From NCBI RefSeq assembly GCF_030063445.1, contig NZ_JASITD010000003.1, forward strand, positions 124,001 to 188,000: a stretch of 64,000 nucleotides of DNA. The letters are read 5' to 3'. The translations under genes were made by a program, and so were the position numbers. Below are positions 1 through 64,000 of this stretch, piece by piece. The notes under the pieces are model-generated. The model was given only the letters and a program-made list of their open reading frames with translations, was not told the DNA's origin and ran no database searches. Every line of letters starts with the position of its first letter. Position 1 is the stretch's first letter. Source of the stretch: Hymenobacter sp. H14-R3. GTDB taxonomy: Bacteria > Bacteroidota > Bacteroidia > Cytophagales > Hymenobacteraceae.

Positions 1-651
1 GGCTACGGCCGCCAGCGCGTGGGCTACGATAACTACACCTTCGGCGACCAGTACGGGGCCGATGGCACCTACACCGGTACCTCGGCCGAGAGCCTGGCCG
101 GCTTCCCGCCCGTGAACTACCTCACGGTGGGCGTGGGCGGCGTGCTCTACGCCGAGCAGTTCTGGCTCAGCGCCTCGGGCCAGCATCTCAACCGCCCCGA
201 TTTGGGCTTTACCACCCAAACCAGCCTGCCCCTGCGCCTGAGCGCCAATGCCGGCTACAAGCTCTTTATTCAGAAGCCGGCGGGCTACGGCGCGGGCGAG
301 CAGCGCGAAATCAGCCTCACGCCCACCGTGGGCTACACGCGGCAGGGCGGCTCGCAGCGCTCGGAGGCCGGCGCGTATCTGCTGGCCGACCCCGTGACGC
401 TGGGCGTGCTTTACCGCAACCTCGCCAGCCCCGATTTAGGAACTCAACACGTGGTGGCCGTGGTAGCCGGCATTGCGGTGGGCGACTTGCGCCTGGGCTA
501 CAGCTACGATGTGGGCGTGAGCCAATTAGCCAGCGACTTGGGCGGGGCGCACGAAATAACTTTCACCCTGCGTGCGTTTGACAAGCTGGAAAGCGCCTTT
601 CGTCGCCTCAAACGCCGCGATTATCCAATTTCTCCTTGTCCCAGCTTCTGA
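1..651 (+). CDS. PorP/SprF-like type IX secretion membrane protein (3' part)
   Basis: The reading frame is open from base 1 (G-Y-G-R-Q-R-V-G-Y-D-N-Y), so the gene starts upstream of the window and only about 216 C-terminal codons are present. The alternating hydrophobic/aromatic strands (for example GVGGVLYAEQFWLSAS, AVVAGIAVGDLRLGYSYDVG) are those of an outer-membrane beta-barrel, and the pattern fits the PorP/SprF family, which anchors secreted or surface adhesins of the type IX secretion system. The short Arg/Ser-rich tail after the last strand is unusual. The downstream neighbour is gldJ, another gliding/T9SS gene, which supports the call. The family assignment rests on pattern recognition. 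Confidence 0.8.
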   Translation, partial: GYGRQRVGYDNYTFGDQYGADGTYTGTSAESLAGFPPVNYLTVGVGGVLYAEQFWLSASGQHLNRPDLGFTTQTSLPLRLSANAGYKLFIQKPAGYGAGEQREISLTPTVGYTRQGGSQRSEAGAYLLADPVTLGVLYRNLASPDLGTQHVVAVVAGIAVGDLRLGYSYDVGVSQLASDLGGAHEITFTLRAFDKLESAFRRLKRRDYPISPCPSF

Positions 652-718
652 TTGTTTGTAATATTGCAACCAAATTGCTCGTCATAATCTATTAGCGCCA
701 TCGGCAAATTCCTCTGTT

Positions 719-1993
719 ATGAAATTCCCTAACTATTTGGGCCTGCTCGCGGCGGGCAGCCTGGCGCTGGCCAGCTGCAACAAAGGCGGCACCCCCACGG
801 CTACCAGCCCCGGCAAGGCGTCGTCAACGACTGGTATCGAGTACAATACCGACGAGGGCATGAAGGTGTCGGATTTCAAGAAAATCCCCACTGGCCCGGG
901 CCTCGTGTACATCGAGGGTGGCCGCACGGTGCTGGGCTCGCAGGAGGAAGACGTGACTAACACGCACGACAACATCGAGCGCACCGTTACCATCGCCTCG
1001 TTTTACATGGATGAGGCCGAGGTGGCCAACATTCACTGGCTGGAGTACCTGCACTACATGCGCAAAGACTCGTCGGAGGAAAAGTACAAGGCGGCCCTGC
1101 CCGACACCACGGTGTGGTCACGCGACCTGTCGTTCAACGACCCTTACGTGACTTACTACCTACGCTACCCTGGTTTCCGCTACTTCCCGGTAGTGGGCGT
1201 AAACTGGCTGCAGGCCGATGGCTTCTGCGCCTGGCGCACGGCCAAGGTAAACGAGAACCTGGCCAAAGGCGGCAGCAGCAAAAGCAGCGGCGGTGGCTTG
1301 TTCAAGAAGAAAAAGAAGAAGGGTGACACTGGCACCGCCGAAGGTGGTGCTGCTGCCGCCAACGCGGGCGCCCTGGCTGATGGCAAGGGTGGCGCGTCCA
1401 TCGAAAACGGCAACTCGCTGCCCAACTACCGCCTCCCCACCGAGGCTGAGTGGGAATACGCCGCCCAGGCCCTCGTTGGCACCCAGGAAGTGGGCAACGA
1501 GAACCAGGAAGAAAAGCGCATTTACCCGTGGGATGGCCGCTCGACCCGGAACCCCTACGGCAAAGAGCAGGGCAAATTCCTGGCTAACTTCAAGCGCGGC
1601 CGCGGCGACTACGCCGGCATCGCGGGTAGCCTGAACGATGGCGCCATGATTACCTCGGGCGTATACGACTACGCTCCCAACGATTACGGCCTCTACAACA
1701 TGGCCGGCAACGTAAACGAGTGGGTGCAGGACGTGTACCGGCCCCTCTCGTACCAGGACGTGGAAGACCTGAACCCCTTCCGCCGCAACGGCGTGGGTGA
1801 CGATGCCAGCAAATACGACAAAAAAGGCTACCAGAGCCTGATTGACGACCACGTGCGCGTGTACAAAGGCGGCTCGTGGCGCGATGTAGCCTACTACCTC
1901 TCGCCCGGCACCCGCCGCTTTATGGCCGAGGATTCCGCTACGTCTACCATCGGCTTCCGCTGCGCGATGATTAACGCCGGCACGAACAAATAA
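719..1993 (+). CDS. gldJ: Gliding motility / type IX secretion lipoprotein GldJ
   Basis: A 424-residue lipoprotein with a signal peptide ending in the lipobox LALASC (Cys20). The rest is an FGE/SUMF1 (formylglycine-generating-enzyme-like) fold: TGPGLVYIEGG near residue 60, FYMDEAEVAN near 96, VVGVNWLQA near 157, YRLPTEAEWEYA near 238, NVNEWVQDV near 337, GGSWRD near 382 and a terminal GFRCA. The order of these blocks matches GldJ, which is needed with GldK for the T9SS/gliding machinery; it is shorter than the Flavobacterium protein (about 560 aa). There is no gldL, gldM or gldN beside it, which argues for GldJ over GldK. Residues about 187-215 form a Lys-run and Gly/Ala-rich insert (LFKKKKKKGD) inside the domain. 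It follows a PorP-like gene by 67 bp. Confidence 0.88.
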   Translation: MKFPNYLGLLAAGSLALASCNKGGTPTATSPGKASSTTGIEYNTDEGMKVSDFKKIPTGPGLVYIEGGRTVLGSQEEDVTNTHDNIERTVTIASFYMDEAEVANIHWLEYLHYMRKDSSEEKYKAALPDTTVWSRDLSFNDPYVTYYLRYPGFRYFPVVGVNWLQADGFCAWRTAKVNENLAKGGSSKSSGGGLFKKKKKKGDTGTAEGGAAAANAGALADGKGGASIENGNSLPNYRLPTEAEWEYAAQALVGTQEVGNENQEEKRIYPWDGRSTRNPYGKEQGKFLANFKRGRGDYAGIAGSLNDGAMITSGVYDYAPNDYGLYNMAGNVNEWVQDVYRPLSYQDVEDLNPFRRNGVGDDASKYDKKGYQSLIDDHVRVYKGGSWRDVAYYLSPGTRRFMAEDSATSTIGFRCAMINAGTNK

Positions 1994-2215
1994 TAATCGC
2001 AGATTTAGACAGATTGCGCTGATTTCGCTGATTCAGACGTCTTCTTTGTGAGCAAAGGGCCATTCTTCGGAATGGCCCTTTTTTGTGGCTGGCATCGTAT
2101 CAGCAGCGCGTATTTTTTAGGCTATTCTTCAGTTAATCAATTATTTACTACTATTATGTAGCAAGCGCATTTTGAATGAGCAAAATCAACGTAATCTGTC
2201 TAAATCTGCGATTAT
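1993..2215. repeat. Inverted repeat pair enclosing the gldJ/comF convergent gap
   Basis: Bases 1993-2034 and the reverse complement of 2174-2215 match at 38 of 42 positions (core TCGCAGATTTAGACAGATT). The left arm begins at the last base of the gldJ stop codon, and the right arm contains the comF stop codon on the other strand. About 140 bp, including a terminator hairpin, lie between the arms. It resembles a dispersed palindromic or MITE-like element placed exactly between convergent genes. Confidence 0.85.
2054..2084 (+). terminator. Rho-independent terminator after gldJ
   Basis: A perfect 12-bp stem (AAAGGGCCATTC, TTCG loop, GAATGGCCCTTT) runs into a T tract. The TTCG tetraloop is very stable. 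Because the stem is flanked by A and T runs it may also terminate comF on the opposite strand. Confidence 0.9.
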
Positions 2216-2916
2216 GCGCTGGCGATAGTGGCGATGCTGATGGCGCGGGCGCCGGCGGCCAGCAGGGCGGCGCCGCAGGCTTCCAGGGTGGCGCCGGTGG
2301 TGAGCACGTCATCGACCAGCAGGATGTGGCGGCCGGCCACGGCGGTGGGGTCGGGCACCTCGAACACAGTGGCTACGTTTTGCCAACGCTCGGCGCGGCC
2401 TTTGCGGGTTTGGGAGGCGGTGTGCTCGGTGCGGCGCAGGGCATGGGCGGCGCTGGGGCAGGGCAAGGCGGCCGCCAGGCCCGTGGCGAAGGCTTCGGCT
2501 TGGTTGTAGCCGCGGCGGGCCAGCTTGCGGCGGTGCAGCGGCACCGGCACGATTAGGTCAAAGTTCAGGTCTAGGTCCGGGCCGGCGGCCAGTAGCTCGG
2601 CCCCGTAGAGCTGGCCCAGCGCGCTACCCACCTGGCTCTGGCCTTGGTACTTAAGCTGGTGCAGCAACTGCTGCACCCGGCCGTGGCGCACAAAATGCAG
2701 GTAGCTAAGCACTTGCTGCACGGGCAGCTTGCCCCAGAAGCGCCGGGCCAGCGGGTTGGCCTCGGGCGGCAGCAGGTGGTAGTCGGTATAGGGCAGTTCG
2801 GCGCGGCAAGTAGTGCAGAGGTTGGCCTCGCCGGCCACCAGCGGCGCGCGGCAGGCCAGGCAGGGGCGCGGGAAAAACAGGGCCGCCAGGTCGGCCAGAA
2901 GCGGGCGCAGTATCAT
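2212..2916 (-). CDS. comF: ComF family phosphoribosyltransferase-like protein
   Basis: 234 residues from the ATG chosen here; an upstream in-frame TTG at 2961 is less likely because family members begin just before the hydrophobic LLADLAALFFP segment. An N-terminal zinc site is formed by Cys19, Cys22, Cys34 and Cys37. LKYQG at 88-92 and the PRPP-binding loop VDDVLTTGAT at 201-210 are the hallmarks of ComF/amidophosphoribosyltransferase-like proteins. ComF acts in the cytoplasm in uptake of transforming DNA or fork restart; the substrate of the transferase fold is unsettled. It converges on gldJ. The 46 bp between its possible TTG start and the next gene are AT-rich with repeated TTAATT words. 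Confidence 0.9.
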   Translation of the reverse strand: MILRPLLADLAALFFPRPCLACRAPLVAGEANLCTTCRAELPYTDYHLLPPEANPLARRFWGKLPVQQVLSYLHFVRHGRVQQLLHQLKYQGQSQVGSALGQLYGAELLAAGPDLDLNFDLIVPVPLHRRKLARRGYNQAEAFATGLAAALPCPSAAHALRRTEHTASQTRKGRAERWQNVATVFEVPDPTAVAGRHILLVDDVLTTGATLEACGAALLAAGARAISIATIASA

Positions 2917-3007
2917 TTCGGGAGCGAAGCGGTTGTGATCCGTAAGTTCGCCCCAAAGCAACGATTGCTAATTTTTAATTTTGAATTCTTAATTCCTAAT
3001 TCTTCCC

Positions 3008-3406
3008 GTGTCTCTAACCACCGACTTCAACGACTACCGCGAGCGCATGAACGAGCGCGTGCTCTCGTACGATAACAAGGTTATCAAGCGCTTCTTCAAC
3101 CTCGATACCAACACGTACGCCGCCGGGGCTATCGACGTCAAAACCAAGGAGATGCTGGGCCTGGCCTGCTCGCTGGTGCTGCGCTGCGACGACTGCGTGA
3201 AGTACCACCTCGGCAAGTGCCAGGAAGAAGGCCTCAGCGACGAGGAAGTATTCGAAGTGTTCTCGATTGCCAACCTCATTGGGGGCAGCATCGTGATTCC
3301 GCACTTTCGCCGCGCCGTGGAGTACTGGGAAGTGCTGCGCGCCGAAGCAGCCCTCGCCGGCCCCACCGGCCACAAATCGGCCCCCAACCCGCCCCATGAA
3401 CACTAA
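3008..3406 (+). CDS. Carboxymuconolactone decarboxylase / AhpD-like protein
   Basis: 132 residues, with a GTG start (an internal ATG lies 13 codons on). The AhpD-type redox motif is C60-D-D-C63 followed by H67 (CDDCVKYH), as in alkylhydroperoxidase-like members of the CMD family. The helical context EMLGLACSLVLRC before it and EVFSIANLIGGSIVIPHFRRAVEYW after it are typical. It probably acts as a cytoplasmic thiol peroxidase or disulfide reductase. The next gene overlaps its 3' end by 11 bp, so the two are likely cotranscribed and translationally coupled. Confidence 0.88.
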   Translation: MSLTTDFNDYRERMNERVLSYDNKVIKRFFNLDTNTYAAGAIDVKTKEMLGLACSLVLRCDDCVKYHLGKCQEEGLSDEEVFEVFSIANLIGGSIVIPHFRRAVEYWEVLRAEAALAGPTGHKSAPNPPHEH

Positions 3407-3773
3407 CGATACCCCCGCCCCCCACGAGAGCGAAGCCGACTTCAACCGCCGCTGGGACGAGCTGCTGGCCTCAATGGCCGAGCGCTTCGAGCGGCGGCCC
3501 GACCTCAATGCGCTGCTACTGCTCATTGGGGTGCAGGAGCTGGGCCAGGGCGTGGCCGCTTTTACCAAAGAGCAGAAGCAGGACCTTATGCACATTGCCA
3601 CCTGCAAGTTGTTCAGCCTCAGCGGCCACTACGAGCTGGCGCACGTAGACGAGGAAGGCTGGCCGCATTATAAGCTGGTGAACCCCGTGCCCTTTGCCAA
3701 CCTCAAGGAGCAGGAGCGCATGCTGAAATGGCACATGCTGGAGTATTTCGACGCGCTGGATGACGAGCAGTAA
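3396..3773 (+). CDS. Conserved hypothetical protein, coupled to the AhpD-like gene
   Basis: A 125-residue acidic, soluble, mostly helical protein with no signal peptide or membrane segment. Visible blocks are LNALLLLIGVQELGQG and KQDLMHIATCKLFSLSGHY, followed by an aromatic-rich segment (EEGWPHYKLVNPVPF) and a helical C-terminus (RMLKWHMLEYFDAL). It starts inside the end of the preceding CMD gene, so it is expected to be made with it. I do not recognise a named function; the coupling suggests a partner or accessory of the AhpD-like enzyme. Confidence 0.8.
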   Translation: MNTNDTPAPHESEADFNRRWDELLASMAERFERRPDLNALLLLIGVQELGQGVAAFTKEQKQDLMHIATCKLFSLSGHYELAHVDEEGWPHYKLVNPVPFANLKEQERMLKWHMLEYFDALDDEQ

Positions 3774-3808
3774 GTAATTGTCATTAAGCATTTTACGCTT
3801 ATCTGGTT

Positions 3809-4582
3809 TTGAAAATCGTTTCGTATAACCTGAATGGCCTGCGCTCGGCGCTGGGCAAGGGGCTGCTCGATTGGGTGGCCACTACCCAGCCCGATGTGCT
3901 GTGCGTGCAGGAAATAAAGGCCGGCACCGCCGCGCTCGACGTGAGTGGCCTAGCCGCGCTGGGCTACCACGCCTACCTGCACCCCGCCCAAAAGCCCGGC
4001 TACAGCGGCGTGGCCACCTTCAGCCGCGTCAAGCCGCTGGCCGTGGTAACGGGCTGCGGCAATGCGCTTTATGATGCCGAAGGGCGCGTGCTGCGCCTCG
4101 ATTTTGCGGGCGTGTCGGTGCTGAATACCTACATGCCCTCGGGCACCAGCGGCGAGGTGCGCCAGGCGTTTAAGGTGGCGTGGCTGCACTGGTTTCGGGA
4201 TTACGTGGCCGGGCTGCGGCACGATGCGGCCGTGCCGCCGCTCGTGATTGGCGGCGACTTCAACTGCTGCCAAACGCCCCTCGACCTGCACAACCCCAAG
4301 GCCAACCAAAACAGCCCCGGCTACACGCCCGAGGAGCGCCAGTGGTTTCGGGATATGCTGGCCGATGGCTACGCCGACTCGTTTCGGCAGCTGCACCCCG
4401 AGGCCCCGGGCCACTACTCGTGGTGGAGCTACCGGGCCGGCTCGCGGGCCCGCAACGTGGGCTGGCGCCTCGACCACCTGCTACTCGACCAGGCGCTGCT
4501 GCCCCGCCTGCGCGGGGCCGGCCTCTGGCCCGATGCCGTGCACTCGGACCACTGCCCCGCCTGGGTCGAGCTGGCCGACTAG
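3809..4582 (+). CDS. xth: Exodeoxyribonuclease III (AP endonuclease family)
   Basis: 257 residues from a TTG start (L/M-K-I-V-S-Y-N-L-N-G), with no better start nearby. Endonuclease/exonuclease/phosphatase motifs are present: SYNLNGLRS with the metal-binding Asn, VQEIKA with catalytic Glu35, the GGDFNC block, RLDHLL, and the terminal SDHCPAWVEL with the catalytic Asp-His pair. It acts in base excision repair, cleaving 5' to abasic sites and removing 3' blocks. Length agrees with the bacterial family. It converges on the T9SS protein gene beyond a strong hairpin. Confidence 0.93.
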   Translation: MKIVSYNLNGLRSALGKGLLDWVATTQPDVLCVQEIKAGTAALDVSGLAALGYHAYLHPAQKPGYSGVATFSRVKPLAVVTGCGNALYDAEGRVLRLDFAGVSVLNTYMPSGTSGEVRQAFKVAWLHWFRDYVAGLRHDAAVPPLVIGGDFNCCQTPLDLHNPKANQNSPGYTPEERQWFRDMLADGYADSFRQLHPEAPGHYSWWSYRAGSRARNVGWRLDHLLLDQALLPRLRGAGLWPDAVHSDHCPAWVELAD

Positions 4583-4619
4583 CCGGTTCGGCCTACCAGC
4601 GCCCGCTGCAACAACGCTC

Positions 4620-4680
4620 AAAAGGTAAAGAAAAAGGCCCCGTTGCTCTGGTAGCAGCGGGGCCTTCTTCTTTACCTTTT
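4620..4680. terminator. Bidirectional terminator hairpin
   Basis: A long stem consists of an outer AAAAGGTAAAGA/TCTTTACCTTTT duplex and an inner GGCCCCG/CGGGGCC duplex around a short loop. It lies between convergent xth and the T9SS-protein gene and has A/T runs on both sides, so it can stop transcription from either direction. Confidence 0.85.
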
Positions 4681-4741
4681 GCAGAAACTCACTCGGCGAA
4701 AGTGGGTGTTATATTCAGTATGGCTTTAGTCCAATTTCTTG

Positions 4742-6964
4742 TTAATTAGCTACTTGCAGGCGCTGGGTCGAGAGCGACTGCCCCGTGGCATCGCGCAGCA
4801 CCACGTGGTAGACGCCGGTAGCCAGCCCGGTGGTCGAAACCGTGAGCGGGGCGGCGGCGCCTTCGCTGCTCACCACGCGGGTGCTCAGCAGTTGGCCCAT
4901 GGTCGAGTACACGCTCACCGAGTAGCCGGCGCTCAGGTCGGCCGTGGCGCTGATGGTTACTTGCTGGGTGCCCGCTGTAGCGGGGTTGGGGTAGATGCTG
5001 AAGCTGGTTTTTACGAGGCCAGCGGCCAGCACGGCCACGGGTGAGAGGTGGGCCGTGCCATCGGCGTCGAGCTGGCGCAGGCGGTAGTACAGGGTTGCCG
5101 TTTGCAGGGCCGCGCCATTATCGGGCAGCGAGTAGCTGCGGGGGGTGGTGCTGCTACCAGCGGCGGCCACCTGGCCCACGGCTACAAAGCCATCAATCGG
5201 GTTGGCTGAGCGCTCTACTACAAAGCTGGCGCTGTTCACTTCGCTGGCCGTAGCCCAGGTAACCAGGGCGGCCCCGGTGCTAGCCACGCGGCGCACGGCA
5301 AAGCTGGTGAGCGATACGGGCAGCGGGCCGGCGGGGTTGATGATGTTAATCTGGCCGTTGGAGTCGTCGGCGAAAGCATAATACACGTCCGTGTTAGAGG
5401 CAACTGACAATAAGTTGGTCAACGTGATACCTACTTTGTAAAAGTCCTGCGTCGTGTTAAAGCTTACCGTACGGCGGCCATCGGGCAGCAAGTTGAGCGA
5501 GAGTAGCGAAGAACCCCTTGCCGTTTCTAGAACCGTACCATCTACCTTATAGGTAGTTATGGTTGCATTATTAAGCAGGTTAACGTCCAGTAGGCTGCTG
5601 TTACCAATTACTACCCCAGCACGGTTGCCAGCGCGGCCAGGTGGGTCGGCTACGTTGGCCCCAGCCCCGTTCAAATCGAGGCGCAACGTGGTAGAGCTAC
5701 CTACTCCAACGAGAGTGTTAATGGTAGCAGCCGAGTTATTATCTGAACCAGCAGCATTTTCCGGTTTCGTCACGCCACACGAGAGGGCACACAATATACC
5801 ATTCTGGCTAGTTTTATATCTACCGGTACCATCATCAAAATTAGATAATACTCTAGGTATCACCGTAGTAGAAGCCACACCTAAGCCGTAGTATAACTGC
5901 ATATTATCCAGTACTGTAACGGTACCAGTCCGCTCTATCGACACGAATGAGAAAGGCTTTGTAGCTTGAAAGCTTACCAAGGAGCGGCCATCCGGCAACA
6001 AGTTCAGACCCAGCAGCGCCGACAAAGACGAAGACTCCAACTCGATGCCATCCGCATCATACGTTTTCAGTACCATACCACTATTCAGCAGGCCTACGTC
6101 GAGCAGATTGTTAGCATTGCCTACCACAAAGCCGGCCTTGTATGTGCCAGGGGCAGTGCCATCCAACTTTACTTTAAGTTGCGCTGAGCAATTGACCGTA
6201 GCAAGGCTAGCCATAGTAGCAAAGTTGTTAAGGTCTGCATCTACCGTCCGTTCGGCATTTTGAATAGCTGCTGCGCATCCGGTTACGGTTTGGGTACCCG
6301 CTCCAACCCGCGAAATGTAGCCGGCTACCGTCCGCGACTGATTAGCCGCAATACCGTAGGCGTACTTGATATCTATAGATGAGCCTAAGTTCAAGACTGA
6401 ACCGAACTCCATCTCAACCTGGTCGAAATCCTTGCCAATAGTTGTAATAAGCTCCAACTGCATTGGCTGACCAGTATCGGCTAGTAACTTGAGTTGTGCT
6501 GCGCTTGCTGATACTGTTCCGCTATTCAGTGCATCATTTGGTGTTTTGGAAGTACTTAAGTACGTTCGTATCGTAACTGCACCTAATGCCTGCAGGCCTA
6601 AAATTGTGCTGCCATTGGCAAGCAACATGCCTGCGCGATAACCACCCGTGGCGATGTCGCTTAGTTGCAGCCGCACCTTGGTTACACCTACTAGCGGCAC
6701 TGGCACACGTACTGCTAGTGACAGGTTGGCGATACTACTCGTAGTGCCCAGTTGTAACCCTACTGTATTCGAGCAGCCGAAAATGGGAACACACGTTTGA
6801 GCTAATACTGGAGTTCCTTTCGAATACAATACGGTTTCTGTCGAAGTCTGGGCCTGCACCCGGGCTACCAGCAGCAGCAATACCAACGTGAATACCAGGA
6901 AAGCCGTCCGCCGCAACTCCGTTCCCGTTGCGCGGGCATTTTTGATTATTTCAAGAAGAAGCAT
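4742..6964 (-). CDS. Large secreted protein with internal repeats and type A T9SS sorting domain
   Basis: 740 residues. A long N-region precedes a strongly hydrophobic segment (FLVFTLVLLLLVARVQAQ), giving Sec export. Three diverged repeats of about 170-200 residues follow, each with a LLDVxLL(N)-type block and, in the last two, LNLLPDGR followed by (V)SF. After these comes the segment LPVSLTSFAVRR...LVTWATASEVNSASFVVERS, common before sorting domains, and a C-terminal domain with SIYPNPA, GQLLSTR and GLATGVYHVVL that directs type IX export and surface attachment. No catalytic motif is visible, so an adhesive or structural surface role is inferred. The repeat-region DNA is visibly less GC-rich than neighbouring genes. 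Confidence 0.85.
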   Translation of the reverse strand: MLLLEIIKNARATGTELRRTAFLVFTLVLLLLVARVQAQTSTETVLYSKGTPVLAQTCVPIFGCSNTVGLQLGTTSSIANLSLAVRVPVPLVGVTKVRLQLSDIATGGYRAGMLLANGSTILGLQALGAVTIRTYLSTSKTPNDALNSGTVSASAAQLKLLADTGQPMQLELITTIGKDFDQVEMEFGSVLNLGSSIDIKYAYGIAANQSRTVAGYISRVGAGTQTVTGCAAAIQNAERTVDADLNNFATMASLATVNCSAQLKVKLDGTAPGTYKAGFVVGNANNLLDVGLLNSGMVLKTYDADGIELESSSLSALLGLNLLPDGRSLVSFQATKPFSFVSIERTGTVTVLDNMQLYYGLGVASTTVIPRVLSNFDDGTGRYKTSQNGILCALSCGVTKPENAAGSDNNSAATINTLVGVGSSTTLRLDLNGAGANVADPPGRAGNRAGVVIGNSSLLDVNLLNNATITTYKVDGTVLETARGSSLLSLNLLPDGRRTVSFNTTQDFYKVGITLTNLLSVASNTDVYYAFADDSNGQINIINPAGPLPVSLTSFAVRRVASTGAALVTWATASEVNSASFVVERSANPIDGFVAVGQVAAAGSSTTPRSYSLPDNGAALQTATLYYRLRQLDADGTAHLSPVAVLAAGLVKTSFSIYPNPATAGTQQVTISATADLSAGYSVSVYSTMGQLLSTRVVSSEGAAAPLTVSTTGLATGVYHVVLRDATGQSLSTQRLQVAN

Positions 6965-7276
6965 GATGCCGAGGAGTAAAGGTTGGACATGACCCTATTC
7001 TCCCAATTAGTCGGCCAATTTTATAAATTGCTGATTATTAGTAAAATATATTAATTTATATTTTACGTGTTTCTCCCAAAAAAGAATTGGTTTCTCATAA
7101 AAACAAGAATCCAACCTTCTTTTTTCACCGTAATTAGTACAAGTATGATATTTACCTCGGAATTTTACACAAATTTTATTGAACGGACAGAATTTGCTAC
7201 TTTATAATTTTACCACTAATTTTTTGCTCTTTCTTCCGCCAGCAATTGCTATTGCCAGCTCTAGCCTTCTTTATTC
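6965..7276. other. AT-rich divergent intergenic region
   Basis: A 312-bp gap between the divergently transcribed T9SS protein and the sigma-54 activator. It is strongly AT-rich (runs such as TAAAATATATTAATTTATATTTTACG near 7040 and TTTATAATTTTACC near 7201), the most AT-rich stretch of the window. It should hold both promoters. I did not find an exact TAnnTTTG or a clear -24/-12 element in it. Confidence 0.6.
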
Positions 7277-8653
7277 ATGAAAACATCCGGCTATTACCAC
7301 ATCTGGCTTATTGGACCCGACAGTCACTACGTCACGCGGCTGTGTCACCGGCTTAGTATGAACCCCGACCACTTGGTGCGGCGCTTTACTACGGTGGCGC
7401 TGGCGCTGGCCTACCGCTCGGCGGCCACGGCTATGCCCAACGCGCTCATTCTGGACGGCGACGGTCCGGAGGGCCTGCCGCGCCGCCTCGTGCGCAAGCT
7501 GAGCGAGCGCCTGCCCACGGCCCATTGCTTTGTGCTAGCCAGTGAGCCCGACGCCGAGATGGAGGAAGAGCTGCTTAGCCAGGGCATCGACCACTACTTA
7601 TTAAAGGACCTGGGCAGCCCCGAGCGTATTTGGGAGGCGCTGGCCGCCGCCCGGCAGCCCACGGCCGGGGCCTCGCCCGCGCCCCATGCGCAGGAGGCCC
7701 CGGCCGGCATGCTGCTGGGCCAGCACGCCAGCATGCACCAGGTGCGCGAGCTTATTGCCAAGGCCGCCCGCACCACCATCACGGTATCGGTGAGCGGCGA
7801 AACGGGCACCGGCAAAGAACTGGTGGCGCAGGCCATTCATGCGCAGTCGGGCCGGGCCGGGCAGCCCTTTGTGGCGCTCAACATGGCGGCTATTCCGCGC
7901 GAGCTGCTGGAGAGCGAGCTATTTGGCCACGAGAAAGGGGCTTTTACCGGGGCCTCGGCCCGGCGCATTGGCCGCTTTGAGGAAGCCAACGGCGGCACGC
8001 TGTTTCTGGATGAGATTGCCGACCTCGAACTGGTGCTGCAAGCCAAGCTGCTGCGCGTGCTGCAAGAGCGCGCCGTGACGCGGGTGGGCGGCAGCCAGCC
8101 GGTGCCCTTCGACGTGCGCCTGGTGGTAGCCACGCACCGCAACCTGGCCGCCGAGGTAGAGGCCGGCCGTTTCCGCGAGGACCTGTACTACCGCCTGCTG
8201 GGCCTGCCCATTGAATTGCCCCCGCTGCGCAACCGAGGCTGCGACATTCTGCTGCTGGCCCAGGAGTTTGCCTGCACCTTCAGCCAGTTCAACAAGCTGC
8301 CCGCGCGGGCCTTTAGCACCGAGGCGCGCCAGCGCCTGCTGGGCTATGCCTACCCCGGCAACGTGCGCGAGCTCAAGGCCGTGGTAGAACTGGCCACCGT
8401 GCTGGCCGACGGCGAGCACATTGAAGCCTGCGATATTCCCTTCCGCACGGCTCCGGCTGCGCGCGCGGCCGACCCGGCGGCGGGCGGCCGCTCCACGCTC
8501 ACGTTTCCGTCGCTGCGCGAGCAAACCATTGCCATTATGCAGGACAGCCTCTCGGCGCTGAACGGCGACGTAGTAGCCGCCGCCAACCGCCTGCGCGTGG
8601 GCCGCTCTACGCTGTACCGACTCATTCAGAGCGGGCATTTGCAGTTGCCGTAG
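7277..8653 (+). CDS. Sigma-54-dependent response regulator (receiver-AAA+-Fis)
   Basis: 458 residues in NtrC-like order. Residues 1-125 are a receiver-like domain: the candidate phospho-acceptor Asp60 (ALILD) and Lys110 (HYLLKD) are present, but the usual N-terminal acidic pair is reduced to IGPDS, so phosphorylation may be weak or absent. The AAA+ domain (about 145-375) has Walker A GETGTGKE (174-181), the sigma-54-contacting GAFTGA loop (221-226) and Walker B TLFLDEI (241-247). The C-terminus (about 430-458) is a Fis-type helix-turn-helix (AAANRLRVGRSTLYRLI). It should activate RpoN-dependent promoters; rpoN itself lies at 57.2 kb. No histidine kinase is adjacent, so it is an orphan. Confidence 0.92.
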   Translation: MKTSGYYHIWLIGPDSHYVTRLCHRLSMNPDHLVRRFTTVALALAYRSAATAMPNALILDGDGPEGLPRRLVRKLSERLPTAHCFVLASEPDAEMEEELLSQGIDHYLLKDLGSPERIWEALAAARQPTAGASPAPHAQEAPAGMLLGQHASMHQVRELIAKAARTTITVSVSGETGTGKELVAQAIHAQSGRAGQPFVALNMAAIPRELLESELFGHEKGAFTGASARRIGRFEEANGGTLFLDEIADLELVLQAKLLRVLQERAVTRVGGSQPVPFDVRLVVATHRNLAAEVEAGRFREDLYYRLLGLPIELPPLRNRGCDILLLAQEFACTFSQFNKLPARAFSTEARQRLLGYAYPGNVRELKAVVELATVLADGEHIEACDIPFRTAPAARAADPAAGGRSTLTFPSLREQTIAIMQDSLSALNGDVVAAANRLRVGRSTLYRLIQSGHLQLP

Positions 8654-8776
8654 CGGGCGGCGGGCAAAATGCCCGAATCTTGCTGTAACCTTGCCGCAAA
8701 AGGAACGGTTAAAAGCGTGCGGACCGGCTACTGGCCGGGACGCATACTTTTTCATTTCACTTGATTTTTCTCCGTT

Positions 8777-8884
8777 ATGTTTTACCTGTTTTTGGCCCTC
8801 GCCCTGGCGACTGCCCTGCTCGCCCTCGACACTGCCCGCCGCGTTCGCAACATGGTGAGCCCTGCCACTGTGGGTGCCAACTAG
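8777..8884 (+). CDS. Small hydrophobic peptide (35 aa), possible gene
   Basis: ATG followed by F-Y-L-F-L-A-L-A-L-A-T-A-L-L-A-L-D-T-A-R-R-V-R and a short polar end: one membrane-spanning helix followed by a positive stop-transfer cluster. It sits between the activator gene and a strong terminator that begins 18 bp after its stop, so it would be the last gene of that transcript. No family is recognised. The topology and the terminator position favour a real gene, but short hydrophobic ORFs also arise by chance. Confidence 0.5.
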   Translation: MFYLFLALALATALLALDTARRVRNMVSPATVGAN

Positions 8885-8902
8885 CTTGCGCTGGTGCCTG
8901 AA

Positions 8903-8939
8903 AACAGAAAAAGCAGCCTAGCGGGCTGCTTTTTCTGTT
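8903..8939. terminator. Terminator hairpin after the small ORF
   Basis: A perfect 16-bp stem (AACAGAAAAAGCAGCC / GGCTGCTTTTTCTGTT) with a 5-nt loop. The T-rich 3' arm serves the plus strand, and the A-rich 5' arm can serve the convergent T9SS gene. Confidence 0.88.
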
Positions 8940-8971
8940 GGTAACAGTCTCGTTAATAATAATTTATCAAT

Positions 8972-9352
8972 CTAGCGAATAACGAGCTTGCACAGCTGGC
9001 TGGCGTTGTCGGCCTCCAGCTTTACGTAGTAGAGGCCATTGGCAAAGCGGCTGAGGTCCAGCGTTTTGGTGTAGCGCTCGTTGAGTTCCGTGAGGGTTTC
9101 GCGGTACATCACCGTGCCGATGACGTTGATAATGCTCACATCTACCTTCCGGCCTTCGAGGCCACTGATGGTAAAATGTACAATTCCGGTGCTGGGGTTG
9201 GGGTACACCACCAGCGTTTTATCATCGAGGGTAGGGCGGGTAACGGTTTGGTGCGCGCCAATTGGCGGTGCGGCCTGGGCCTGGGTGGCCTGCCCTAGGC
9301 ACAGGCCCAGACTCGTAACACACAGTAAGACAAAAAGTAGGGGTTTTTTCAT
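8972..9352 (-). CDS. Mini type IX secreted protein (mostly sorting domain)
   Basis: A 126-residue protein with a signal peptide (KKPLLFVLLCVTSLGLCLGQATQAQA), about 20 linker residues, then a complete type A T9SS C-terminal sorting domain: VVYPNPSTGIVHF, VDVSIINVIGTVMYRE, LDLSRFANGLYYVKLEA. There is almost no cargo between signal and sorting domain. Such minimal proteins may be processed peptides, decoys or remnants of a larger protein. It is divergent from the flavin oxidoreductase gene; the 139-bp gap between them shows no exact TAnnTTTG. Confidence 0.85.
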   Translation of the reverse strand: MKKPLLFVLLCVTSLGLCLGQATQAQAAPPIGAHQTVTRPTLDDKTLVVYPNPSTGIVHFTISGLEGRKVDVSIINVIGTVMYRETLTELNERYTKTLDLSRFANGLYYVKLEADNASQLCKLVIR

Positions 9353-9491
9353 AATATAGTCAACCAGAACACAATAGCCGGATGTGATGAAAGTAAACGA
9401 AGAGCCAGCATTTTGGTTTCACAAAAGTACGGCTACCAGCTTGTTAATATACGTGTAATTATTCGAAGGCGGTTTTTTTACCGGTCAACCC

Positions 9492-10643
9492 GTGGCTTTA
9501 CCCGATAACTCTCTTATTCACAGCCCCGCGGCCCTGGTGCTGGGCGGCGGCCTGGCGGGCCTGGCGGCCGCCCTTGACCTGGCCGGGCGCGGCCACCGCG
9601 TGGTGGTGGTGGAGCGCCGCCGCTACCCGTTTCACCGCGTGTGCGGCGAGTACGTAAGCAACGAGGTGCTGCCCTACCTGCGCCGGCTGGGGGCCGACCC
9701 GGCGGCGCTGGCCCCGGCGGCCATTGGGCGGTTTGGGCTGTCGTCGCCGGGCGGGCGCGTGCTAAGTAGCGCGCTCGACCTGGGCGGCTTCGGCGTGAGC
9801 CGTTACCAGCTCGACGATTATTTATACCAAAAATCTGTTGCCCAGGGAGTTGAATTTATTTTTGCCACCGTGGCCGACGTGGGGTTCGATATCGCCGCCG
9901 ACCAGCACCAGGTAACCCTGGCCGATGGCCGCCAGCTGGGGGCGCGCCTGGTACTGGGCACCTATGGCAAGCGCGCGGCCCTGGACCGGCAACTGGGCCG
10001 GCCGTTTTTCAACCAGCGCTCGCCCTACCTCGGCGTGAAACACCACCTGCGCCTGCCCGGCTTTGCGCGCGATATCATTGAGCTGCACAACTTTAAGGAC
10101 GGCTACGCGGGTATTTCGGCCATTGAAGGCGACAAGCTGTGCTTTTGCTATCTCACCACCCGCGCCAATCTCAAGGCGGGCGGCGGCACCATTGCGGCCC
10201 TGGAGGGCGAGGTGCTGGCCCGCAACCCGCGCCTGGCCGACATTCTGGGCCACGCCGAGCGCCTGTATGCCCAGCCCGAGGTTATCAACGAGATTTCCTT
10301 CGCCCCCAAGCAGCCCGTGGAGCAGCACCTGCTGATGGTGGGCGACGCGGCCGGCCTCATCACGCCGCTGTGTGGCAACGGCATGGCCATGGCCCTGCAC
10401 GGGGCCGCGCTGGCCGCGCCGCTGGCCAGCCGCTTCTTGCGCGGCGAGCTGCCCCGCCCGGCCCTGGAAGCGGCCTATGCCCGGGCCTGGCAGCAGCAGT
10501 TTGGCACGCGGCTGCGGGTGGGGCGGGCGGTGCAGGGCCTGTTTGGCGGGCCAGTGCTGAGCGAGCTGGTGGTGGGCGGCCTGCGCTACTGGCCCGCCGC
10601 CGTGCGCGCCCTGATGCGCCAAACCCACGGCACCGAATTTTAA
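9492..10643 (+). CDS. FAD-dependent oxidoreductase of the type III polyketide locus
   Basis: 383 residues from a GTG start. The FAD-binding Rossmann motif is VLGGGLAGLAAALDLAGRG (Gly18-Gly23) with acidic ERR at the end of strand 2. The C-terminal flavin contact is LMVGDAAGLITPLCGNGMAMAL. The fold is that of geranylgeranyl-reductase or aromatic-hydroxylase-like flavoproteins; HRVCGEYVS near residue 50 is typical of the reductase-like subgroup. It precedes the type III polyketide synthase on the same strand and likely oxidises or hydroxylates its product. The substrate is inferred only. Confidence 0.85.
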   Translation: MALPDNSLIHSPAALVLGGGLAGLAAALDLAGRGHRVVVVERRRYPFHRVCGEYVSNEVLPYLRRLGADPAALAPAAIGRFGLSSPGGRVLSSALDLGGFGVSRYQLDDYLYQKSVAQGVEFIFATVADVGFDIAADQHQVTLADGRQLGARLVLGTYGKRAALDRQLGRPFFNQRSPYLGVKHHLRLPGFARDIIELHNFKDGYAGISAIEGDKLCFCYLTTRANLKAGGGTIAALEGEVLARNPRLADILGHAERLYAQPEVINEISFAPKQPVEQHLLMVGDAAGLITPLCGNGMAMALHGAALAAPLASRFLRGELPRPALEAAYARAWQQQFGTRLRVGRAVQGLFGGPVLSELVVGGLRYWPAAVRALMRQTHGTEF

Positions 10644-10847
10644 GCTGATTATAAGGAGGCTTCTTAGTGCGTCAATTTAGTATGAATCAATGAATTATCT
10701 GGACAGCATTCCACTACCCGGAATAAAAGCTCCGGAAAATCGGCCAGAAACTTGCTCCCCGCCGCCAAACCAGCCGCCATTACGTAACTAGCAGCCCGCG
10801 GCCCACTGGCCCACCTCCCGATTTCTACCTCATAACTACCAGACGCA

Positions 10848-11957
10848 ATGCCCAGCTACCTGGGTGCCATCGGCACCGCTACTCCTGCCCACCGCTTAGC
10901 CCAGCCCACCATTGCCGGTTTCATGGCCGGGGCGCTGGAACTGGACGCGGCCGGCACGCGCAAGCTGGGGGCACTGTACCGGGTATCGGGCATTGCGCAC
11001 CGGCACTCGGTGCTGGCCGATTATGGCCGCGAACACGGTGACTACGAGTTCTTTCCGAATACGCCGGGCCTGGAGCCGTTCCCGAGCGTGAGCCAGCGCA
11101 TGGCCGCCTACCGGCGCGAAGCCCTGCCCCTGGCCCTGGCCGCCGTGCAAGACTCGCTGCGCCAGGCGCCCGATGTGGCGCCGGGCAGTCTCACGCACCT
11201 CATCACGGTGAGCTGCACGGGCATGTACGCGCCGGGGCTGGATATTGAACTGGTAACTACTTTAGGATTAAATACTTCCATACGCCGCACCTGCGTCAAT
11301 TTTATGGGCTGCTACGCGGCCGTGAATGCCCTGCGCCTGGCCGACAGCCTGGTGCGGGCCGACCCCGCCGCCCGGGTGCTGGTGGTGAGCGTGGAACTGT
11401 GCACCCTGCACTTCCAAAAAAGCCACGAGCCCGACCACCTGGTGAGCAACGCGCTTTTTGGCGATGGCGCGGCGGCCTGCCTGGTGTTGGGGCAGCCGCT
11501 GCCCGGCCGCAGCCTGGCGCTGCGCGCCTTCCACTGCGGCCTCGCGCCCGAGGGCACCAAAGACATGGCCTGGCACATCGGCGACTTTGGCTTCGAGATG
11601 ACGCTCTCGGGCTACGTGCCGGCGCTTATTCAGGGCGGCATCGGGCAGTTGCTGAACGAGCTGCTGCAAGACTTGCCGGTGCGCCGCGAAGACATCCGGC
11701 ACTTTGCGCTGCACCCCGGCGGGCGCAAAATACTGGAAGCCATTGAGAAAGCCTTACAGCTGAGCAAAGACGACAACCGCTACGCCTACCAGGTGCTGCG
11801 CGACTACGGCAATATGTCGTCGACCACGGTACTCTTTGTGCTGCGCGAACTGCTGGCCGACACCACCCCCGCCGACGCGGGCGCACCGGTGCTCAGCTGC
11901 GCCTTCGGGCCGGGGCTGACCATGGAGGCGATGCTGCTGGAGGTAGTGGCGGAGTAA
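10848..11957 (+). CDS. Type III polyketide synthase (chalcone/stilbene synthase family)
   Basis: 369 residues. The Cys-His-Asn triad is visible: Cys123 in TVSCTGMYAPG, His289 in FALHPGGRK and Asn322 in DYGNMSSTT. The C-terminal CoA/active-site loop CAFGPGLTMEAM is intact. The enzyme condenses an acyl starter with malonyl-CoA units to make alkyl-pyrones, resorcinols or similar phenolics in the cytoplasm. The 204 bp upstream show only a short purine-rich AAGGAGG-like stretch just after the oxidoreductase gene. A methyltransferase of the kind usually found with this pair lies 6.7 kb downstream on the other strand. Confidence 0.93.
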   Translation: MPSYLGAIGTATPAHRLAQPTIAGFMAGALELDAAGTRKLGALYRVSGIAHRHSVLADYGREHGDYEFFPNTPGLEPFPSVSQRMAAYRREALPLALAAVQDSLRQAPDVAPGSLTHLITVSCTGMYAPGLDIELVTTLGLNTSIRRTCVNFMGCYAAVNALRLADSLVRADPAARVLVVSVELCTLHFQKSHEPDHLVSNALFGDGAAACLVLGQPLPGRSLALRAFHCGLAPEGTKDMAWHIGDFGFEMTLSGYVPALIQGGIGQLLNELLQDLPVRREDIRHFALHPGGRKILEAIEKALQLSKDDNRYAYQVLRDYGNMSSTTVLFVLRELLADTTPADAGAPVLSCAFGPGLTMEAMLLEVVAE

Positions 11958-12015
11958 GTTTTTACGCGTTGGGAACGACCGCTGCCAGCACGTAATTTTA
12001 ATAACATCAGTACCC

Positions 12016-13245
12016 TTATTCGGGGCAGCCAACCGGCTTCGCGTTTAGCAGGTCCGGCACCGAAACCAGCTCTACATCGGTGAACGTGCGCAGGTAGGCT
12101 TCCAAAAAGGGTTTGTGAGCCGCCCCAACGATTAGCAGGGCCCGGCCGCCCGGCACCGGGGCTGTGGCCTCCCGCATGGCCACGGCCATGCGCAGGTTCT
12201 GGGCTTCCCAGGCAGCAACCTGCTGCCGGCCAACGCGGCCCATTTTCTCACTCCGAAGCATTGAAAACCACTGGGCATCAGCGTCTAGCTCCGCAAAGCG
12301 CGGCGAATTTTTCCACTTCAGCACGGGCATGACTTCGGCGGCGGTGGCCATCTTCATAGCTTCCTCCGGCACCGCGTGAAAAGTGGGCGTGTTGTGGTTG
12401 AATAAGTCCACCTGGCTGGGCTCCGCGGCAACCGCGGCCTTCAGCGCAGCAAAGTCCGGCTGGGTTACGTCGCTCAGATGGTCCCCGGCTCCATACACCC
12501 GCTCCAGGCCCAGGTCTGCCGCCAGACGAGCGGCCATCGAGGACATTTCATTGCGCAGACTGGCCCAAAGGTGGAGCTGTTTGGCCAGTGCGGGGGAAAC
12601 ACCATCGGCCCCCACGCGTTCGGCCACCGGCAAACGCAGCCATTGAACGGTTGCGGACAACGGTTCGGCCGCCGCCACGAACAGGCCCGCCAGGTGCCGT
12701 CGTTCCGCTGGGGTCAAGGCGCCTTTTTTGAAAAGCTCGTTGGCCTGCACGAGTGCCTGGGCCGCCGTCAGGTGCAGGGCGGCTTGGGCGGTTTTTGCCA
12801 TCTCCAGGGTCGGGCCCGCGTACTGGCTCGCCGTGCCATGGTAGGCCGCGTACGCATCAAGGCCCATAACTTGCTCCCCCGACATGGCCTCCGTCAAAAT
12901 AATATCCGGCTGATAGGCACGCAGGCGACACAGAACCGGTTCGAGCCAAGCAAGCTGAAAAGTAGCCGGCGCAGTGTCGAGGTGGCCGAGGCCAAAAACC
13001 ATCACTTTGGTTGGCGCAATGGCTAGTTTTTGCTTGGCCGCCGCCGGGTCAAACGGGTGTTGGGCACTGCTGCCGGGTAGTTGTTGAGTAGAAGAAATGC
13101 TCGTTTGAGTTGCTTTACAAGCCGCCAACGCTAACAGCAGCCCAACTAATAGTCCGCCCACGATAGCTTCTTTACTGAATAAGTGCCGGCCTGAATTGGC
13201 TGCATGGGCAGCTGAGGAAGAGGACTTTTTACGAAAGAAAGACAT
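12016..13245 (-). CDS. Membrane-anchored TraB/ChaN-like (DUF5694-like) protein
   Basis: 409 residues. A basic N-terminus and hydrophobic helix (AIVGGLLVGLLLALAAC) end in a lipobox-like LAAC near residue 43, so it is likely a lipoprotein. The domain begins with KVMVFGLGHLD (Gly-x-x-His) and ends with RALLIVGAAHKPFLEAYL (Gly-x-x-His). These paired motifs, with a conserved PDIILTEAM strand, are characteristic of the TraB/Tiki/ChaN/EreA-like hydrolase superfamily; I think DUF5694 is the nearest family. The substrate is unknown. It opens the accessory segment that separates the polyketide synthase from the methyltransferase. Confidence 0.7.
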   Translation of the reverse strand: MSFFRKKSSSSAAHAANSGRHLFSKEAIVGGLLVGLLLALAACKATQTSISSTQQLPGSSAQHPFDPAAAKQKLAIAPTKVMVFGLGHLDTAPATFQLAWLEPVLCRLRAYQPDIILTEAMSGEQVMGLDAYAAYHGTASQYAGPTLEMAKTAQAALHLTAAQALVQANELFKKGALTPAERRHLAGLFVAAAEPLSATVQWLRLPVAERVGADGVSPALAKQLHLWASLRNEMSSMAARLAADLGLERVYGAGDHLSDVTQPDFAALKAAVAAEPSQVDLFNHNTPTFHAVPEEAMKMATAAEVMPVLKWKNSPRFAELDADAQWFSMLRSEKMGRVGRQQVAAWEAQNLRMAVAMREATAPVPGGRALLIVGAAHKPFLEAYLRTFTDVELVSVPDLLNAKPVGCPE

Positions 13246-13672
13246 CAGTACGTAGTCTAGTTGGTGCAGCCAGCGATAGGCTTCAAATATGCCACCAATA
13301 AAAGCTACCTCAAAAAACAGGAGTTGAAATGGAGAAGTGTGACGCCGGCCATAGCCCGCGCTGGGAGGCCAAAACCGTCCTCAATTCACTGGCAGCTTAC
13401 TAGTATAGAAAACTTATAGTAGTCTTTAGGTTGGCGTACGAGGCGGGCTGCTGGTTTTTCGCCAGCTGTCCGCTCTTCGTTCACGTCGCTTGCTCCTTCA
13501 AAGAGCGGACAGCCGGCCCAACCCCGGCAGCCCGCCCCGTACGCATCCAGTACACCAGGCTAGTTTATTCATAAAAATTTGACTATCAGTTAGTTAAAAT
13601 AAAGAATCGGCGAGCGCGGGGCCAGTTAGTGGCCACCGGTGCTCCCTGGCTACTCTGTGCTGGCCCGGCGGG
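13246..13672. other. Non-coding gap with a large imperfect hairpin
   Basis: No credible gene is seen in this 427-bp region. Its main content is the palindromic element at 13434-13544 described separately; the remainder shows no promoter or terminator signature that I recognise. Confidence 0.5.
13434..13544. repeat. Palindromic element, about 110 bp
   Basis: Outer arms 13434-13454 and 13524-13544 pair at 19 of 21 positions (GCGTACG-GGCGGGCTGC core). Inner arms CTGTCCGCTCTT (13466-13477) and AAGAGCGGACAG (13501-13512) pair perfectly. The nested arrangement would fold into a long interrupted hairpin, resembling a non-autonomous palindromic repeat rather than a simple terminator, as there is no T tract. 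Confidence 0.75.
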
Positions 13673-14152
13673 CTAGTTGTCCATGCGGGCCTTTTCGGCT
13701 TCGATGCCGGTGTCGCGGCGCGGGCTGGCTTTCACATTTCTATTGCCAAACTTGTAGCTGAAGTTCAGGCGCACGAAGCGGCTTTCGGCCTTGTTCACGG
13801 TGTAGGAGTTGAGGCCGGCGGCCAGCACATCGGCGCGGCGCTGCTGGGTGTTGAGGAGGTCGGAAACGTTGAGCGTGAGCGTGCCCTGGTTGTGCAGCAC
13901 CGATTTCGACACCCCCACGCTGCTGCTGAAGCTGGAGCGGATGGCCCGCCCGCCGAAGGTCATGGGCGACATATACATGGCCGACACCTCGGCCCGGAAG
14001 CCCTGGGGCAGCACCAGCGTGTGGTTGCTGGAGGGGAAGGCGGCGGGCCGGGCGGCGCTGAGGCCGGCGTTCACGGTGCCCGTGTTCACTGTGGCATAGG
14101 TTACGCCTAAGATGTTCATGGTCTGCCACTTATCATTCAGCAACGGCTTCAT
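13673..14152 (-). pseudogene. Truncated outer-membrane beta-barrel (TonB-receptor-like) C-terminal fragment
   Basis: Up to 159 residues remain, containing the last strands of a large barrel: GFRAEVSAMYMSPMTFGGRAIRSSF, SKSVLHNQGTLTLNVSDLLNTQQRR and the terminal FVRLNFSYKFGNRNVK. This is the usual end of 'outer membrane beta-barrel family' (TonB-dependent-receptor-like) proteins of 700-900 residues. The plug and most of the barrel are missing; upstream sequence switches to a histidine-kinase remnant on the other strand at about 14165. There is no export signal, so the fragment is probably dead. Confidence 0.75.
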
Positions 14153-14165
14153 TAGGGTCAGGGTG

Positions 14166-14575
14166 GGGTTGAGCTCGTTGACGTTTCTCGAAAACTACTT
14201 TGAGATGAAGCAGCGTAAGCACGCCGGGGCCAGCAGCACCTTCGTGGCCGGGGGCGCCGAGCTGGCCGGGCTGCACGTGCCGCCGCCGCTGCCACTGGTC
14301 GAGAACAGCTTCAAGCACGGCCGCCACCATTTCAGCGAAGCGGCCAGCGTGGTGGCTACCCTCACGGCCGGGCCGGGCACGCTGCACTTCACTATCGAAA
14401 ACGACATGCTGCCCGTACCGCCGCCCGCCACGCCGCCGCCCGCAGCAGCGGCATCGGCCTCCACAATATCCGCCGGTGGCTGCACCTCTACTACCCCGGC
14501 CGGCACGCGCTGCGGCTCTCGGAGCACGGCGGCCGCTACCGCGCCGAGCTTACTTTGCACCTCCTGCCGCACTAG
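14166..14575 (+). pseudogene. Broken LytS-type sensor histidine kinase remnant
   Basis: The frame reads FLENYFEMKQRKH and then PLPLVENSFKHG, the phosphotransfer-helix and N-box signatures of LytS/His_kinase-family sensors. The continuation GIGLHNIRRWLHLYYPGRH...YRAELTLHLLPH-stop, which is the end of the ATPase domain, is in a different frame starting at 14450. A frameshift therefore lies between about 14430 and 14450. All membrane and N-terminal regions are missing. It is followed immediately by a LytTR remnant, so an entire two-component operon has decayed here. Confidence 0.8.
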
Positions 14576-14615
14576 CCGCGCCAGCGCGGCTCCCCGCTTC
14601 CCTCTATCTACCCCC

Positions 14616-14975
14616 ATGCGCGGCCTGCTGAAGGTGCCGCACCGCGCCATCAGCTACGTGGAGGGCTGCAAAGACTACGTGAAGGTGGTAACGACCGCCA
14701 AAACCTACCTGCACCACGCCACCCTAAAGGAAATGGCCGAGCTGCTGGGCGCGCCCTTCGTGCGGGTGCACCGCTCGTTCATCGTGGGGGCGGCCCACAT
14801 CAAGCTGCTCCAGCCCGAGCAGCTGGTGCTGGCCGACAACACGGCCATCCCGTTGGGCCTGTCCTACAAGGCCGAGGTGGGCGCGTATTTCAAGAAGGGA
14901 GGGCCGGAAGGGAGGCGGGTAATTTCTTCTCAACCATCTACTTACGCTATATTATGCAGCCTATCAATACGTTGA
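14616..14975 (+). pseudogene. LytTR response-regulator remnant (DNA-binding domain only)
   Basis: From the ATG at 14616 the frame reads a LytTR DNA-binding domain: ISYVEGCKDYVKVVTTAKTY, LKEMAELLG, FVRVHRSFIVGAAHIK and DNTAIPLGLSYKAEV. The receiver domain that should precede it is gone: the kinase end lies only 41 bp upstream. The last 20 or so codons run into the next gene's start. It might still be translated as a stand-alone LytTR protein of 119 aa, but the setting suggests decay. Confidence 0.7.
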
Positions 14976-16258
14976 GAAGATACTTTCGCCAGTCGGCCAG
15001 GCTTGGTACGGGGCGGGCCTACCTCCTGGCGCGGGATAATCCCGACGTCGATTTCTCGGCGGCTATCATCGAAGTCGCGCTCAAAAACTTTGCCTACGAC
15101 GGGCAGGCCGAGGGCAGCCGGGCGCAGTACGTGTTTGCCCTCTACGGCCTGTCGAAGCACCAGGCCCGCATTCGCCGCGCCGTACTCGCGGGCCTGGCCA
15201 CCGAGCACGACGATACCTGGACGCTGCAGCAGCTGTTTGAGCTGGCGCTGCTGTTTGCCCAGCACGGCGATGCCCCGGCCCGCCAGGCCATGTACCACCG
15301 CTTTTTGCGCAAGCCAATTCACGGTTCCGACTGGGTAGGCGCGCGTGAGCTGATGGCCCTCGATGGCCTGGCGGGGCTGCGGTACGTGGCGCAGAAATTT
15401 GGCCGCGCCCTGGCCAAAAACCCCGATGACTGGCAGGATGACCACCTCATTAAGTCTTTTCAAGAGGATAACCCGACCCTCGATGCCTGGGCCGACCTGC
15501 GCCACGCGGCGCAGCACGACGACAACGTGCGCCGCTACCTGCACAACGTAGAGGCCACGCGGGCCCGGCAAGAAGCCTACCAGCGGCCGGCCCGCGAGCT
15601 CCCCGGCAGGCAAGAGATGATTGAGGTGCCCCGGCAACGGGCGCTGCCTTTTTTATTCAGGAAAAAATTACAACCCACTGACCTCGAGTATTTTGCAAAA
15701 CGGCTGCTGACCGAGAAAAGCAAGGCAGTTATAGAGAATATCCTGTTCGTTTTCGGCGAGTTCAAGTACCCGCTTGACTACCGGCTCATCTTGGAGCTGG
15801 CCCGGCAGCAAGCGCGCAGCCGCTACCGGCTGGCCGAGTTTGCCACCGCTGCCCTCCAGCACCTTAGCGCCCCCGAGATAAGGGCTTTTGCGTTGCAAAA
15901 GCTAGCCACTACCACCCGGCCCAGCCAGTATACCGACTTGTTAATCAGTAACTACCAGACTGGTGATGCTGGCTTGCTCACGGCCATTGTGCAGCGCTCC
16001 CACCACGAGCACACGCTCGAACAACTGGCTTGTAGCTACGTGGCTATTTATGAGGCTACCAAAACGCCCGAGTGCGCGCCCCCCCTGCTGGCCCTGTACC
16101 ACAAGATGACGTGCGGCATTCACCGCAGTGAGGTAGTGCGGCTGTTGCTCGAAAACCAGGTGCTGCCCATCTGGCTAAACGAGGAGCTGCCCTTCGATAG
16201 CTCCGCAGAAACGCAGCTGCTGCACCAGCCCACAGGCAAAGCGGCCAGTGCGCATTGA
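14954..16258 (+). CDS. Hypothetical helical-repeat protein (434 aa)
   Basis: A soluble protein with no signal peptide. It is rich in short amphipathic helices (AQYVFALYGLSKHQARIRRAVLAGLATEH; LEYFAKRLLTEKSKAVIENILFVFGEF; LAEFATAALQHLSAPEIRAFALQKLA) arranged like HEAT/Armadillo-type repeats in the second half. It starts at an ATG overlapping the LytTR remnant by 22 bp. No family is recognised. It lies within the accessory segment between the polyketide synthase and the methyltransferase, and it could be a cargo gene of whatever inserted there. Confidence 0.7.
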   Translation: MQPINTLRRYFRQSARLGTGRAYLLARDNPDVDFSAAIIEVALKNFAYDGQAEGSRAQYVFALYGLSKHQARIRRAVLAGLATEHDDTWTLQQLFELALLFAQHGDAPARQAMYHRFLRKPIHGSDWVGARELMALDGLAGLRYVAQKFGRALAKNPDDWQDDHLIKSFQEDNPTLDAWADLRHAAQHDDNVRRYLHNVEATRARQEAYQRPARELPGRQEMIEVPRQRALPFLFRKKLQPTDLEYFAKRLLTEKSKAVIENILFVFGEFKYPLDYRLILELARQQARSRYRLAEFATAALQHLSAPEIRAFALQKLATTTRPSQYTDLLISNYQTGDAGLLTAIVQRSHHEHTLEQLACSYVAIYEATKTPECAPPLLALYHKMTCGIHRSEVVRLLLENQVLPIWLNEELPFDSSAETQLLHQPTGKAASAH

Positions 16259-16339
16259 GATGGTTCTCAGGCCAAGGCACAACTTCTATTGGGGCAGGCT
16301 GCTGGCTCACCGAGCGCACGAGTGGCGCCCGCCGCCACC

Positions 16340-16429
16340 CTCGCCCAGGCCGGCGCGCCTGTGCTGAGCTGCGCCGCCGGGCCGCGCCGCACGATGGCGG
16401 CCCGGCTGCTGGAAGTGGCACTGGGCTTA
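16340..16429 (+). pseudogene. Relic of a type III polyketide synthase C-terminus
   Basis: The frame reads QAGAPVLSCAAGPRRTMAARLLEVALG. It matches the last 25 residues of the intact synthase at 10848-11957 (GAPVLSCAFGPGLTMEAMLLEVVAE) at about 17 positions, and the DNA is visibly similar too. The GFGPG-type loop is damaged (GPRR). No upstream part of a synthase is present in any frame. It appears to be the leftover end of a second or displaced copy. Confidence 0.65.
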
Positions 16430-16491
16430 GGGCAATTGCTTATCTTGCCGGTAATTAGCGCGACACGCACTGCTGATTTCATGCTTAGACT

Positions 16492-17217
16492 ATGAAGATA
16501 CTTCTCCGCCTTGGGGTTACGGTTTTAGCTTTGGCCGGGGTGCGGGTGCCGGCGGGCGCGCAGGCCGTGGCACCGGGCCACACGCGCACGGTGGTGCTCA
16601 AGCTTTCGCCCATTGACCTGCTCATTCCGCACAACGCCAAGCTGTGGCTCGGGGCCGAAGTGAAGCTGGCTCCCCGCCTGAGCTGGCAAACGGACCTGGG
16701 CTACATCTTTCGTAGCGATGCGCTGTTTGATTTATCCAGCGAATTTCCCGACCTGGCTTTTCGAACCACGGACCGGAGCCGGCTCAACGTGGGCATTAAA
16801 ACCGAACTGCGCCGCTACTGGGGGCGCGACAAGGGCCTGAACGGGTTTTACGGGGCCGCGCAGCTTTACTACAAGCAGGTCTACTTTAACAGCAATACCG
16901 CGCCCGGCTACGACTGGCATCGGTACCAAAGCAGCATCGGCCTTGTGCCGCTGGGTAGCTTCTGGCAGGCCGACCGCCGCGGCCCGGAAACCAACTACCA
17001 CATCAGGGACCAGGAGGCGGGCCTCAACCTCAAAGTTGGCTACCAGCACATTTTCAACCGCTTGGCCCTGGACCTGTTTTTGGGCGTGGGTCTCAACAAT
17101 GAGCGGCAGCGCCAAGACCTGGGCGAGCCCATCCCCAACCCAAAGGTGAACTATGGGGGTAGTGGCTTGTGGCTGCCGCTGCCCGTGGCAGGGGGCAAGC
17201 TGGGCTACGCTTTCTAG
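16492..17217 (+). CDS. Predicted outer-membrane beta-barrel protein (241 aa)
   Basis: A signal peptide (ILLRLGVTVLALAGVRVPAGAQA) is followed by alternating strands: VVLKLSPIDLLIPHNAKLWLGAEVKL, RLSWQTDLGYIF, RLNVGIKTELRRYW, GFYGAAQLYYKQVYF, LNLKVGYQHIFNRLALDLFLGVGL. It ends in an aromatic residue (KLGYAF), as integral outer-membrane proteins do. It resembles DUF3575-like small barrels of Bacteroidota. The role is unknown. Confidence 0.75.
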   Translation: MKILLRLGVTVLALAGVRVPAGAQAVAPGHTRTVVLKLSPIDLLIPHNAKLWLGAEVKLAPRLSWQTDLGYIFRSDALFDLSSEFPDLAFRTTDRSRLNVGIKTELRRYWGRDKGLNGFYGAAQLYYKQVYFNSNTAPGYDWHRYQSSIGLVPLGSFWQADRRGPETNYHIRDQEAGLNLKVGYQHIFNRLALDLFLGVGLNNERQRQDLGEPIPNPKVNYGGSGLWLPLPVAGGKLGYAF

Positions 17218-17643
17218 AACAAGATTTTGCGCTGTATACCAGCTTATTAAGGCTTTTTAGCGCCTGGTTGGCGGTAGGGTTGCCAGGCTGCGCCAGCCAT
17301 CTACCCCAGCAAATTGCGCCAGGCGCTAGCTGCGGCCGGCTCCATTACCACCTGCTGTTAGGCAGCGCCTTCGGGTAAGCGCCGCCGGGAGAGCAGCGCA
17401 GACTTTGCGAGTTCGCGCTGCCCGCTGCTGCGTAAGCGCAGTTGCTGCCTGCCACCAAAACGCCCACCGCAGCTCGTGCTGCCCGCCTAAGGCTAGCTTT
17501 TCAGGTACGGGAAAGAGCCATTTGCAGTACGTTACAAAGGTTCGTCTTCTACAACGGGCGGATTTACACGCTAAGCTCTCCGGCAGAACTTTATCAGCGG
17601 GATACCCTGCCTGGCCACGCGCGAGGTTGCCCGTGGGAAGCAA
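17218..17643. other. Non-coding gap, possibly decayed coding DNA
   Basis: A 426-bp stretch without a supported gene. GC-rich coding-like texture with short open frames in several phases suggests degraded coding sequence; one frame contains FVFYNGRIYTLSSP near 17550, reminiscent of amidohydrolase N-termini but too short to call. Confidence 0.4.
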
Positions 17644-18162
17644 TCAGGGGTGCACATCTGTAAACACGCCGGCAACAAACGCACTCCTGGGGGAAGTAGC
17701 GGTAGCAGGGTATTCGCCGCCAAACGTGCCGGAAAAGCCGCCGGTGCTGGTCGTTTTCAGGGTGAGGTTGACCCCGAGAGTGTAATTGGTATAAGCCGAG
17801 CCGGTGGCGGGGTTGTGCCGGAGCACGTCGATACCGGGGCTGGGCAGCGGCCGAAAGGCAGCGTCGGATTCGGGGAGGAACTTGATGAAAGAGAGGCTGA
17901 ACAGGAGTGGGCTGGCGGTTGAAGCCGTCGTGCTGGTGCACGTAATGGTCAGCAGTTCCGCCGGGTGGTCGCCAGTGGCGTCGAGTAGGTGGTAAGCGGG
18001 GTTGCGAATGGCTTTGGCCGTGCCCGTGGCGGGGCGCCCGTCCAACGTGTAAGAGCAGGTGTTGGGTGCTGGAGCAGGCGCAGGAATGTCTTTGTGCGAG
18101 CAGGCCCAGGTGCTGATTGCTAGCGCCAAGAGCGAGGGATAGCGCAAACGAGTAGTAAACAT
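17644..18162 (-). CDS. Hypothetical lipoprotein (172 aa)
   Basis: The signal peptide YPSLLALAISTWAC places the lipid-modified cysteine at about residue 21, followed by SHKDIPAPAPAP. The mature part begins CSYTLDGRPATGTAKAIRN and has beta-rich segments (AELLTITCTSTT, LLFSLSFIKFLP, YTLGVNLTLKTTSTGGFSGTFGGEY), like small Ig-like or lipocalin-like Bacteroidota lipoproteins. GGFSGTFGGEYPA resembles the DUF6252-type 'hypothetical lipoprotein' ending. No function is assigned. Confidence 0.7.
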   Translation of the reverse strand: MFTTRLRYPSLLALAISTWACSHKDIPAPAPAPNTCSYTLDGRPATGTAKAIRNPAYHLLDATGDHPAELLTITCTSTTASTASPLLFSLSFIKFLPESDAAFRPLPSPGIDVLRHNPATGSAYTNYTLGVNLTLKTTSTGGFSGTFGGEYPATATSPRSAFVAGVFTDVHP

Positions 18163-18614
18163 GCGCAGCGGAGGGCTAGAAAAGGATTGACAAACTGGGC
18201 GTTGTGAAACGGGGACTAGCGCGTGAGAAAGCTGAGAGTATCAGGCGGGACGAGGCAGGGTGGTAGTTTGCGGTAGCTGGTTGCAATTTAAAGGGCAAAG
18301 CCGAATCAGTTGGTCCAATAACGCTTCGGTAACGCGAGCATTTCTTATAAGAAAAATGCCACGCCAGGCAGCTCACTTAGCGCGGGTTTCAGGTTAGTGT
18401 ACATTTTTTAACTGAATTAAAAATCTGAATGTCAAATTTTTAATTCTTCATTTTTAATTCATTATATCAAGTATAAATGTGCTTTAGGTAAGCCAAAAGT
18501 CGCCCTTATTTCAAGACTCGTCCTGCAAGCAGGATTATGTTAGCAGACCTGCGCAGTTGTAGAAACCGCGCCTCCAACTACCAGCTGCAAATGACGGGGA
18601 AATTACCCGCCACC
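18163..18614. other. AT-rich intergenic region
   Basis: 452 bp between the lipoprotein and methyltransferase genes (both on the minus strand). Bases 18405-18475 are very AT-rich with repeated TTTTTAATTC words, the same low-complexity word found at 2969-3003. No gene is supported. Confidence 0.5.
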
Positions 18615-19331
18615 TCACCCAGCCTTTTCCCTGAAAACAATCACCTGCCAGCGAAACGCCCAGCGCCAGCGCAGCTCATAGTTCGTGATGCCCGCCTGGG
18701 TTAGCAGGCGCTGCCAGTCGGCCCGCGAAAAGGCGCGGGCTACCGAGAGCGGCGCGTCGTTTTGCACCAGGCGCGAGCCCCCGAATAGCCTGGTTAGCAG
18801 CTTGATACTATAGTAGGCCAGCGGGTGGCGGTGCAGGTCATTGATAACCACGGCCACTTGCGCCTGTTGGTGCCAGCGGCGTAGCAATTCTACCAGCTCA
18901 GCGTCGGTGAAGTGGTGGCAGAAGAGGCTGGCCGTGAGCACGTCGTAGGGCTGGGCAGCAAATTCGGGCGAGAAAATATCGACCTGGCGGTAGCTGATTT
19001 CAGGGTAGGCCGCGCTTTTGGCGGCGGCATAGCTGAGCATGAATTCGTTGGCGTCGATGCCCGTGAGCGCTACGGGCTGGCGCTGGCGGCGGGCCCAGCC
19101 GGCAATGTGGCGCAGGGTGTCGCCGCCGCCGCTGCCCAGGTCGGCCAGGCGCAGGGGGCGGCCCGGCGGGAAGCGGGGCCGCAGGCAGGCCAGCGCGTGC
19201 AGCACCGGCTGGTAGCCACCCAGCCAGGTGTTGATGGTTTCCAGCTCGTCCAGGTTTTGCCGCAGCTCGTCGGTGGCCAGAGTGAGGTCGTCCATCAGCT
19301 CGGGGGTGGTGGCGCGGGTCGCAAAATTCAT
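18615..19331 (-). CDS. Class I SAM-dependent methyltransferase
   Basis: 238 residues. Motif I is RLADLGSGGGDTL (about 61-73), followed by LTGIDANEF (acidic residue contacting SAM ribose), QVDIF and the post-motif block DVLTASLFCHHFTDAELV. The N-terminus ELMDD...LDELETINTWLGGY is characteristic of the methyltransferase found with type III polyketide synthase and FAD oxidoreductase in Bacteroidota. It therefore probably O- or C-methylates the polyketide product. Here it is separated from those genes by 6.7 kb and inverted relative to them. Confidence 0.85.
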   Translation of the reverse strand: MNFATRATTPELMDDLTLATDELRQNLDELETINTWLGGYQPVLHALACLRPRFPPGRPLRLADLGSGGGDTLRHIAGWARRQRQPVALTGIDANEFMLSYAAAKSAAYPEISYRQVDIFSPEFAAQPYDVLTASLFCHHFTDAELVELLRRWHQQAQVAVVINDLHRHPLAYYSIKLLTRLFGGSRLVQNDAPLSVARAFSRADWQRLLTQAGITNYELRWRWAFRWQVIVFREKAG

Positions 19332-19414
19332 GTGGGCAAAGGTGCGAACGGAAACCGTAGCGGACTTATTATCACTAAAGAGATAAAGATTAGCAGATTA
19401 TCAGGAACGCCGAC

Positions 19415-19422
19415 TATCTTTG
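19415..19422 (+). promoter_or_regulatory. Bacteroidota -7 promoter element (TATCTTTG)
   Basis: Exact match to TAnnTTTG, 29 bp before the GTG chosen for the NHL-repeat gene. It supports that start and excludes longer upstream reading into the methyltransferase gene. Confidence 0.65.
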
Positions 19423-19451
19423 AAACACTTACGCGCGCACTTCCCTGCTTG

Positions 19452-20333
19452 GTGAAAACAACTTTACTACTCACTATTCTACTAGCTGCGGGGTTCACGG
19501 CCAGCCGGCCCCCCGCCCCGCCCGCCGTGCCGTTCGGCTATCCCGACGGGGTGGCCGTGGATGCAGCCGGCAACGTGTACGTGGTGGATACCGACAACCA
19601 CGCCGTGCAGAAGGTCAGCCCCACGGGCGAAGTCAAGCTCCTCACCGACAGCGCCCTAACCTACCCTACGGGCATTGCCGTGAGCGCCGCGGGCCTCGTG
19701 TACGTGGCCGATGCCGGCACCCACCGCATCGTGCGCATCAGCCCCGAGGGGCAGGTAACTACCCTGGCCCATAGCCGCAGCCTGGTGTATCCCACGGCCC
19801 TCTGCCTCGACTCGGTGGGCAACCTCTACCTAGCCGATGCCGGGGCCGCGCCCCACAGCGGCACCGTGCAAAAAGTAAGTCTGCGCGGGGCCCTCACCAC
19901 GCTGGCCGCGGGCTTCAACAAGCCCACCGGCATCGCCCTTGCCCCCGGCGGCCTCCTCTACGTAGCTGATACCGAAAATAATACGATAAAGCAGGTGACG
20001 GCCACCGGGCAGGTAACGGTGCTGGCCACCGGCCTCAACCACCCGCGCGGCTTGGCCCTGGAGGCCAGTGGCACGCTGGTAGTGGCTGATACCTACGGCA
20101 ACAGCATCCGGCGCGTGAGCCCCACCACGGGCCAGGTAACGCCACTGGCCGATGGCTTCCGGTTTCCGGCGGGCGTGGCCACCGACCGGGCCGGGGCCGT
20201 GTACGTGAGCGACACGGGCAGCGGCTCGCTGCGCAAAATCAGCCCTGCCGGGCTGGTGTCGACGCTGGCCGGTGGCTCGCCGCCCGTGCCGGCCGCCAGC
20301 ACCGCCGACAGCACCTCCACTACCAAGCAGTAG
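19452..20333 (+). CDS. Secreted NHL-repeat (six-bladed propeller) protein
   Basis: 293 residues from the GTG that begins a signal peptide (KTTLLLTILLAAGFTAS). The open frame continues upstream antisense to the methyltransferase gene, but that part is a shadow. The mature protein is six NHL repeats of about 42 residues with the repeated pattern P(x)GIAV...G-x-VYVADT/DAG...I-x-(R/K)-(V/I)SP-x-G: examples are NVYVVDTDNHAVQKVSP, LVYVADAGTHRIVRISP and LLYVADTENNTIKQV. Such propellers bind proteins or carbohydrates outside the cytoplasm; no catalytic residues are evident. Confidence 0.88.
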   Translation: MKTTLLLTILLAAGFTASRPPAPPAVPFGYPDGVAVDAAGNVYVVDTDNHAVQKVSPTGEVKLLTDSALTYPTGIAVSAAGLVYVADAGTHRIVRISPEGQVTTLAHSRSLVYPTALCLDSVGNLYLADAGAAPHSGTVQKVSLRGALTTLAAGFNKPTGIALAPGGLLYVADTENNTIKQVTATGQVTVLATGLNHPRGLALEASGTLVVADTYGNSIRRVSPTTGQVTPLADGFRFPAGVATDRAGAVYVSDTGSGSLRKISPAGLVSTLAGGSPPVPAASTADSTSTTKQ

Positions 20334-20360
20334 GCTATTGATTAACAGTTTTTTACAACA

Positions 20361-20470
20361 AAAAAAGAACGCCATGCTGAGCTTGCCGAAGCCGCTCTAC
20401 CACGCCGTTGGGTTGGTAACCTGTGCGGCGTGGTAGAGCGGCTTCGGCAGGCTCAGCATGGCGTTCTTTT
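20361..20470. repeat. Near-perfect 41-bp inverted repeat, also a bidirectional terminator
   Basis: 20367-20407 and 20426-20466 pair at 40 of 41 positions with an 18-nt loop; A7 before and T4 after extend the stem. It sits between the convergent NHL and dehydrogenase genes and can terminate both. The arm sequence (GCCATGCTGAGC, TGCCGAAGC core) looks like a dispersed repeat unit rather than an ordinary terminator. Confidence 0.9.
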
Positions 20471-20480
20471 ACTTTGCTGT

Positions 20481-21710
20481 TCAAGCCACGTAATCAGCCA
20501 GATACGCGTAGCGGGGCTGCAGCTGCCCGCCTTTAGTAATGGTGGCGCGGGCCAGCACCCCGGTGGCGTCGCCGCCCACGAGAGCCGGAAAAACCTGGTC
20601 AAGCAGCTGCCGGCTGAAGTCGCGGCTGGCGTTGCGGGGCAGCTCGCAGGGCAGGTTGTCCACGGCCATCACGGTGATGGTGCCGGCCGGCGCGTATGCC
20701 TCCGTGAGCTCACCGGTGGCGGGCACGTAGTCGAAGGCGGGCTGCTCGATGGTGGTGCTGCGCTGGGTGAGCGGAATGGAGCCGTTCACGTCGCAGGTAA
20801 CGTCGGCCACAGTATTTATCTTAAAATCAGCTTGTTGCGTATCAACTGCGGTGAAGAGGCGCGGCGCGGCAGGGTCCCAGTAGGCGCAGGCGATGAGCAG
20901 GTCGGTTACGGGCAGGAACTTGCCGAACGTGGACTCGTAAGCGGCCGGCTCGTGGTGAAAATTGGCCGTGTCCCACACCCGGCCGTCGCGGCGGCGGTTG
21001 TAGTCGGAGCTGCGCAATTGGGCAAACACGGGCTCGTTGAAATCGAGGTAGAGGTAGTCGTACACGCTCACCTGCCGGATGCCCATGCGGCCCAGCACTT
21101 CCAGCGCACCCTGCGCCACCCGGCCCGAGCCCGTCACGGCTATCTTGATGGGTGGCAGACGCTTAACCTTGAAAAACTCCTCCTCCATGTCCTCCATATC
21201 CACGCACTGCCAGGCTGGCTTAAGCCGAAACAGGCCGTGCTTGCGGCCGTAGGTGAGCAGGCCGTTGTAGGCCCCCACAATGCCCGCCCAGTGCCCAAAC
21301 GCCACCACGCGCTGGCCGGCCGCGTTGGTCAGCAGCTCGTAGTCAATCAGCGTAATGTTCTCTTTCAGAATGGTTTGCAGCAGCGGGCGGTTGGCGGGCT
21401 GCTTCTTGATGGTGTGCGAGAAAAACAGGTACGTTTTGCCGGGCAGCAGCGCGGCCACGGGCACTTCCTTCACGCCGAGCAGCACGTCGCAAGCGGTCAT
21501 ATCCTCTTCCACTTCCAGGCCCAGGTCCAGGTACTCCTGGTCGGTGAAGGCGCGGTGGGGGCTGGGCTGCACCCGCACGCGCAGGCCGGGGTAGGCATCT
21601 TGCAGCTCGACGCATTTTTTGGGGGTGAGGGCCACGCGGCGGTCGGGTGGGGTACGGCCTTCGCGCAGCAGGCCAATGAGGGTGGGGTGGGGCATGGAAA
21701 TGGGGAGCAT
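20481..21710 (-). CDS. Saccharopine/alanine-dehydrogenase-like NAD(P)-dependent oxidoreductase
   Basis: 409 residues; a second in-frame ATG five codons in (MPHPTLIGLLREGRTPPDRRVALTP) may be the real start. The N-terminal block REGRTPPDRRVALTP, the VLLGVKEVP segment and YLFFSHTIKKQP match the AlaDh/PNT-N and lysine-forming saccharopine dehydrogenase group. The NAD-binding motif is KIAVTGSGRVAQGALEVL, and TVADVTCDVNGSIPLTQR is typical of the Lys1-like C-terminal half. Lysine or related amino-acid metabolism is likely, but the reaction is not certain. Confidence 0.8.
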   Translation of the reverse strand: MLPISMPHPTLIGLLREGRTPPDRRVALTPKKCVELQDAYPGLRVRVQPSPHRAFTDQEYLDLGLEVEEDMTACDVLLGVKEVPVAALLPGKTYLFFSHTIKKQPANRPLLQTILKENITLIDYELLTNAAGQRVVAFGHWAGIVGAYNGLLTYGRKHGLFRLKPAWQCVDMEDMEEEFFKVKRLPPIKIAVTGSGRVAQGALEVLGRMGIRQVSVYDYLYLDFNEPVFAQLRSSDYNRRRDGRVWDTANFHHEPAAYESTFGKFLPVTDLLIACAYWDPAAPRLFTAVDTQQADFKINTVADVTCDVNGSIPLTQRSTTIEQPAFDYVPATGELTEAYAPAGTITVMAVDNLPCELPRNASRDFSRQLLDQVFPALVGGDATGVLARATITKGGQLQPRYAYLADYVA

Positions 21711-21722
21711 GGTAGAGCGCCC

Positions 21723-21845
21723 GTCATTGCGAGCGCAATGAAGTGGAGCGCGGCAATTTTTCCTTCACGTCAGGGTTAGCAATTCTAACGCCGCGAACGA
21801 CCAAGGAAAGATTGCCGCGCTCCACTGCGTTGCGCTCGCAATGAC
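21723..21845. repeat. Inverted repeat with 43-bp arms
   Basis: 21723-21765 and the complement of 21803-21845 agree at 40 of 43 positions, with a 37-nt loop. The arm begins GTCATTGCGAGCGCAA, itself nearly self-complementary. A solitary copy of that 20-bp head occurs at 27284-27303. This is a dispersed palindromic element between the dehydrogenase gene and gcvP. Confidence 0.85.
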
Positions 21846-21896
21846 AGACGGTGTTAACGGGACAGACGGCATTAACGGAGCGGGCGACGTTAACGG
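21843..21896. repeat. Three tandem 18-bp units
   Basis: GACAGACGGTGTTAACGG, GACAGACGGCATTAACGG and a diverged AGCGGGCGACGTTAACGG follow one another directly, each ending in TTAACGG. They lie about 50 bp before the gcvP promoter element, so they could be binding sites or simply replication-slippage products of the adjoining palindrome. Confidence 0.7.
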
Positions 21897-21943
21897 ACGG
21901 GTTAGGCCCCAAAACTACACCCCCGCCCCGACCAAACGGGGCT

Positions 21944-21951
21944 TACCTTTG
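21944..21951 (+). promoter_or_regulatory. -7 promoter element of gcvP (TACCTTTG)
   Basis: Exact TAnnTTTG match, 46 bp upstream of the gcvP ATG. No convincing -33 TTTG partner was seen. Confidence 0.65.
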
Positions 21952-21997
21952 TTAAGGAACAAGTTGCCAGTCTTCTCCCCTACCCCAGCCCCCGTTT

Positions 21998-24925
<2,928 letters not shown>

Positions 24926-24928
24926 GGT

Positions 24929-24991
24929 GTAGCGCGGACTTTTAGTCCGCGAGTAGTACCAACGCACAGGCGGACTGAAAGTCCGCGCTAC
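24929..24991. repeat. Inverted repeat, 22-bp arms (GTAGCGCGGAC unit)
   Basis: 24929-24950 and 24970-24991 pair at 21 of 22 positions. Each arm is itself a small hairpin (GCGGACTTTTAGTCCGC), so the unit is a palindrome of palindromes. It starts just after the gcvP stop codon, a position typical of REP-like elements. Confidence 0.85.
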
Positions 24992-24999
24992 TTTAAAAG

Positions 25000-25042
25000 A
25001 AACGCCCGGTTGCGCACGCGAAAGCGGCGCAGCCGGGCGTTT
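25000..25042 (+). terminator. Terminator-like hairpin after gcvP
   Basis: Stem AAACGCCCGG-T-TGCGC / GCGCA-G-CCGGGCGTTT with an 11-nt loop. The T tract is short, so efficiency is uncertain. Confidence 0.6.
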
Positions 25043-25086
25043 GGCGTGGTGGGCGGTTGGCTAGCGCATTTAGTCGGCTTGCCTAC

Positions 25087-25094
25087 TATTTTTG
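25087..25094 (+). promoter_or_regulatory. -7 promoter element (TATTTTTG)
   Basis: Exact TAnnTTTG match, 74 bp before the DUF4136 lipoprotein gene. Confidence 0.5.
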
Positions 25095-25168
25095 GAACAT
25101 TGGCCAGGCAGGTAGCGTTAGCTACCTACTCCCGAGTACGGGTTTTATTCCGCTAGCTTTCAACTTAT

Positions 25169-25792
25169 ATGAACCGTATCACGCATCTTCTGGCCCGCCC
25201 AACCGCTATGGTTGTCACGAGCCTGGCGCTGTCCTTCGGGCTCGTCTCCTGCGCTACGTCGGCCAACGTCGGCGTGTCGAGCGACTTTGACCACGCGGTC
25301 AATTTCCGCGCCTACAAAACCTGGGCCTGGTACCCCAAGCAGGCCAACGACACTGAGGGCGGCCCGGCCAAGGGCTACGAGTCGTTCACGGACCAGCGCA
25401 TCCGCGATGCCGTAGCTAAAGACCTTACTGCCAAGGGCCTGACCGAAACCACTACCGCGCCCGATGTGTACGTAGCCTATAGCGTGCGCGTCGAAAACAA
25501 GCAGCAGCAGGGCGGCTACGGTGGCTACGGCTACCCCTACGGCTACGGCGGATATGGGGGCTACGGCGGCTACGGCGGCTTCCCCTACGGGGGCGGCGGC
25601 GGCTACAACTACAAAGCCGGCACCGTTATCATCGACATCGTGGATGCCCGCCGCAAGGAGCTCGCCTGGCGTGGCACGGGCCAGGCCCAGCTCAACCAGA
25701 ACAGCATTTCGGAGGAAGAGACCTACCGCATCGTAAACAGCGTGCTGGGCAACTACCCGCCCACCGACCAGCGCCGCCAGGCCGTGCGCTAA
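25169..25792 (+). CDS. DUF4136 family lipoprotein with Gly/Tyr-rich insert
   Basis: 207 residues. The lipobox is GLVSC (Cys28). The DUF4136 pattern follows: VSSDFDHAVNFRAYKTWAWYPK, RIRDAVAKDLTAKGLTE, PDVYVAYSVRVE, then GTVIIDIVDARRKELAWRGTGQAQL and a helical end. Between strands is a low-complexity Gly-Tyr insert of about 35 residues (GGYGGYGYPYGYGG and on), common in this family. It is an envelope lipoprotein of unknown function. It is followed by a strong terminator. Confidence 0.9.
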   Translation: MNRITHLLARPTAMVVTSLALSFGLVSCATSANVGVSSDFDHAVNFRAYKTWAWYPKQANDTEGGPAKGYESFTDQRIRDAVAKDLTAKGLTETTTAPDVYVAYSVRVENKQQQGGYGGYGYPYGYGGYGGYGGYGGFPYGGGGGYNYKAGTVIIDIVDARRKELAWRGTGQAQLNQNSISEEETYRIVNSVLGNYPPTDQRRQAVR

Positions 25793-25815
25793 GCGACTGA
25801 CGACAAGTATATTAC

Positions 25816-25850
25816 GCAAAAAGCCTCGCCAATTTGGCGAGGCTTTTTGC
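25816..25850. terminator. Terminator hairpin between DUF4136 gene and toxin remnant
   Basis: Perfect 15-bp stem (GCAAAAAGCCTCGCC / GGCGAGGCTTTTTGC) with a 5-nt loop. It is bidirectional for the convergent genes. Confidence 0.9.
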
Positions 25851-25854
25851 GTTC

Positions 25855-26130
25855 TTACTGATTTTGCGCTTGGTGCACTACTGTAAAAATCTCAATTTGC
25901 GTACTACCAACATAATATACCAATCGATAGCTGAGGATAAACAGTTCACGCACTGGCTTGAGCTTAACCTCCGGTAATGCCCGCCCCAGGAAAGGCGAAT
26001 CGGCTAACGAGTTGCCGCGGGTAATTAGCGTATCAGCAACTGTTTCAGCCTATTGTGGTGACGTTTGCCCTAGTTGGCCACAAGTGTCCGCTAGCATCTC
26101 AAGCGCGTCGGTCGTCCAGTGGACTTGCAT
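25855..26130 (-). pseudogene. RelE/ParE-type toxin interrupted by an amber stop
   Basis: On the minus strand the frame reads MQVHWTTDALEMLADTCGQLGQTSPQ, then TAG at codon 27 (26050-26052), then AETVADTLITRGNSLADSP, FLGRALPEVKL, VRELFILSYRLVYYV and IEIFTVVHQAQNQ-stop. The 91-codon total, the R-E-L-F-x-x-Y-R-x-x-Y core and the terminal V-x-H are those of ParE/RelE toxins. No frameshift is needed: the single TAG is the only lesion. The antitoxin gene overlaps its start by 32 bp. Either the toxin is dead or the stop is read through; the first is far likelier. Confidence 0.85.
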
Positions 26131-26314
26131 TCGCGGCGCGTAGTTTAGTCAAATAAGCCTTTGCTTGCTCAGCTGGGATAAGACGCCCTTCTTTACTCGC
26201 CTCAATGCCCCGTTCAATTGCCTGCCGCACGTAAATTTCGTAGGCAACATCTTTCCAAGTAGCTTCTCCGGAAAGCTGCTCGGCCAAAGCGTGTACTTGC
26301 TCGCGGATTGACAT
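26099..26314 (-). CDS. Antitoxin of the adjacent ParE/RelE-like locus
   Basis: 71 residues: SIREQVHALAEQLSGEATWKDVAYEIYVRQAIERGIEASKEGRLIPAEQAKAYL. The helical body and the IERGIEASKEGRLIPAEQA segment are typical of small antitoxins paired with ParE/RelE toxins. It overlaps the toxin start by 32 bp, the normal antitoxin-first order, and is intact although its toxin carries a nonsense codon. Confidence 0.75.
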   Translation of the reverse strand: MSIREQVHALAEQLSGEATWKDVAYEIYVRQAIERGIEASKEGRLIPAEQAKAYLTKLRAANASPLDDRRA

Positions 26315-26344
26315 AATGCGCAGGAGTAAGCTGTTGAAAACGAA

Positions 26345-27259
26345 TTAAATCGGCACGTTTACGTGGCGCTCGGCGTGGTAGCTGCTGCGCACCAGCGGGC
26401 CGCTTTCTACGTACTTGAGGCCGCGGGCCAGGCCTTCTTCCTTGTAGCGGGCGAAGGTGTCGGGGTGGATGAACTCGGCCACTTCGAGGTGGCGCTTGGT
26501 GGGCTGGAGGTACTGGCCTAAGGTCAGGATATCGAGGCCGTTGGCCACGAGGTCGTCCATGGCCTGGTGCAGCTCGTCGGCGGTTTCGCCCAGGCCCAGC
26601 ATAATGCCCGACTTGGTGCGGTGGCCCTGGAGCTTGGTGCGCCGGATTTGCTCCAGGCTGCGGTCGTACTTGCCCTGGGGGCGCACGAGGCGGTAGAGGC
26701 TGCCCACGGTTTCCATGTTGTGCGAAATCACCTCCTGGCCGCCCGAAATCATCACGTCGAGCGCCGCCCAGTTGGCTTTCACGTCGGGTATCAGGGTTTC
26801 GATGGTGGTTTCGGGGCTTAGCTCCTTAGTAAACACCACGGTATCGCGCCACACGCTGGCGCCGCGGTCCTTGAGCTCATCGCGGTTCACGCTGGTGAGC
26901 ACGGCGTGCTTCACCTTCATGAGCGAGATGGCCTGGGCCACGCGGCGGGGCTCGTCGAGGTCAAGCTCGGTGGGGCGGCCGGTGGCCACGGCGCAAAACG
27001 AGCACGAGCGCGTGCAGATGTTGCCGAGTATCATGAACGTGGCCGTGCCTGCGCCCCAGCACTCACCCATATTGGGGCAATTGCCTGACTCACAGATGGT
27101 ATGCAGCTTGTGCTCATCCACCAGCTTGCGCACGGCGGCGTAGTCGGGGCCAATGGGCAGCTTCACGCGCAGCCAGTCGGGCTTGCGCGGGCGGGCCGGC
27201 GCGGCGGGCGCCAGCGGTTCGGCCTGAATAATGGGCAGGGTGAGCAGCATCGTATCCAT
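26345..27259 (-). CDS. lipA: Lipoyl synthase
   Basis: 304 residues. The auxiliary 4Fe-4S cluster ligands are Cys56, Cys61 and Cys67 ([12 protein letters not shown]), and the radical-SAM ligands are Cys82, Cys86 and Cys89 (CTRSCSFC). [14 protein letters not shown] and the terminal [10 protein letters not shown] complete the family signature. It inserts two sulfurs into protein-bound octanoate, making the cofactor used by the glycine cleavage and 2-oxoacid dehydrogenase complexes. It faces gcvP across the toxin-antitoxin locus. Confidence 0.97.
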
Positions 27260-27283
27260 CTTTTCTAGTAATAAAAATCAGTT

Positions 27284-27303
27284 GTCATGGCGAGCGCAAT
27301 GAC
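27284..27303. repeat. Solitary half-unit of the 21.7-kb palindrome
   Basis: GTCATGGCGAGCGCAATGAC differs by one base from the perfect palindrome GTCATTGCGAGCGCAATGAC that heads the element at 21723. It lies just upstream of lipA. Confidence 0.65.
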
Positions 27304-27324
27304 ACCTAAAAGCAGCCCTCAAAA

Positions 27325-28170
27325 TTAGCTTCGGTGGCCGATGTACAACGTGAGGTAAACCGACGGGAAGAACTGGCGGTTCAGGCTATTGGGGTCGGCG
27401 GGGGCGGGCGGGTTCAGCATGAGCAGGCGCTTGGTGTAGGCTTCGAGCAAAAAGCCTACCTCGGCCCCAGCCACGGCATCGCGGTAGCGGCCATACTCGA
27501 AGCTGAGCGCCCCGCGCAGGTGCGCGCCGGGCACCACCTGGGTTTGGCCGATGCCGCTGAACAGGGGTGCGCGGTCGTAGATAAAGTTCTGGTTGGCGTG
27601 CTTCGCCGGGTCGTAGGCCTCGTCGGTGATGATGTCGGACGGCCCGAAGGCCCCGTTTTGCTGCGCCGTGTAGTCGAAGCTGATGTGGTAGGGCATGAGC
27701 AGGCCCAGCGACGGGCCGGCGCTGAGCAGGCCGTTGACCTGCACGCCCGCATCGGCCGCCTTGCGAAACAGAATGCGCTGAATACCAATGGAGGGCCGCA
27801 GCGCAAAGGCGTAGTTGGACTTGTAGCGCTTGAACGAGCCGCCGGTGTAAGGATTGGTAACATCCTGCTCCTTAGGGTTTTTGAACGACACGCCCTCCAG
27901 ACTCCAGAAGCGCAGCCAGCGCTCGTCGAGCACCCGCGCCACCCGCACATTGACGCCCCCGATGAGGCCGCCCTGGGTGTTGAAGTTGATGCCAAACACG
28001 GTTTCGCGGCGGTACGACTGCTCGTCGGAGGGCATGGCCAGCGGCGCGGCCTGAAAGGTGGGGCCCACCGGGGCGGGCGTGGGGCTAGGAGCTTGGGCGC
28101 GGGCCGAGCGGCCGGCCGTGGCCAGGCCCAGCACCAGGCAACCGGCGGCAATGACGTGCGTCTTGTTCAT
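27325..28170 (-). CDS. Predicted outer-membrane protein (281 aa)
   Basis: The start is the ATG that begins a signal peptide (NKTHVIAAGCLVLGLATAGRSARAQA); a longer reading from 28209 would cover a promoter element. After a Pro-rich linker come barrel-like strands: TVFGINFNTQGGLIGGVNVRVARVL, YAFALRPSIGIQRILF, GAHLRGALSFEYGRYRDAVAGAEVGFLLEAY and a final PSVYLTLYIGHRS. It is a conserved-looking Bacteroidota envelope protein without a named function. Confidence 0.75.
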   Translation of the reverse strand: MNKTHVIAAGCLVLGLATAGRSARAQAPSPTPAPVGPTFQAAPLAMPSDEQSYRRETVFGINFNTQGGLIGGVNVRVARVLDERWLRFWSLEGVSFKNPKEQDVTNPYTGGSFKRYKSNYAFALRPSIGIQRILFRKAADAGVQVNGLLSAGPSLGLLMPYHISFDYTAQQNGAFGPSDIITDEAYDPAKHANQNFIYDRAPLFSGIGQTQVVPGAHLRGALSFEYGRYRDAVAGAEVGFLLEAYTKRLLMLNPPAPADPNSLNRQFFPSVYLTLYIGHRS

Positions 28171-28178
28171 AGAGAAGT

Positions 28179-28186
28179 CAAAAATA
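28179..28186 (-). promoter_or_regulatory. -7 promoter element (TATTTTTG) of the outer-membrane protein gene
   Basis: Exact TAnnTTTG match on the minus strand, only 8 bp before the ATG at 28170. Transcription would begin at or very near the start codon. Confidence 0.5.
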
Positions 28187-28235
28187 CCTGCTGGCGTGGC
28201 TTTTACCACGCAGCTTCTTCCTAACGCGGCCGGGG

Positions 28236-28243
28236 TAGCTTTG
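28236..28243 (+). promoter_or_regulatory. -7 promoter element (TAGCTTTG) of the OsmC gene
   Basis: Exact TAnnTTTG match ending 4 bp before the ATG at 28248, suggesting a leaderless or nearly leaderless transcript. Confidence 0.5.
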
Positions 28244-28247
28244 TAGT

Positions 28248-28667
28248 ATGAGCACGCCCCACACCACCGCTACCGCCCGCTACGAGGGCCACCTGCGCAC
28301 CGAAGCTACGCACACGGCTTCGGGCACTGTTATTCAAACCGATGCCCCAGTGGATAACCACGGCCGCGGCGAAGCGTTTTCGCCTACCGACCTCGTGGGC
28401 ACCGCCCTGGGCACCTGCATTCTCACTACCATGGCCATCGTGGCCGAGCGCCACCAAGTAGACTTGGTAGGCAGCTCCTTCACGATGGAAAAAATAATGA
28501 GCCAGGAGCCACCGCGCCGCATTGCGCAGCTCACCATTGAGCTGCACCTGCCCGCCGCCCTCAGCCCCGCCGACCGCGCCCTGATGGAACGCACCGCGCA
28601 CACCTGCCCCGTGGCTCTGAGCCTGAACCCCGAACTCAAACAAGAGGTTCGGTTCGTGTACGCCTAG
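28248..28667 (+). CDS. OsmC family peroxiredoxin
   Basis: 139 residues, normal length. The two redox cysteines are Cys57 (LGTCILTTMAIVAE) and Cys120 (HTCPVALSL). FSPTDLVGTALGTC is the family signature. OsmC proteins reduce organic hydroperoxides in the cytoplasm with thiol help. It is divergent from the outer-membrane protein gene and followed by a terminator. Confidence 0.92.
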   Translation: MSTPHTTATARYEGHLRTEATHTASGTVIQTDAPVDNHGRGEAFSPTDLVGTALGTCILTTMAIVAERHQVDLVGSSFTMEKIMSQEPPRRIAQLTIELHLPAALSPADRALMERTAHTCPVALSLNPELKQEVRFVYA

Positions 28668-28689
28668 CGCACCCTGCGCCCCTATTCTC

Positions 28690-28720
28690 GCCGCCCCGAA
28701 ACTATCGGGGCGGCTTTTTT
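28690..28720 (+). terminator. Terminator after the OsmC gene
   Basis: Perfect 10-bp stem GCCGCCCCGA / TCGGGGCGGC with a 5-nt loop followed by T6. Confidence 0.92.
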
Positions 28721-28729
28721 ATGCCCGAT

Positions 28730-28782
28730 TGTACATAATTTTTCCTTAAGTGTACATAATTTCGGCATTTAGTATACATTTG
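28730..28782 (+). promoter_or_regulatory. Promoter/operator with 21-bp-spaced direct repeats
   Basis: TGTACATAATT occurs at 28730-28740 and again at 28751-28761, exactly 21 bp apart (two helical turns). A third related word, TATACATTT, follows at 28773-28781 and contains the -7 element TACATTTG (28775-28782). The repeats thus end on the promoter of the DUF2339 gene and look like operator sites. This placement also argues against a start at the GTG 28750. Confidence 0.65.
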
Positions 28783-28857
28783 CTATCCGAACCTGGGTGG
28801 TACCGGGCTGATTTTGTGGCCGTTTTGGCCGATTTTTTCCCCTTTACCCCCATCACA

Positions 28858-31800
28858 ATGGTTCTACTCATTGCAGGGCTCCTCGTGGCCCTACTAGTCA
28901 TCGCGCGAAGTTGGGGCTTGCCCCTTCAGGTCAAGGAGTTACGAGCCGACCTGGGCCGCCGCCAGGTCGAGCAACACAAAATGCAAGGCCAAATTCAGCA
29001 GCTGCGCGTGCAGCTGGTATTGCTACGGGAAGAGTTTTTGGCGGCGCTACCCGTGGTAGCCGCGCCGCCCGCGCCGGCCCCTGCGGCATGGGCCGATTAC
29101 CCTAACACGTGGCCCGCGCCCACGGCGGAGCCAGCAGCGGCACCCCAACCCACCGCTTCTCCCCTACCCGCTGAGCCCGCGCCCGCGCCAGCAGCCGAAC
29201 CGCTGGCCGCAGCGCCTGCCGCACCAGCTACGGAAGCAGCCCAAGAAGCTGAGGCAGTTGAGGCAGTTCAGCCAGCCCAGGCGGAAACCGCAGGAGCTCA
29301 ACCCACCCAAGAAACTGAATCAAAGCTACTTGCTGAGCCTGAAGCGGCACAAGTTGCAGCGCAAGCGCCGGTTGTAGCGTCCGAGCTAGTTGAAGAGATT
29401 ATTGAAGAGGCACAGGCTGCAGAACCTGAGGTAGTTGAGGAATCCGAATTAGTACAAATATCAGATTTAGAAGTACTTATTGCAAACGAGCTAGCTCAGG
29501 TAGCAGAACCGGAAGTAGCCGGCGAGCCAGAATCGGAACCGGCGCAAGTAGCGGAGAGCGAGCTGGTGGCTGCATCTGAGTTGGCGAAATCGCCGGTTGA
29601 GGAGGTTGAGCCAACGCCGGAGGAGCCGGGCGAGGAGGAATTGAGCGAAGAGCCAACTCAAGAGCAAGCGCCCGTTGCGCTGCCAGAGCCGGCACCAGCC
29701 CCCACGCCCCGGCCCCGCGCTATGCCGCCCCTACCGGCGGCCAAGCCGGCGCTGCGGCCCAAGAAAATACCCACGGGTCCTACCTTCTGGGAGCGCACCT
29801 CCACGGTAGTGCTCGAAAACTGGACCGGCATTTTGGGGGCCGTGGTGCTGGTGACGGGCGTGGGCTTTTTGGGCATTTATGCGGCGCTGCGGGTGTCGCC
29901 ACCGCTGCGCTTTTTGCTGATTTGCGCCTTTGCGGCGGGGCTGCTGGGGGCGCGGTTTGGGCTGCGCCACAAGGACTTTGCCAAGCAGCTGAATGCCTGG
30001 CTATTGAGCAGCGCGGCGGCCATTTTCCTGTTTGCCTGCGTGGGGGCGGTGAGTATTCCGGGCCTGCGCTGGGCCACGCCGCCGTTTGACTACCTGCTGC
30101 TGCTGGCCGGCGTGCTGGCCAACCTGTACCTGGCCTGGCGCACCAGCCGCCAAGATGTGGCCACCCTGCACGGCGTGCTGAGCCTAGTGGCGCTGGCGGT
30201 GCTGCCGCCCACGCCCCTCACGCTGGCCGCGGCGGCCGGCGTCACGGCCTTCAGCATCGCCATTACCTACCGGCAGCAGTGGAAATACCAGCTGCTGCTG
30301 AGCATCGGCAGTTTCTTCGCATTTCACGTGTATTGGCATCAGCAGTTGGGAGCTGTGGAAGGCAGTGCGCGCCTGGTGGCCATGGCACTGGTGACGCTGG
30401 TGGGCGCGGCCGCGGCCGTGGTGCAGTACCGCCGCGTGTACGCCGAGCGCCGGTTTGAGCCGCTGCTGTTTGCCTCGCACCTGCTCAACTGGACCAGCCT
30501 GGGCCTCAACCTGTACTTCTACAGCACGGGCTCGGTTTGGAAGACTATTCCGCTGGCTGCTGGGGCCTTGCTTACGTTCTGGGCCGGGCGGCAGGCCAAG
30601 CGGCTGGGCATCGGCTGGCTGTTTCAGACCGATACCATCCTCTCGCTCATTCTGGGGCTGGCTGCGGCGCTGTCGCTGCAAGGCTGGCACGCCACGCCGC
30701 CGGTTATCGGGCTCTTCATGCTGCTCGAAACCCTGCTGGTGACCCTGATAATGGCCCGGCAGCGCGAGGCTCTGGTGTACCGCGTGGCGCTGGCCGGCGC
30801 GCTGCTGGCGGGCAGCGGCCTGCTGCTTTTCGTGGGCGGCCGGGCGGCTGGGGCACTGCCCGCCGTGCTCTACCGCGATGCCCTGGTGCTGGCCCTGGCC
30901 GGCGGGGCGGGGCTGGCGTTTGCGCAGTTCATTTATAAGCAGCCGCTTTTACAACTCCTTGTCAATAAAGAACTTATTTCAAAGAACGAAGCTCACCAGG
31001 CTCACCGCACGCTGCTGAGCAGCTTTGCGGGCCTGGTGGGCGCGCTGCAAGCCGGCGCGGGGCTGATGCTGGCGCGGGCGCTGTTTGCCTGGTCGGGCGT
31101 GCCGGTGGCGGGGCTGCTGCTGGCGCTGGTGGCGCTGGCCGGCTGCGCAGTAGCCCTGGCTGCCTGGGTGCAGGCGGCGGGCCGCGCGCCCGACTGGGTG
31201 CGGCGGCAACAACTGGCACTGGGTCAGCTGTTTGCGGTGCTGGCCATCGTTGGCTTGCACGAGGTGCACCTGAGTTGGCCGGTTATTCTGCTGCTACTGT
31301 TTGCCGAAAACCTGGGGGCGGGCCTGCTGCTGGCCCGGCGCGATGCCCTGCTGCACCGCGTGGTCTTGACCAGCGCCCAGCTCAGCGGCCTGGGCTTGCT
31401 GGCGGTGGCGGGCAGCCACTTCGGCGGCCCCCGCGCCACGCTTTATCGTGATGCCCTGCTGCTGGCGCTGGCTGGCTGGGGCAGCCTGACCTTTGCGCAG
31501 CTGGCGTTTAAGTCTTTCTTAACGCAATTTATTGGTTTTGAAGCTAATAAGGAGTCAGCCAACCACGCCACGGCCGGGGAATACCGGCGCTGGCAGAGTG
31601 CCTTTGCGGGGCTGGGCGGGCTGCTGCAGCTGGGCGCCGCCGGGCTGGTGGCGCACGCGTTGTTTGGCTGGGAGCAGCCGCCGGTGGCGCTGCTGCTGGG
31701 GGCGCTGCTGGCGCTGGCGGGCACGGCCGGGGCGCTGGCTACCTGGGTGCGCCGCGGCGGGCGGGCGCCCGGCTGGGTGCGGTGGCAGCAGCTGGCGCTG

Positions 31801-34800
31801 GGGCAGCTAGTGGTGGTGCTGGCCATATTCGGGCTGCACGAGCTGGGGCTGGCTTGGTCGGCGCTGCTGCTGGTCCTCTTTGCCGAAAACCTGCTGGTAG
31901 TGCTCCTGCTGGCCGGCCGCGACGCCACCGACCAACTGCACCAAGTGGCGTACCGGGCGGCGATGGGCGAGGCGCTGCTCACCGGCGCGGGCCTGCTGCT
32001 CACGGCTAGCAATCATTCGATAACCACCTCACCCACTACGCTTTACCGCGAGGCGCTATTGCTGGCGCTGGCCGGCTGGGTCGGCTTGGCGTTTGTGCAG
32101 CTGGCTTACCGGTTTCCGCTACTGCAAGGCGTGCAACCCGGCCGACGGCTGGGGCCGGCTGCGCCGCTTCAAGTGGTATCGAACCCCGCGGCGCACCCGG
32201 CGTGGCTGGGCAGCTTTGCCGGCCTGGCGGGGTTGCTGCAAGCGGGCGCGGGCCTGTTGATGGGGCGGATGCTGTTTGGCTGGCACCCGGCCCCGGTGGG
32301 TGGGCTGCTGCTGGCGCTGGCGGCGCTGGCGGGCAGCGCGTTGGGCCTAGCCGCCTGGGTGCAGGCGGCGGGTCGCGCGCCTAGTTGGGTGCGGCGGCAG
32401 CAGGTGGTGCTCGGGCAATTATTCGTAGTGCTGGCCATTTTTGGGCTGCACGAGCTGGGCCTGAGCTGGCCCGGCGTACTCAGCATCCTCTACCTCGAAA
32501 CCCTGGTGGCCGTGCTACTGCTGGCCCGGCGCGATGGCCTGCTGCACCGCGCCGCCATGGCCGGGGCGCTGCTGGCGGGCAGCAGCCTGCTGCTGCTGGC
32601 GGCCACGCACCTGCCCGACAGCCCGCCTTTCCAGCTCTACCGCGATGCCGCGCTACTGGCGCTGACCGGCTGGTTGAGCATTGCGTTCATCCAACTTACC
32701 GCTAAGCAATTGGCCACAAAATTCGGCACCGACGCGACGCCGACCTCCGGCCTGCTCGCCAACCTGCTCAGCGGCTTTGCGGGGCTGGCGGGCCTGCTGC
32801 AAGTGGGCACGGGGGCGCTGCTGGCGCGGGCGCTGTTTGCCTGGCCGGGCGTGCCAGTGGCGGGGCTGCTGCTGGCCTTGCTGGGGCTGGCAGCGGCGGC
32901 CCTGGGCCTGGCCTACTGGGTGCGGGCCAGTGGCCGGCTACCCGGCTGGGTGCGCCGCCAACAGCTGGTACTCACGCAGTTTTTTGTGGTGCTGGCGGTG
33001 GTGGGTTTGCACGAAGCGCACCTGGGCTGGTCGGTTATCCTGGCCCTGCTGTTTGCCGAAACCCTGCTGGCCGCCCTGTGGCTGGCCAAGCGCGATGCCC
33101 TGCTGCACCGCGCCGCGCTGGCCGAGGCCCTGTTTACGGGCGCGGGCCTGCTACTGCTGGCCGGCGGCCACCCGGCGGCCACGCTACCGCCGGCCCTCTA
33201 CCGCGATGCCACGCTGCTGGCGCTGGCCGGCTGGGCAGGCCTAGCCTTTATACAGCTCACTTACAAGCAATTATCTAATAAACTAAGTCTTGATGCCGCT
33301 GGCTCCGCCGCGGCCGACGGGCTTGCCAACTGGCTGGCGGGCTTCGCCGGACTGGCGGGCTTCCTGCAAGCGAGCGCAGGCTTGCTATTGGCGCAGGTGG
33401 TGTTTGCGCACGCCGATACGCGGGCGCTGGCCGGGCTGCCGGTGCTGGCCGGGGTGGCGCTGGCCTTGGCTGCCTGGGTGCACCGCAGTGGCTGGGCTCC
33501 GCGCTGGGTGCGCCGGCAGCAACTTCTTCTTACCCAAGTCTTTGCCATACTAGCGCTGGTGGGGCTGCACGAAACGGGCCTGAGCTGGCCCGTGGTATTC
33601 GGGCTGCTGTATGCCGAAGGCCTGCTGGCCGCCCTGCTGCTGGCCGGGCGCGAGGAGGAAGGCCTGCTGCACCTCCAAACCTACCTGCTGGTGCTGCAAG
33701 CGGGCCTGCTGCCCGTGCTGGTGCGCTATGCCGCGCCCGGCGCGCTGCCGCCGCTGGGGCAGGCGGGCCTGCTGCTGGGCGCGGCCTTGCTCACGCTGGG
33801 CTACCAGCTGCGCCGGCTGGTATTTGCCCAGGCGGGGGATGATTATGCGCTGCTGCCCGCCATCGGCACTTACCGGCTGCCGGCGCTAAGCATCGCCATC
33901 GGCTGGCTGCTGCTGGGCACGGGCGCCCTGGAATACAGGCAGTTGTGGGCCGGCTACGCCGTGGCCGGGCTGCTCGGGGCGCTCCTCTACCTGCGCCAGC
34001 GCCTCACGGTGCCGGGCCTGTGGGCCGGGCTGGTGCTGGCGGCCACCGGCTACGTGGGGCTGCAATGGGCCCACGTGCTGCACGCGGCTATGGCACAGCA
34101 CGTTGGCAATGCGCCCGGGCTGGGAGCCGGCCATGTGCTGCTGTACCTGCTGCCCACCGTGGCCGTGCTGCTGGCGGGCATGCGCACCGCGTGGTGGCCG
34201 GCCGGCGAGCGCTTTGTGCGCTGGCCGTGGCTGTATTGCCTGGGGCTGCACCTGGTGGTGGGGCTGCTGGGTAGCGTGCCGCCGGCCCACTTGGCCTACC
34301 TGGTGCTGGGGCTGCTGGCCCTGGCCGGGGCGGCCTTCGCGGCGGCGCAAGCCTGGCGGCGCACCCTGCCCGATGCCGCCGCCGTGGCCCGCGCCGGCCA
34401 GCCCGACCGCTACCTGCTGCACCTCAGCTACGGGCTGCTGCTGGCCAGCCTGGCCACGCACCTGCGGCTGCTAATGACCACCGAAACCCTACTGCACCAG
34501 CCGGCCGAGTACCTCACGGCGGCGGCCCTGTTGGGGGGGCTGGTGGCGCTGGCCTGGGCCCGGCGGCCGGCAGCTGGCCCGGTCTACACCTCGTGGCGCG
34601 TGCTGCACCCGGCGCTGCTGGAGGTAGCGCTGCTGTTTGGCACGGGCACGCTGGCGCACCACGTGCGGACGGCCTGGCTGGGGTTGGTATGGGTGGCTTT
34701 CGCACTGGTTATCTGCGCATTGCTTATTGAGCTCCCGCTACGTTTCCGGCGGCTGGGCGTGTACGGGCGTCTGTATTTCGGGCTGGCAGCGCTGTCGGCC

Positions 34801-35373
34801 GGCGCGTTTTGCCTGCGCTACCTGGGTGCCGAGCAGCTCATGGGCATGGAGCGCTGGGCGGTGGGCAGCACCGTGGCGCTGCTGTTTGGGTACGCGGGCC
34901 TGGCGCTGCGCCTCGGCAACGCGCCCCTGGCGGGGCTCTCGCCCCGGTGGGCGGCGCTGGCCCGGCCCACACGCCACCAGCTGGAGGCGGCGCTACTCTA
35001 CCCCGCTTTTGCGGTGCTGGCGCTGCTGTTCATCGAGTCCTTCGACCGCGCAGTGCTCACCGTGCTACTGATGCTGGAAGTGGTGGCCATTTTCAGCACC
35101 AGCCTGCTGCTGCGCCGCCAGGATATGCGCTACGTAGCCCTGGCCGGCATGGCCGCCACCCTGGTGCGGCTGGCCGTGGTCGACCTCAGCCGCAGCGGCA
35201 CCGTAACGCGGGCTATCGTGTTCATATTCGTGGGCTTACTGCTGCTGGGCTTGCATGCGCTGTACGCCCGCTTCAAAACCCGGTTTGCCGGGGCGGGCGC
35301 GCCACCGGCCGAGGAACCCGATGAATTGGACGAGCAAACTGAGTTTGACGAGCCCACGCCGGCAGCTACGTAA
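28858..35373 (+). CDS. Giant DUF2339 family membrane protein with five tandem modules
   Basis: 2171 residues from the ATG that begins a transmembrane segment (VLLIAGLLVALLVIA). Next comes a coiled stretch (LQVKELRADLGRRQVEQHKMQGQIQQLRVQL) and an acidic Pro/Ala/Glu-rich linker to about residue 290. The DUF2339 signature TFWERTSTVVLENWTGILGAVVLVTGVGFLG begins near 303. The rest is dozens of hydrophobic helices. Five copies of a module of 187-200 residues are visible: LYR(D/E)A-x-LLALAG begins at residues 671, 862, 1062, 1260 and 1447, and each is followed by a (A/L)P-x-WVR(R/W)QQ motif. Ordinary family members are roughly half this length. Function is unknown; a polytopic inner-membrane role is inferred. 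Confidence 0.88.
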   Translation: MVLLIAGLLVALLVIARSWGLPLQVKELRADLGRRQVEQHKMQGQIQQLRVQLVLLREEFLAALPVVAAPPAPAPAAWADYPNTWPAPTAEPAAAPQPTASPLPAEPAPAPAAEPLAAAPAAPATEAAQEAEAVEAVQPAQAETAGAQPTQETESKLLAEPEAAQVAAQAPVVASELVEEIIEEAQAAEPEVVEESELVQISDLEVLIANELAQVAEPEVAGEPESEPAQVAESELVAASELAKSPVEEVEPTPEEPGEEELSEEPTQEQAPVALPEPAPAPTPRPRAMPPLPAAKPALRPKKIPTGPTFWERTSTVVLENWTGILGAVVLVTGVGFLGIYAALRVSPPLRFLLICAFAAGLLGARFGLRHKDFAKQLNAWLLSSAAAIFLFACVGAVSIPGLRWATPPFDYLLLLAGVLANLYLAWRTSRQDVATLHGVLSLVALAVLPPTPLTLAAAAGVTAFSIAITYRQQWKYQLLLSIGSFFAFHVYWHQQLGAVEGSARLVAMALVTLVGAAAAVVQYRRVYAERRFEPLLFASHLLNWTSLGLNLYFYSTGSVWKTIPLAAGALLTFWAGRQAKRLGIGWLFQTDTILSLILGLAAALSLQGWHATPPVIGLFMLLETLLVTLIMARQREALVYRVALAGALLAGSGLLLFVGGRAAGALPAVLYRDALVLALAGGAGLAFAQFIYKQPLLQLLVNKELISKNEAHQAHRTLLSSFAGLVGALQAGAGLMLARALFAWSGVPVAGLLLALVALAGCAVALAAWVQAAGRAPDWVRRQQLALGQLFAVLAIVGLHEVHLSWPVILLLLFAENLGAGLLLARRDALLHRVVLTSAQLSGLGLLAVAGSHFGGPRATLYRDALLLALAGWGSLTFAQLAFKSFLTQFIGFEANKESANHATAGEYRRWQSAFAGLGGLLQLGAAGLVAHALFGWEQPPVALLLGALLALAGTAGALATWVRRGGRAPGWVRWQQLALGQLVVVLAIFGLHELGLAWSALLLVLFAENLLVVLLLAGRDATDQLHQVAYRAAMGEALLTGAGLLLTASNHSITTSPTTLYREALLLALAGWVGLAFVQLAYRFPLLQGVQPGRRLGPAAPLQVVSNPAAHPAWLGSFAGLAGLLQAGAGLLMGRMLFGWHPAPVGGLLLALAALAGSALGLAAWVQAAGRAPSWVRRQQVVLGQLFVVLAIFGLHELGLSWPGVLSILYLETLVAVLLLARRDGLLHRAAMAGALLAGSSLLLLAATHLPDSPPFQLYRDAALLALTGWLSIAFIQLTAKQLATKFGTDATPTSGLLANLLSGFAGLAGLLQVGTGALLARALFAWPGVPVAGLLLALLGLAAAALGLAYWVRASGRLPGWVRRQQLVLTQFFVVLAVVGLHEAHLGWSVILALLFAETLLAALWLAKRDALLHRAALAEALFTGAGLLLLAGGHPAATLPPALYRDATLLALAGWAGLAFIQLTYKQLSNKLSLDAAGSAAADGLANWLAGFAGLAGFLQASAGLLLAQVVFAHADTRALAGLPVLAGVALALAAWVHRSGWAPRWVRRQQLLLTQVFAILALVGLHETGLSWPVVFGLLYAEGLLAALLLAGREEEGLLHLQTYLLVLQAGLLPVLVRYAAPGALPPLGQAGLLLGAALLTLGYQLRRLVFAQAGDDYALLPAIGTYRLPALSIAIGWLLLGTGALEYRQLWAGYAVAGLLGALLYLRQRLTVPGLWAGLVLAATGYVGLQWAHVLHAAMAQHVGNAPGLGAGHVLLYLLPTVAVLLAGMRTAWWPAGERFVRWPWLYCLGLHLVVGLLGSVPPAHLAYLVLGLLALAGAAFAAAQAWRRTLPDAAAVARAGQPDRYLLHLSYGLLLASLATHLRLLMTTETLLHQPAEYLTAAALLGGLVALAWARRPAAGPVYTSWRVLHPALLEVALLFGTGTLAHHVRTAWLGLVWVAFALVICALLIELPLRFRRLGVYGRLYFGLAALSAGAFCLRYLGAEQLMGMERWAVGSTVALLFGYAGLALRLGNAPLAGLSPRWAALARPTRHQLEAALLYPAFAVLALLFIESFDRAVLTVLLMLEVVAIFSTSLLLRRQDMRYVALAGMAATLVRLAVVDLSRSGTVTRAIVFIFVGLLLLGLHALYARFKTRFAGAGAPPAEEPDELDEQTEFDEPTPAAT

Positions 35374-35383
35374 CGCCGCAATC

Positions 35384-35506
35384 ACCCGACGGGTATTTTC
35401 ACCGCAGAAGACGCGGAGGATTTCGCAGAAAAGTCGCAGAGGTTGTTCTTCTACGGCTCTTCTGCGAAGCCTTCCGCGTTTTTTGCGGTGAAAACACCCG
35501 TGTGGG
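35384..35506. repeat. Imperfect inverted repeat, about 47-bp arms
   Basis: 35384-35430 and 35460-35506 are largely complementary (core TTTTCACCGCAGAAGACGCG against CGCGTTTTTTGCGGTGAAAA), with several mismatches. It fills the gap between the convergent DUF2339 and barrel genes, where it may also terminate transcription. Confidence 0.8.
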
Positions 35507-35522
35507 CAAGCCCCACCACCCC

Positions 35523-36923
35523 CTAGCGATACGCAAAGCGGTAGCGCAGGCCCAGGCTACCCCCGGCCTGCAAGACCTCGAAACCGCTAAAAGAGGTTTG
35601 CAGGTTTTGAATGAATACGTATTCGGCCGTGGCTTGCAGCTTGCGCCGCCGGCCGAAGCCGTAGCCCACATTCAGGCCCCCAATGGCGTGCCCACTCGTT
35701 GTTTGGCGGGCAAAGGCAAACTGGTCCTTTACCTGGCCATTGTCGTATTTTGTTTCGCTGAACCGCACTCGCGCATACGACAGGGCCACGCCCCCCACCA
35801 CCTCAAACTGCACGCGCTGCAAGTACTGGCGCGTGATGGCGTAGCGCAGCAGTAGCGGAAAGGTCAGGGTTTGCTGGTAGTTTTCGGAGGCGTTGAGTAA
35901 AATTTGCTGGGCCCCAACCAATACGTAGCTCTCGCTACGGCCCGTGCCGGCCTGCCCCTGGTAGCCCAGCTGCACCGCCAGCCGGGGCCGCAGCTGGTAG
36001 CCCACGTACACGTAGGGGTTCTTCACCTCTACGCCGTAGCTGCCCACGCCGGCCCGCTGGAAAAACGATGGGAACCCACCCGGCCGCGCCGCATAGGGGT
36101 CAAAATTATCGAAGCGCACCTGGTAGTTGTAGCTGCCGCCCTGCACCCCCACGTAGTAGCGCGGGCGCAGGGTAGCGTCTTCGGCGGCGCTCAGGCGCAG
36201 GGGCAGGCGCGCCAGCGGCGGGGCCGCGCCCAGCAGCAGCCCCACCCGCAAGCTGGCGTTCAGCTGGAAGTCCGAGAATTTGGGGGCAATCAGCTGCGTA
36301 AGGCCCAGGTTGGCATCAATAAAGCCCAGCCGACCCAGCCGGCGCTGGAGGCCATAAAGCATGGCAAAGTCAGCCAAGCCTTTGTTGGACAAGGCATTAC
36401 TCGGGAAGTAATAGTAGAAGGGCGTGTCGCGGGTGTGGCGGCCCAGGCCCGCCCCCAGGGCCACGGCGAAGTAGTTGCCCGAGAAGCTGCCCGCGTCTTT
36501 TCCCCGGCGGCGGCGGCGCTCCAGGTCGTAGTAGTAGCGGCCCATCAGCTGCACCCGGGCGCTGGCGGCGCGTTGCAACTGGCCATCGGGGCCGCGGTAG
36601 CGCACCACGGCCGGGCTCACCTCGCCCTGCACGGCCCAGGCCGGGCCCAGCTTGCGCTCGTAGGCCAGGTGCACGCCGTAGCGCGTGTAAAAATCGGTGG
36701 CCGAAGCCTGGCCGAGCGTGAAGTTGTTGAGCCCCAGCTTCCACTGGCCGCGCTCCAGCGTTTGCAGGCGCAGGGCCGTGGTATCGGGCCCGTTCAATAC
36801 CTCTTCGCCGTAGCTGAGGCGGGCAGAGTCGGCGGCAGTTTGGGCAGCGGCCCGGTAGGGCTGGCCGAAGGAGCCACCCAGCACCAGGCCTAGCAGCAAC
36901 GAGAACAGATGGACAAGACGCAT
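35523..36923 (-). CDS. Outer-membrane beta-barrel paralogue 1 of 3
   Basis: 466 residues: signal peptide (LVHLFSLLLGLVLGGSFGQPYRAAAQT), then WKLGLNNFTLG, HLAYERKLGPAWAVQGEVSPAVVRY, RYYYDLERRRRRG, GNYFAVALGAGLG, LYGLQRRLGRLGFIDANLGL, a variable middle, VYVGYQLRPRLAVQLGYQ and a terminal GGSLGLRYRFAYR with C-terminal aromatic/Arg. These blocks recur in the two upstream genes, so the three arose by tandem duplication. It is the last gene of a minus-strand array headed by an ECF sigma factor; 108 bp separate it from paralogue 2. Confidence 0.85.
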   Translation of the reverse strand: MRLVHLFSLLLGLVLGGSFGQPYRAAAQTAADSARLSYGEEVLNGPDTTALRLQTLERGQWKLGLNNFTLGQASATDFYTRYGVHLAYERKLGPAWAVQGEVSPAVVRYRGPDGQLQRAASARVQLMGRYYYDLERRRRRGKDAGSFSGNYFAVALGAGLGRHTRDTPFYYYFPSNALSNKGLADFAMLYGLQRRLGRLGFIDANLGLTQLIAPKFSDFQLNASLRVGLLLGAAPPLARLPLRLSAAEDATLRPRYYVGVQGGSYNYQVRFDNFDPYAARPGGFPSFFQRAGVGSYGVEVKNPYVYVGYQLRPRLAVQLGYQGQAGTGRSESYVLVGAQQILLNASENYQQTLTFPLLLRYAITRQYLQRVQFEVVGGVALSYARVRFSETKYDNGQVKDQFAFARQTTSGHAIGGLNVGYGFGRRRKLQATAEYVFIQNLQTSFSGFEVLQAGGSLGLRYRFAYR

Positions 36924-37031
36924 GAGAAAAAGCTTAGGTGGGGGAAAAAATGCTTGGGGTGCCCGCCCCCAACGCAGGCAGCGCCAGCGGGGCTTTTTGG
37001 CGGGTGGAGGGCGCGTAGGGCCCCGGCCGGC

Positions 37032-38495
37032 CTAGCGGTAGCCAAAGCGGTAGCGCAGGCCCACTTTGGCGTAGGTGGCCGGGCGCTCGGGGTTGCTGAA
37101 CAGGTGGTGCAGGTCTTCCTGCAAGCCGTAGTCCACGGTGGCCTGCACGCGGCGGCGGTGGCCCAGCCCGTAGCTGAGGGCGCCGCCCAGGTTGGCGGTG
37201 AGACCCAGGGCCCGGCGCTCAAACTCAAACCGCACCTGGTCGGTGACGGCGTAGCCGGCCGTCTCGTATTCCCGAAAACGCACCCCCGACCACACCGGCG
37301 TGAGGCCCCCCACCACTTCTACCTGCAGCCGCCGCTGAAAGGAGCGCGTGACGGCGTAGCGCACCTGCACGGGCACGGCCAGAATAGACTCGTCATAGAA
37401 TCTGCTGCGCGGGTAGTAGTAATCGCCCCCAGCCCGGCGAATGCCCACCGCGCCGCCGCCAAAGTCGCTCTGGGAAGCGCCGTACTGCACCCCCACTTGC
37501 AGCGCCAGGCGCGGCTTGAGGTAGTAGCCGCCGTACAGGTAGTACGTTTTATCGTTGTCGTACTCACGCGTACCGATTGCTTCGTTGTTATACCCTGGGC
37601 CATAGGGCAGGTAGATGACGTATTTCTCGTACCCGTTGGCAGTTTCCTGGTAAGAAGCCGGGTACGGGTTGGCGCGGGTGTAGTGCGTGTGATAGCGGGC
37701 GTCGCCAAACTGGGCGCCCACGAAAAAGCGCGGCAGCAGGGCCTGCACCTCGTCGGGCTGCGCCTCCTGCGGGGCCGTGCGGGCAATGGTGGGCAGCGCC
37801 ACCCCGATGCGCAGGCTGGCCACGGGCCCAAAATTCTGCGCACGCCCCGCCCGCAGCACGCCGCTCAGGCCCGCGTTCAGGTCCACGAAGCCGAAGCGGC
37901 CCAGCCGGCGCTGCACCCCGTAGAGCAGGGCCGCATCGGTGGCGGGGCCGGTGCCGTCGGCCAGCAGGTGAAACGGCGTTTCGCTGGGTCCCTTGCTCAG
38001 GCCCAGCCCCAGGGCCAGGGCGAAGTAATTGGCCGAGAAGCCCGCCGTGCGGTGGCCCCGGCGCAGGCGGTGCTCCAGGTTATAGTAGTAGCGGCCAGCT
38101 AGTTGGGCCCGCAGCTGCGCGCTGGCCACCGGGGCCCCGGCCGTCCCCTCGGCCCGGTAGTGAATGATGGCCGGGCTGGCTTCGACCTGCCCCGACCAGG
38201 CGCGGCCCAGGCGGCGCTCGTAGGCCAGGTGCAGGCCGTAGCGGGTGTAGTAGCCCGGCACGTCCTTGGTCTGGCTGAAGGGGTAGCCATTGAGAATGAA
38301 GTTGTTGAGACCCAGCTTCCACTGGTCGCGCGCCTGGCGCGGCACGGCCGGCAGCTCGGCGGCCGGCAGCAGCTCCTCCTCGTACTTGAGGTGGGTAGTG
38401 TCGGTGGGCGTGGTTTGGGCGGCGGCGGCCAAAGGCAGCAGCAAGCCGGCTACAAACGCCAATTGCCCCCGCAGAAAAGAGGAGAAGTATTTCAT
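37032..38495 (-). CDS. Outer-membrane beta-barrel paralogue 2 of 3
   Basis: 487 residues: signal peptide (FLRGQLAFVAGLLLPLAAAAQT), then DTTHLKYEEELL, WKLGLNNFILNG, HLAYERRLGRAWSGQVEASPAIIHY, RYYYNLEHRLRRGHRTAGFSANYFALALGLGL, LYGVQRRLGRFGFVDLNAGL, a variable Tyr-rich middle, and the end AKVGLRYRFGYR. It shares every conserved block with its neighbours, but the middle third is unrelated, as expected of surface loops that differ between paralogues. The gap to paralogue 3 is 59 bp. Confidence 0.85.
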   Translation of the reverse strand: MKYFSSFLRGQLAFVAGLLLPLAAAAQTTPTDTTHLKYEEELLPAAELPAVPRQARDQWKLGLNNFILNGYPFSQTKDVPGYYTRYGLHLAYERRLGRAWSGQVEASPAIIHYRAEGTAGAPVASAQLRAQLAGRYYYNLEHRLRRGHRTAGFSANYFALALGLGLSKGPSETPFHLLADGTGPATDAALLYGVQRRLGRFGFVDLNAGLSGVLRAGRAQNFGPVASLRIGVALPTIARTAPQEAQPDEVQALLPRFFVGAQFGDARYHTHYTRANPYPASYQETANGYEKYVIYLPYGPGYNNEAIGTREYDNDKTYYLYGGYYLKPRLALQVGVQYGASQSDFGGGAVGIRRAGGDYYYPRSRFYDESILAVPVQVRYAVTRSFQRRLQVEVVGGLTPVWSGVRFREYETAGYAVTDQVRFEFERRALGLTANLGGALSYGLGHRRRVQATVDYGLQEDLHHLFSNPERPATYAKVGLRYRFGYR

Positions 38496-38554
38496 ACTAT
38501 CGTAATGGGCGAGATAATTTCAAGTCAAAATTCTAATAATCAGCTACTTACATC

Positions 38555-40006
38555 TTATCGGTAGCCGAAGCGGTAGCGCAGGCCCAGGCTACCGCTCGGC
38601 GTCAGGTCATTGATACTCGTAATCTGCAAGCCGGTGCGCAGGTCTTTGGCGGCCGTTAGCTCGGCGGTGGCCTGCACCTGGCGGCGGCGGCCAAAACTGT
38701 AGTTGGCCGCCAGGCCCAGGGTGGCGTGCAGCCCCCACGAGGTGCGCCGGAAACCGGCGGTCTGCTGGTCGGTAACCTGGTGCTGCTCAATGGCATATTC
38801 CCGATACTCGGCCGTGCTCCGCACCAGCGTAAGCCCACCCAGCGCCTCAAACTGCCAGCGCCGCAGAAAGACCGGCGTGAGGCTGTAACGCGCCACTACC
38901 GGCAGGGCCAGCCCGGTGGCCCGGTAGCGGCCGTTGCCCACCGCAAGCCGGCCGCCGGGGCTGGTAAAGGTGGTGTAGTTGAGGGCCGTGCTGGCCCAGT
39001 AAGTCGCGCCCGCCTGCACGGCCAGGCGGGGCAGCAGGTAGTAGCCGGCGTAGAAGGTCGGGGCGGGGAAAGCGAACTCTTCGTAATAGTCATAGCCCCT
39101 GTATGGCCCACCATAATTCGTTTCCCGCGTTTCGCCCCCTATCACTTCCTTCCTGCTCTCCGGGTAAGGGCTTTGCGCTGGGTATTGCAGCCGGTAGCCG
39201 ATGCGGCCCGCCTGCACGCCCAGGTAGACCCGCGGGTGCAGGCTGGCCTCGGCAGTAGCTGGCACGGGCGGGGCCGGGTAGCTAGGCGGGCTGCCCAGCA
39301 CCACGCCCAGCCGCAGGCTGCCCACTACGCCGGTTTGAAACCCGGAAGTAAAAAAATTACCCAGGCCGAGGCTGGCATCCATAAAGCCCCGGCGACCAAA
39401 GCGGCGCTGCACGCCGTAGAGCACCGCCACATCAACGGGGGCAGTGCCGCTGCTGCCGCTCGTTACCCCGCCCGCCAGCGGCAAAAAAGGGGCCTCCCGG
39501 TTGGACCCGCCCGGCCCAAACAAGCTGGCCCCGATGGCGACCGCTACGTAATTGGCCGAAAAGCCCGCCGTGCGCAGGCCCTGCCGCCGCCGCCGTTCCA
39601 GGTTGTAGTAGTAGCGGCTTGCCACCTGGGCGCGCAACGCGAAGTTGGTTTGGTTCTCCGTGTAGTAGCCGGTGCGCCTGCGCGTGATGGCCGGGCTCAC
39701 CTCGCCCAGCACTGACCAGGCCGGGCTGCCCAACTGGTGCTCGTAGGCCACATGCAAGCCCGCTCGCCAAGAAGAAGCATAGGCCAGGGAGCCCACTAAA
39801 AAGTTATTCAGCCCCAGTTTCCAAACGCCGCGTTCTTGACGGGCGATAGGGCGCGGCGCGGCGGCAGCCGGGGCCGCCACCTCCTCGCCGTAGCGCAGGC
39901 GGGTGGTATCGGCGGGCGTGGTTTGGGCGGCGGCGGGGTGGGCCAGGCCCGGCAGCAGGCCAGCCCCAAGCAGCAGGCCGGCCAGGTAAGCGTAGAATCT
40001 GTTCAC
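38555..40006 (-). CDS. Outer-membrane beta-barrel paralogue 3 of 3
   Basis: 483 residues: signal peptide (YLAGLLLGAGLLPGLAHPAAAQT), DTTRLRYGEEVAAP, WKLGLNNFLVGS, HVAYEHQLGSPAWSVLGEVSPAITRR, RYYYNLERRRRQGLRTAGFSANYVAVAIGASL, LYGVQRRFGRRGFMDASLGLG, TFYAGYYLLPRLAVQAGATYW and a terminal SGSLGLRYRFGYR. It begins 6 bp after the stop of the beta-helix protein gene, so it is likely transcribed with it and with the sigma/anti-sigma pair. Confidence 0.85.
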   Translation of the reverse strand: MNRFYAYLAGLLLGAGLLPGLAHPAAAQTTPADTTRLRYGEEVAAPAAAAPRPIARQERGVWKLGLNNFLVGSLAYASSWRAGLHVAYEHQLGSPAWSVLGEVSPAITRRRTGYYTENQTNFALRAQVASRYYYNLERRRRQGLRTAGFSANYVAVAIGASLFGPGGSNREAPFLPLAGGVTSGSSGTAPVDVAVLYGVQRRFGRRGFMDASLGLGNFFTSGFQTGVVGSLRLGVVLGSPPSYPAPPVPATAEASLHPRVYLGVQAGRIGYRLQYPAQSPYPESRKEVIGGETRETNYGGPYRGYDYYEEFAFPAPTFYAGYYLLPRLAVQAGATYWASTALNYTTFTSPGGRLAVGNGRYRATGLALPVVARYSLTPVFLRRWQFEALGGLTLVRSTAEYREYAIEQHQVTDQQTAGFRRTSWGLHATLGLAANYSFGRRRQVQATAELTAAKDLRTGLQITSINDLTPSGSLGLRYRFGYR

Positions 40007-40012
40007 AAAAAA

Positions 40013-40966
40013 TCAGGGTTTAAGCACCGACGAAACGCTGAGCGGGGCGGGCGGCAGCGGCTGGGTTTGCAGGGTCAGCGGGGCGTAGGTGGTAGTGGCG
40101 CGCACCAGCGGGCGCGGGCCAGCCACCGCCAGCGTGCCGTGGGTGGCGCTGCCCTTGCGGGCGGCGGCGTAGGCGGCGGGCACCGTGAGGGTGCCTTGCT
40201 GGGTGCTGAGCTGATAGGTAAACTGCTCGGGCTGCGGCACGCTGATAATCACCTCCGTACGGTCGGTTTCGATGCTGAGCTTGCGCAGCGTGGCGGCCGG
40301 CTGCACCCGCACGCTGCCGTAGAAGTCGTGCACCACGCAGCTGCCGCCCAGCTCGGTCAGCAGCACCGCCGACTTATTGGCCTCGCAGGTAAAATCGGCC
40401 TGCACGTTGGTGGCCGTGAGGTCGGCGTAGCGGGCCGTCACGCGGAGGGTGCCGCGCAGGTCGCGCAGGATAATTTTGCCGAAGCTTTGTTCCACTGATT
40501 GGCGGCCGGTGAGGTCGGCCAGCTCGGTTTGGCCGTAGGCGTTCACCACTTGCAGCGGGTTGCCGGCGGGCATAAACACCGTGAACTCGGCGCGCAGGTC
40601 GCTGCGCACGGCCGGCGCACCGGCCGGCAGCTCAAAGAAATTGAGCAAATCCAGCCCTTTGCCGTTTTGCTGCAAGCGGTACTGCGCCACGGGCAGGTCC
40701 TGCTCGGCCACGGCGCGGTCGGGGTGGCGGGCACTCAGGCGCAGCGTCACCTGCACGGTGGGCTTGTCCCAGGCCCGCACCAGCACGGTGGCTTTCTCGG
40801 CCCGGATGCGCACGGCCAGGCCCGGCGGGCAGGGCCAGTTCTGGGCCAGGGTGCGGGTCACCACCTGCACCTTTTGCTGCGCCCAGGCGGGCGGCAGGGC
40901 CAGCAGGCTTAGCAGCCCGGCCAGCAGGACCGCCTGGCTTACCCGATGTAACTTATAGATAATCAT
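40013..40966 (-). CDS. Secreted beta-helix / DUF4097-like protein
   Basis: 317 residues from the ATG that overlaps the preceding stop by 4 bp (ATGA); the open frame runs further upstream but lacks a signal there. The signal peptide is VSQAVLLAGLLSLLALPPAWAQQ. The mature part alternates short strands in a repeating ladder (VVNAYGQTELADLTGRQSVEQSFGKIILRDLRGTLRVTARYADLTATNVQADFTCEANKSAVLL, seen at about residues 130-200), the pattern of DUF4097/head-GIN-type putative adhesins. Such proteins are commonly encoded beside ECF sigma/anti-sigma genes in Bacteroidota. Confidence 0.75.
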   Translation of the reverse strand: MIIYKLHRVSQAVLLAGLLSLLALPPAWAQQKVQVVTRTLAQNWPCPPGLAVRIRAEKATVLVRAWDKPTVQVTLRLSARHPDRAVAEQDLPVAQYRLQQNGKGLDLLNFFELPAGAPAVRSDLRAEFTVFMPAGNPLQVVNAYGQTELADLTGRQSVEQSFGKIILRDLRGTLRVTARYADLTATNVQADFTCEANKSAVLLTELGGSCVVHDFYGSVRVQPAATLRKLSIETDRTEVIISVPQPEQFTYQLSTQQGTLTVPAAYAAARKGSATHGTLAVAGPRPLVRATTTYAPLTLQTQPLPPAPLSVSSVLKP

Positions 40967-41706
40967 GATATTAGCAATTGAACCAACTCGCGGGTAACCG
41001 CGGCTTTCAGGTTGATAAGCTGGGTTTGCTCGCGCAGCAGCTCGGGCGAAGTGCCGAAGCGCCGGGCATCGAGGCGCAGGCGGGCTTCCTCGCCCTCCAG
41101 CTCGGTGAGCTGGGTGCGCAGCGAGCGAAACTCGCCCGACTGGCACACCGTGGGCAGCGACGAGCAGTGCGCATCAATGAAGGCCTGCCCCTGCTGCTCC
41201 AGCGGGTCGGGGGCGGCGAAGGGCACGGCCGCCAGCGCCCGCGGCTCGCTGGTCACCGGCGCTACTTCCTCGCTGTAGGCCACCGTTTCGTGCAAGGCCG
41301 TGGCCGCCGGCGTAGTGGTTGGGCGCAGCCCCCACCACCCGCCCAGCAGCAGCAACACGCTGGCTGCCAGGGCCAGAGCGCGCCGCGCCGGGCGGCTCAG
41401 CCAGGCGGGGCGGCCGGGCAGCGGCAGGGTGCGCAGCACTGCCGGAACCACTTCAGCGGGGGCGGCTTCGGGCGCGGCGGCGGTTTCGCCAGCATCGAGG
41501 CGGGCGCTGATGCTGGCCCACAGGTCATCGGCGGGCTCGTGGGCGGGCAGGGTCGGAATGGCGCGCGCCAGGGCTTCGGCGGCGGCCAACTGGGCCGCGA
41601 GGCGGGGCCAAGTGGCCGCGTCGGGCTCGTGGAGGGGTAGGGTAGCCACCGCCCGCCGCAGATTTGGAATGCCGCTTTCGGGCATGTCGGGGGTTGTGGG
41701 GTTCAT
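40963..41706 (-). CDS. Anti-sigma factor (single-pass membrane protein)
   Basis: 247 residues from the ATG that overlaps the sigma-factor stop by 4 bp. The N-terminal cytoplasmic part has two similar blocks, AVATLPLHEPDAATWPRLAAQL and AIPTLPAHEPADDLWASISARL, which may bind the sigma factor. One transmembrane helix (RALALAASVLLLLGGWWGL, about residues 108-126) follows. The periplasmic part ends in a coiled region (LRTQLTELEGEEARLRLDARRF). Coupled translation with the sigma gene supports the assignment; there is no canonical zinc motif. Confidence 0.82.
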   Translation of the reverse strand: MNPTTPDMPESGIPNLRRAVATLPLHEPDAATWPRLAAQLAAAEALARAIPTLPAHEPADDLWASISARLDAGETAAAPEAAPAEVVPAVLRTLPLPGRPAWLSRPARRALALAASVLLLLGGWWGLRPTTTPAATALHETVAYSEEVAPVTSEPRALAAVPFAAPDPLEQQGQAFIDAHCSSLPTVCQSGEFRSLRTQLTELEGEEARLRLDARRFGTSPELLREQTQLINLKAAVTRELVQLLIS

Positions 41707-42248
41707 GAGTAGAGGTGTTGAAGCTTGCGTTGGAGCAGGCGCTTGGCGTGAAAAAGCTGCGACTTGCTGGTGCCCTCGCTGATGCGGAGCAGCTCGGCCA
41801 CCTCGCGGTGGGCGTAGCCCTCCACTTCGACCAGGCAGAACACGGCCCGGTAGCCGGCCGGCAGCTCGGCAATGGCCCGGTCGAGGGCCTCGCCGGTGAG
41901 GTTGTCGTGCCAGGCCACCAGCGGCTCGGGGTGCTGCTCGGGGTCGTACACTTCCATGCGCTGCTCGCACCGCAGCGTGCGCAGCGCGCGCCGCACCACA
42001 ATAATTTTAATCCAAGCTCCCAGCGTGGACTGGTGCCGGAAACTGCTCAGCGATTGGAAGACTTCGATAAAGCCCTCCTGCAACGCGTCCTGGGCCAGGT
42101 CGCGGCTGCCCAGAATGCGGAGCGCCGCCGAGAACATGGCCGTTTTGTAGCGCAGGTACAGCTGGTGCTGCGCCTGCCGGTCGTGGGCCAGGCAGCCGGC
42201 CAGCAGCTGGTCGTCGGCGGAGGGCGCAAGGGGTAGCGGTGCTGGCAT
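41703..42248 (-). CDS. ECF RNA polymerase sigma factor
   Basis: 181 residues from the ATG before PAPLPLAPSADDQLLAGCLAHDRQAQHQLYLRY; an in-frame start 13 codons upstream is weaker. Region 2 is visible as LYLRYKTAMFSAALRILGSRDLAQDALQEGFIEVFQ with the DNA-melting segment FRHQSTLGAWIKIIVVRRAL, and region 4 as LPAGYRAVFCLVEVEGYAHREVAELLRISEGTSKSQLFHAKRLLQRKL. It probably directs transcription of the downstream envelope genes and itself. It overlaps the anti-sigma gene (ATGA). Confidence 0.93.
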   Translation of the reverse strand: MPAPLPLAPSADDQLLAGCLAHDRQAQHQLYLRYKTAMFSAALRILGSRDLAQDALQEGFIEVFQSLSSFRHQSTLGAWIKIIVVRRALRTLRCEQRMEVYDPEQHPEPLVAWHDNLTGEALDRAIAELPAGYRAVFCLVEVEGYAHREVAELLRISEGTSKSQLFHAKRLLQRKLQHLYS

Positions 42249-42396
42249 TAGCAGTAATTTGGCGTAAAGTGCCAGCCCGGCGCGCAAAGGTTGGTTGGGG
42301 CCGCACTTATTTTTTTAAAGCTTAGCCAGCGGGCAGCAGATGCCAACCTTTCTACTCGCAAACGCTTACTTAACAGCCACTTTCCCCTTCACCATC

Positions 42397-43041
42397 ATGG
42401 GACTTTTCACCAACCGCGGCTTCCAGCCCAAGCGCCCCGCCAACCCTAAGCTGCCGCCCGGCCAATACGAAACCACCGATTTTCCGGTGCTCACCGCCGG
42501 TCCCACGCCCCGCATCGCACTCCCCAACTGGGAGTTTCGCCTCGAAGGCCTGGTCGAAGAACCCGTAAAATGGAGCTGGGAGGAGTTCAATAAGCTGCCC
42601 ATGCAGGACTTCAACCCCGACATCCACTGCGTGACAAAGTGGTCGAAATTCGACACCCACTGGCGCGGCGTGAGCGTGGACACCTTGCTGGAGCACGTCA
42701 AGCTCAAGCCCGAGGCTCAGTTTGTTACGCAGTTCAGCTACGGCGGCTACACCACCAACCTGCCGCTGGCCGACCTGCGGGGCGGTAAAGCCTTTGTGGG
42801 CCTCGTGTACAACGGCCAGCCTTTGGCGCCCGAGCACGGCGGCCCGGCCCGGCTGGTGGTGCCGCACCTCTACTTCTGGAAAAGCGCCAAGTGGGCGCAG
42901 GGCCTGCGCTTCACGGCCACCGACGAGCCTGGCTTCTGGGAGCGCGCCGGCTACAGCATGTACGGCGACCCGTGGAAGGAGCAGCGCTACCGCGACGACG
43001 ACGACGAGCCCGCGGCCAGCGCCACCAGCATCCGGCTATGA
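42397..43041 (+). CDS. Sulfite-oxidase-like molybdopterin oxidoreductase
   Basis: 214 residues from the ATG before GLFTNRGFQPKR; an in-frame ATG at 42340 would add 19 hydrophobic residues and might supply an export signal, so both are possible. The molybdenum-ligating cysteine is Cys78 in DIHCVTKWSKFD. WRGVSVDTLLE, SYGGYTTNLPLAD and GGPARLVVPHLYFWKSAKWAQGLRF are family blocks. It is coupled by ATGA overlap to a flavin reductase, which probably passes electrons to it. Confidence 0.88.
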   Translation: MGLFTNRGFQPKRPANPKLPPGQYETTDFPVLTAGPTPRIALPNWEFRLEGLVEEPVKWSWEEFNKLPMQDFNPDIHCVTKWSKFDTHWRGVSVDTLLEHVKLKPEAQFVTQFSYGGYTTNLPLADLRGGKAFVGLVYNGQPLAPEHGGPARLVVPHLYFWKSAKWAQGLRFTATDEPGFWERAGYSMYGDPWKEQRYRDDDDEPAASATSIRL

Positions 43042-43778
43042 GCAAGATAACCTGGCAGTTGGCCACCGTTACCAGCATTCGGCCGGAAACGCCGCGCGTC
43101 AAGTCCTTCACCCTCAGCCTGCCCGGCTTTACGCCCCACCTCGCCGGCCAGCACTACGACCTGCGCCTCACCGCCGAGGGCGGCTACCAGGCCGAGCGTA
43201 GCTACTCCGTGGCCTCCCCGCCCGAGCAAACCGGCGAAATCGAGCTGACCGTTGAGTTGGTGGCGGAAGGCGAGGTGTCGGGTTACCTCTTCGAGGGCGT
43301 GGCCGTGGGCGACCCGCTGGAAGTGCGCGGCCCCATCGGCGGCTACTTCGTGTGGCGCGGCGAGCCGGCGGCCCCGCCGCTGCTGCTGGTAGGCGGCGGC
43401 TCGGGCGTAGTGCCGCTCATGGCCATGCTGCGCCACCGGCAGCACCTGGGGCTGCGCACGCCGGCCGTGCTGCTGTTCAGCATTCGCACGCCCGAGGAGG
43501 TTATCTATCAGGCTGAATTAGAGGCTTTAACCAAGGAAGACCCCACCTTCACGCTGCTGCTCGACTACACCCGCCAGGCCCCCACCGGCTGGGCCGGCTA
43601 CCAGCGCCGCATCGACGCGGCGCTGCTGGCCGAGGTAGTGGCGCGGTTTGCTACGCCGCCGCAGTGCTTCGTGTGCGGGCCCACGGGCTTAGTCGAAAGC
43701 GTAGCGAACGGCTTGCAAGCCGTTGGCGTAGCTACCGAAAGTATTCTGACCGAGCGCTTTGGCCCCACGGGCGGGTAA
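43038..43778 (+). CDS. FAD/NAD(P)-binding ferredoxin-reductase-like oxidoreductase
   Basis: 246 residues from the ATG overlapping the previous stop by 4 bp. The FAD site is RSYSVASPP and the phosphate loop GYLFEGVAVGDPLEVRGPIGGYFVW; NAD(P) motifs are LLLVGGGSGVVPLMAML and CFVCGPTGLVESV. There is no plant-type 2Fe-2S domain, so it should work as a simple flavin reductase. Given the coupling, it is the likely electron donor or acceptor of the molybdoenzyme. A perfect terminator follows. Confidence 0.9.
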   Translation: MSKITWQLATVTSIRPETPRVKSFTLSLPGFTPHLAGQHYDLRLTAEGGYQAERSYSVASPPEQTGEIELTVELVAEGEVSGYLFEGVAVGDPLEVRGPIGGYFVWRGEPAAPPLLLVGGGSGVVPLMAMLRHRQHLGLRTPAVLLFSIRTPEEVIYQAELEALTKEDPTFTLLLDYTRQAPTGWAGYQRRIDAALLAEVVARFATPPQCFVCGPTGLVESVANGLQAVGVATESILTERFGPTGG

Positions 43779-43792
43779 GCCTGAACAACGCA

Positions 43793-43840
43793 AAAAAGAG
43801 CGCCCGCCTCCCTTACAGCGGGGAGGCGGGCGCTCTTTTT
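43793..43840. terminator. Bidirectional terminator
   Basis: Perfect 20-bp stem (AAAAAGAGCGCCCGCCTCCC / GGGAGGCGGGCGCTCTTTTT) with an 8-nt loop, shared by the flavin reductase and convergent toxin genes; its last base overlaps the toxin stop codon. Confidence 0.95.
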
Positions 43841-44184
43841 TAAGCCGGTGGCAACTCTTGTTGTAGCAGTTTCAGCAACTCTTCTTTAGCGATGCTGCCG
43901 GCTTCCGATTTGTCATAAATCGTTACCAGATAGACCGTTTCACTTTCGGCAGTTTGCTCCACGTAGTACGTGATAACGCGGAAGCCGCCGCTTTTACCGC
44001 CGCCCTTACTGGCGCTGGCCAGGCGGATTTTGTAAAGGCCCGCGCCCAGGCTTTCGCCCTGGCGCGGGTCAGTAATGATACTTTGTACAAGTGTGCGAAG
44101 CTCATTGGTGAGCGAAATGAATTTTTTACGTAGCCTTTTAGACCGGCGGTCAAATTCTGGTAACGTCCTAATCGTCCGCCTCAT
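43840..44184 (-). CDS. RelE/ParE-superfamily toxin-like protein
   Basis: 114 residues from the ATG inside the end of the antitoxin gene (17-bp overlap); a start eight codons earlier is possible. [50 protein letters not shown] and [17 protein letters not shown] fit the RelE/HigB-type fold, and [12 protein letters not shown] is the signature of the 'RelE, addiction module' subgroup. Such toxins cleave ribosome-bound mRNA. Unlike the 26-kb locus, this reading frame is intact. Confidence 0.8.
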
Positions 44185-44461
44185 CTTTTTCGCTTTCCAA
44201 TTCCGCAAATAATTCTTCTATCGGCCGGCCGGTAATCTTACCAGCCCGCAATAGCTTAACTTGCTCAATACTAGCGTGCAGCGCCTCCATCGAGATACTA
44301 ATGTGGGTATCCGTATCCTCATCGTCATCCTCATTAACTACAGGAGTTACCGGCGGGCGGGCGGCGGGCGGCTCGGCCTGCACAATGAGCTGCTTGAGTT
44401 GCTGCTGAATACGCTGGGGCAGCACTTTGTACTGCTCAAACAAAACCTGGGCGGTGGTCAT
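44168..44461 (-). CDS. Antitoxin-like partner protein
   Basis: 97 residues: an N-terminal helical part ([25 protein letters not shown]), an acidic Pro-rich linker ([15 protein letters not shown]) and a C-terminal amphipathic segment ([27 protein letters not shown]). VLFEQYKxLP...QLKQLI is common in Bacteroidota antitoxins. It precedes and overlaps the toxin gene. DNA-binding motifs are not obvious. Confidence 0.7.
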
Positions 44462-44508
44462 CGTGCAAGGGGCTAGAGAAGTGAATTTACGACAAAAAGA
44501 ACTGTGCG

Positions 44509-47500
44509 CTAGGCATATACGCTCGTCTTCAACTCCTCAGCCAAAAAGCGTGAGGTGTGGCCCTTGCCGCTCTTGGCCACCTGCTCGGGCGTGCCCTGAG
44601 CCACAATGGCGCCGCCGCCCGCGCCACCTTCTGGGCCAATGTCGATGACGTGGTCGGCCACCTTGATTAGGTCGAGGTTGTGCTCGATGATGAGGACGGT
44701 GTTGCCCTTGTCGGCGAGCTTGTGGAGCACGTCGGCGAGGTGGCGAATGTCCTCGAAGTGCAGACCGGTGGTGGGCTCATCGAGAATGTAGAAGGTCTTG
44801 CCGGTGTCCTTTTTGCTCAACTCGGTGGCGAGTTTCACGCGCTGGGCTTCGCCGCCCGAGAGCGTGGTGGCCTGCTGGCCCAGCGTGAGGTACCCTAAGC
44901 CCACATCGGCCAACGTCTTGATTTTGCGCAGGATACGGGGCTGAAACTCGAAGAACTCCGTAGCCTTTTCCACCGTCATGTCGAGGATGTCGGTGATGGA
45001 CTTGCCCTTGAAACGCACTTCCAGGGTTTCGCGGTTGTAGCGGCGGCCTTTGCAGGTTTCGCAGGGCACGTGCACATCGGGCAGGAAATTCATTTCGATG
45101 GTGCGGATGCCCGCGCCTTCGCAGGTTTCGCAGCGCCCACCCTTCACGTTGAACGAGAAGCGGCCGGGGCCGTAACCGCGGATTTTGGCCTCCGCCATCT
45201 CGGCAAACAGCTGCCGGATTTCGGTGAACACGCCCGTGTAAGTAGCTGGGTTAGAGCGCGGTGTGCGGCCAATGGGCGACTGGTCCACCTCAATCACTTT
45301 GTCAATCAGCTCCAGGCCGTCGAGGCTGCCGTAGGCCAGCGGCTCGCGGTGAGCGTTGAAAAAGTGCTGGTTCAGAATCGGGTACAGCGTGTCGTGGATG
45401 AGCGACGACTTGCCCGAGCCCGACACGCCCGTGACGGCGATGAGCTTGCCCAGCGGAAACTTAGCCGTTACGTTCTTAAGGTTGTGGCCCTTGGCGCCTT
45501 TCAGCACCAGCTCGGCGCCCTCGCCTACCCGCTTCTTTTTGCGCAGCTCAATGTTGCGCTTGCCGCTGAGGTAATCGGAGGTGAGCGAGCCCGAGTTGAA
45601 AATAGCTTCGGGCGTGCCCTCGGCCACGATGTGGCCGCCGTGGATGCCCGCGCCGGGGCCAATGTCGAGCACGTGGTCGGCGTGCATAATCATGTCCTTG
45701 TCGTGCTCCACCACAATCACCGAGTTACCGATGTCGCGCAGGTGCTGCAAAGCCTTGATTAGCCGCTCGTTATCGCGTTGGTGCAGGCCAATGCTCGGCT
45801 CGTCCATGATGTAGAGCACGCCCACGAGCTGGGTGCCAATCTGGGTGGCGAGGCGGATGCGCTGGCTTTCGCCGCCGCTCAGCGTGCGCACCGAGCGGTG
45901 CAGGCTGAGGTAGTCGAGGCCTACTTCGAGCAGGAAGCCGATGCGCTTGCGAATTTCCTTGAGCAGCTCGCGGGCAATGAGGTTCTGGCGGTCGCTCAGG
46001 CGCTCCTCCACGTCCACAAACCACGTCGATAACTCGTTGATATCCATCACCGATAGCTCGCCAATGTGCTTGTCGGCCAACTTGAAGTGCAGGCTCTCTT
46101 TCTTGAGGCGGTAGCCATCGCACACGGGGCAGGTCTGGGCCTGGGTGTACTGCTGAATCCACTCGCGGATGTTGTCGGACTCCGACTCCATCTGCCGGCG
46201 CAGGAAGGGAATAATGCCCTCAAACGGCTCCGTATAGACGGCTTTCGCGTCGTCGGCCTCGTCCTGGGTAATGCCGTGGAGCAGGCGCTTGAGCAGGTCG
46301 GGGTCCATCTTCTCAATGCTGGTATTGAGGCTGGCCTTGTGCTTTTTGAGGATGAGCTGGAGCTGCTGAAAAATCCAGATGTCGCGGTACTCACCCAGCG
46401 GCGCAATGGCCCCGCGGCTGATGCTCAGCTTGGGGTCGGGAATCACGGTTTCCTCCGTAATCTGCTGCACCTCGCCCATGCCGGCGCAGTGCGGGCACGC
46501 GCCGTAGGGCGAGTTGAAACTGAACGTGTTAGGCGCCGGGTCGTCGTAGGCGATGCCGGTTTCGGGGTCCATGAGGAAGCGCGAGAAGAACTGCGGCGCG
46601 GCCTTCTTGGCGTCGGGGTCGAGCACCAGCATGGTGCCCTTGCCGTGGGTCATGGCGTTCTGCACCGAGCCCGACAGGCGGAACCGGTCCTCCTCCTTCA
46701 CCACGAGCCGGTCAATCACGATTTCAATGTCGTGGATTTTGTAGCGGTCCACCTGCATCTTGGGCGTGATGTCGAGCAGCTCGCCATCGACGCGCACCTT
46801 GGTGAAACCCAGCTTCGCAATCTTCTGAAAATCTTCGCGGTAGTGGCCCTTGCGGCCCTTCACCACGGGCGCCAGCACGATGAGCTTTTTGCCATCGTAC
46901 TGCCGAAGGATGTAGTTGATAATCTGGTCGTCCGACTGCCGAATCATCTTCTTGCCCGTGGCGTAGCTAAACGCCTCGGCAGTACGCGCATACAGCAGGC
47001 GTAGGAAGTCGTATATCTCGGTAATGGTGCCTACCGTGGAGCGCGGGTTGCGCGAGGTCGTTTTCTGCTCAATGGAAATTACCGGCGACAAGCCCTCGAT
47101 TTTATCGACATTCGGCCGCTCCAGCCCGCCCATGAAGGAGCGCGCGTAGGCCGAAAACGTCTCCATGTAGCGCCGCTGCCCCTCGGCGTAAATGGTATCA
47201 AAGGCCAGGCTCGACTTACCCGAGCCCGATATCCCGGTGAAAACCACCAATTTACCACGCGGAATGCGCACGCTCACGTTTTTGAGATTGTGCTCGCGGG
47301 CACCGTATACCTCAATGTAGGGCGCTTCGGCAGCCGCGCCCAGGAGTGGGGCCTGGTGCGCGGGGCCGGGGGCTGGGACGCGGGGCGGCAGCGTTTCGGG
47401 CGTGTCGTGCGCGGCGGCCACAGCCAGGCCGGCGGGCGCAGGCTGGCTGCCCACGGGTAGGTTGTGGCGCAGGTCGGGCCCCTGCTGCTCAGCCATTTCA

Positions 47501-47631
47501 AGTAGCTCGGCTTCGGTAGCGGCGGTCAGGATTGTGGCCGCGGGGGCGGCGGGCTTCGCGGCTTTTTTAGGAGCAGCTTGGGATTTTTTCGGAGCGGGAG
47601 CCACGGGAGCGGTAGCCGTTTTTTTAGCCAT
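44509..47631 (-). CDS. uvrA: Excinuclease ABC subunit A
   Basis: 1040 residues from the ATG that lies 22 bp after a TAnnTTTG element. Two ABC ATPase modules are present: Walker [11 protein letters not shown] and [10 protein letters not shown], signatures [14 protein letters not shown] and [14 protein letters not shown]. Zinc-module cysteines occur in [16 protein letters not shown] and CETCEGAG...CETCKGRRY. It recognises bulky DNA lesions with UvrB. The first about 105 residues are an Ala/Pro/Lys-rich extension ([21 protein letters not shown]) before the conserved start [15 protein letters not shown]; typical UvrA is about 940-960 aa. Confidence 0.97.
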
Positions 47632-47653
47632 GCGGGCAAAGAGGAAGAACGAG

Positions 47654-47661
47654 CAAAGGTA
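47654..47661 (-). promoter_or_regulatory. -7 promoter element of uvrA (TACCTTTG)
   Basis: Exact TAnnTTTG on the minus strand, 22 bp before the uvrA ATG. Confidence 0.65.
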
Positions 47662-47830
47662 CGGGAATGGCCGGCCAGGGGTGGCGAAAAATCGAAGATT
47701 TCTGGCTACCAGTGGCGGTGGGCCGACCGACAGCAACAAGCTGAGCCCCCGATTGGTGCGCGGTGGCGCAATTTCTCTTTCTTTGCCGGGCCGTGCACCT
47801 CGGCGGCACTCTCTCTAAACCCTCCTTGCC

Positions 47831-48229
47831 ATGCGTTTGCTTTTACGCCCCTTTTTGCGCCGGCTGGTGCTGAGCGCCGGGCTGGTGCTGGGCACCCAGG
47901 CGGCCTTTGCCCAGGCCAGCGCGGCGCGCCCCCGCGGCGGCTACGATTTTCTAACTATTACGATTATCAAATCGCCCTACAAAACGGATTGCCGCATGTT
48001 GGTGACGCCGGCCTTCCAGGGCGTGAGCGAAGTAAAGCTGGAAGAAGAATATACCATAACCAGCGACCGCTACCGCGAAAACCTGCACCACAACACCTTG
48101 CTGCTCAACCAGGCGCTAAGCGAATTGTCCGCGGCCGGCTGGGAGCTGGTCGAAACCCACGCCGTCCTGGAAGGCGTATCCCCCGCGCCCGTTGTCACGC
48201 GCTACCTGCTGCGCAAAGCCAAAAGCTGA
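47831..48229 (+). CDS. Small secreted hypothetical protein (132 aa)
   Basis: A signal peptide (LLRPFLRRLVLSAGLVLGTQAAFAQA) is followed by a compact domain: YDFLTITIIKSPYKTDCRMLVTPAF, VSEVKLEEEYTI, HNTLLLNQALSELSAAGWELVETHAV, TRYLLRKAKS. The strand-helix 'ALSELSAAGWELV' element resembles DUF4177-like proteins. It is divergent from uvrA and precedes the QYYY family genes. Function unknown. Confidence 0.75.
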   Translation: MRLLLRPFLRRLVLSAGLVLGTQAAFAQASAARPRGGYDFLTITIIKSPYKTDCRMLVTPAFQGVSEVKLEEEYTITSDRYRENLHHNTLLLNQALSELSAAGWELVETHAVLEGVSPAPVVTRYLLRKAKS

Positions 48230-48314
48230 GCCGCCGCGCATGGGCGCTCCCGCTCCCTGGTACCTGGCACCGTCCTTGCAACAAGAGCACACACCTACCT
48301 AACTCTCTCCTTTC

Positions 48315-48770
48315 ATGAATTTCCTCCAAAAAACCGCCGTCCTCGGCCTGCTGAGCGCCCTGGACCTGGCCGCCGCGCCCGCCCAGGCCCAGGTTAATAT
48401 CAACATCAACACGGGCCCGCCCGTGGTAGTGGGCGCGCCCGCCAACGCCCAGTACTACTACATTCCGGAGGCCAATGCCTACTACGACGTGCCCGCCCGC
48501 CGCTACCTGGTGAAGCGCGATGGCCGCTGGAACCGCTACGAGCGCCTGGAAGGCTACGACGTGCGCAATTTTCACCCGCAGTACATCGAGTACCGCGGCG
48601 CCGAGCCCTGGACCTACGACCGCAAGGGCCACCCCCACGGCCTGCCCCCCGGCCAGGCCAAGAAGCTGTATCGTGGTGACTATGACCATGACCATGACCA
48701 TGATGACCACGGCAAGGGCCACAAAGAAAAGGGCCATAAGGACAAAGGCCACGGCAAGGACAAGCACTAA
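48315..48770 (+). CDS. Secreted QYYY-family protein with His/Lys-rich tail (paralogue 1)
   Basis: 151 residues: a signal peptide, QVNININTGPPVVVG, then QYYYIPEANAYYDVPARRYLVKRDGRWNRYERLEGYDVRNFHPQYIEYRGAEPW (residues about 48-101), and a tail of about 35 residues made almost only of His, Asp, Lys and Gly (YDHDHDHDDHGKGHKEKGHKDKGHG). The tail could bind metal ions. The core is shared with the next two genes. Family and function are not recognised. Hairpin terminator follows at 48797. Confidence 0.8.
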   Translation: MNFLQKTAVLGLLSALDLAAAPAQAQVNININTGPPVVVGAPANAQYYYIPEANAYYDVPARRYLVKRDGRWNRYERLEGYDVRNFHPQYIEYRGAEPWTYDRKGHPHGLPPGQAKKLYRGDYDHDHDHDDHGKGHKEKGHKDKGHGKDKH

Positions 48771-48796
48771 CCAATTTACTGCAAGCCACTTGCATA

Positions 48797-48824
48797 AAAA
48801 GCGCTCTCCAGAGCGCTTTTTTTT
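48797..48824 (+). terminator. Terminator after QYYY paralogue 1
   Basis: Perfect 10-bp stem AAAAGCGCTC / GAGCGCTTTT with a TCCA loop and a T8 run. Confidence 0.92.
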
Positions 48825-48980
48825 GGCCCAAAAGCCAGGCGTCCGGGCTGGTCGATGAAGTACGTCTTTTGGTCTGCATAAGCGGGTTGTTCAACGAGGG
48901 CGGGTATTTGGGGCACCTGCTTTGCATGGTTAGGGTATCCTGTTCAACACCTTTTCCCAACCCTTTTTCAACGCACTGCC

Positions 48981-49433
48981 ATGAAATTTCGCACCCACGT
49001 TCTCGCCTTTGTTTGCGGTGCTTTCGCGGCGCTGGCCGCCCCGGCCGCCCACGCCCAGGTAAGCCTCAACGCGCAGTTTGGCCACCCCACCTGGGGCCCG
49101 GCCGCTCCAGCCGGCGCACAGTATTACTACGTACCCGAAATTGATGGCTACTACGACCTGGCCGCCCGCAATTACCTCGTGCAGCGCAACGGCCGCTGGA
49201 CGCCCATAGCCAGCATGCAGGGCTACAACCCCAGCAGCTTTCACCCGGTAGTGGTAGCCTACCGCGGCCGCCAGCCCTGGGCGCAGTACAATGACCACCA
49301 CGCCCGCTACTACCGCCGCCCGGTAGCGATGCCGGTGCGCCGCCCGGTGGCGATGCAGCAACCCGGCCGCCGCCCGGTTATCGTGCAAAAAGTGAATCGC
49401 CGCGGCCAGCTCGTTACGCGCACCGTGCGCTAG
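48981..49433 (+). CDS. Secreted QYYY-family protein with Arg/Pro-rich tail (paralogue 2)
   Basis: 150 residues: a signal peptide (THVLAFVCGAFAALAAPAAHAQ), VSLNAQFGHPTWGPAAPAG, the core QYYYVPEIDGYYDLAARNYLVQRNGRWTPIASMQGYNPSSFHPVVVAYRGRQPW, and an Arg/Pro-rich basic tail (YYRRPVAMPVRRPVAMQQPGRRPV). The core matches paralogues 1 and 3, but the tail has opposite charge character to the His/Asp tail of paralogue 1. Confidence 0.8.
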   Translation: MKFRTHVLAFVCGAFAALAAPAAHAQVSLNAQFGHPTWGPAAPAGAQYYYVPEIDGYYDLAARNYLVQRNGRWTPIASMQGYNPSSFHPVVVAYRGRQPWAQYNDHHARYYRRPVAMPVRRPVAMQQPGRRPVIVQKVNRRGQLVTRTVR

Positions 49434-49455
49434 GTAACCGCCGCGGGACCCTGGA

Positions 49456-49482
49456 GCCTCGCCCGGTGGGCGAGGCTTTTTT
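49456..49482 (+). terminator. Terminator after QYYY paralogue 2
   Basis: Perfect 9-bp stem GCCTCGCCC / GGGCGAGGC with a short loop and T6. Confidence 0.9.
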
Positions 49483-49627
49483 GGGGTAGTTCCGGCCGGG
49501 CGGGTAGTGGCCGGCGTAGTTGCCCTGTCTACCGAAGCAACGCGCCTGGTGGCGGCACGGCCCAAAACCCGGCACCTTACTTGCAGTTAGTCAGCCGCGT
49601 AGTCTTCCTTCTTTTTCCCTCCTTATC

Positions 49628-50587
49628 ATGAACTTCCGCCTTCGTTATCTTGCTTTCGCGCTGGGCACTGGCCTGGCTTTTGCCGCCCCCATTGCTGCGC
49701 AGGCGCAAGTGAGCGTAGGCATTAACATTGGCACACCGCCGTGGGGCCCGCCCGTGCAGCAGGGCACGCAGTACTACTACATTCCGGAGATTGACGGGTA
49801 CTACGACATCTACAACGGCACGTACATCGTGTTCGATGGCGTCCAGTGGATTTCGGTGCCTTACCTCGACGGCTACGACCCTTACTATTTTCACCCGCAA
49901 CCGGTTAGCTACATTGGGGCGCAGCCTTGGCTCTACATTGGCACCTACCGCCAGCGCTACCCGCAGTACGTAACCGTGTACCGCGGCGGGGGCTACGGCG
50001 GCGGCGGGGGCTACGGCGGCGGCGGCCGCTACAACGGCCACGAGTACGGCGCGGGCCGAGTGTATGGCTACGACCGCGGCGGCTATGGCAACCGCGGCAA
50101 CGTGGGCAACCGGCCCTACAACCGCGATGGCTACGGCGGCCGGGGTGGCATCTACGGCGGCCAGCCCAACCGCGGCGGTGGCTTTGGCGGCGACCACGAT
50201 GGCCGTGGCGGCGACCGTGATGGCCGCGGCGGAGACCGTGATAGCCGCGGCGGCGACCACGATGGCCGCGGCGGCTTTGGCGGGGGTAACCCTGGCGGGG
50301 GCCAGCCCAACCGCGGGGGCACCGGGGGCAGCAACCCCGGCGGGGGCAACCCTGGGCGCGGTGGCTTTGGCGGCGGCCAGCCCGGCGGCGGGGGTAGCCC
50401 TGGGGGCGGCATGCAGCCCGCGCCGAGCCGCGGCGGCTTTGGTGGCCAGCCGGGTGGCGGCGGCCAGCCCAACCGCAGCACTTTTGGTGGGCAGCCCAGC
50501 GGCGGGCAACCTGGCGGGGGCGACCAACGCGGCGGCGGCCAGCCCGGCGGAGACAACCCTGGCGGCGGTGGCCGAGGCAGACGCTAG
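49628..50587 (+). CDS. Secreted QYYY-family protein with long Gly-rich repeat tail (paralogue 3)
   Basis: 319 residues from the ATG that starts a signal peptide (RYLAFALGTGLAFAAPIAAQA). After VSVGINIGTPPWGPP comes the core QYYYIPEIDGYYDIYNGTYIVFDGVQWISVPYLDGYDPYYFHPQPVSYIGAQPW. The remaining 200 residues are low-complexity Gly-rich sequence: GGGYGGGG, then repeats of GGDHDGRGGDRDGRGG, then NPGGGQPNRGG units. The tail resembles flexible surface or matrix proteins. Its DNA is strongly repetitive, so length may vary between strains. Confidence 0.8.
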   Translation: MNFRLRYLAFALGTGLAFAAPIAAQAQVSVGINIGTPPWGPPVQQGTQYYYIPEIDGYYDIYNGTYIVFDGVQWISVPYLDGYDPYYFHPQPVSYIGAQPWLYIGTYRQRYPQYVTVYRGGGYGGGGGYGGGGRYNGHEYGAGRVYGYDRGGYGNRGNVGNRPYNRDGYGGRGGIYGGQPNRGGGFGGDHDGRGGDRDGRGGDRDSRGGDHDGRGGFGGGNPGGGQPNRGGTGGSNPGGGNPGRGGFGGGQPGGGGSPGGGMQPAPSRGGFGGQPGGGGQPNRSTFGGQPSGGQPGGGDQRGGGQPGGDNPGGGGRGRR

Positions 50588-50602
50588 AGCCTTGATAATC
50601 AA

Positions 50603-50649
50603 GCAAAAAAGGGGGGCGACACCGAATAGGTATCGTCCCCCTTTTTTGC
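50603..50649. terminator. Terminator between QYYY paralogue 3 and the Rieske gene
   Basis: Stem GCAAAAAAGGGGG-CGA / TCG-CCCCCTTTTTTGC (one or two imperfect pairs) with A and T runs on the two flanks; bidirectional for convergent genes. Confidence 0.85.
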
Positions 50650-50675
50650 TTGCCCGAGCGCAAACGCAGGCTGAG

Positions 50676-52301
50676 TTAGCGCAGGGCGGCCCAGTCCGTT
50701 TTGTCGTGCACGTCGGCGGGGGCGGGTAGCTTGCCCAGGCCCAGCAGCTCGGTAATGTAAATCATGTCGGTATCGCGGCCCATGCCGGCGGCGGCCACTA
50801 TGCGGCCGTCCAGCACGTAGAGCGCCAGGAAATCCTGCTGGGCTACGTCGCCGTGGCAGGTGATTTCGTCCCACTTTTCGGCGTGGCCGGCGTAGCGCAG
50901 GCTTTTGCCATACTGCTGCGTCCAGAAGAAGGGCGCAGCCGTGAATTTCTGCTGCTGGCCCAGCATATTGCGGGCCGCCGCCTGGCCGTGCTGCTGAGCC
51001 ACGCGCCAGTGCTCGATGCGCGTAGGCTGCCCGGTGGCCGCCAGTGGGAAGCGGGCAATGTCGCCAGCCGCGTACACATTGGCCGCGGCTTGCAGGTACT
51101 CATCTACGGCCAGGCCACCGTCTTTCTCCAGGGTGAAGGCTTCTTTCAGGAAATCAGTAGCTGGGCGCACGCCCACGCCGAGTATCACCACGTCGGCCGG
51201 CACCAGCTTGCCCGATTTAAGCTCCACGCCCACCGCATGGCCGCGCTCGCCAAGTATGGAGGTTGCCTCGGCCTCCGTTTCGAACTGCACGCCTTTTTCC
51301 TCGTGCAGCTTTTGGAACATCGCCCCGATTTCGGGCCCCAGCACCCGCACAAAGGGCACTTTTTCCTGGGCAATTACCGTCACGGCCCGGCCCTCGGCAA
51401 TGAGGCTGCTGGCCGCCTCCATGCCAATGAAGCTACTGCCAATGATGACCACCTGCTGCGCGTTTTTGGTGGCGGCCAGCAGCGCGTCGGCGTCGGCCTT
51501 GGTGCGCAAGGGCAGCACGCCGGCCAGGTTGTGGCCGGGCAGCTTGGGCAGCAGGTTGGGCGTGCTGCCGGGGGCCAGCAGCAGCTGGTCGTAGTGCAAC
51601 GGCGGCTGGCCGCCCGCCAGCTGCAGCTCCTGCTTGGCGAGGTCGAGGCCCGTAGCGCGGCTGTTGGGCCGCCATTCTATCTGCTGCGCTTCATAAAAAT
51701 CTCTTTTGCGCAGTGGCAGCGTGGCTGGCGCGGCCTTGCCCGCCAGGTAGGCTTTGCTGAGCTTGGTGCGGTCGTAGGGCACGTCGGCCTCGGCCGATAC
51801 CAGCACTACGCGGCCCGCAAAACCCTCGCGGCGCAGCGCCTGGGCCGCAAACTCGCCGGCTGCGCCGCCGCCCACCAGCACGAAGGTGCGGGTATCGGCG
51901 GCCGGGGCGGGGGCGGGGGGCGGCGTGCCCCCCAGCTCGGCCGTGGGCGTGGCCTCGGGCTTGTCGGTGCTGGCGGGTGGGTTGGCAGGCACCTGCACCC
52001 AAATGCGGCCCTCGGCCTCGCGCACGGGGTAGGTGGGCAGGTCGTCGAGGGCGGGCGGCTCACACAAGGTGCCATCGGCCACCCGAAAACAGGCGTGGTG
52101 CCAGGGGCAGATAATTTTGCCATTCAGCAGCTTACCTTTTTCCAGAGGCGCGCCGTAGTGCGGGCAGTTGGGCGCAAACGCGTGCACCTGCCCCTGGTGG
52201 CGGGCCAGCAGTACCGCAGGGCCACCGTCGGGCGTGGAAAAGGTTTTCAGGCCGCCTTCGGGCAGGCTGGCAGAGTCGGTGAGGTTGATTTCGGGGCGCA
52301 T
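50676..52301 (-). CDS. Rieske 2Fe-2S / FAD-dependent pyridine nucleotide oxidoreductase fusion
   Basis: 541 residues from the ATG before RPEINLTDSASLPEGG. Residues 1-105 are a Rieske domain with Cys-x-His (NCPHYGAPL) and Cys-x2-His (CPWHHACF). A Pro/Ala linker leads to an AIF/rubredoxin-reductase-like domain: FVLVGGGAAGEFAAQALR (FAD), VVIIGSSFIGMEAASSL (NAD) and NVYAAGDIARFPL. The C-terminal dimer domain ends the protein. It is likely an NADH-dependent electron-transfer flavoprotein; the partner is unknown. The order is that of AIFL-type and nitrite-reductase-like flavoproteins. Confidence 0.9.
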   Translation of the reverse strand: MRPEINLTDSASLPEGGLKTFSTPDGGPAVLLARHQGQVHAFAPNCPHYGAPLEKGKLLNGKIICPWHHACFRVADGTLCEPPALDDLPTYPVREAEGRIWVQVPANPPASTDKPEATPTAELGGTPPPAPAPAADTRTFVLVGGGAAGEFAAQALRREGFAGRVVLVSAEADVPYDRTKLSKAYLAGKAAPATLPLRKRDFYEAQQIEWRPNSRATGLDLAKQELQLAGGQPPLHYDQLLLAPGSTPNLLPKLPGHNLAGVLPLRTKADADALLAATKNAQQVVIIGSSFIGMEAASSLIAEGRAVTVIAQEKVPFVRVLGPEIGAMFQKLHEEKGVQFETEAEATSILGERGHAVGVELKSGKLVPADVVILGVGVRPATDFLKEAFTLEKDGGLAVDEYLQAAANVYAAGDIARFPLAATGQPTRIEHWRVAQQHGQAAARNMLGQQQKFTAAPFFWTQQYGKSLRYAGHAEKWDEITCHGDVAQQDFLALYVLDGRIVAAAGMGRDTDMIYITELLGLGKLPAPADVHDKTDWAALR

Positions 52302-52568
52302 GGGCTGGGTAAGTGAGGGGCTACCTCGTGCAACGCACAGCCGGCCCGCCGGGTTGGCATAGCTTGCCCAGGGCGCTGGCCCGGCCGCCGGGTTCCTGGC
52401 CATAGTTTTGAAGCTACTGGTGGAAAAAAAAGGTTGAAGCTGGCTTACCCGAAGAGCAGCACACGCACCAGTGCGCGGTAGCCGCCTATAGCTCGCTACG
52501 GTCATAACCCCCACTGGTGCGCCAGCTATCACGGCTGGAAGTACCAGCCTTTTTTCCTGATGACGCTT

Positions 52569-54290
52569 TTATCTCCCGGCCGCTGCTGACAACGTGCGAA
52601 AACCCTCCCCAAGCGTAGCGCCGCGCAGCCGCAGGCCGGGCTGCCACGCCTCGGCGCACGGCAGCGGGCAGTTGCCGCAACGCCCGGTGGTGGCGGGCGC
52701 AACGCGCAACGGGTAAGGCCCCAGCCGGGCCACTACCTGCACCGCCACGGGCGGGTAATCGGCTGGCCAAATGAGCGTTGCGCTCAGCGCACCCGGCCGG
52801 GCCAGCTCGTGGCGCAGGCCATTACCCCCGTACACCAGGCCCAGGCCAAGTAGCACCCACCCGCTAAGCCGACCCCAGCGCGCCAGCGGCGCGCGCAGCA
52901 CCAGCAATGGCCCTAGCACGGCCGCCCCAATAAGGTAGGCATAGGCAAAGCGCAGCGCCGGAGCCGCTACAAACCAGCCGCCGCCGCCCAGCAGCAACAG
53001 GCCGTAGAGCTGCACCTCAGCCCGGCGCAGCTGGTGGCGCAGGGCCGCGGGCCGGCGCAGGGCCAGCCACAGCAACCAGCCCAGCACCAGCGCCGCCCCC
53101 GCCAGCCCAAGCACCAGCAGCCGTTTATCGGCGGGCTCCTGCTGGGCCCACCACGGCGGCAGCCATTGGCGCAGCGGCTGCCCGGCGGCCAGCGACCAAT
53201 CAGCCAGGGGCCGCCGGGCAAAGAGCCGGATTTCGGCCAGGTCGGCCAAGCGCTGGGCTTCGGGCACCAGCCAATCAGGCCCCGGCGACCACCCCACCAG
53301 GGGATAAGCTAAGTAACCCGACAGCAGCACGTTGCGCCCCAGCCAGGGCAGCAGCACTACCGTCACTACGCCCCCCACCACGGCCAGCCCGCGCCCCCAG
53401 GCCCGGCGCGGCAGCCGCAGCAGGGCCGCGGCGGGCCACAGCAGCAGCAGCCCCGCCGAGGGCTTAAACGTGAGGGCCGTAGCCGTGAGCAGTGCCAGCC
53501 AGGCCAAGCCGCCAAGGGCGAAGCGAGGCGTTTCGAGCAGCGCGCCCAGCAGCAGCAGGCCCCACACGGCCACCGTGCTATCGGGCAGCGGCGACGAAAT
53601 CCAGGGCCGCAGGGCCATGAGCAGCAGCAGCAGCGTGCCCAGGTAAAACCAGCTCAGCCAGGGCTGCCCACCCGGCCGGGCGTGGCCCGCCGCCCGCCGC
53701 ACGTGGTGCAGCACCAGCAGCAGGCAACCCAAGCTGTTGAATACCTGCTGAAAAGCCGGCCCGCGCCCGGCCGCCGGGCTAAAAAACGCCGTGAGCAAGT
53801 GCGCGTGCGAATTAAAAGCCAACCGCCCCTGCAAGTTGCCCAGCCCCGGCACCACCGGGTAGTGGTGCAGCCATTGCACAAACTGCGCGTGATACAGCGC
53901 CGCATCGGGGAAAACGGGCGGCTGGGCCGCGTGCACCAGCACCAGCGCTACCAGCACGGCCGCCAGCGCGCCCGCCCCTACCCCGGCCTGCCGCCACGCG
54001 TGGGCATAGCTCCGCAGCAATTGGTGCAGCTGCCCGCGGCCCGCCACCAGGCAGCCAACCGCCAGCACACTCAGGCCCACCTGTAGGCCCAGGGCTACGG
54101 GCAGGCTAAAACTGAGCCCGGCCACGAGCCAGGCCAGCGCGGCCAGCCCGGTCAGGCCCAGTAGCTCGGGGCTGGTGGTCAATACGGTGGGTAGCGGGCC
54201 CGCCAGCCGGCGCAGGGCTGCCGCCAGCCCCAGCCCGAGGCCGAGCGACACGCCCAGCGCCCAGCCCCAAAACAGCAGTATCAGCAGCAT
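52569..54290 (-). CDS. Polytopic membrane protein, GT-C-like (LIC_10190-like)
   Basis: 573 residues with about a dozen hydrophobic helices. The first large loop holds PVFPDAALYHAQFVQWLHHYPVVPGLGNLQGRLAFNSHAHLL, where the acidic and His residues after helix 3-4 are the pattern of GT-C glycosyltransferases and of the LIC_10190 family. LTFKPSAGLLLLWP and a C-terminal soluble end with CGNCPLPC follow. It may transfer sugars from lipid donors to envelope substrates, but no biochemical role is proven by the sequence. Confidence 0.7.
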   Translation of the reverse strand: MLLILLFWGWALGVSLGLGLGLAAALRRLAGPLPTVLTTSPELLGLTGLAALAWLVAGLSFSLPVALGLQVGLSVLAVGCLVAGRGQLHQLLRSYAHAWRQAGVGAGALAAVLVALVLVHAAQPPVFPDAALYHAQFVQWLHHYPVVPGLGNLQGRLAFNSHAHLLTAFFSPAAGRGPAFQQVFNSLGCLLLVLHHVRRAAGHARPGGQPWLSWFYLGTLLLLLMALRPWISSPLPDSTVAVWGLLLLGALLETPRFALGGLAWLALLTATALTFKPSAGLLLLWPAAALLRLPRRAWGRGLAVVGGVVTVVLLPWLGRNVLLSGYLAYPLVGWSPGPDWLVPEAQRLADLAEIRLFARRPLADWSLAAGQPLRQWLPPWWAQQEPADKRLLVLGLAGAALVLGWLLWLALRRPAALRHQLRRAEVQLYGLLLLGGGGWFVAAPALRFAYAYLIGAAVLGPLLVLRAPLARWGRLSGWVLLGLGLVYGGNGLRHELARPGALSATLIWPADYPPVAVQVVARLGPYPLRVAPATTGRCGNCPLPCAEAWQPGLRLRGATLGEGFRTLSAAAGR

Positions 54291-54341
54291 ATTTCAGTGG
54301 GGCTAGCGCGCCGCCCGGCGTTGGCCGGGCCGCGGCGCGGC

Positions 54342-55757
54342 CTAAAACTCGGCGTTCTTGGGGAAGCGCGGGAAAGGAATCACGTCGCGGATGTTGGTCA
54401 TGCCCGTCACAAACAGCACCAGGCGCTCGAAACCCAGGCCAAAGCCCGCGTGCGGCGCGGTGCCGAAGCGGCGCGTATCGAGGTACCACCACAGCTCGTC
54501 TTCGGGCACGTGCATCTCGGCCATGCGGGTTTGCAGCTTCACCAGGTCTTCCTCGCGCTGCGAGCCGCCGATGATTTCGCCGATGCCGGGAAAGAGCACG
54601 TCCATGGCCCGCACGGTACGCCCGTCATCGTCCAGCTTCATGTAGAAAGCCTTGATTTCCTTGGGGTAGTTGGTGAGGATAACCGGCTTCTTGAAGTGCT
54701 TCTCCACGAGGTAGCGCTCGTGCTCGCTCTGCAAATCGGTGCCCCAGTCCACGGGAAACTCGAATTTCTTCTTGGCCGACTTCAAAATCTCCACCGCCTC
54801 GGTGTAGGTGAGGCGCTGAAACTCGTTGGTGGTCACAAAGTTGAGGCGCTCCAGCAGCTCCTTATCGTAGGTGTCGTTGAGAAATTGCAGGTCCTCGGCG
54901 CAGTGCGCCAGGGCGTAGCGCACCAGGCTTTGGAGGAAATCCTCGGCCAGGTCCATGTTGTCGGTGAGGTCGTTGAAGGCCACTTCGGGCTCAATCATCC
55001 AGAACTCGGCCAGGTGGCGGGCGGTGTTCGAGTTTTCGGCCCGGAAGGTGGGCCCGAAGGTGTACACGCTACCCAGCGCCATGGCCGCCAGCTCGCCTTC
55101 GAGCTGCCCGCTCACGGTGAGGTTGGTTTGCTTGCCGAAGAAATCCTCCGCGTAGTCTACCGCGCCGTCGGCGGTGCGGGGCGGGTGCTCGGGCGGCAGG
55201 GTAGTGACGCGAAACATCTGGCCCGCACCCTCGGCATCGGAGCCCGTGATGATGGGCGTGTGCACGTAGTAAAAGCCGTGGTCGTTGAAATACTGGTGAA
55301 TGGCAAACGCCAGCGCGTGCCGGATGCGCAGCACCGCCCCAAACGTGTTGGTGCGGGGGCGCAGGTGGGCAATTTCGCGCAGGTGCTCCAGCGAGATTCC
55401 TTTCTGGTCGTTGCCTTTCTTTTGCAGCGGGTAGGTTTCGTCGGCCGTGCCGAGCACCGTTATCTCAGTAGCCTGAATCTCAACGGCTTGCCCTTTGCCC
55501 TGGCTGGCTACCAGCTGGCCGCGCACGGCGATGCACGAGCCCGTAGTAATTTCCTTCAGGCTCTCCTCCGGGAAACCCTCGGCAGCAGCCACTACTTGCA
55601 GCGTAGCGAGGCACGAGCCGTCGTTGAGGGCAATAAACTGCACGTACTTGTTGCCGCGGCGGGTGCGTACCCAGGCCTTCACCAGCACTTCGCGGTTGAG
55701 GTCGGTACTTTTGAGCAGGTCTTGGATGCGGGTGCGGCGGAGCTGGTCGGCAGGCAT
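54342..55757 (-). CDS. asnS: Asparaginyl-tRNA synthetase
   Basis: 471 residues. An N-terminal OB-fold anticodon-binding domain ([27 protein letters not shown]) is followed by the class II core: [24 protein letters not shown] (motif 2), and [32 protein letters not shown] (motif 3). The long internal insertion between motifs 2 and 3 is usual for bacterial AsnRS. A TAnnTTTG element lies 22 bp upstream. Confidence 0.97.
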
Positions 55758-55779
55758 AAAGAGGGATTAAGGAGTGGGG

Positions 55780-55787
55780 CAAAGGTA
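55780..55787 (-). promoter_or_regulatory. -7 promoter element of asnS (TACCTTTG)
   Basis: Exact TAnnTTTG on the minus strand with the same 22-bp spacing to the start codon as uvrA. Confidence 0.65.
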
Positions 55788-55797
55788 GGTTCCAAGG

Positions 55798-56910
55798 TCA
55801 GTGTACCTCAAACACGCTGGCCCCGCCCCCCGAAAACACCCAGATGAAGCGCCCGGCCCGGTCAAAGCTCAGCCACTTCAGCATCTCCCCTTTGTCTTGC
55901 GGCAGGCCGGTGGTAAAGGCTTTTTGCCGGAAGCCCAGCCGGGCTACCTCGCCCGTAGCAAAGCAGTAGAAGTAGAGCCCGCCCTGCGCGGCGGGCAAGT
56001 ACTGGTTCCAGCCCGCCAGCGTGCCATCGGCCGTTAGCCGCACGCTGGCCCAGTGCGTGGGCACGTGTTGCAGCAGGGCGGTGGCCGTGGCCGAGCGCGG
56101 CTCCACGGCCAGCAGGGCCAGCCCCCGCCCCGTACCAGCCCCGCCCATGCGGGCCGAGTAGTAGCCGCCAAACGTGGCTACCTGTAGCTGCCCCGCCGCG
56201 TAGCGCAGCGCCAGTAGCTGCGGCGCGTCTATCAGGTCGCCCAGGCTGGCTGGCAGTTGTTGCTCGGCGCGCAGCGCGGCGCTTAGGGTAAGCGGCTGGG
56301 CCGGCGCTACCTGGTAGAAGGCGGCGGGCGGTGGTTGGGGGTGGCTATCGGCCTTCAGCGCGTGCCGCAGAGTTCGGAAAAAAGCGGGTGGCAGCGGCCC
56401 GGCGGTCGGCCGCAGGCGCAGCAGCCCTAAAAACAACTTCCGGCCCCAGAACTGGCCGTGCTCGTAGGCCACGGCCAGCTCGTTGGTATCGGGTAGCCAG
56501 CAGGCCGCGCCTGGGCAGCCGGCGCGGCCGGTGAAGCGGGCGGGCAGCACCTGGGGCTGCTGGTCGGGGCCCAGCACGTCGAGCACCCGCGGCACGGGCT
56601 GGCTCAGGGTATCGAACAGCAGCACCTGGTCAAGAAACACTACGCCAAAGCCCTGCTCGTAAGCGAATAATGCGCCGCCGCCGTAGGTGCGCTCCTCAAA
56701 GGTGTCGCCCGCCTGCTGCCACTGCTGGTAACGGGCCGAAAGCGGGCGCAGGTCCTGCCCCGGCCCAGTGGGGCCGTCGAGCGAGAGCCGCCACAGCTGC
56801 CGGTCGTGGGTGAGGGCTACGGCGGCCTGGCCTTCGTGCAGGGCCAGGCACTGGCGGGTGAAGCCGTAGGGTCTCGGAGTAGGAAAGTCGCGGTACTTGC
56901 TGAATTTCAT
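55798..56910 (-). CDS. Hypothetical propeller-like protein (370 aa)
   Basis: The start is the ATG before KFSKYRDFPTPRPYGFTRQCLALHEG; the same frame opens four codons earlier. No signal peptide or membrane helix. Repeated strand-turn units (AAVALTHDRQLWRLSLDG, GFGVVFLDQVLLFDTLSQPV, LAVAYEHGQFWGRKLFLGLLRL, LAGWNQYLPAAQGGLYFYCFATGEVARLGF, WLSFDRAGRFIWVFSGGGASVFEV) suggest a beta-propeller fold. It probably is a cytoplasmic binding protein; no named family is recognised. Confidence 0.7.
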   Translation of the reverse strand: MKFSKYRDFPTPRPYGFTRQCLALHEGQAAVALTHDRQLWRLSLDGPTGPGQDLRPLSARYQQWQQAGDTFEERTYGGGALFAYEQGFGVVFLDQVLLFDTLSQPVPRVLDVLGPDQQPQVLPARFTGRAGCPGAACWLPDTNELAVAYEHGQFWGRKLFLGLLRLRPTAGPLPPAFFRTLRHALKADSHPQPPPAAFYQVAPAQPLTLSAALRAEQQLPASLGDLIDAPQLLALRYAAGQLQVATFGGYYSARMGGAGTGRGLALLAVEPRSATATALLQHVPTHWASVRLTADGTLAGWNQYLPAAQGGLYFYCFATGEVARLGFRQKAFTTGLPQDKGEMLKWLSFDRAGRFIWVFSGGGASVFEVH

Positions 56911-57203
56911 CGTGCTGCCCAAAGGCGGAGGCGCAAAATAAGCCGCGCCGGCGCGCCTGGCCCCCAGCCAGTGGCACTGGCGGCAAACCGGCCGTAGTCC
57001 GCCACCCAGCGGCCCCGCCAGGAAGCTGCGCCGGGGCCGAGAGTTAACCTCACCCGTGCATTGGGAGTATGAGACTACGGTAGCCAGGGCCAGCCGCGCC
57101 GTAGCTTGCCGGGCCGGAGCCGCCGCCGCCCGCGCCGGTTCGCGGCGCGCCGGGTTCCTACGGGCTGCTGCCCCACCCTACTGTCTTCTATTCTAGCTCC
57201 CTT

Positions 57204-58826
57204 ATGCAACGCCTCGACCTCAAGCAGATGCTCTCGCAGCGCCTCTCGCCCCAGCAGATTCAGTTTATCAAGCTGCTGCAAATTCCTACGGCCGAGTTGG
57301 AGACCCGCATCAAGGAGGAAATGGAGGTGAACCCCGCCCTCGAAGAAGGCGACAGCGAGGACGCCGACGACCGCGACGACAACTCGGAGGAGGCCCCCGA
57401 GGCCGATGACCCCAACGACTCGCTCGACAACGACGAGAACACCCTGGACGAGGATTTTGCCCCCGCCGGGCAGGACGCCCCCGAGCCCGCCGAGGAGAGC
57501 TTCAACACCGACGACTACGCCGACGAGCGCCCCGAGCCCGCCGCCGAGCCCGAGGCCCTGGGCATCGACAACGACAACCACGAAATCGACATCAGCGATT
57601 ACGTAAACGACGATGAGATAGCGGGTTACAAAATGCAGGGCGACGGCCCCGGCGACGAGGAGGAGCGCGAAATGCCCCTGGCCGACAACAGCGGTTCGCT
57701 GCAAGACTCGCTGCTCGACCAGCTGCACTTTGCCCAGCTCGACGAGCGCCAGCAGGCCATTGGTGAGCAGCTGGTGGGCTCCATTGACGGCGACGGCTAC
57801 ATCCGCCGCGACCTGGCCGCCATTGCCAACGACCTGGCCTTCAGCCAGAACCTGGAGGTGAGCGAGGACGAGATTGAGGCCGTGCTGCGCGTGGTGCAGC
57901 AGTTTGACCCGCCCGGCATTGCCGCCCGCGACCTGCCCGAGTGCCTGCTCTTGCAGCTGGAGCGCCGCCACCAGGACGAGGACACCCTCAACGCCGAGCG
58001 CATTCTCACCGAAACGTTTGACGAGTTTACCAAGAAGCACTACCAGCGCATTCAGCAAAAGCTTGATTTAGAAGACGATGAGCTGAAAGACGCGGTGGCC
58101 GTTATTCTGCGCCTGAACCCCAAGCCAGGCGGCAACGGCCCCGTAAACGCGGGCCGCGGCAGCGGCGGCGGGGCCCAGTACCTCATGCCCGACTTCATCC
58201 TCACCAACGACAACGGCGAGCTGAACCTGACCCTGAACGCCCGCAACGCCCCCGAGCTGCGCGTGAGCCGCGACTACCGCGAAATGCTCCAGACCTATGA
58301 CAAGGCCGCCAAAAAGGACCAGAAAATGAAGGAGGCCGTGAGCTTCGTGAAGCAAAAGCTCGACTCGGCCAAATGGTTTATCGACGCCATCCGGCAGCGC
58401 CAGAACACGCTGCTGCGCACCATGTCGTCCATTGTGGAGCTGCAACGCGAGTTCTTCATGACCGGCGACGATTCGAAGCTGCGGCCCATGATTCTCAAGG
58501 ACATCGCCCAGCAAATCAGCATGGATATCTCGACCGTGAGCCGCGTGGCCAACTCCAAATCGGTGCAAACCGAGCACGGCATCTACCCCCTCAAGTTCTT
58601 CTTTTCGGAGGGCATCGCCACCGATTCGGGCGAGGACGCCAGCAGCCGCGAGGTCAAAAGCATCCTGCGCGACCTCATCGGCAGCGAGAAAAAAGACCAC
58701 CCCCTCAGCGACGATAAGCTGGAGAAAATGCTGAATGCCCGCGGTTACAACATTGCCCGCCGCACGGTGGCCAAGTACCGCGAGCAGCTTAATATTCCGG
58801 TGGCCCGGCTGCGCAAGGAGCTGTAA
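57204..58826 (+). CDS. rpoN: RNA polymerase factor sigma-54
   Basis: 540 residues. Region I begins RLDLKQMLSQRLSPQQIQFIKLLQIPTAELE. Region II (about residues 50-150) is exceptionally acidic and long. The core-binding region includes LLDQLHFAQLDERQQAIGEQLVGSIDGDGYI. The C-terminus holds DISTVSRVANSKSV and the RpoN box ARRTVAKYREQLNIP. It recruits RNA polymerase to -24/-12 promoters and needs an AAA+ activator such as the one at 7277. The 293-bp gap upstream has no clear promoter element. Confidence 0.97.
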   Translation: MQRLDLKQMLSQRLSPQQIQFIKLLQIPTAELETRIKEEMEVNPALEEGDSEDADDRDDNSEEAPEADDPNDSLDNDENTLDEDFAPAGQDAPEPAEESFNTDDYADERPEPAAEPEALGIDNDNHEIDISDYVNDDEIAGYKMQGDGPGDEEEREMPLADNSGSLQDSLLDQLHFAQLDERQQAIGEQLVGSIDGDGYIRRDLAAIANDLAFSQNLEVSEDEIEAVLRVVQQFDPPGIAARDLPECLLLQLERRHQDEDTLNAERILTETFDEFTKKHYQRIQQKLDLEDDELKDAVAVILRLNPKPGGNGPVNAGRGSGGGAQYLMPDFILTNDNGELNLTLNARNAPELRVSRDYREMLQTYDKAAKKDQKMKEAVSFVKQKLDSAKWFIDAIRQRQNTLLRTMSSIVELQREFFMTGDDSKLRPMILKDIAQQISMDISTVSRVANSKSVQTEHGIYPLKFFFSEGIATDSGEDASSREVKSILRDLIGSEKKDHPLSDDKLEKMLNARGYNIARRTVAKYREQLNIPVARLRKEL

Positions 58827-58849
58827 ATCAAATTTATTCCTTAAAACAG

Positions 58850-58887
58850 AACCCGCTCTTCACCGTCTGGCTGGAGGGCGGGTTTTT
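58850..58887 (+). terminator. Terminator after rpoN
   Basis: Stem AACCCGC / GCGGGTT around a 21-nt loop, continuing into T5. Confidence 0.7.
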
Positions 58888-58900
58888 CGCTTAATTACTT

Positions 58901-59557
58901 ATGAGTCAACGAATCATTATCACCGGCGCCACCGGCATGGTGGGCGAAGGTGTGCTGCTCACCCTGCTGCAACAGCCTGGGGTGGAGCAGGTACTCAGCA
59001 TCAGCCGTAGCCCCAGCGGGCACGCGCACCCCAAGCTGCGCGAGCTGCTGGTGCCCGATTTTTTTGAGTTGGGCGCCGTTGAAGGCGAGCTGGCGGGCTA
59101 CACGGCGTGCTTTTTTTGCGCGGGCGTGTCGTCGGTGGGCAAGAAGGAGTCCGAGTACACGCACCTCACGTACGACCTGGCGCTCCACTTTGCCCGCGCG
59201 CTGGTGCGGCAGTCGCCAGCGGCCACGTTCTGCTACATTTCGGGGGCGGGCACTGGCGGGCGGGCCATGTGGGCGCGGGTGAAGCGCCGCACCGAAACCG
59301 ACCTGCTGGCCCTACCCTTCGGGGCGGCGTTTATGCTGCGGCCGGGCTTTCTAAAGCCCGTGGCGGGCCAGCAGCACGTGCTGCCGATGTATCGCTGGGT
59401 TGGCTGGCTGCTTCCGCTGGCGCGGCGGCTGGGCTTCGGCTCCACCCTACGTGAGCTGGGCCTGGCCATGCTGCACGCGGCCCAGGGCGGGACCGGCAAG
59501 CCGGTGCTGGAGGTGAAAGACATTGTGCAGCTGGCCAGGCAGTTACCTGCTTCCTAG
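58901..59557 (+). CDS. NAD(P)-binding SDR/epimerase-like protein
   Basis: 218 residues. The Rossmann motif is IIITGATGMVGEGVLLTLLQ. CFFCAGVSSVGKKESEYTHLTYDLALHFARAL and FCYISGAGTGGRAMWARVKRRTETDLL provide the SDR-type active region, but the usual Tyr-x3-Lys is not evident (W-A-R-V-K instead), as in HTATIP2/ybjT-like atypical SDRs. The substrate is unknown. Its 3' end overlaps the convergent TPR-like gene by 4 bp. Confidence 0.85.
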   Translation: MSQRIIITGATGMVGEGVLLTLLQQPGVEQVLSISRSPSGHAHPKLRELLVPDFFELGAVEGELAGYTACFFCAGVSSVGKKESEYTHLTYDLALHFARALVRQSPAATFCYISGAGTGGRAMWARVKRRTETDLLALPFGAAFMLRPGFLKPVAGQQHVLPMYRWVGWLLPLARRLGFGSTLRELGLAMLHAAQGGTGKPVLEVKDIVQLARQLPAS

Positions 59558-61107
59558 CCCTCGGCCAGCCGCAGCAGCACCTCGTAATAGGGCCGGCCCA
59601 GCACCCGCGCCCGCAGCCAGGCAAAAAAGCTAAGTACTTGTAAATCTTCTTGTTGGGTTGACAGGAAAGCCGGCATCGTGGCCACCCGATTAGCAAAGGC
59701 CGAGGTGGTGGCCACGGCGGGGTCGTCGATGATTTCGTGCACCAGGGCCAGGTAGTGCAGCACCGCGCGGTAGGGGCCGCCGGCGTGGGCGGCGGGGGTA
59801 TCGGGCGTGGCCTCGGCGGCCGGAAACTGCTCGTGCAGCCGCCGCTCAATAACCCGCAGCCGGCCTAGGGCCAGCTCGGGGTTGCCCAGCTCTATTTGAA
59901 TGAGTAGCTCGCCAATGTTGTGGTTCAGCAGCCATTCGAGGCCTTGGTGCTGCTCCAGCCAGTGGTCGGTGCGGTCGAGGCTGATGAGGGTTTGGTTGGC
60001 CTGGGCAAACTTGCCTTGGGCGAAATAATGGAAGCTGATTTGTAGGCGCGCCGTGAGCTGGTCGGCGGGCGGCAGCGCGGGCCGGGCTTTCAGTACTTCC
60101 TCCAACAGACTGATACTATCGCGGTTACGATTCAGGAACGCGTAGTTGGCGGCCAGCAAAAACGTAAGGCGCGGCCCCATTTCGGCAAACTGCCGGCCCG
60201 GCGCGGCGGCCAGCACGGCCCGCGCCTGCTCCAGGTACGCCACCGACTCGGCAAAGCGCCGGGCGCGGTACAGCGCGTGGGCCAGCATGTAGAGCAGCCG
60301 CAGCTGGTAGCCGCGCTGGGCGGGCGCAAAGCCGTGGCGGCGCGCCATGAGCCCGTAGCAGCGCTCCACAAAGGGCGCAAACGTGGCAAAGTCGCCGCGG
60401 GCCAGCATGGCGTGGCGCGCAATGCTCAGCAGACGGCACAGCAGCGAGGGCGAGCGGGCAAAGGCCTCCTGCAAGTCGTACTCAACCAGGATGTTGCGCA
60501 GCAGCTCATCGACGGGCACGGTGCCGCGGCCGTGCACGCGAGCCTGGCGCAGGCGCTGCCGCAGCAGGGCATCGGCAATGCCGGCGCGCTCCTCCTCGTC
60601 GGCGGCTTTTTTGTTGCGGTGGCGGCGCTCAATTATCGCCTCCAGCGGCTCGGCGTGGGGCGAGTGGGCGTACTGAATCTGCACGTTGTACACGGCGTTC
60701 AGGGGCTCGTACTGCTCGTTGTCGAGGGCCAGCTTTTCGGCCTTGCGCAGCATCGTCCAGGCCAGGCGCGGCACGCCGGCCCCAAACAGGTACTGGGCCA
60801 GCGTGAGGTGGCCGCGCACGGGGGTGGCGGCCGTGGCATCGTGCTGGCGCTGGCGCAGCAACAAAAAATCGGTGAGCTGGCGCAGCAGCCGCTTACGCAA
60901 CGCGTAGTAAGCCACGGGGTTAGGCTCGTCGGGGTAGAGCTTTTTGATGAGCACTTCCGAGTCGTATTCCTTGGGGTGCAGCAGCAGGGCCAGCAGGCGC
61001 ACATCCTGGCGGCCAGCGGGGCGGCGGCGCTGCCACTGCATGTACTGGGCCAGGTCGCGGCGGTCGTCGGGGGCCAGGGTTTGCAGGGTCAGGCGCAGGT
61101 CGTCCAT
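59554..61107 (-). CDS. TPR-like helical repeat protein (517 aa)
   Basis: The start is the ATG before DDLRLTLQTLAPDDRRDLAQYMQW; the frame opens 40 codons earlier without support. No signal peptide. The N-terminal part (LLALLLHPKEYDSEVLIKKLYP, YYALRKRLLRQLTDFLLLRQ) is followed by paired helices like tetratricopeptide repeats (LTLAQYLFGAGVPRLAWTMLRKAEKLALDNEQYEPLNAVYNV; LLYMLAHALYRARRFAESVAYLEQARAVL; LQISFHYFAQGKFAQANQTLISL). Similar proteins are frequent in Bacteroidota but of unknown role; protein-protein scaffolding is inferred. Confidence 0.8.
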   Translation of the reverse strand: MDDLRLTLQTLAPDDRRDLAQYMQWQRRRPAGRQDVRLLALLLHPKEYDSEVLIKKLYPDEPNPVAYYALRKRLLRQLTDFLLLRQRQHDATAATPVRGHLTLAQYLFGAGVPRLAWTMLRKAEKLALDNEQYEPLNAVYNVQIQYAHSPHAEPLEAIIERRHRNKKAADEEERAGIADALLRQRLRQARVHGRGTVPVDELLRNILVEYDLQEAFARSPSLLCRLLSIARHAMLARGDFATFAPFVERCYGLMARRHGFAPAQRGYQLRLLYMLAHALYRARRFAESVAYLEQARAVLAAAPGRQFAEMGPRLTFLLAANYAFLNRNRDSISLLEEVLKARPALPPADQLTARLQISFHYFAQGKFAQANQTLISLDRTDHWLEQHQGLEWLLNHNIGELLIQIELGNPELALGRLRVIERRLHEQFPAAEATPDTPAAHAGGPYRAVLHYLALVHEIIDDPAVATTSAFANRVATMPAFLSTQQEDLQVLSFFAWLRARVLGRPYYEVLLRLAEG

Positions 61108-61229
61108 AGAGGGCAGGTCGGTTGGAAAGCCGAAAGTAAGCGGGCTGCACCTGAAACCGTAGCGGCCCCCAACCTGCGGCTTATTTCTGCCGTACAAGCT
61201 TCGCAACCCACCACTTTCTTTTCTCAATC

Positions 61230-61490
61230 ATGGACGCTAATAACAACAACATCGACGACAGCACCGAGCTGAATACCCGTGGCAACTGGAACGAAGTAAA
61301 AGGTGCTGCCAAACAGAAGTGGGGCCAGCTCACCGACGACGACATGACCTACGACGAGGGCAAGCAGGACGAGTTCTTCGGTAACATCCAGAAAAAAACC
61401 GGCCACGCCATCGACGAAATTAAAGACTGGTTCTCGCAGACCTTCAGCGGCACCAGCAACGACCCCAACCGTCCGTCGAACCAGCATTAA
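61230..61490 (+). CDS. CsbD family stress-response protein
   Basis: 86 residues with the CsbD pattern: NTRGNWNEVKGAAKQKWGQLTDDDM and GKQDEFFGNIQKKTGHAIDEIKDWF. CsbD-like proteins are small, abundant, disordered or helical proteins often controlled by general stress regulators. The N-terminal Asn-rich stretch (MDANNNNIDD) is not part of the domain. A terminator follows. Confidence 0.92.
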   Translation: MDANNNNIDDSTELNTRGNWNEVKGAAKQKWGQLTDDDMTYDEGKQDEFFGNIQKKTGHAIDEIKDWFSQTFSGTSNDPNRPSNQH

Positions 61491-61510
61491 TTCAGCCTAA
61501 TCGCTTTTTG

Positions 61511-61548
61511 AAAAAGCCTCGTTCCTATCTTGGAGCGAGGCTTTTTTT
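61511..61548 (+). terminator. Terminator after the CsbD gene
   Basis: Stem AAAAAGCCTCG / CGAGGCTTTTT, 14-nt inner region, T7 run. Confidence 0.88.
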
Positions 61549-61560
61549 ATTTAATGAGTG

Positions 61561-61660
61561 AATTGTGAAGGAGTGAGTTGTGAAGAAGTAGCTGTTTGGT
61601 TAATTCTGCCATTCGCCAACTCACTCCTTCACTCCTTCACCAACTCACCCCTTCACAATT
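61561..61660. repeat. Inverted repeat with two alternative right arms
   Basis: The left arm AATTGTGAAGGAGTGAGTTG (61561-61580) pairs 19 of 20 with 61641-61660, or 16 of 16 with 61617-61632. The right side is a short tandem of ACTCCTTCAC-type units. It lies between convergent csbD-like and HDAC-like genes, touching the end of the latter. Confidence 0.75.
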
Positions 61661-61663
61661 ATT

Positions 61664-62575
61664 TCAGTCCCAGAGGCTGGCGGCTACGCGGTAGGTGTTG
61701 GCGTGGGCCTCTACGATGTCGGCTATGCGCTCGGAGTAGCCGCCGCCCATGCACACGACCACGGGCAGGCCGCGGCGATGGCAGGCGGTGAGCACCAGCT
61801 CATCGCGGCGGCGGCAGCCGGCGCGGCTCAGGGCCAGGTGGCCAAGCTTGTCGGTAGCCAGCACATCGACGCCGCTGAGGTAGAACACAAAGTCGGGGCG
61901 CACCTGCTCGTCGAGCAGGCGGGGCAGCACGTCGGCCAGCTGGGCCAGATACTCGGCATCGCCGAGGCCGTCGGGCAGCGCCAGGTCGAGGTCCGATACC
62001 TCCTTTCGGCCCGGGAAGTTGCGCGCCCCGTGCATCGAAAACGTAAACACCCGCGGCTCGTGCTGAAAGAGGGCCGCCGTGCCGTTGCCCTGATGCACAT
62101 CGAGGTCGATGATGAGAATCTGGCGCACCCGCGCCGGCTCATGGGCCAGCAGCCAGTTGGCCGCCACGGCTTGGTCGTTGAGCAGGCAAAAGCCCTCGGG
62201 GCGGCCCGCAAATGCGTGGTGCGTGCCCCCAGCAATGTTGAGGGCCACGCCGCCACCCGCCAGCACCCGCTGCGCGCAGCCGATGGTGCCGCCGAGCAGG
62301 GTCATTTCGCGGTCGGCCAGCGCAGGGCTCCATGGGAAGCCGCTGGCCCGCTCCTCCTGGCGCGTGAGCTGGCCGTGCAGCAGGCGGTGCACGTAGTTGG
62401 CTTCGTGGGTAAGCAGCACATCGGCCAGCGGCGGCGGGGTAGGCACGAAGAAATCGCTGGCCGTGGCGGTGCCTTCGTGCAGTAGCTGCTCGGGCAGCAA
62501 CTCGTACTTGAGCATGGGAAAGCGGTGGCCGGGCGGCAGGGGCAGCAGGTAGTTGGGGGCAAACGCAATATTCAT
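61664..62575 (-). CDS. Histone deacetylase / acetoin-utilisation family enzyme
   Basis: 303 residues. Catalytic and metal-binding blocks are visible: GGTHHAFAGRPEGFCLLND (His-His pair), LIIDLDVHQGNGTAALF (Asp and His zinc ligands), VFTFSMHGARNFPGRK and YLSGVDVLATDKLGHLALS (third Asp ligand region). GGGYSERI ends the active site. Bacterial members deacetylate proteins or small molecules; the substrate cannot be told here. Length agrees with class-I-like bacterial homologues. Confidence 0.93.
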   Translation of the reverse strand: MNIAFAPNYLLPLPPGHRFPMLKYELLPEQLLHEGTATASDFFVPTPPPLADVLLTHEANYVHRLLHGQLTRQEERASGFPWSPALADREMTLLGGTIGCAQRVLAGGGVALNIAGGTHHAFAGRPEGFCLLNDQAVAANWLLAHEPARVRQILIIDLDVHQGNGTAALFQHEPRVFTFSMHGARNFPGRKEVSDLDLALPDGLGDAEYLAQLADVLPRLLDEQVRPDFVFYLSGVDVLATDKLGHLALSRAGCRRRDELVLTACHRRGLPVVVCMGGGYSERIADIVEAHANTYRVAASLWD

Positions 62576-62809
62576 AGAGGAGGCCCACGCGGGAGCCGAA
62601 ATGAAACTAAACGGGGAACCTAGGCACCGGCAGAAAGCGCAGTTAGCAACGAGCCGCGCAGGACAATTCGGCGACTTTAAACGGGTATTGAACGAGTGCT
62701 TAGCTTATTAGCTTGCTACGGGCAATCCAACTTGCAGGCACTGTCGTAGCTTTGCTATGATTCGTCAGTAAGTTGTAATTTTCCCGCCTCTTAATTTCTG
62801 TTGCTCAGC
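62576..62809. other. Divergent intergenic region with promoter element
   Basis: 234 bp between the HDAC gene and a small membrane-protein gene. TAGCTTTG at 62747-62754 is an exact -7 match for the plus-strand gene. Nothing else is recognised. Confidence 0.5.
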
Positions 62810-63010
62810 ATGGCTTCTCCGCATCTCAGCGCTTCCCACCGCTCGTCATCGTCCCACCCCTATCGCCGCTCCTCCTTCAACGGGGCCAGGCAGCTGCAGG
62901 CTGCCGGTGCTTCTACGCGGCGTACGCTGGTGGTAGTGGGGTTGCTGGTGGCGGCGCTGGTCGTAACGCTGGGGGTGGTAGCCTACCACCTGGCCACTAG
63001 CCCGCAGTAG
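62810..63010 (+). CDS. Small single-pass membrane protein (66 aa)
   Basis: The ATG chosen lies 56 bp after a -7 element; a TTG three codons earlier is possible. A Ser/His/Arg-rich polar N-terminus (ASPHLSASHRSSSSHPYRRSS) precedes one helix (TLVVVGLLVAALVVTLGVVAYHL) close to the C-terminus, a tail-anchor-like topology. No family is recognised. Confidence 0.65.
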   Translation: MASPHLSASHRSSSSHPYRRSSFNGARQLQAAGASTRRTLVVVGLLVAALVVTLGVVAYHLATSPQ

Positions 63011-63032
63011 CAAGCCGGAAGACTAACGGCTA

Positions 63033-63815
63033 CTATTCATCGAGCAGGCCGCCAAAAAGGCCGCCCAGCACGGTGCCGCTTTCTTTCTTGGCATTGCCGC
63101 CCCACGGGGCCAGGGCCTGAATAAGCTTCTTCACGGGCATCGACTGAATCCAGACGCGGCCGGTGCCGCGCAGGGTGGCCAGCATCAGGCCCTCGCCCCC
63201 AAATATCATCGACTTGAGGCCGCCCGCGCGCGCCACGCTAAAGTCAATACCCGGCTCAAACGCTACCACGCAGCCCGTATCCACGCGCAGCAGCTCGTTA
63301 TTCAGGCGCTTTTCGATGATGGTGCCGCCGGCGTGCACAAAGGCCTTGCCGTCGCCGGTCAGCTTTTGCAGAATAAAGCCCTCGCCGCCAAATAAGCCGG
63401 CCCCGAATTTCTGATTGAAATGCACGCTGATTTGGGTGCCCCGGGCGGCGGCCAAAAAGCCATCTTTCTGCACAATGAGGCCTTGGGGCATGGTGCCCAA
63501 GTCAACAGGAATAATAGTGCCCGGATAAGGGGCCGAAAAAGCCACCCGGCTCTTGCCTGAGTTACCCCGGTGCGTAAAGTGCGTCAGAAACAAGCTCTCG
63601 CCGGTGATGAGCCGCGTGCCCGCCGAAAACAGCTTACCCAACAGGCCCTGGTCGGGGGAAGAGCCATCGCCCATCTTGGTTTCGAAGGCAATGTCTTCCT
63701 CCATGTATACCATGGCACCGGCCTCGGCAATCACGGTTTCCTGGGGGTCCAGTTCTATTTCGAGCACCTGGATGTCGGCGCCAATAATTCGGTAATCAAC
63801 ATCGTGCGAGCGCAT
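63033..63815 (-). CDS. TIGR00266 / AIM24 family protein
   Basis: 260 residues from the ATG before [38 protein letters not shown]. The repeated beta pattern with Gly-rich turns ([89 protein letters not shown]) and a Gly-rich end ([14 protein letters not shown]) are diagnostic of TIGR00266. The biological role is undefined. A -7 element lies 24 bp upstream. Confidence 0.92.
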
Positions 63816-63839
63816 GGCCAGGGAAATTTGGGTGGAGCA

Positions 63840-63847
63840 CAAATGTA
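63840..63847 (-). promoter_or_regulatory. -7 promoter element of the TIGR00266 gene (TACATTTG)
   Basis: Exact TAnnTTTG on the minus strand, 24 bp before the ATG at 63815; it supports that start against the longer frame. Confidence 0.65.
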
Positions 63848-63955
63848 GCGTCCGCCCCAAATTACCGGCCCCAGTCGGCCCCGGGCCGCTCCCAGCTTGG
63901 CTGGGCCACCTAGCGCAGTAGCCATGTAGCCAACGTGTTGATTACCAAATTCTTA

Positions 63956-64000
63956 CTATTCGGGTAGCTCTTGGCGGGTCTCGGCGGCCTCGTCGTCGTC
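63956..64000 (-). CDS. Possible 3' end of a minus-strand gene running out of the window
   Basis: The minus strand reads DDDEAAETRQELPE-stop from the window edge. An acidic tail of this kind is plausible for a real C-terminus, but 14 codons are too few to identify anything. Confidence 0.35.
   Translation of the reverse strand, partial: DDDEAAETRQELPE

Follow-up and report, generated by a model that had tools for sequence, protein, structure and literature searches.

Gene clusters in which a type III polyketide synthase is accompanied by a methyltransferase and an oxidoreductase have been described in both cyanobacteria and planctomycetes. The cyanobacterial hierridin cluster, hidABC, encodes a methyltransferase, an oxidoreductase and a type III synthase, and two gene orders are given in the accessible part of its description (PMC8086630). 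As for planctomycetes, the available portion of the report on the mtr-fdo-t3pks operon states that the synthase yields alkylresorcinols and that co-expression adds a methyl group (PMC10896814). The partner enzymes of both trios, as far as these texts go, methylate and oxidise or reduce (PMC10896814, PMC8086630). The accessible text of PMC11925752 lists a terpene/T3PKS region to which no known cluster is similar, and the available part of PMC9950430 holds nothing specific on type III synthases of Hymenobacter. The literature searched gave no metabolite for any Hymenobacter trio and no report of a split trio in this genus, the latter being weak evidence of absence.

The DNA considered here, the window, is a stretch of 64,000 nucleotides (C33:124001-188000) from a 5.26 Mb genome in 90 contigs, and the named relatives of its synthase locus point to a Hymenobacter-type genus. 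The locus is a rearranged hierridin-like trio, the likeness being one of enzyme kinds: synthase, methyltransferase and FAD oxidoreductase are found in one neighbourhood. They do not form a contiguous, co-directional block, and the methyltransferase lies on the opposite strand, 6.66 kb off. How did the trio come to be split? And does its pathway survive the separation?

The three genes and their surroundings

The flavoprotein of the trio, an FAD-dependent oxidoreductase (9492..10643, plus strand), resembles geranylgeranyl reductases and halogenases in the Pfam and NCBIfam matches. Its GTG start is maybe placed too early: the matches in most relatives begin at about residue 25-33. The type III synthase (10848..11957, plus strand) carries the N-terminal (PF00195, 3.3e-28) and C-terminal (PF02797, 9.8e-23) chalcone/stilbene synthase domains, which place it in the family. 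Among the solved type III synthases it is best matched by 7cb3 (residues 77-367) and pks18 (residues 7-367). The alignment with 7cb3 shows the Cys in VNFMGCYAA, the His in HPGG and the Asn in GNM all present, and these we take to be the catalytic residues. The methyltransferase (18615..19331, minus strand) matches Methyltransf_25; its best NCBIfam match is PRK06202-like and under the cut-off, and no relative of solved structure was found at E 0.001. All three genes are full length, and Pfam and NCBIfam agree with the original prediction on what they are, where they lie and on which strands.

The left flank is conserved. It consists of a sigma-54-type regulator gene (7277..8653, plus strand; labelled by sequence, without a family call), which occupies the same place in relatives, and a gene for a small secreted protein whose C-terminal tail is sorting-like (8972..9352, minus strand; also labelled by sequence). 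On the right stand an NHL-repeat protein recognised by Pfam (19392..20333, plus strand, exact start uncertain), a 409-aa protein, presumably dehydrogenase-like (20481..21710, minus strand), and a gene that we take to encode a gcvP-like glycine dehydrogenase (21998..24925, plus strand). Two other genes bear on the argument, called here U (59554..61227, minus strand) and Z (61664..62575, minus strand), which in the window are joined to each other, with Z 42 kb from the methyltransferase.

A contiguous trio in most relatives

The synthase is nearly universal in the family, being present in 202 of 204 genomes. From 109 confirmed synthase loci the best 80 were kept, with synthase identities of 65-88%, and in 69 of these best 80 the flavoprotein, synthase and methyltransferase follow one another on one strand. 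The spacing between synthase and methyltransferase in the 69 contiguous loci is 7-262 nt, with a median of 125 (counted between matches). Seven of the 80 have the methyltransferase on the opposite strand. The last four are without one in the flank examined, and the whole genomes of all four do have it: in G081 and G097 it lies flipped, 17.7 kb downstream of the synthase, and in G118 and G105 on a contig other than the synthase's.

The partnership reaches across the phylum. A synthase match at E 1e-30 or better was found in 173 of the 395 genomes of an even phylum sample, and the 29 best non-own loci of this sample were inspected with 1.5-kb flanks. All three genes are co-directional in 19 of these 29, ten in the order flavoprotein-synthase-methyltransferase and nine in the order synthase-methyltransferase-flavoprotein; the rest are five loci with synthase and methyltransferase alone (two of them weak) and five with the synthase alone. 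Such gene orders support the view that the ancestral trio was one contiguous same-strand block. They also bear out two expectations of the original prediction, namely that the three genes once lay together and that they are recurrent partners in Bacteroidota.

Inversion of the methyltransferase in one clade

A tree built from the trio and its neighbouring regulator, rather than from a genome-wide set, gathers the window and 16 relatives in a single clade (support 1.0), and within it the window nests with G116, G117, G114, G094 and G038 (support 0.98). Synthase and methyltransferase face each other in all 15 members of this 17-genome clade that have both on one contig. One of them, G038, has the flip with a gap of just 29 nt, so that the inversion, and not an insertion, is the event common to the clade. 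The right side is shared as well: the methyltransferase is followed by the NHL protein, the 409-aa protein and, in most members, gcvP, which is on a separate contig in G081 and G097.

The outgroups are arranged differently. There, gene Z lies slightly past the methyltransferase, and at three of the four gcvP loci examined U is next to the 409-aa gene and gcvP. The outgroup arrangements synthase-methyltransferase...Z and U...409-aa-gcvP are replaced in the window, G094 and G020 by methyltransferase-NHL-409-aa-gcvP and a joined U-Z. Three ancestral adjacencies have thus given way to three new ones, so that no fewer than two cut-and-join steps are required for the rearrangement. Within the 60 kb of G089 examined no U-Z junction was found, and in G049 and G082 the synthase and gcvP are ~0.7 Mb apart, in like orientation.

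A gap that fills and empties

The gap between synthase and methyltransferase could be measured in 15 clade genomes, where it amounts to 29, 823, 1057, 1083, 1088, 1239, 1240, 1273, 1393, 1457, 2916, 3319, 6663, 17666 and 17688 nt (median 1273). Six other junctions of the region in the same clade reach maxima of 417, 245, 564, 279, 177 and 2356 nt, and five of the six span 21-564 nt. The contents of the gap vary too. Among them are a macro-domain protein, a DUF2625 protein and a PA14 protein, as well as lipoprotein-like frames that resemble one another in G114, G116 and G117. In G081 the gap carries two SusC/SusD pairs along with a GH92 enzyme and a PI-PLC. The idea that the gap of G081 and G097 is inverted outgroup DNA was considered and rejected: its genes are SusC/SusD, GH92, PI-PLC and others, to which the outgroups have downstream merely distant SusC/SusD-like matches of 24-43% identity.

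This gap has been repeatedly filled and emptied after the flip. Because the inversion is clade-wide and is also found with a 29-nt gap, the 6.66 kb in the window must have come later, as a filling specific to its lineage. Had relatives shared the same wide spacing, the original prediction would have been in difficulty; the gene set of the window's gap is repeated in no clade relative's gap. The nearest cases are G089, whose gap shares one gene (a homologue, at 65%, of the 434-aa protein of the window, broken by a transposase), and the wider but different gap of G081 and G097.

A bolder reading can be put forward tentatively, at somewhat short of an even chance: the inversion may have left an insertion hotspot between tail-to-tail genes where there had been a tight operon junction. 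At this hotspot nearly every species' gap would gain or lose genes, over a range from 29 nt to a 17.7-kb polysaccharide-utilisation-like segment, with both enzymes staying under selection. If so, a secondary-metabolite pathway can outlive its operon, and the gap can be read as a gene-turnover clock.

Contents of the window's gap

Four reading frames that are intact by length occupy the interval 11958-18614. The first encodes an accessory DUF5694 protein identified by Pfam (12016..13245, minus strand), which 15 of the 120 genomes of the genus possess, its own counted, at 68-83% identity in the other 14. The second, a 434-aa protein without a family match (14954..16258, plus strand), is the one with a homologue in the same gap of G089, and its frame occurs in 17 of the 120 genomes. 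A 241-aa orphan (16492..17217, plus strand) is unmatched in the remaining 119 genomes of the genus. The fourth is a 172-aa protein, lipoprotein-like by sequence (17644..18162, minus strand), matched in 15 of the 120 genomes, its own among them; a single match is good, at 67%, and comes from an outgroup genome. To these is added a palindrome with 44-nt arms (13434..13544), a member of a dispersed repeat family for which the genome repeat search returned 34 match rows, several of them the two strands of one place.

Between these frames lies a relic of two genes. One is the C-terminal remainder of an OMP_b-brl_3 outer-membrane beta-barrel gene recognised by Pfam (13673..14190, minus strand), whose frame at 13673-14152 covers just positions 282-408 of the 408-column model, while homologues elsewhere are mostly in open frames of ~820-1000 aa. 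The other, delimited by Pfam and by alignment to G059, is a frame-shifted LytS tail with a LytTR domain and no receiver domain (14190..14975, plus strand). The whole relic, 13673-14975, aligns to 23503-28049 of the G059 stretch examined. Relative to it, ~2.8 kb has gone, taking the first part of the OMP gene and the greater part of LytS, ~0.5 kb is missing before LytTR, and the frame changes between these two missing parts.

The original prediction spoke of unrelated or broken genes here, and four intact frames and two clearly broken genes (OMP; LytS/LytTR) are what the interval holds. Its description of the whole as decaying accessory DNA applies to ~1.3 kb of relic and to a fragment left from a second synthase, here called the scrap, but not to the four intact frames; the 6.66 kb is thus only partly decayed.

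Where did the relic come from? Counting the window's own, the OMP gene is found in 31 of the 120 genus genomes, and the other 30 are 24 genomes outside the clade and six clade members. Outside the clade it is on the synthase contig in 18 of 24 and on another contig in six. All 18 same-contig copies lie downstream of the synthase and on the other strand from it, at a distance of 13-26 kb in 15 cases, and the relic keeps the same order and orientation. On this evidence the gap could be a shrunken ancestral downstream region, in which the OMP-LytS-LytTR relic stayed put and the 20 kb before it was lost, an account that we find unlikely, though worth keeping in mind. In a tree of the C-terminal 159 OMP residues, however, the relic groups with G058, G021 and G059 (0.895), apart from the intact copies of the six clade members, which are sited elsewhere: four on another contig and two ~257 kb away on the same strand. 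Moreover, no trace of the relic was detected in any other clade gap searched, so that vertical retention would require several independent losses. The relic may derive from a nivis-type relative, or else be an old leftover; because the sibling gaps hold no trace, we lean towards acquisition.

The synthase scrap is an 87-nt piece of a 3' end (16334..16420, plus strand), overlooked in the original prediction. It came from a whole-genome search, with 69% identity to synthase residues 339-367 (E 9.2e-4), and it forms direct repeats with the 3' end of the window's synthase. One could imagine an element, 11958-16333, that integrated at this 3' end and duplicated it, the scrap marking the far end. 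We judge this improbable, as the two ends are alike by just 76% over 85 nt of DNA, which falls short of near-identity, and neither an integrase nor a transposase is among the Pfam/NCBIfam matches in the stretch. Furthermore, such a scrap is in none of 17 other gap-side stretches (searched to E below 0.1), and the window's synthase is clade-like to its end in segment-wise identities, which exclude G105, G116, G038, G037 and G118, whose score of ~0.4 was taken as an end-offset artefact. A donor switch within the window's synthase was also tried as an idea and rejected: there is no jump to outgroup-like sequence toward the 3' end.

Selection and function

Another question is what became of the enzymes. 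For the methyltransferase, four pairs that include the window give pairwise dN/dS values of 0.152, 0.230, 0.165 and 0.214. Five further split pairs give 0.045-0.205, and the values for four contiguous pairs are 0.104-0.156. Judged by these ratios, purifying selection on the methyltransferase persists, perhaps slightly relaxed in the window pairs. As all three enzymes appear undamaged and still subject to purifying selection, the pathway probably still works. The sequence TAnnTTTG, which we take to be the Bacteroidota -7 promoter motif, shows no enrichment ahead of the flipped gene (1 of 17, expected 1.0); upstream of contiguous methyltransferases it was found in 1 of 23 (expected 0.6).

The methyltransferase might have changed partners, no longer serving the synthase and belonging now with the NHL, 409-aa and gcvP genes, its new right-hand neighbours, which are conserved in the clade. 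Its sequence class, full length and selection are unchanged, however, and it is a single copy in all ten genomes searched (eight of the split clade, the window's included), even where it has moved far, so that such a switch hardly seems probable.

A probable history

It is very improbable that accessory DNA inserted in the window's own lineage split the trio and inverted the gene in the same event, since, although the gap is lineage-specific and the DUF5694 protein and the 241-aa orphan look acquired, the flip is clade-wide and accompanies a 29-nt gap in G038, which refutes the timing. The original prediction, which invoked insertion plus inversion, therefore keeps the inversion (a clade of 17, facing genes in 15 of 15) and loses insertion as the cause. 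Its core inference is right, with the timing inverted: flip first, filling later, and decay in part.

What we consider probable is that the trio was once one block, that a rearrangement in the clade ancestor flipped the methyltransferase, that the gap was filled later, and that the pathway most likely runs with a separately transcribed methyltransferase. On this history, a chromosome break between synthase and methyltransferase in the ancestor of the 17-genome clade would have turned the latter round and joined it to the NHL, 409-aa and gcvP genes. The tail-to-tail interval would then have tolerated gain and loss of genes, and in the window's line it now holds the four intact genes, the collapsed OMP-LytS-LytTR relic, the synthase scrap and the dispersed palindrome, with an order of events that we infer. 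The methyltransferase would now be a transcription unit apart, presumably with its own promoter. As for the chemistry, we infer that the synthase makes a ring, probably of the alkylresorcinol type, from an acyl starter and malonyl units, and that methyltransferase and flavoprotein would decorate it; by analogy with the described trios, the product is most likely a methylated, oxidised alkyl-phenol.

Significance and comparison with known systems

The locus is a modest evolutionary curiosity, and it also offers a natural experiment: the same enzymes are compact in most of the genus and split in a single clade, where the gaps range from 29 nt to 17.7 kb. Metabolites and transcripts of split and compact strains would allow one to ask if operon structure matters to the pathway. 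There is a practical side as well, as cluster finders based on adjacency could overlook the methyltransferase in part of the split clade.

With hidABC the window has three enzyme kinds in common, the comparison being by enzyme kinds and not by sequence; its order is flavoprotein-synthase-methyltransferase, with the methyltransferase flipped and 6.66 kb away. The planctomycetal mtr-fdo-t3pks operon has the same enzyme kinds, but it is contiguous, its synthase comes last and its product was obtained via heterologous expression, while that of the window's trio is a prediction. As for the contiguous trios of other Hymenobacter and Bacteroidota, the window's genes are direct orthologues of theirs, and what sets it apart is that those trios are same-strand and short-spaced.

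Contents of the synthase–methyltransferase interval

The interval between the type III polyketide synthase and methyltransferase genes holds a palindrome with 44-nt arms (13434-13544), a member of a repeat family scattered through the genome (34 match rows, several of them being both strands of one place). Further along lies an intact 241-aa frame (16492-17217, plus strand), which has no match in any of the 119 remaining genus genomes. As for the 434-aa gene (14954-16258, plus strand), its homologue in the relative G089 (6632-8982 of stretch L119) is interrupted by a DDE transposase gene.

In two other relatives, G081 (1343-18341 of stretch L146) and G097 (stretch L158), the interval measures 17.7 kb, and its genes include two SusC/SusD pairs, a GH92 enzyme, a GDPD and a PI-PLC. 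It is a predicted polysaccharide- or phospholipid-use segment within the polyketide locus.

A region outside the trio

Window positions 28750-42300 (∼13.6 kb) contain a 2207-aa reading frame and five further long frames, all six without Pfam matches. This region is missing from G094, a relative in which 28221-28643 and 42340-43041 have homologues that adjoin each other.

Follow-up and report, generated by a model that had tools for sequence, protein, structure and literature searches.

Six genes on the minus strand occupy positions 35523-42248 of the 64,000-nucleotide stretch of Hymenobacter sp. H14-R3 DNA that we analyzed (hereafter the window, to which positions refer unless another locus is named). 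The array exemplifies a conserved operon that encodes an ECF sigma factor, an anti-sigma factor, a periplasmic toastrack protein and one or more OmpA-like barrels, laid out here as follows:

41703-42248, minus strand: ECF sigma factor, 181 aa (Pfam Sigma70_r2 and r4_2 above cut-off)
40963-41706, minus strand: anti-sigma factor, 247 aa (assigned from its position, its ATGA overlap with the sigma gene and an alignment of 19 orthologues)
40013-40966, minus strand: toastrack (DUF4097-type beta-helix) protein, 317 aa, with signal peptide (AlphaFold and Foldseek); ATGA overlap with the anti-sigma gene
38555-40006, minus strand: barrel b1, 483 aa, GTG start, 6 bp after the toastrack gene; two predicted 8-strand barrel domains
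37032-38495, minus strand: barrel b2, 487 aa, 59 bp after b1
36954-36972, minus strand: terminator-like hairpin with T-run, in the b2-b3 gap
35523-36923, minus strand: barrel b3, 466 aa, 108 bp after b2

The gene coordinates bear out the six genes, ATGA overlaps and intergenic distances described in the first-pass annotation. Terminator-like hairpin sites are no more numerous in this region than in shuffled sequence, and the one between b2 and b3 may lower b3 expression. With this hairpin ahead of b3 and possible internal promoters in the AT-rich b1-b2 gap, more than one transcript may cover the six genes, leaving room for separate control of the extra barrels. Between the operon and uvrA lies a pair of small genes (43840-44461, minus strand) with the look of a RelE/HigB-type toxin and its partner, and convergent with the operon (28750-35373, plus strand) is a gene whose 2207-aa product, a multi-pass membrane protein that looks DUF2339-like by eye, contains several internal repeats. 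We found no published account of the operon in the literature that we searched.

The sigma protein is a clear ECF factor, with significant Pfam matches to Sigma70_r2 (2.7e-12) and r4_2 (2.8e-14), TIGR02937 also above cut-off, and the restriction to regions 2 and 4 that defines this class. The anti-sigma protein has no Pfam match; the alignment of 19 orthologues outlines a putative cytoplasmic N-terminus bearing two LPxHEPxxxxW repeats and a periplasmic helical domain with two invariant cysteines, and a single membrane helix was read by eye, its hydropathy lying just under the threshold used (1.6). Sequence-profile searches with the anti-sigma and the barrels returned no relative of solved structure. 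In genome G062 the anti-sigma gene is split over two reading frames (L054:5445-5900), by mutation or assembly error.

As judged from its predicted structure, the third gene product is a secreted toastrack protein with the toastrack beta-helix fold. Its AlphaFold model (pLDDT 91) was matched by Foldseek to the solved toastrack proteins 4qrk (best, 2e-10), 3lyc and 3pet; at the sequence level its toastrack Pfam match falls below cut-off (E 0.008), and that of the Fibrisoma orthologue lies above it.

Barrel b1 is 46% identical to b2 and 41% to b3 (MAFFT). The barrels had initially been described as sharing four ordered blocks (WKLGLNNF, RYYY(N/D)LE, LYG(V/L)QRR-GR-GF and LRYRF(G/A)YR) around unrelated middles. 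All four blocks are real, but the middles are divergent rather than unrelated: averaged over pairs, the sequences are 49-54% identical in residues 25-180, about 30% in residues 240-360 and 34-43% towards the end, and homology spans the whole length. The b2 model (pLDDT 81, pTM 0.57) places 8 strands in residues 57-234 and about 8 in residues 257-484, and OmpA matches one such domain with a target TM of 0.61-0.64 (Foldseek). We rejected a 16-strand porin, for which whole-length Foldseek matches had a query TM below about 0.2, OmpA fitting a single domain instead, as well as an internal duplication, the two halves lacking detectable similarity (hhalign probability 0.4) and the short forms stopping after the N-half, as the barrel does in many relatives. 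Taking together the two 8-strand domains, the OmpA match to one of them, the non-homologous halves and the short N-half forms, the long form is most simply modelled as two fused OmpA-like barrels, and a single larger barrel is an alternative that the predictions could accommodate.

To place the operon among its relatives we surveyed 120 Hymenobacter genomes, counting barrel homologues that scored beyond the chance level for the family. A barrel homologue occurs in 41 of them, and at 38 of these 41 loci the sigma, anti-sigma and toastrack genes lie directly upstream in the same order; among the remaining three, genome G113 keeps the promoter and toastrack gene, and two are orphans. Toastrack orthologues (E<1e-100) were found in 39 genomes of the genus, with a barrel present in every one (39/39). 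Each operon locus in the genus carries one barrel, three being seen only in Hymenobacter sp. H14-R3. Named carriers include H. nivis, H. roseosalivarius, H. caeli and H. actinosclerus and, outside the genus, Fibrisoma montanum; the same operon is present in Fibrisoma, in the GTDB sister genus g6 and in families f5, f11 and f19. In an order-wide draw (Cytophagales), several families proved to have toastrack orthologues, which as a rule follow the same sigma and anti-sigma genes and precede one to three barrels; families other than that of Hymenobacter again include arrays of two or three barrels, and at some loci of other families different outer-membrane proteins (424-441 aa) stand directly behind the toastrack gene. 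Most long-form loci adjoin uvrA, as in H14-R3, and those of genomes G001 and G003 do not. Barrels are thus not widespread without the trio, which, together with a conserved promoter before the sigma gene (below), upholds the earlier proposal that trio and barrels act as one regulatory unit. Hymenobacteraceae also carry a second sigma/anti-sigma/toastrack trio, with a sigma factor about 40% identical (L237-L241, e.g. L238:4595-7272), which lies between DegP-like and aldehyde-dehydrogenase-like genes and is devoid of a barrel, a YSEE motif and an AACC promoter.

Aligning the DNA upstream of the sigma gene across trio loci revealed a consensus with fixed spacing, CCAACCWTY-N14-CMCTTT, which is unlike the primary-sigma box TAnnTTTG and is represented in H14-R3 by:

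42266-42294, minus strand: predicted sigma-dependent promoter CCAACCTTT-N14-CACTTT (-35-like element 42294-42286, -10-like element 42271-42266)

Transcription likely starts near the CAAA at 42258-42261 (minus strand). The consensus occurs with at most two mismatches at 57 of 64 trio loci (38 exact, 17 with one mismatch and 2 with two), compared with 1/64 for a reversed-pattern control, and is absent from the four barrel-less trios examined. The 5.26-Mb H14-R3 genome contains a single exact copy, the one at 42266-42294, and three sites with one mismatch, all inside open reading frames; throughout the genus, exact copies number one or two per genome and lie mostly at this operon. Such near-confinement implies a predicted regulon that consists of the operon itself. 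A large regulon was rejected, as counts of sites with one or two mismatches in the H14-R3 genome did not exceed those of the reversed pattern, and a wider one is possible, the search having covered up to two mismatches. A sigma-like site before b3 (36929-36957, 3 mismatches) was discarded as being at chance level and without the AACC core. In G025, a second exact motif lies about 170 bp before a gene for a 188-aa lipoprotein-like protein adjoining the operon (L050:3498-4262), a possible extra target.

A rearrangement in G113 bears on what reads this promoter. The sigma and anti-sigma genes beside its barrel have collapsed by deletion to a 127-aa remnant with a sigma-like start and an anti-sigma-like end (L057:5106-5489), and the exact motif still precedes the toastrack and barrel genes; an intact sigma/anti-sigma pair resides on another contig (L145:6123-7500), behind an exact motif of its own. 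This is the arrangement expected if the sigma factor reads the motif and the toastrack and barrel genes are its essential targets. We infer that the operon's sigma factor recognises CCAACCWTY-N14-CMCTTT and thereby autoregulates its own operon positively.

The anti-sigma factor and the barrels share a short peptide motif, of the form [ILV]x[YF][SGT]xE, which in H14-R3 is found four times:

41263-41292, minus strand: anti-sigma copy HETVAYSEEV (residues 139-148), just after the membrane helix on the periplasmic side
39878-39910, minus strand: b1 N-terminal tail, DTTRLRYGEEV
38370-38402, minus strand: b2 N-terminal tail, DTTHLKYEEEL
36798-36830, minus strand: b3 N-terminal tail, DSARLSYGEEV

All three barrels of H14-R3 begin, past the signal peptide, with D-[TS]-x-R/H-L-x-Y-[GE]-E-E, and all motif copies sit in short, probably disordered segments beside the membrane or barrel domain. 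Counted over all loci as the core [ILVMT]x[YF]xxE, a pattern defined after the motif had been noticed by eye and hence fitted to part of the data, it is present in 54/64 anti-sigma segments (shuffles: mean 3.6, max 9) and 55/75 barrel tails (mean 3.7, max 9). In controls that came afterwards, the motif appeared in only 3 of 166 unrelated signal-peptide ORFs, in neither of two trio-less barrels (L080, L083) and in none of five anti-sigmas from paralogous barrel-less trios. Moreover, flank preferences agree between anti-sigma and barrel copies (I/V/L at -2, S/G at +1, E at +3, T/V at +4 and V at +5), and motifs that share a locus are more similar to one another than shuffled pairs are (p 0.0002 overall, 0.016 within the genus and 0.019 outside it; permutation uncorrected for shared ancestry). 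Exceptions are the anti-sigmas of three related loci, L064, L071 and L072, which lack the motif, and those of L052, L054 and L055, in which its tyrosine is replaced. The barrels of L071 and L072 carry a degraded motif (HYEEV and HAEEV), possibly a natural loss of interaction. At L219, L223 and L224 the anti-sigma motif is kept, the first gene encodes a different outer-membrane protein, and no motif-bearing barrel was seen in the stretch.

The three barrels of H14-R3 have separate histories. Barrel b2 is 67% identical to the single barrel of G095 and groups with it (100/100), and b3 groups with the single barrels of G001 and G003 (100/99). A recent tandem duplication, in which b1-b3 form one clade, was rejected by AU tests over the full length (p 5.5e-87), the N-half (p 1.2e-4) and the C-half (p 1.4e-60). 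Sequence comparison thus identifies b2 and b3 as lineages that other species carry singly, and the three barrels are not recent duplicates. The barrel phylogeny conflicts with that of the trio, the trio data rejecting a grouping of H14-R3 with G001 and G003 (p 5e-4), and of the four genes the barrel gene shows the highest dS in 8 of 10 close pairs. On the basis of the tree conflict, the uvrA context and the high barrel dS, the trio appears to be vertically inherited and barrel alleles appear to move or to be differentially kept; transfer and ancient paralogy with loss fit the data alike. In the nine close pairs with estimable dS, barrel dN/dS is 0.08-0.34, implying purifying selection, and a search of the locus found neither simple-sequence arrays nor an inverted-repeat switch.

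Gene order, linkage, order-wide conservation, the promoter with its near-uniqueness and the shared motif with its controls are all documented in these sequence comparisons. From them we infer recognition of the promoter by the sigma factor, the toastrack protein as partner, the sign of the feedback and the stimulus, and chart a model to which we assign a probability of roughly 60%: the operon forms an envelope-sensing loop that is self-contained and positively autoregulated, and one binding partner, probably the toastrack protein, serves both the barrel tail and the anti-sigma factor. At rest, the ECF sigma factor would be held at the inner membrane by the anti-sigma factor, and a periplasmic or outer-membrane disturbance would free it to direct RNA polymerase to one promoter, before its own gene, raising the levels of sigma factor, anti-sigma factor, toastrack protein and barrels. 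The barrels would then insert in the outer membrane, their N-terminal tails with the anti-sigma-like motif staying in the periplasm. A peptide common to brake and barrel implies a common partner, for which the toastrack protein, exported and always encoded between anti-sigma and barrel, is the best candidate. The amount of partner remaining to stabilise or release the anti-sigma factor would then depend on what share of the barrels had been correctly placed, or had stalled in the periplasm. In a more specific form, which we put forward tentatively and at somewhat less than even odds, the barrel tail is a mimic of the anti-sigma juxtamembrane segment and the two compete for periplasmic toastrack, such that barrel insertion or outer-membrane state is read by peptide titration, in an order-wide scheme of self-only control.

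The same peptide could instead be recognised by a protease or periplasmic chaperone common to both proteins, with the anti-sigma factor destroyed once that protease or chaperone is engaged by barrel tails, much as DegS responds to unfolded porins in the E. coli sigma-E pathway. The location of the copies in short, probably disordered segments suits this explanation, as do the barrel-less trios, which have a toastrack gene yet lack the motif, indicating that the motif goes with the barrel and not with the toastrack; however, the conserved operon contains no such protease or chaperone gene, and apart from the toastrack protein no further exported protein is always encoded alongside the two motif bearers, leaving this on the unlikely side. 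Operon order and promoter would also fit barrels that are output only, a sigma-switched outer-membrane repertoire without sensing in which the motif reflects a common export or assembly need, and the different outer-membrane proteins placed behind the toastrack gene in other families look like exchangeable output. The rarity of the motif in other exported proteins (3/166) and its absence from trio-less barrels speak against such a need, and we regard this account as distinctly unlikely.

The first-pass annotation had offered envelope sensing or surface variation as alternatives, and of these we retain the former, as an interpretation. Tandem barrels differing in loops against phages or predators and exchanged between strains would accord with the conflict between barrel and trio phylogenies, with the failure of b1-b3 to form one clade, with the high barrel dS, compatible with import of divergent alleles, and with the recurrence of barrel arrays in other families. 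The purifying selection where dN/dS could be estimated, the lack of invertible or slippage elements in the locus and the single barrel of every other operon-bearing member of the genus nevertheless make a surface-variation system improbable; of the hallmarks of phase-variable systems, namely invertase sites, simple repeats and diversifying selection, none was found.

Envelope sensing in Bacteroidota is poorly understood, and the operon offers a small and widely conserved example in which the promoter is explicit and the predicted regulon amounts to essentially one operon. The relocated sigma gene of G113, the trio-less barrels and the barrel-less trios serve as natural experiments, and the motif is short and could be mutated in a tractable environmental bacterium, allowing a direct test of whether a peptide mimic lets outer-membrane barrels signal their state to an anti-sigma factor.

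Several known systems combine similar parts. In TonB-dependent signalling of the FecI/FecR/FecA type, an ECF sigma factor, an anti-sigma factor and an outer-membrane barrel act together, a combination also predicted here; the present barrels differ from such transducers, 22-strand receptors with plug and signalling domains, in being small, predicted OmpA-like proteins with two predicted 8-strand domains, for which no TonB or plug domain match was found. The E. coli sigma-E/RseA/RseB system comprises a membrane anti-sigma factor, a periplasmic third protein and outer-membrane proteins tied to the response, and all three elements have predicted counterparts in our operon. However, in the fold search the toastrack model matches toastrack structures and not RseB, the predicted regulon is nearly a single promoter, and the shared peptide lies at the barrel N-terminus rather than the C-terminus. 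PSP/Lia-type systems likewise couple a toastrack fold to transcriptional control: toastrack sheets have been proposed to assemble signalling complexes, and operonically linked sigma factors are mentioned for toastrack-linked systems of this type, in which the toastrack is predicted to be intracellular (PMC11237479). Here, in contrast, the toastrack protein has a signal peptide and an outer-membrane partner, and Pfam searches found no PspA, PspC or LiaI-LiaF/LiaF partner domains in the six operon proteins.

A further comparison is with the Dma family of dual membrane-spanning anti-sigma factors. Anti-sigma factors fused to a barrel are described in Bacteroides (PMC13088901). Dma and the present system both link a Bacteroidota ECF sigma factor and anti-sigma factor to an outer-membrane beta-barrel, and the dma2 operon is among the genes most induced on loss of the anti-sigma factor, which we liken to the operon described here. 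In Dma, however, the barrel is the C-terminal domain of the anti-sigma factor, whereas here the barrels are encoded by separate genes, the 247-aa anti-sigma factor has a helical domain at its end, and the operon includes a toastrack protein as well. As the barrel/anti-sigma fusion is absent, the present system is not a member of the Dma group; by analogy, it looks like an unfused counterpart of Dma to which a toastrack protein has been added.
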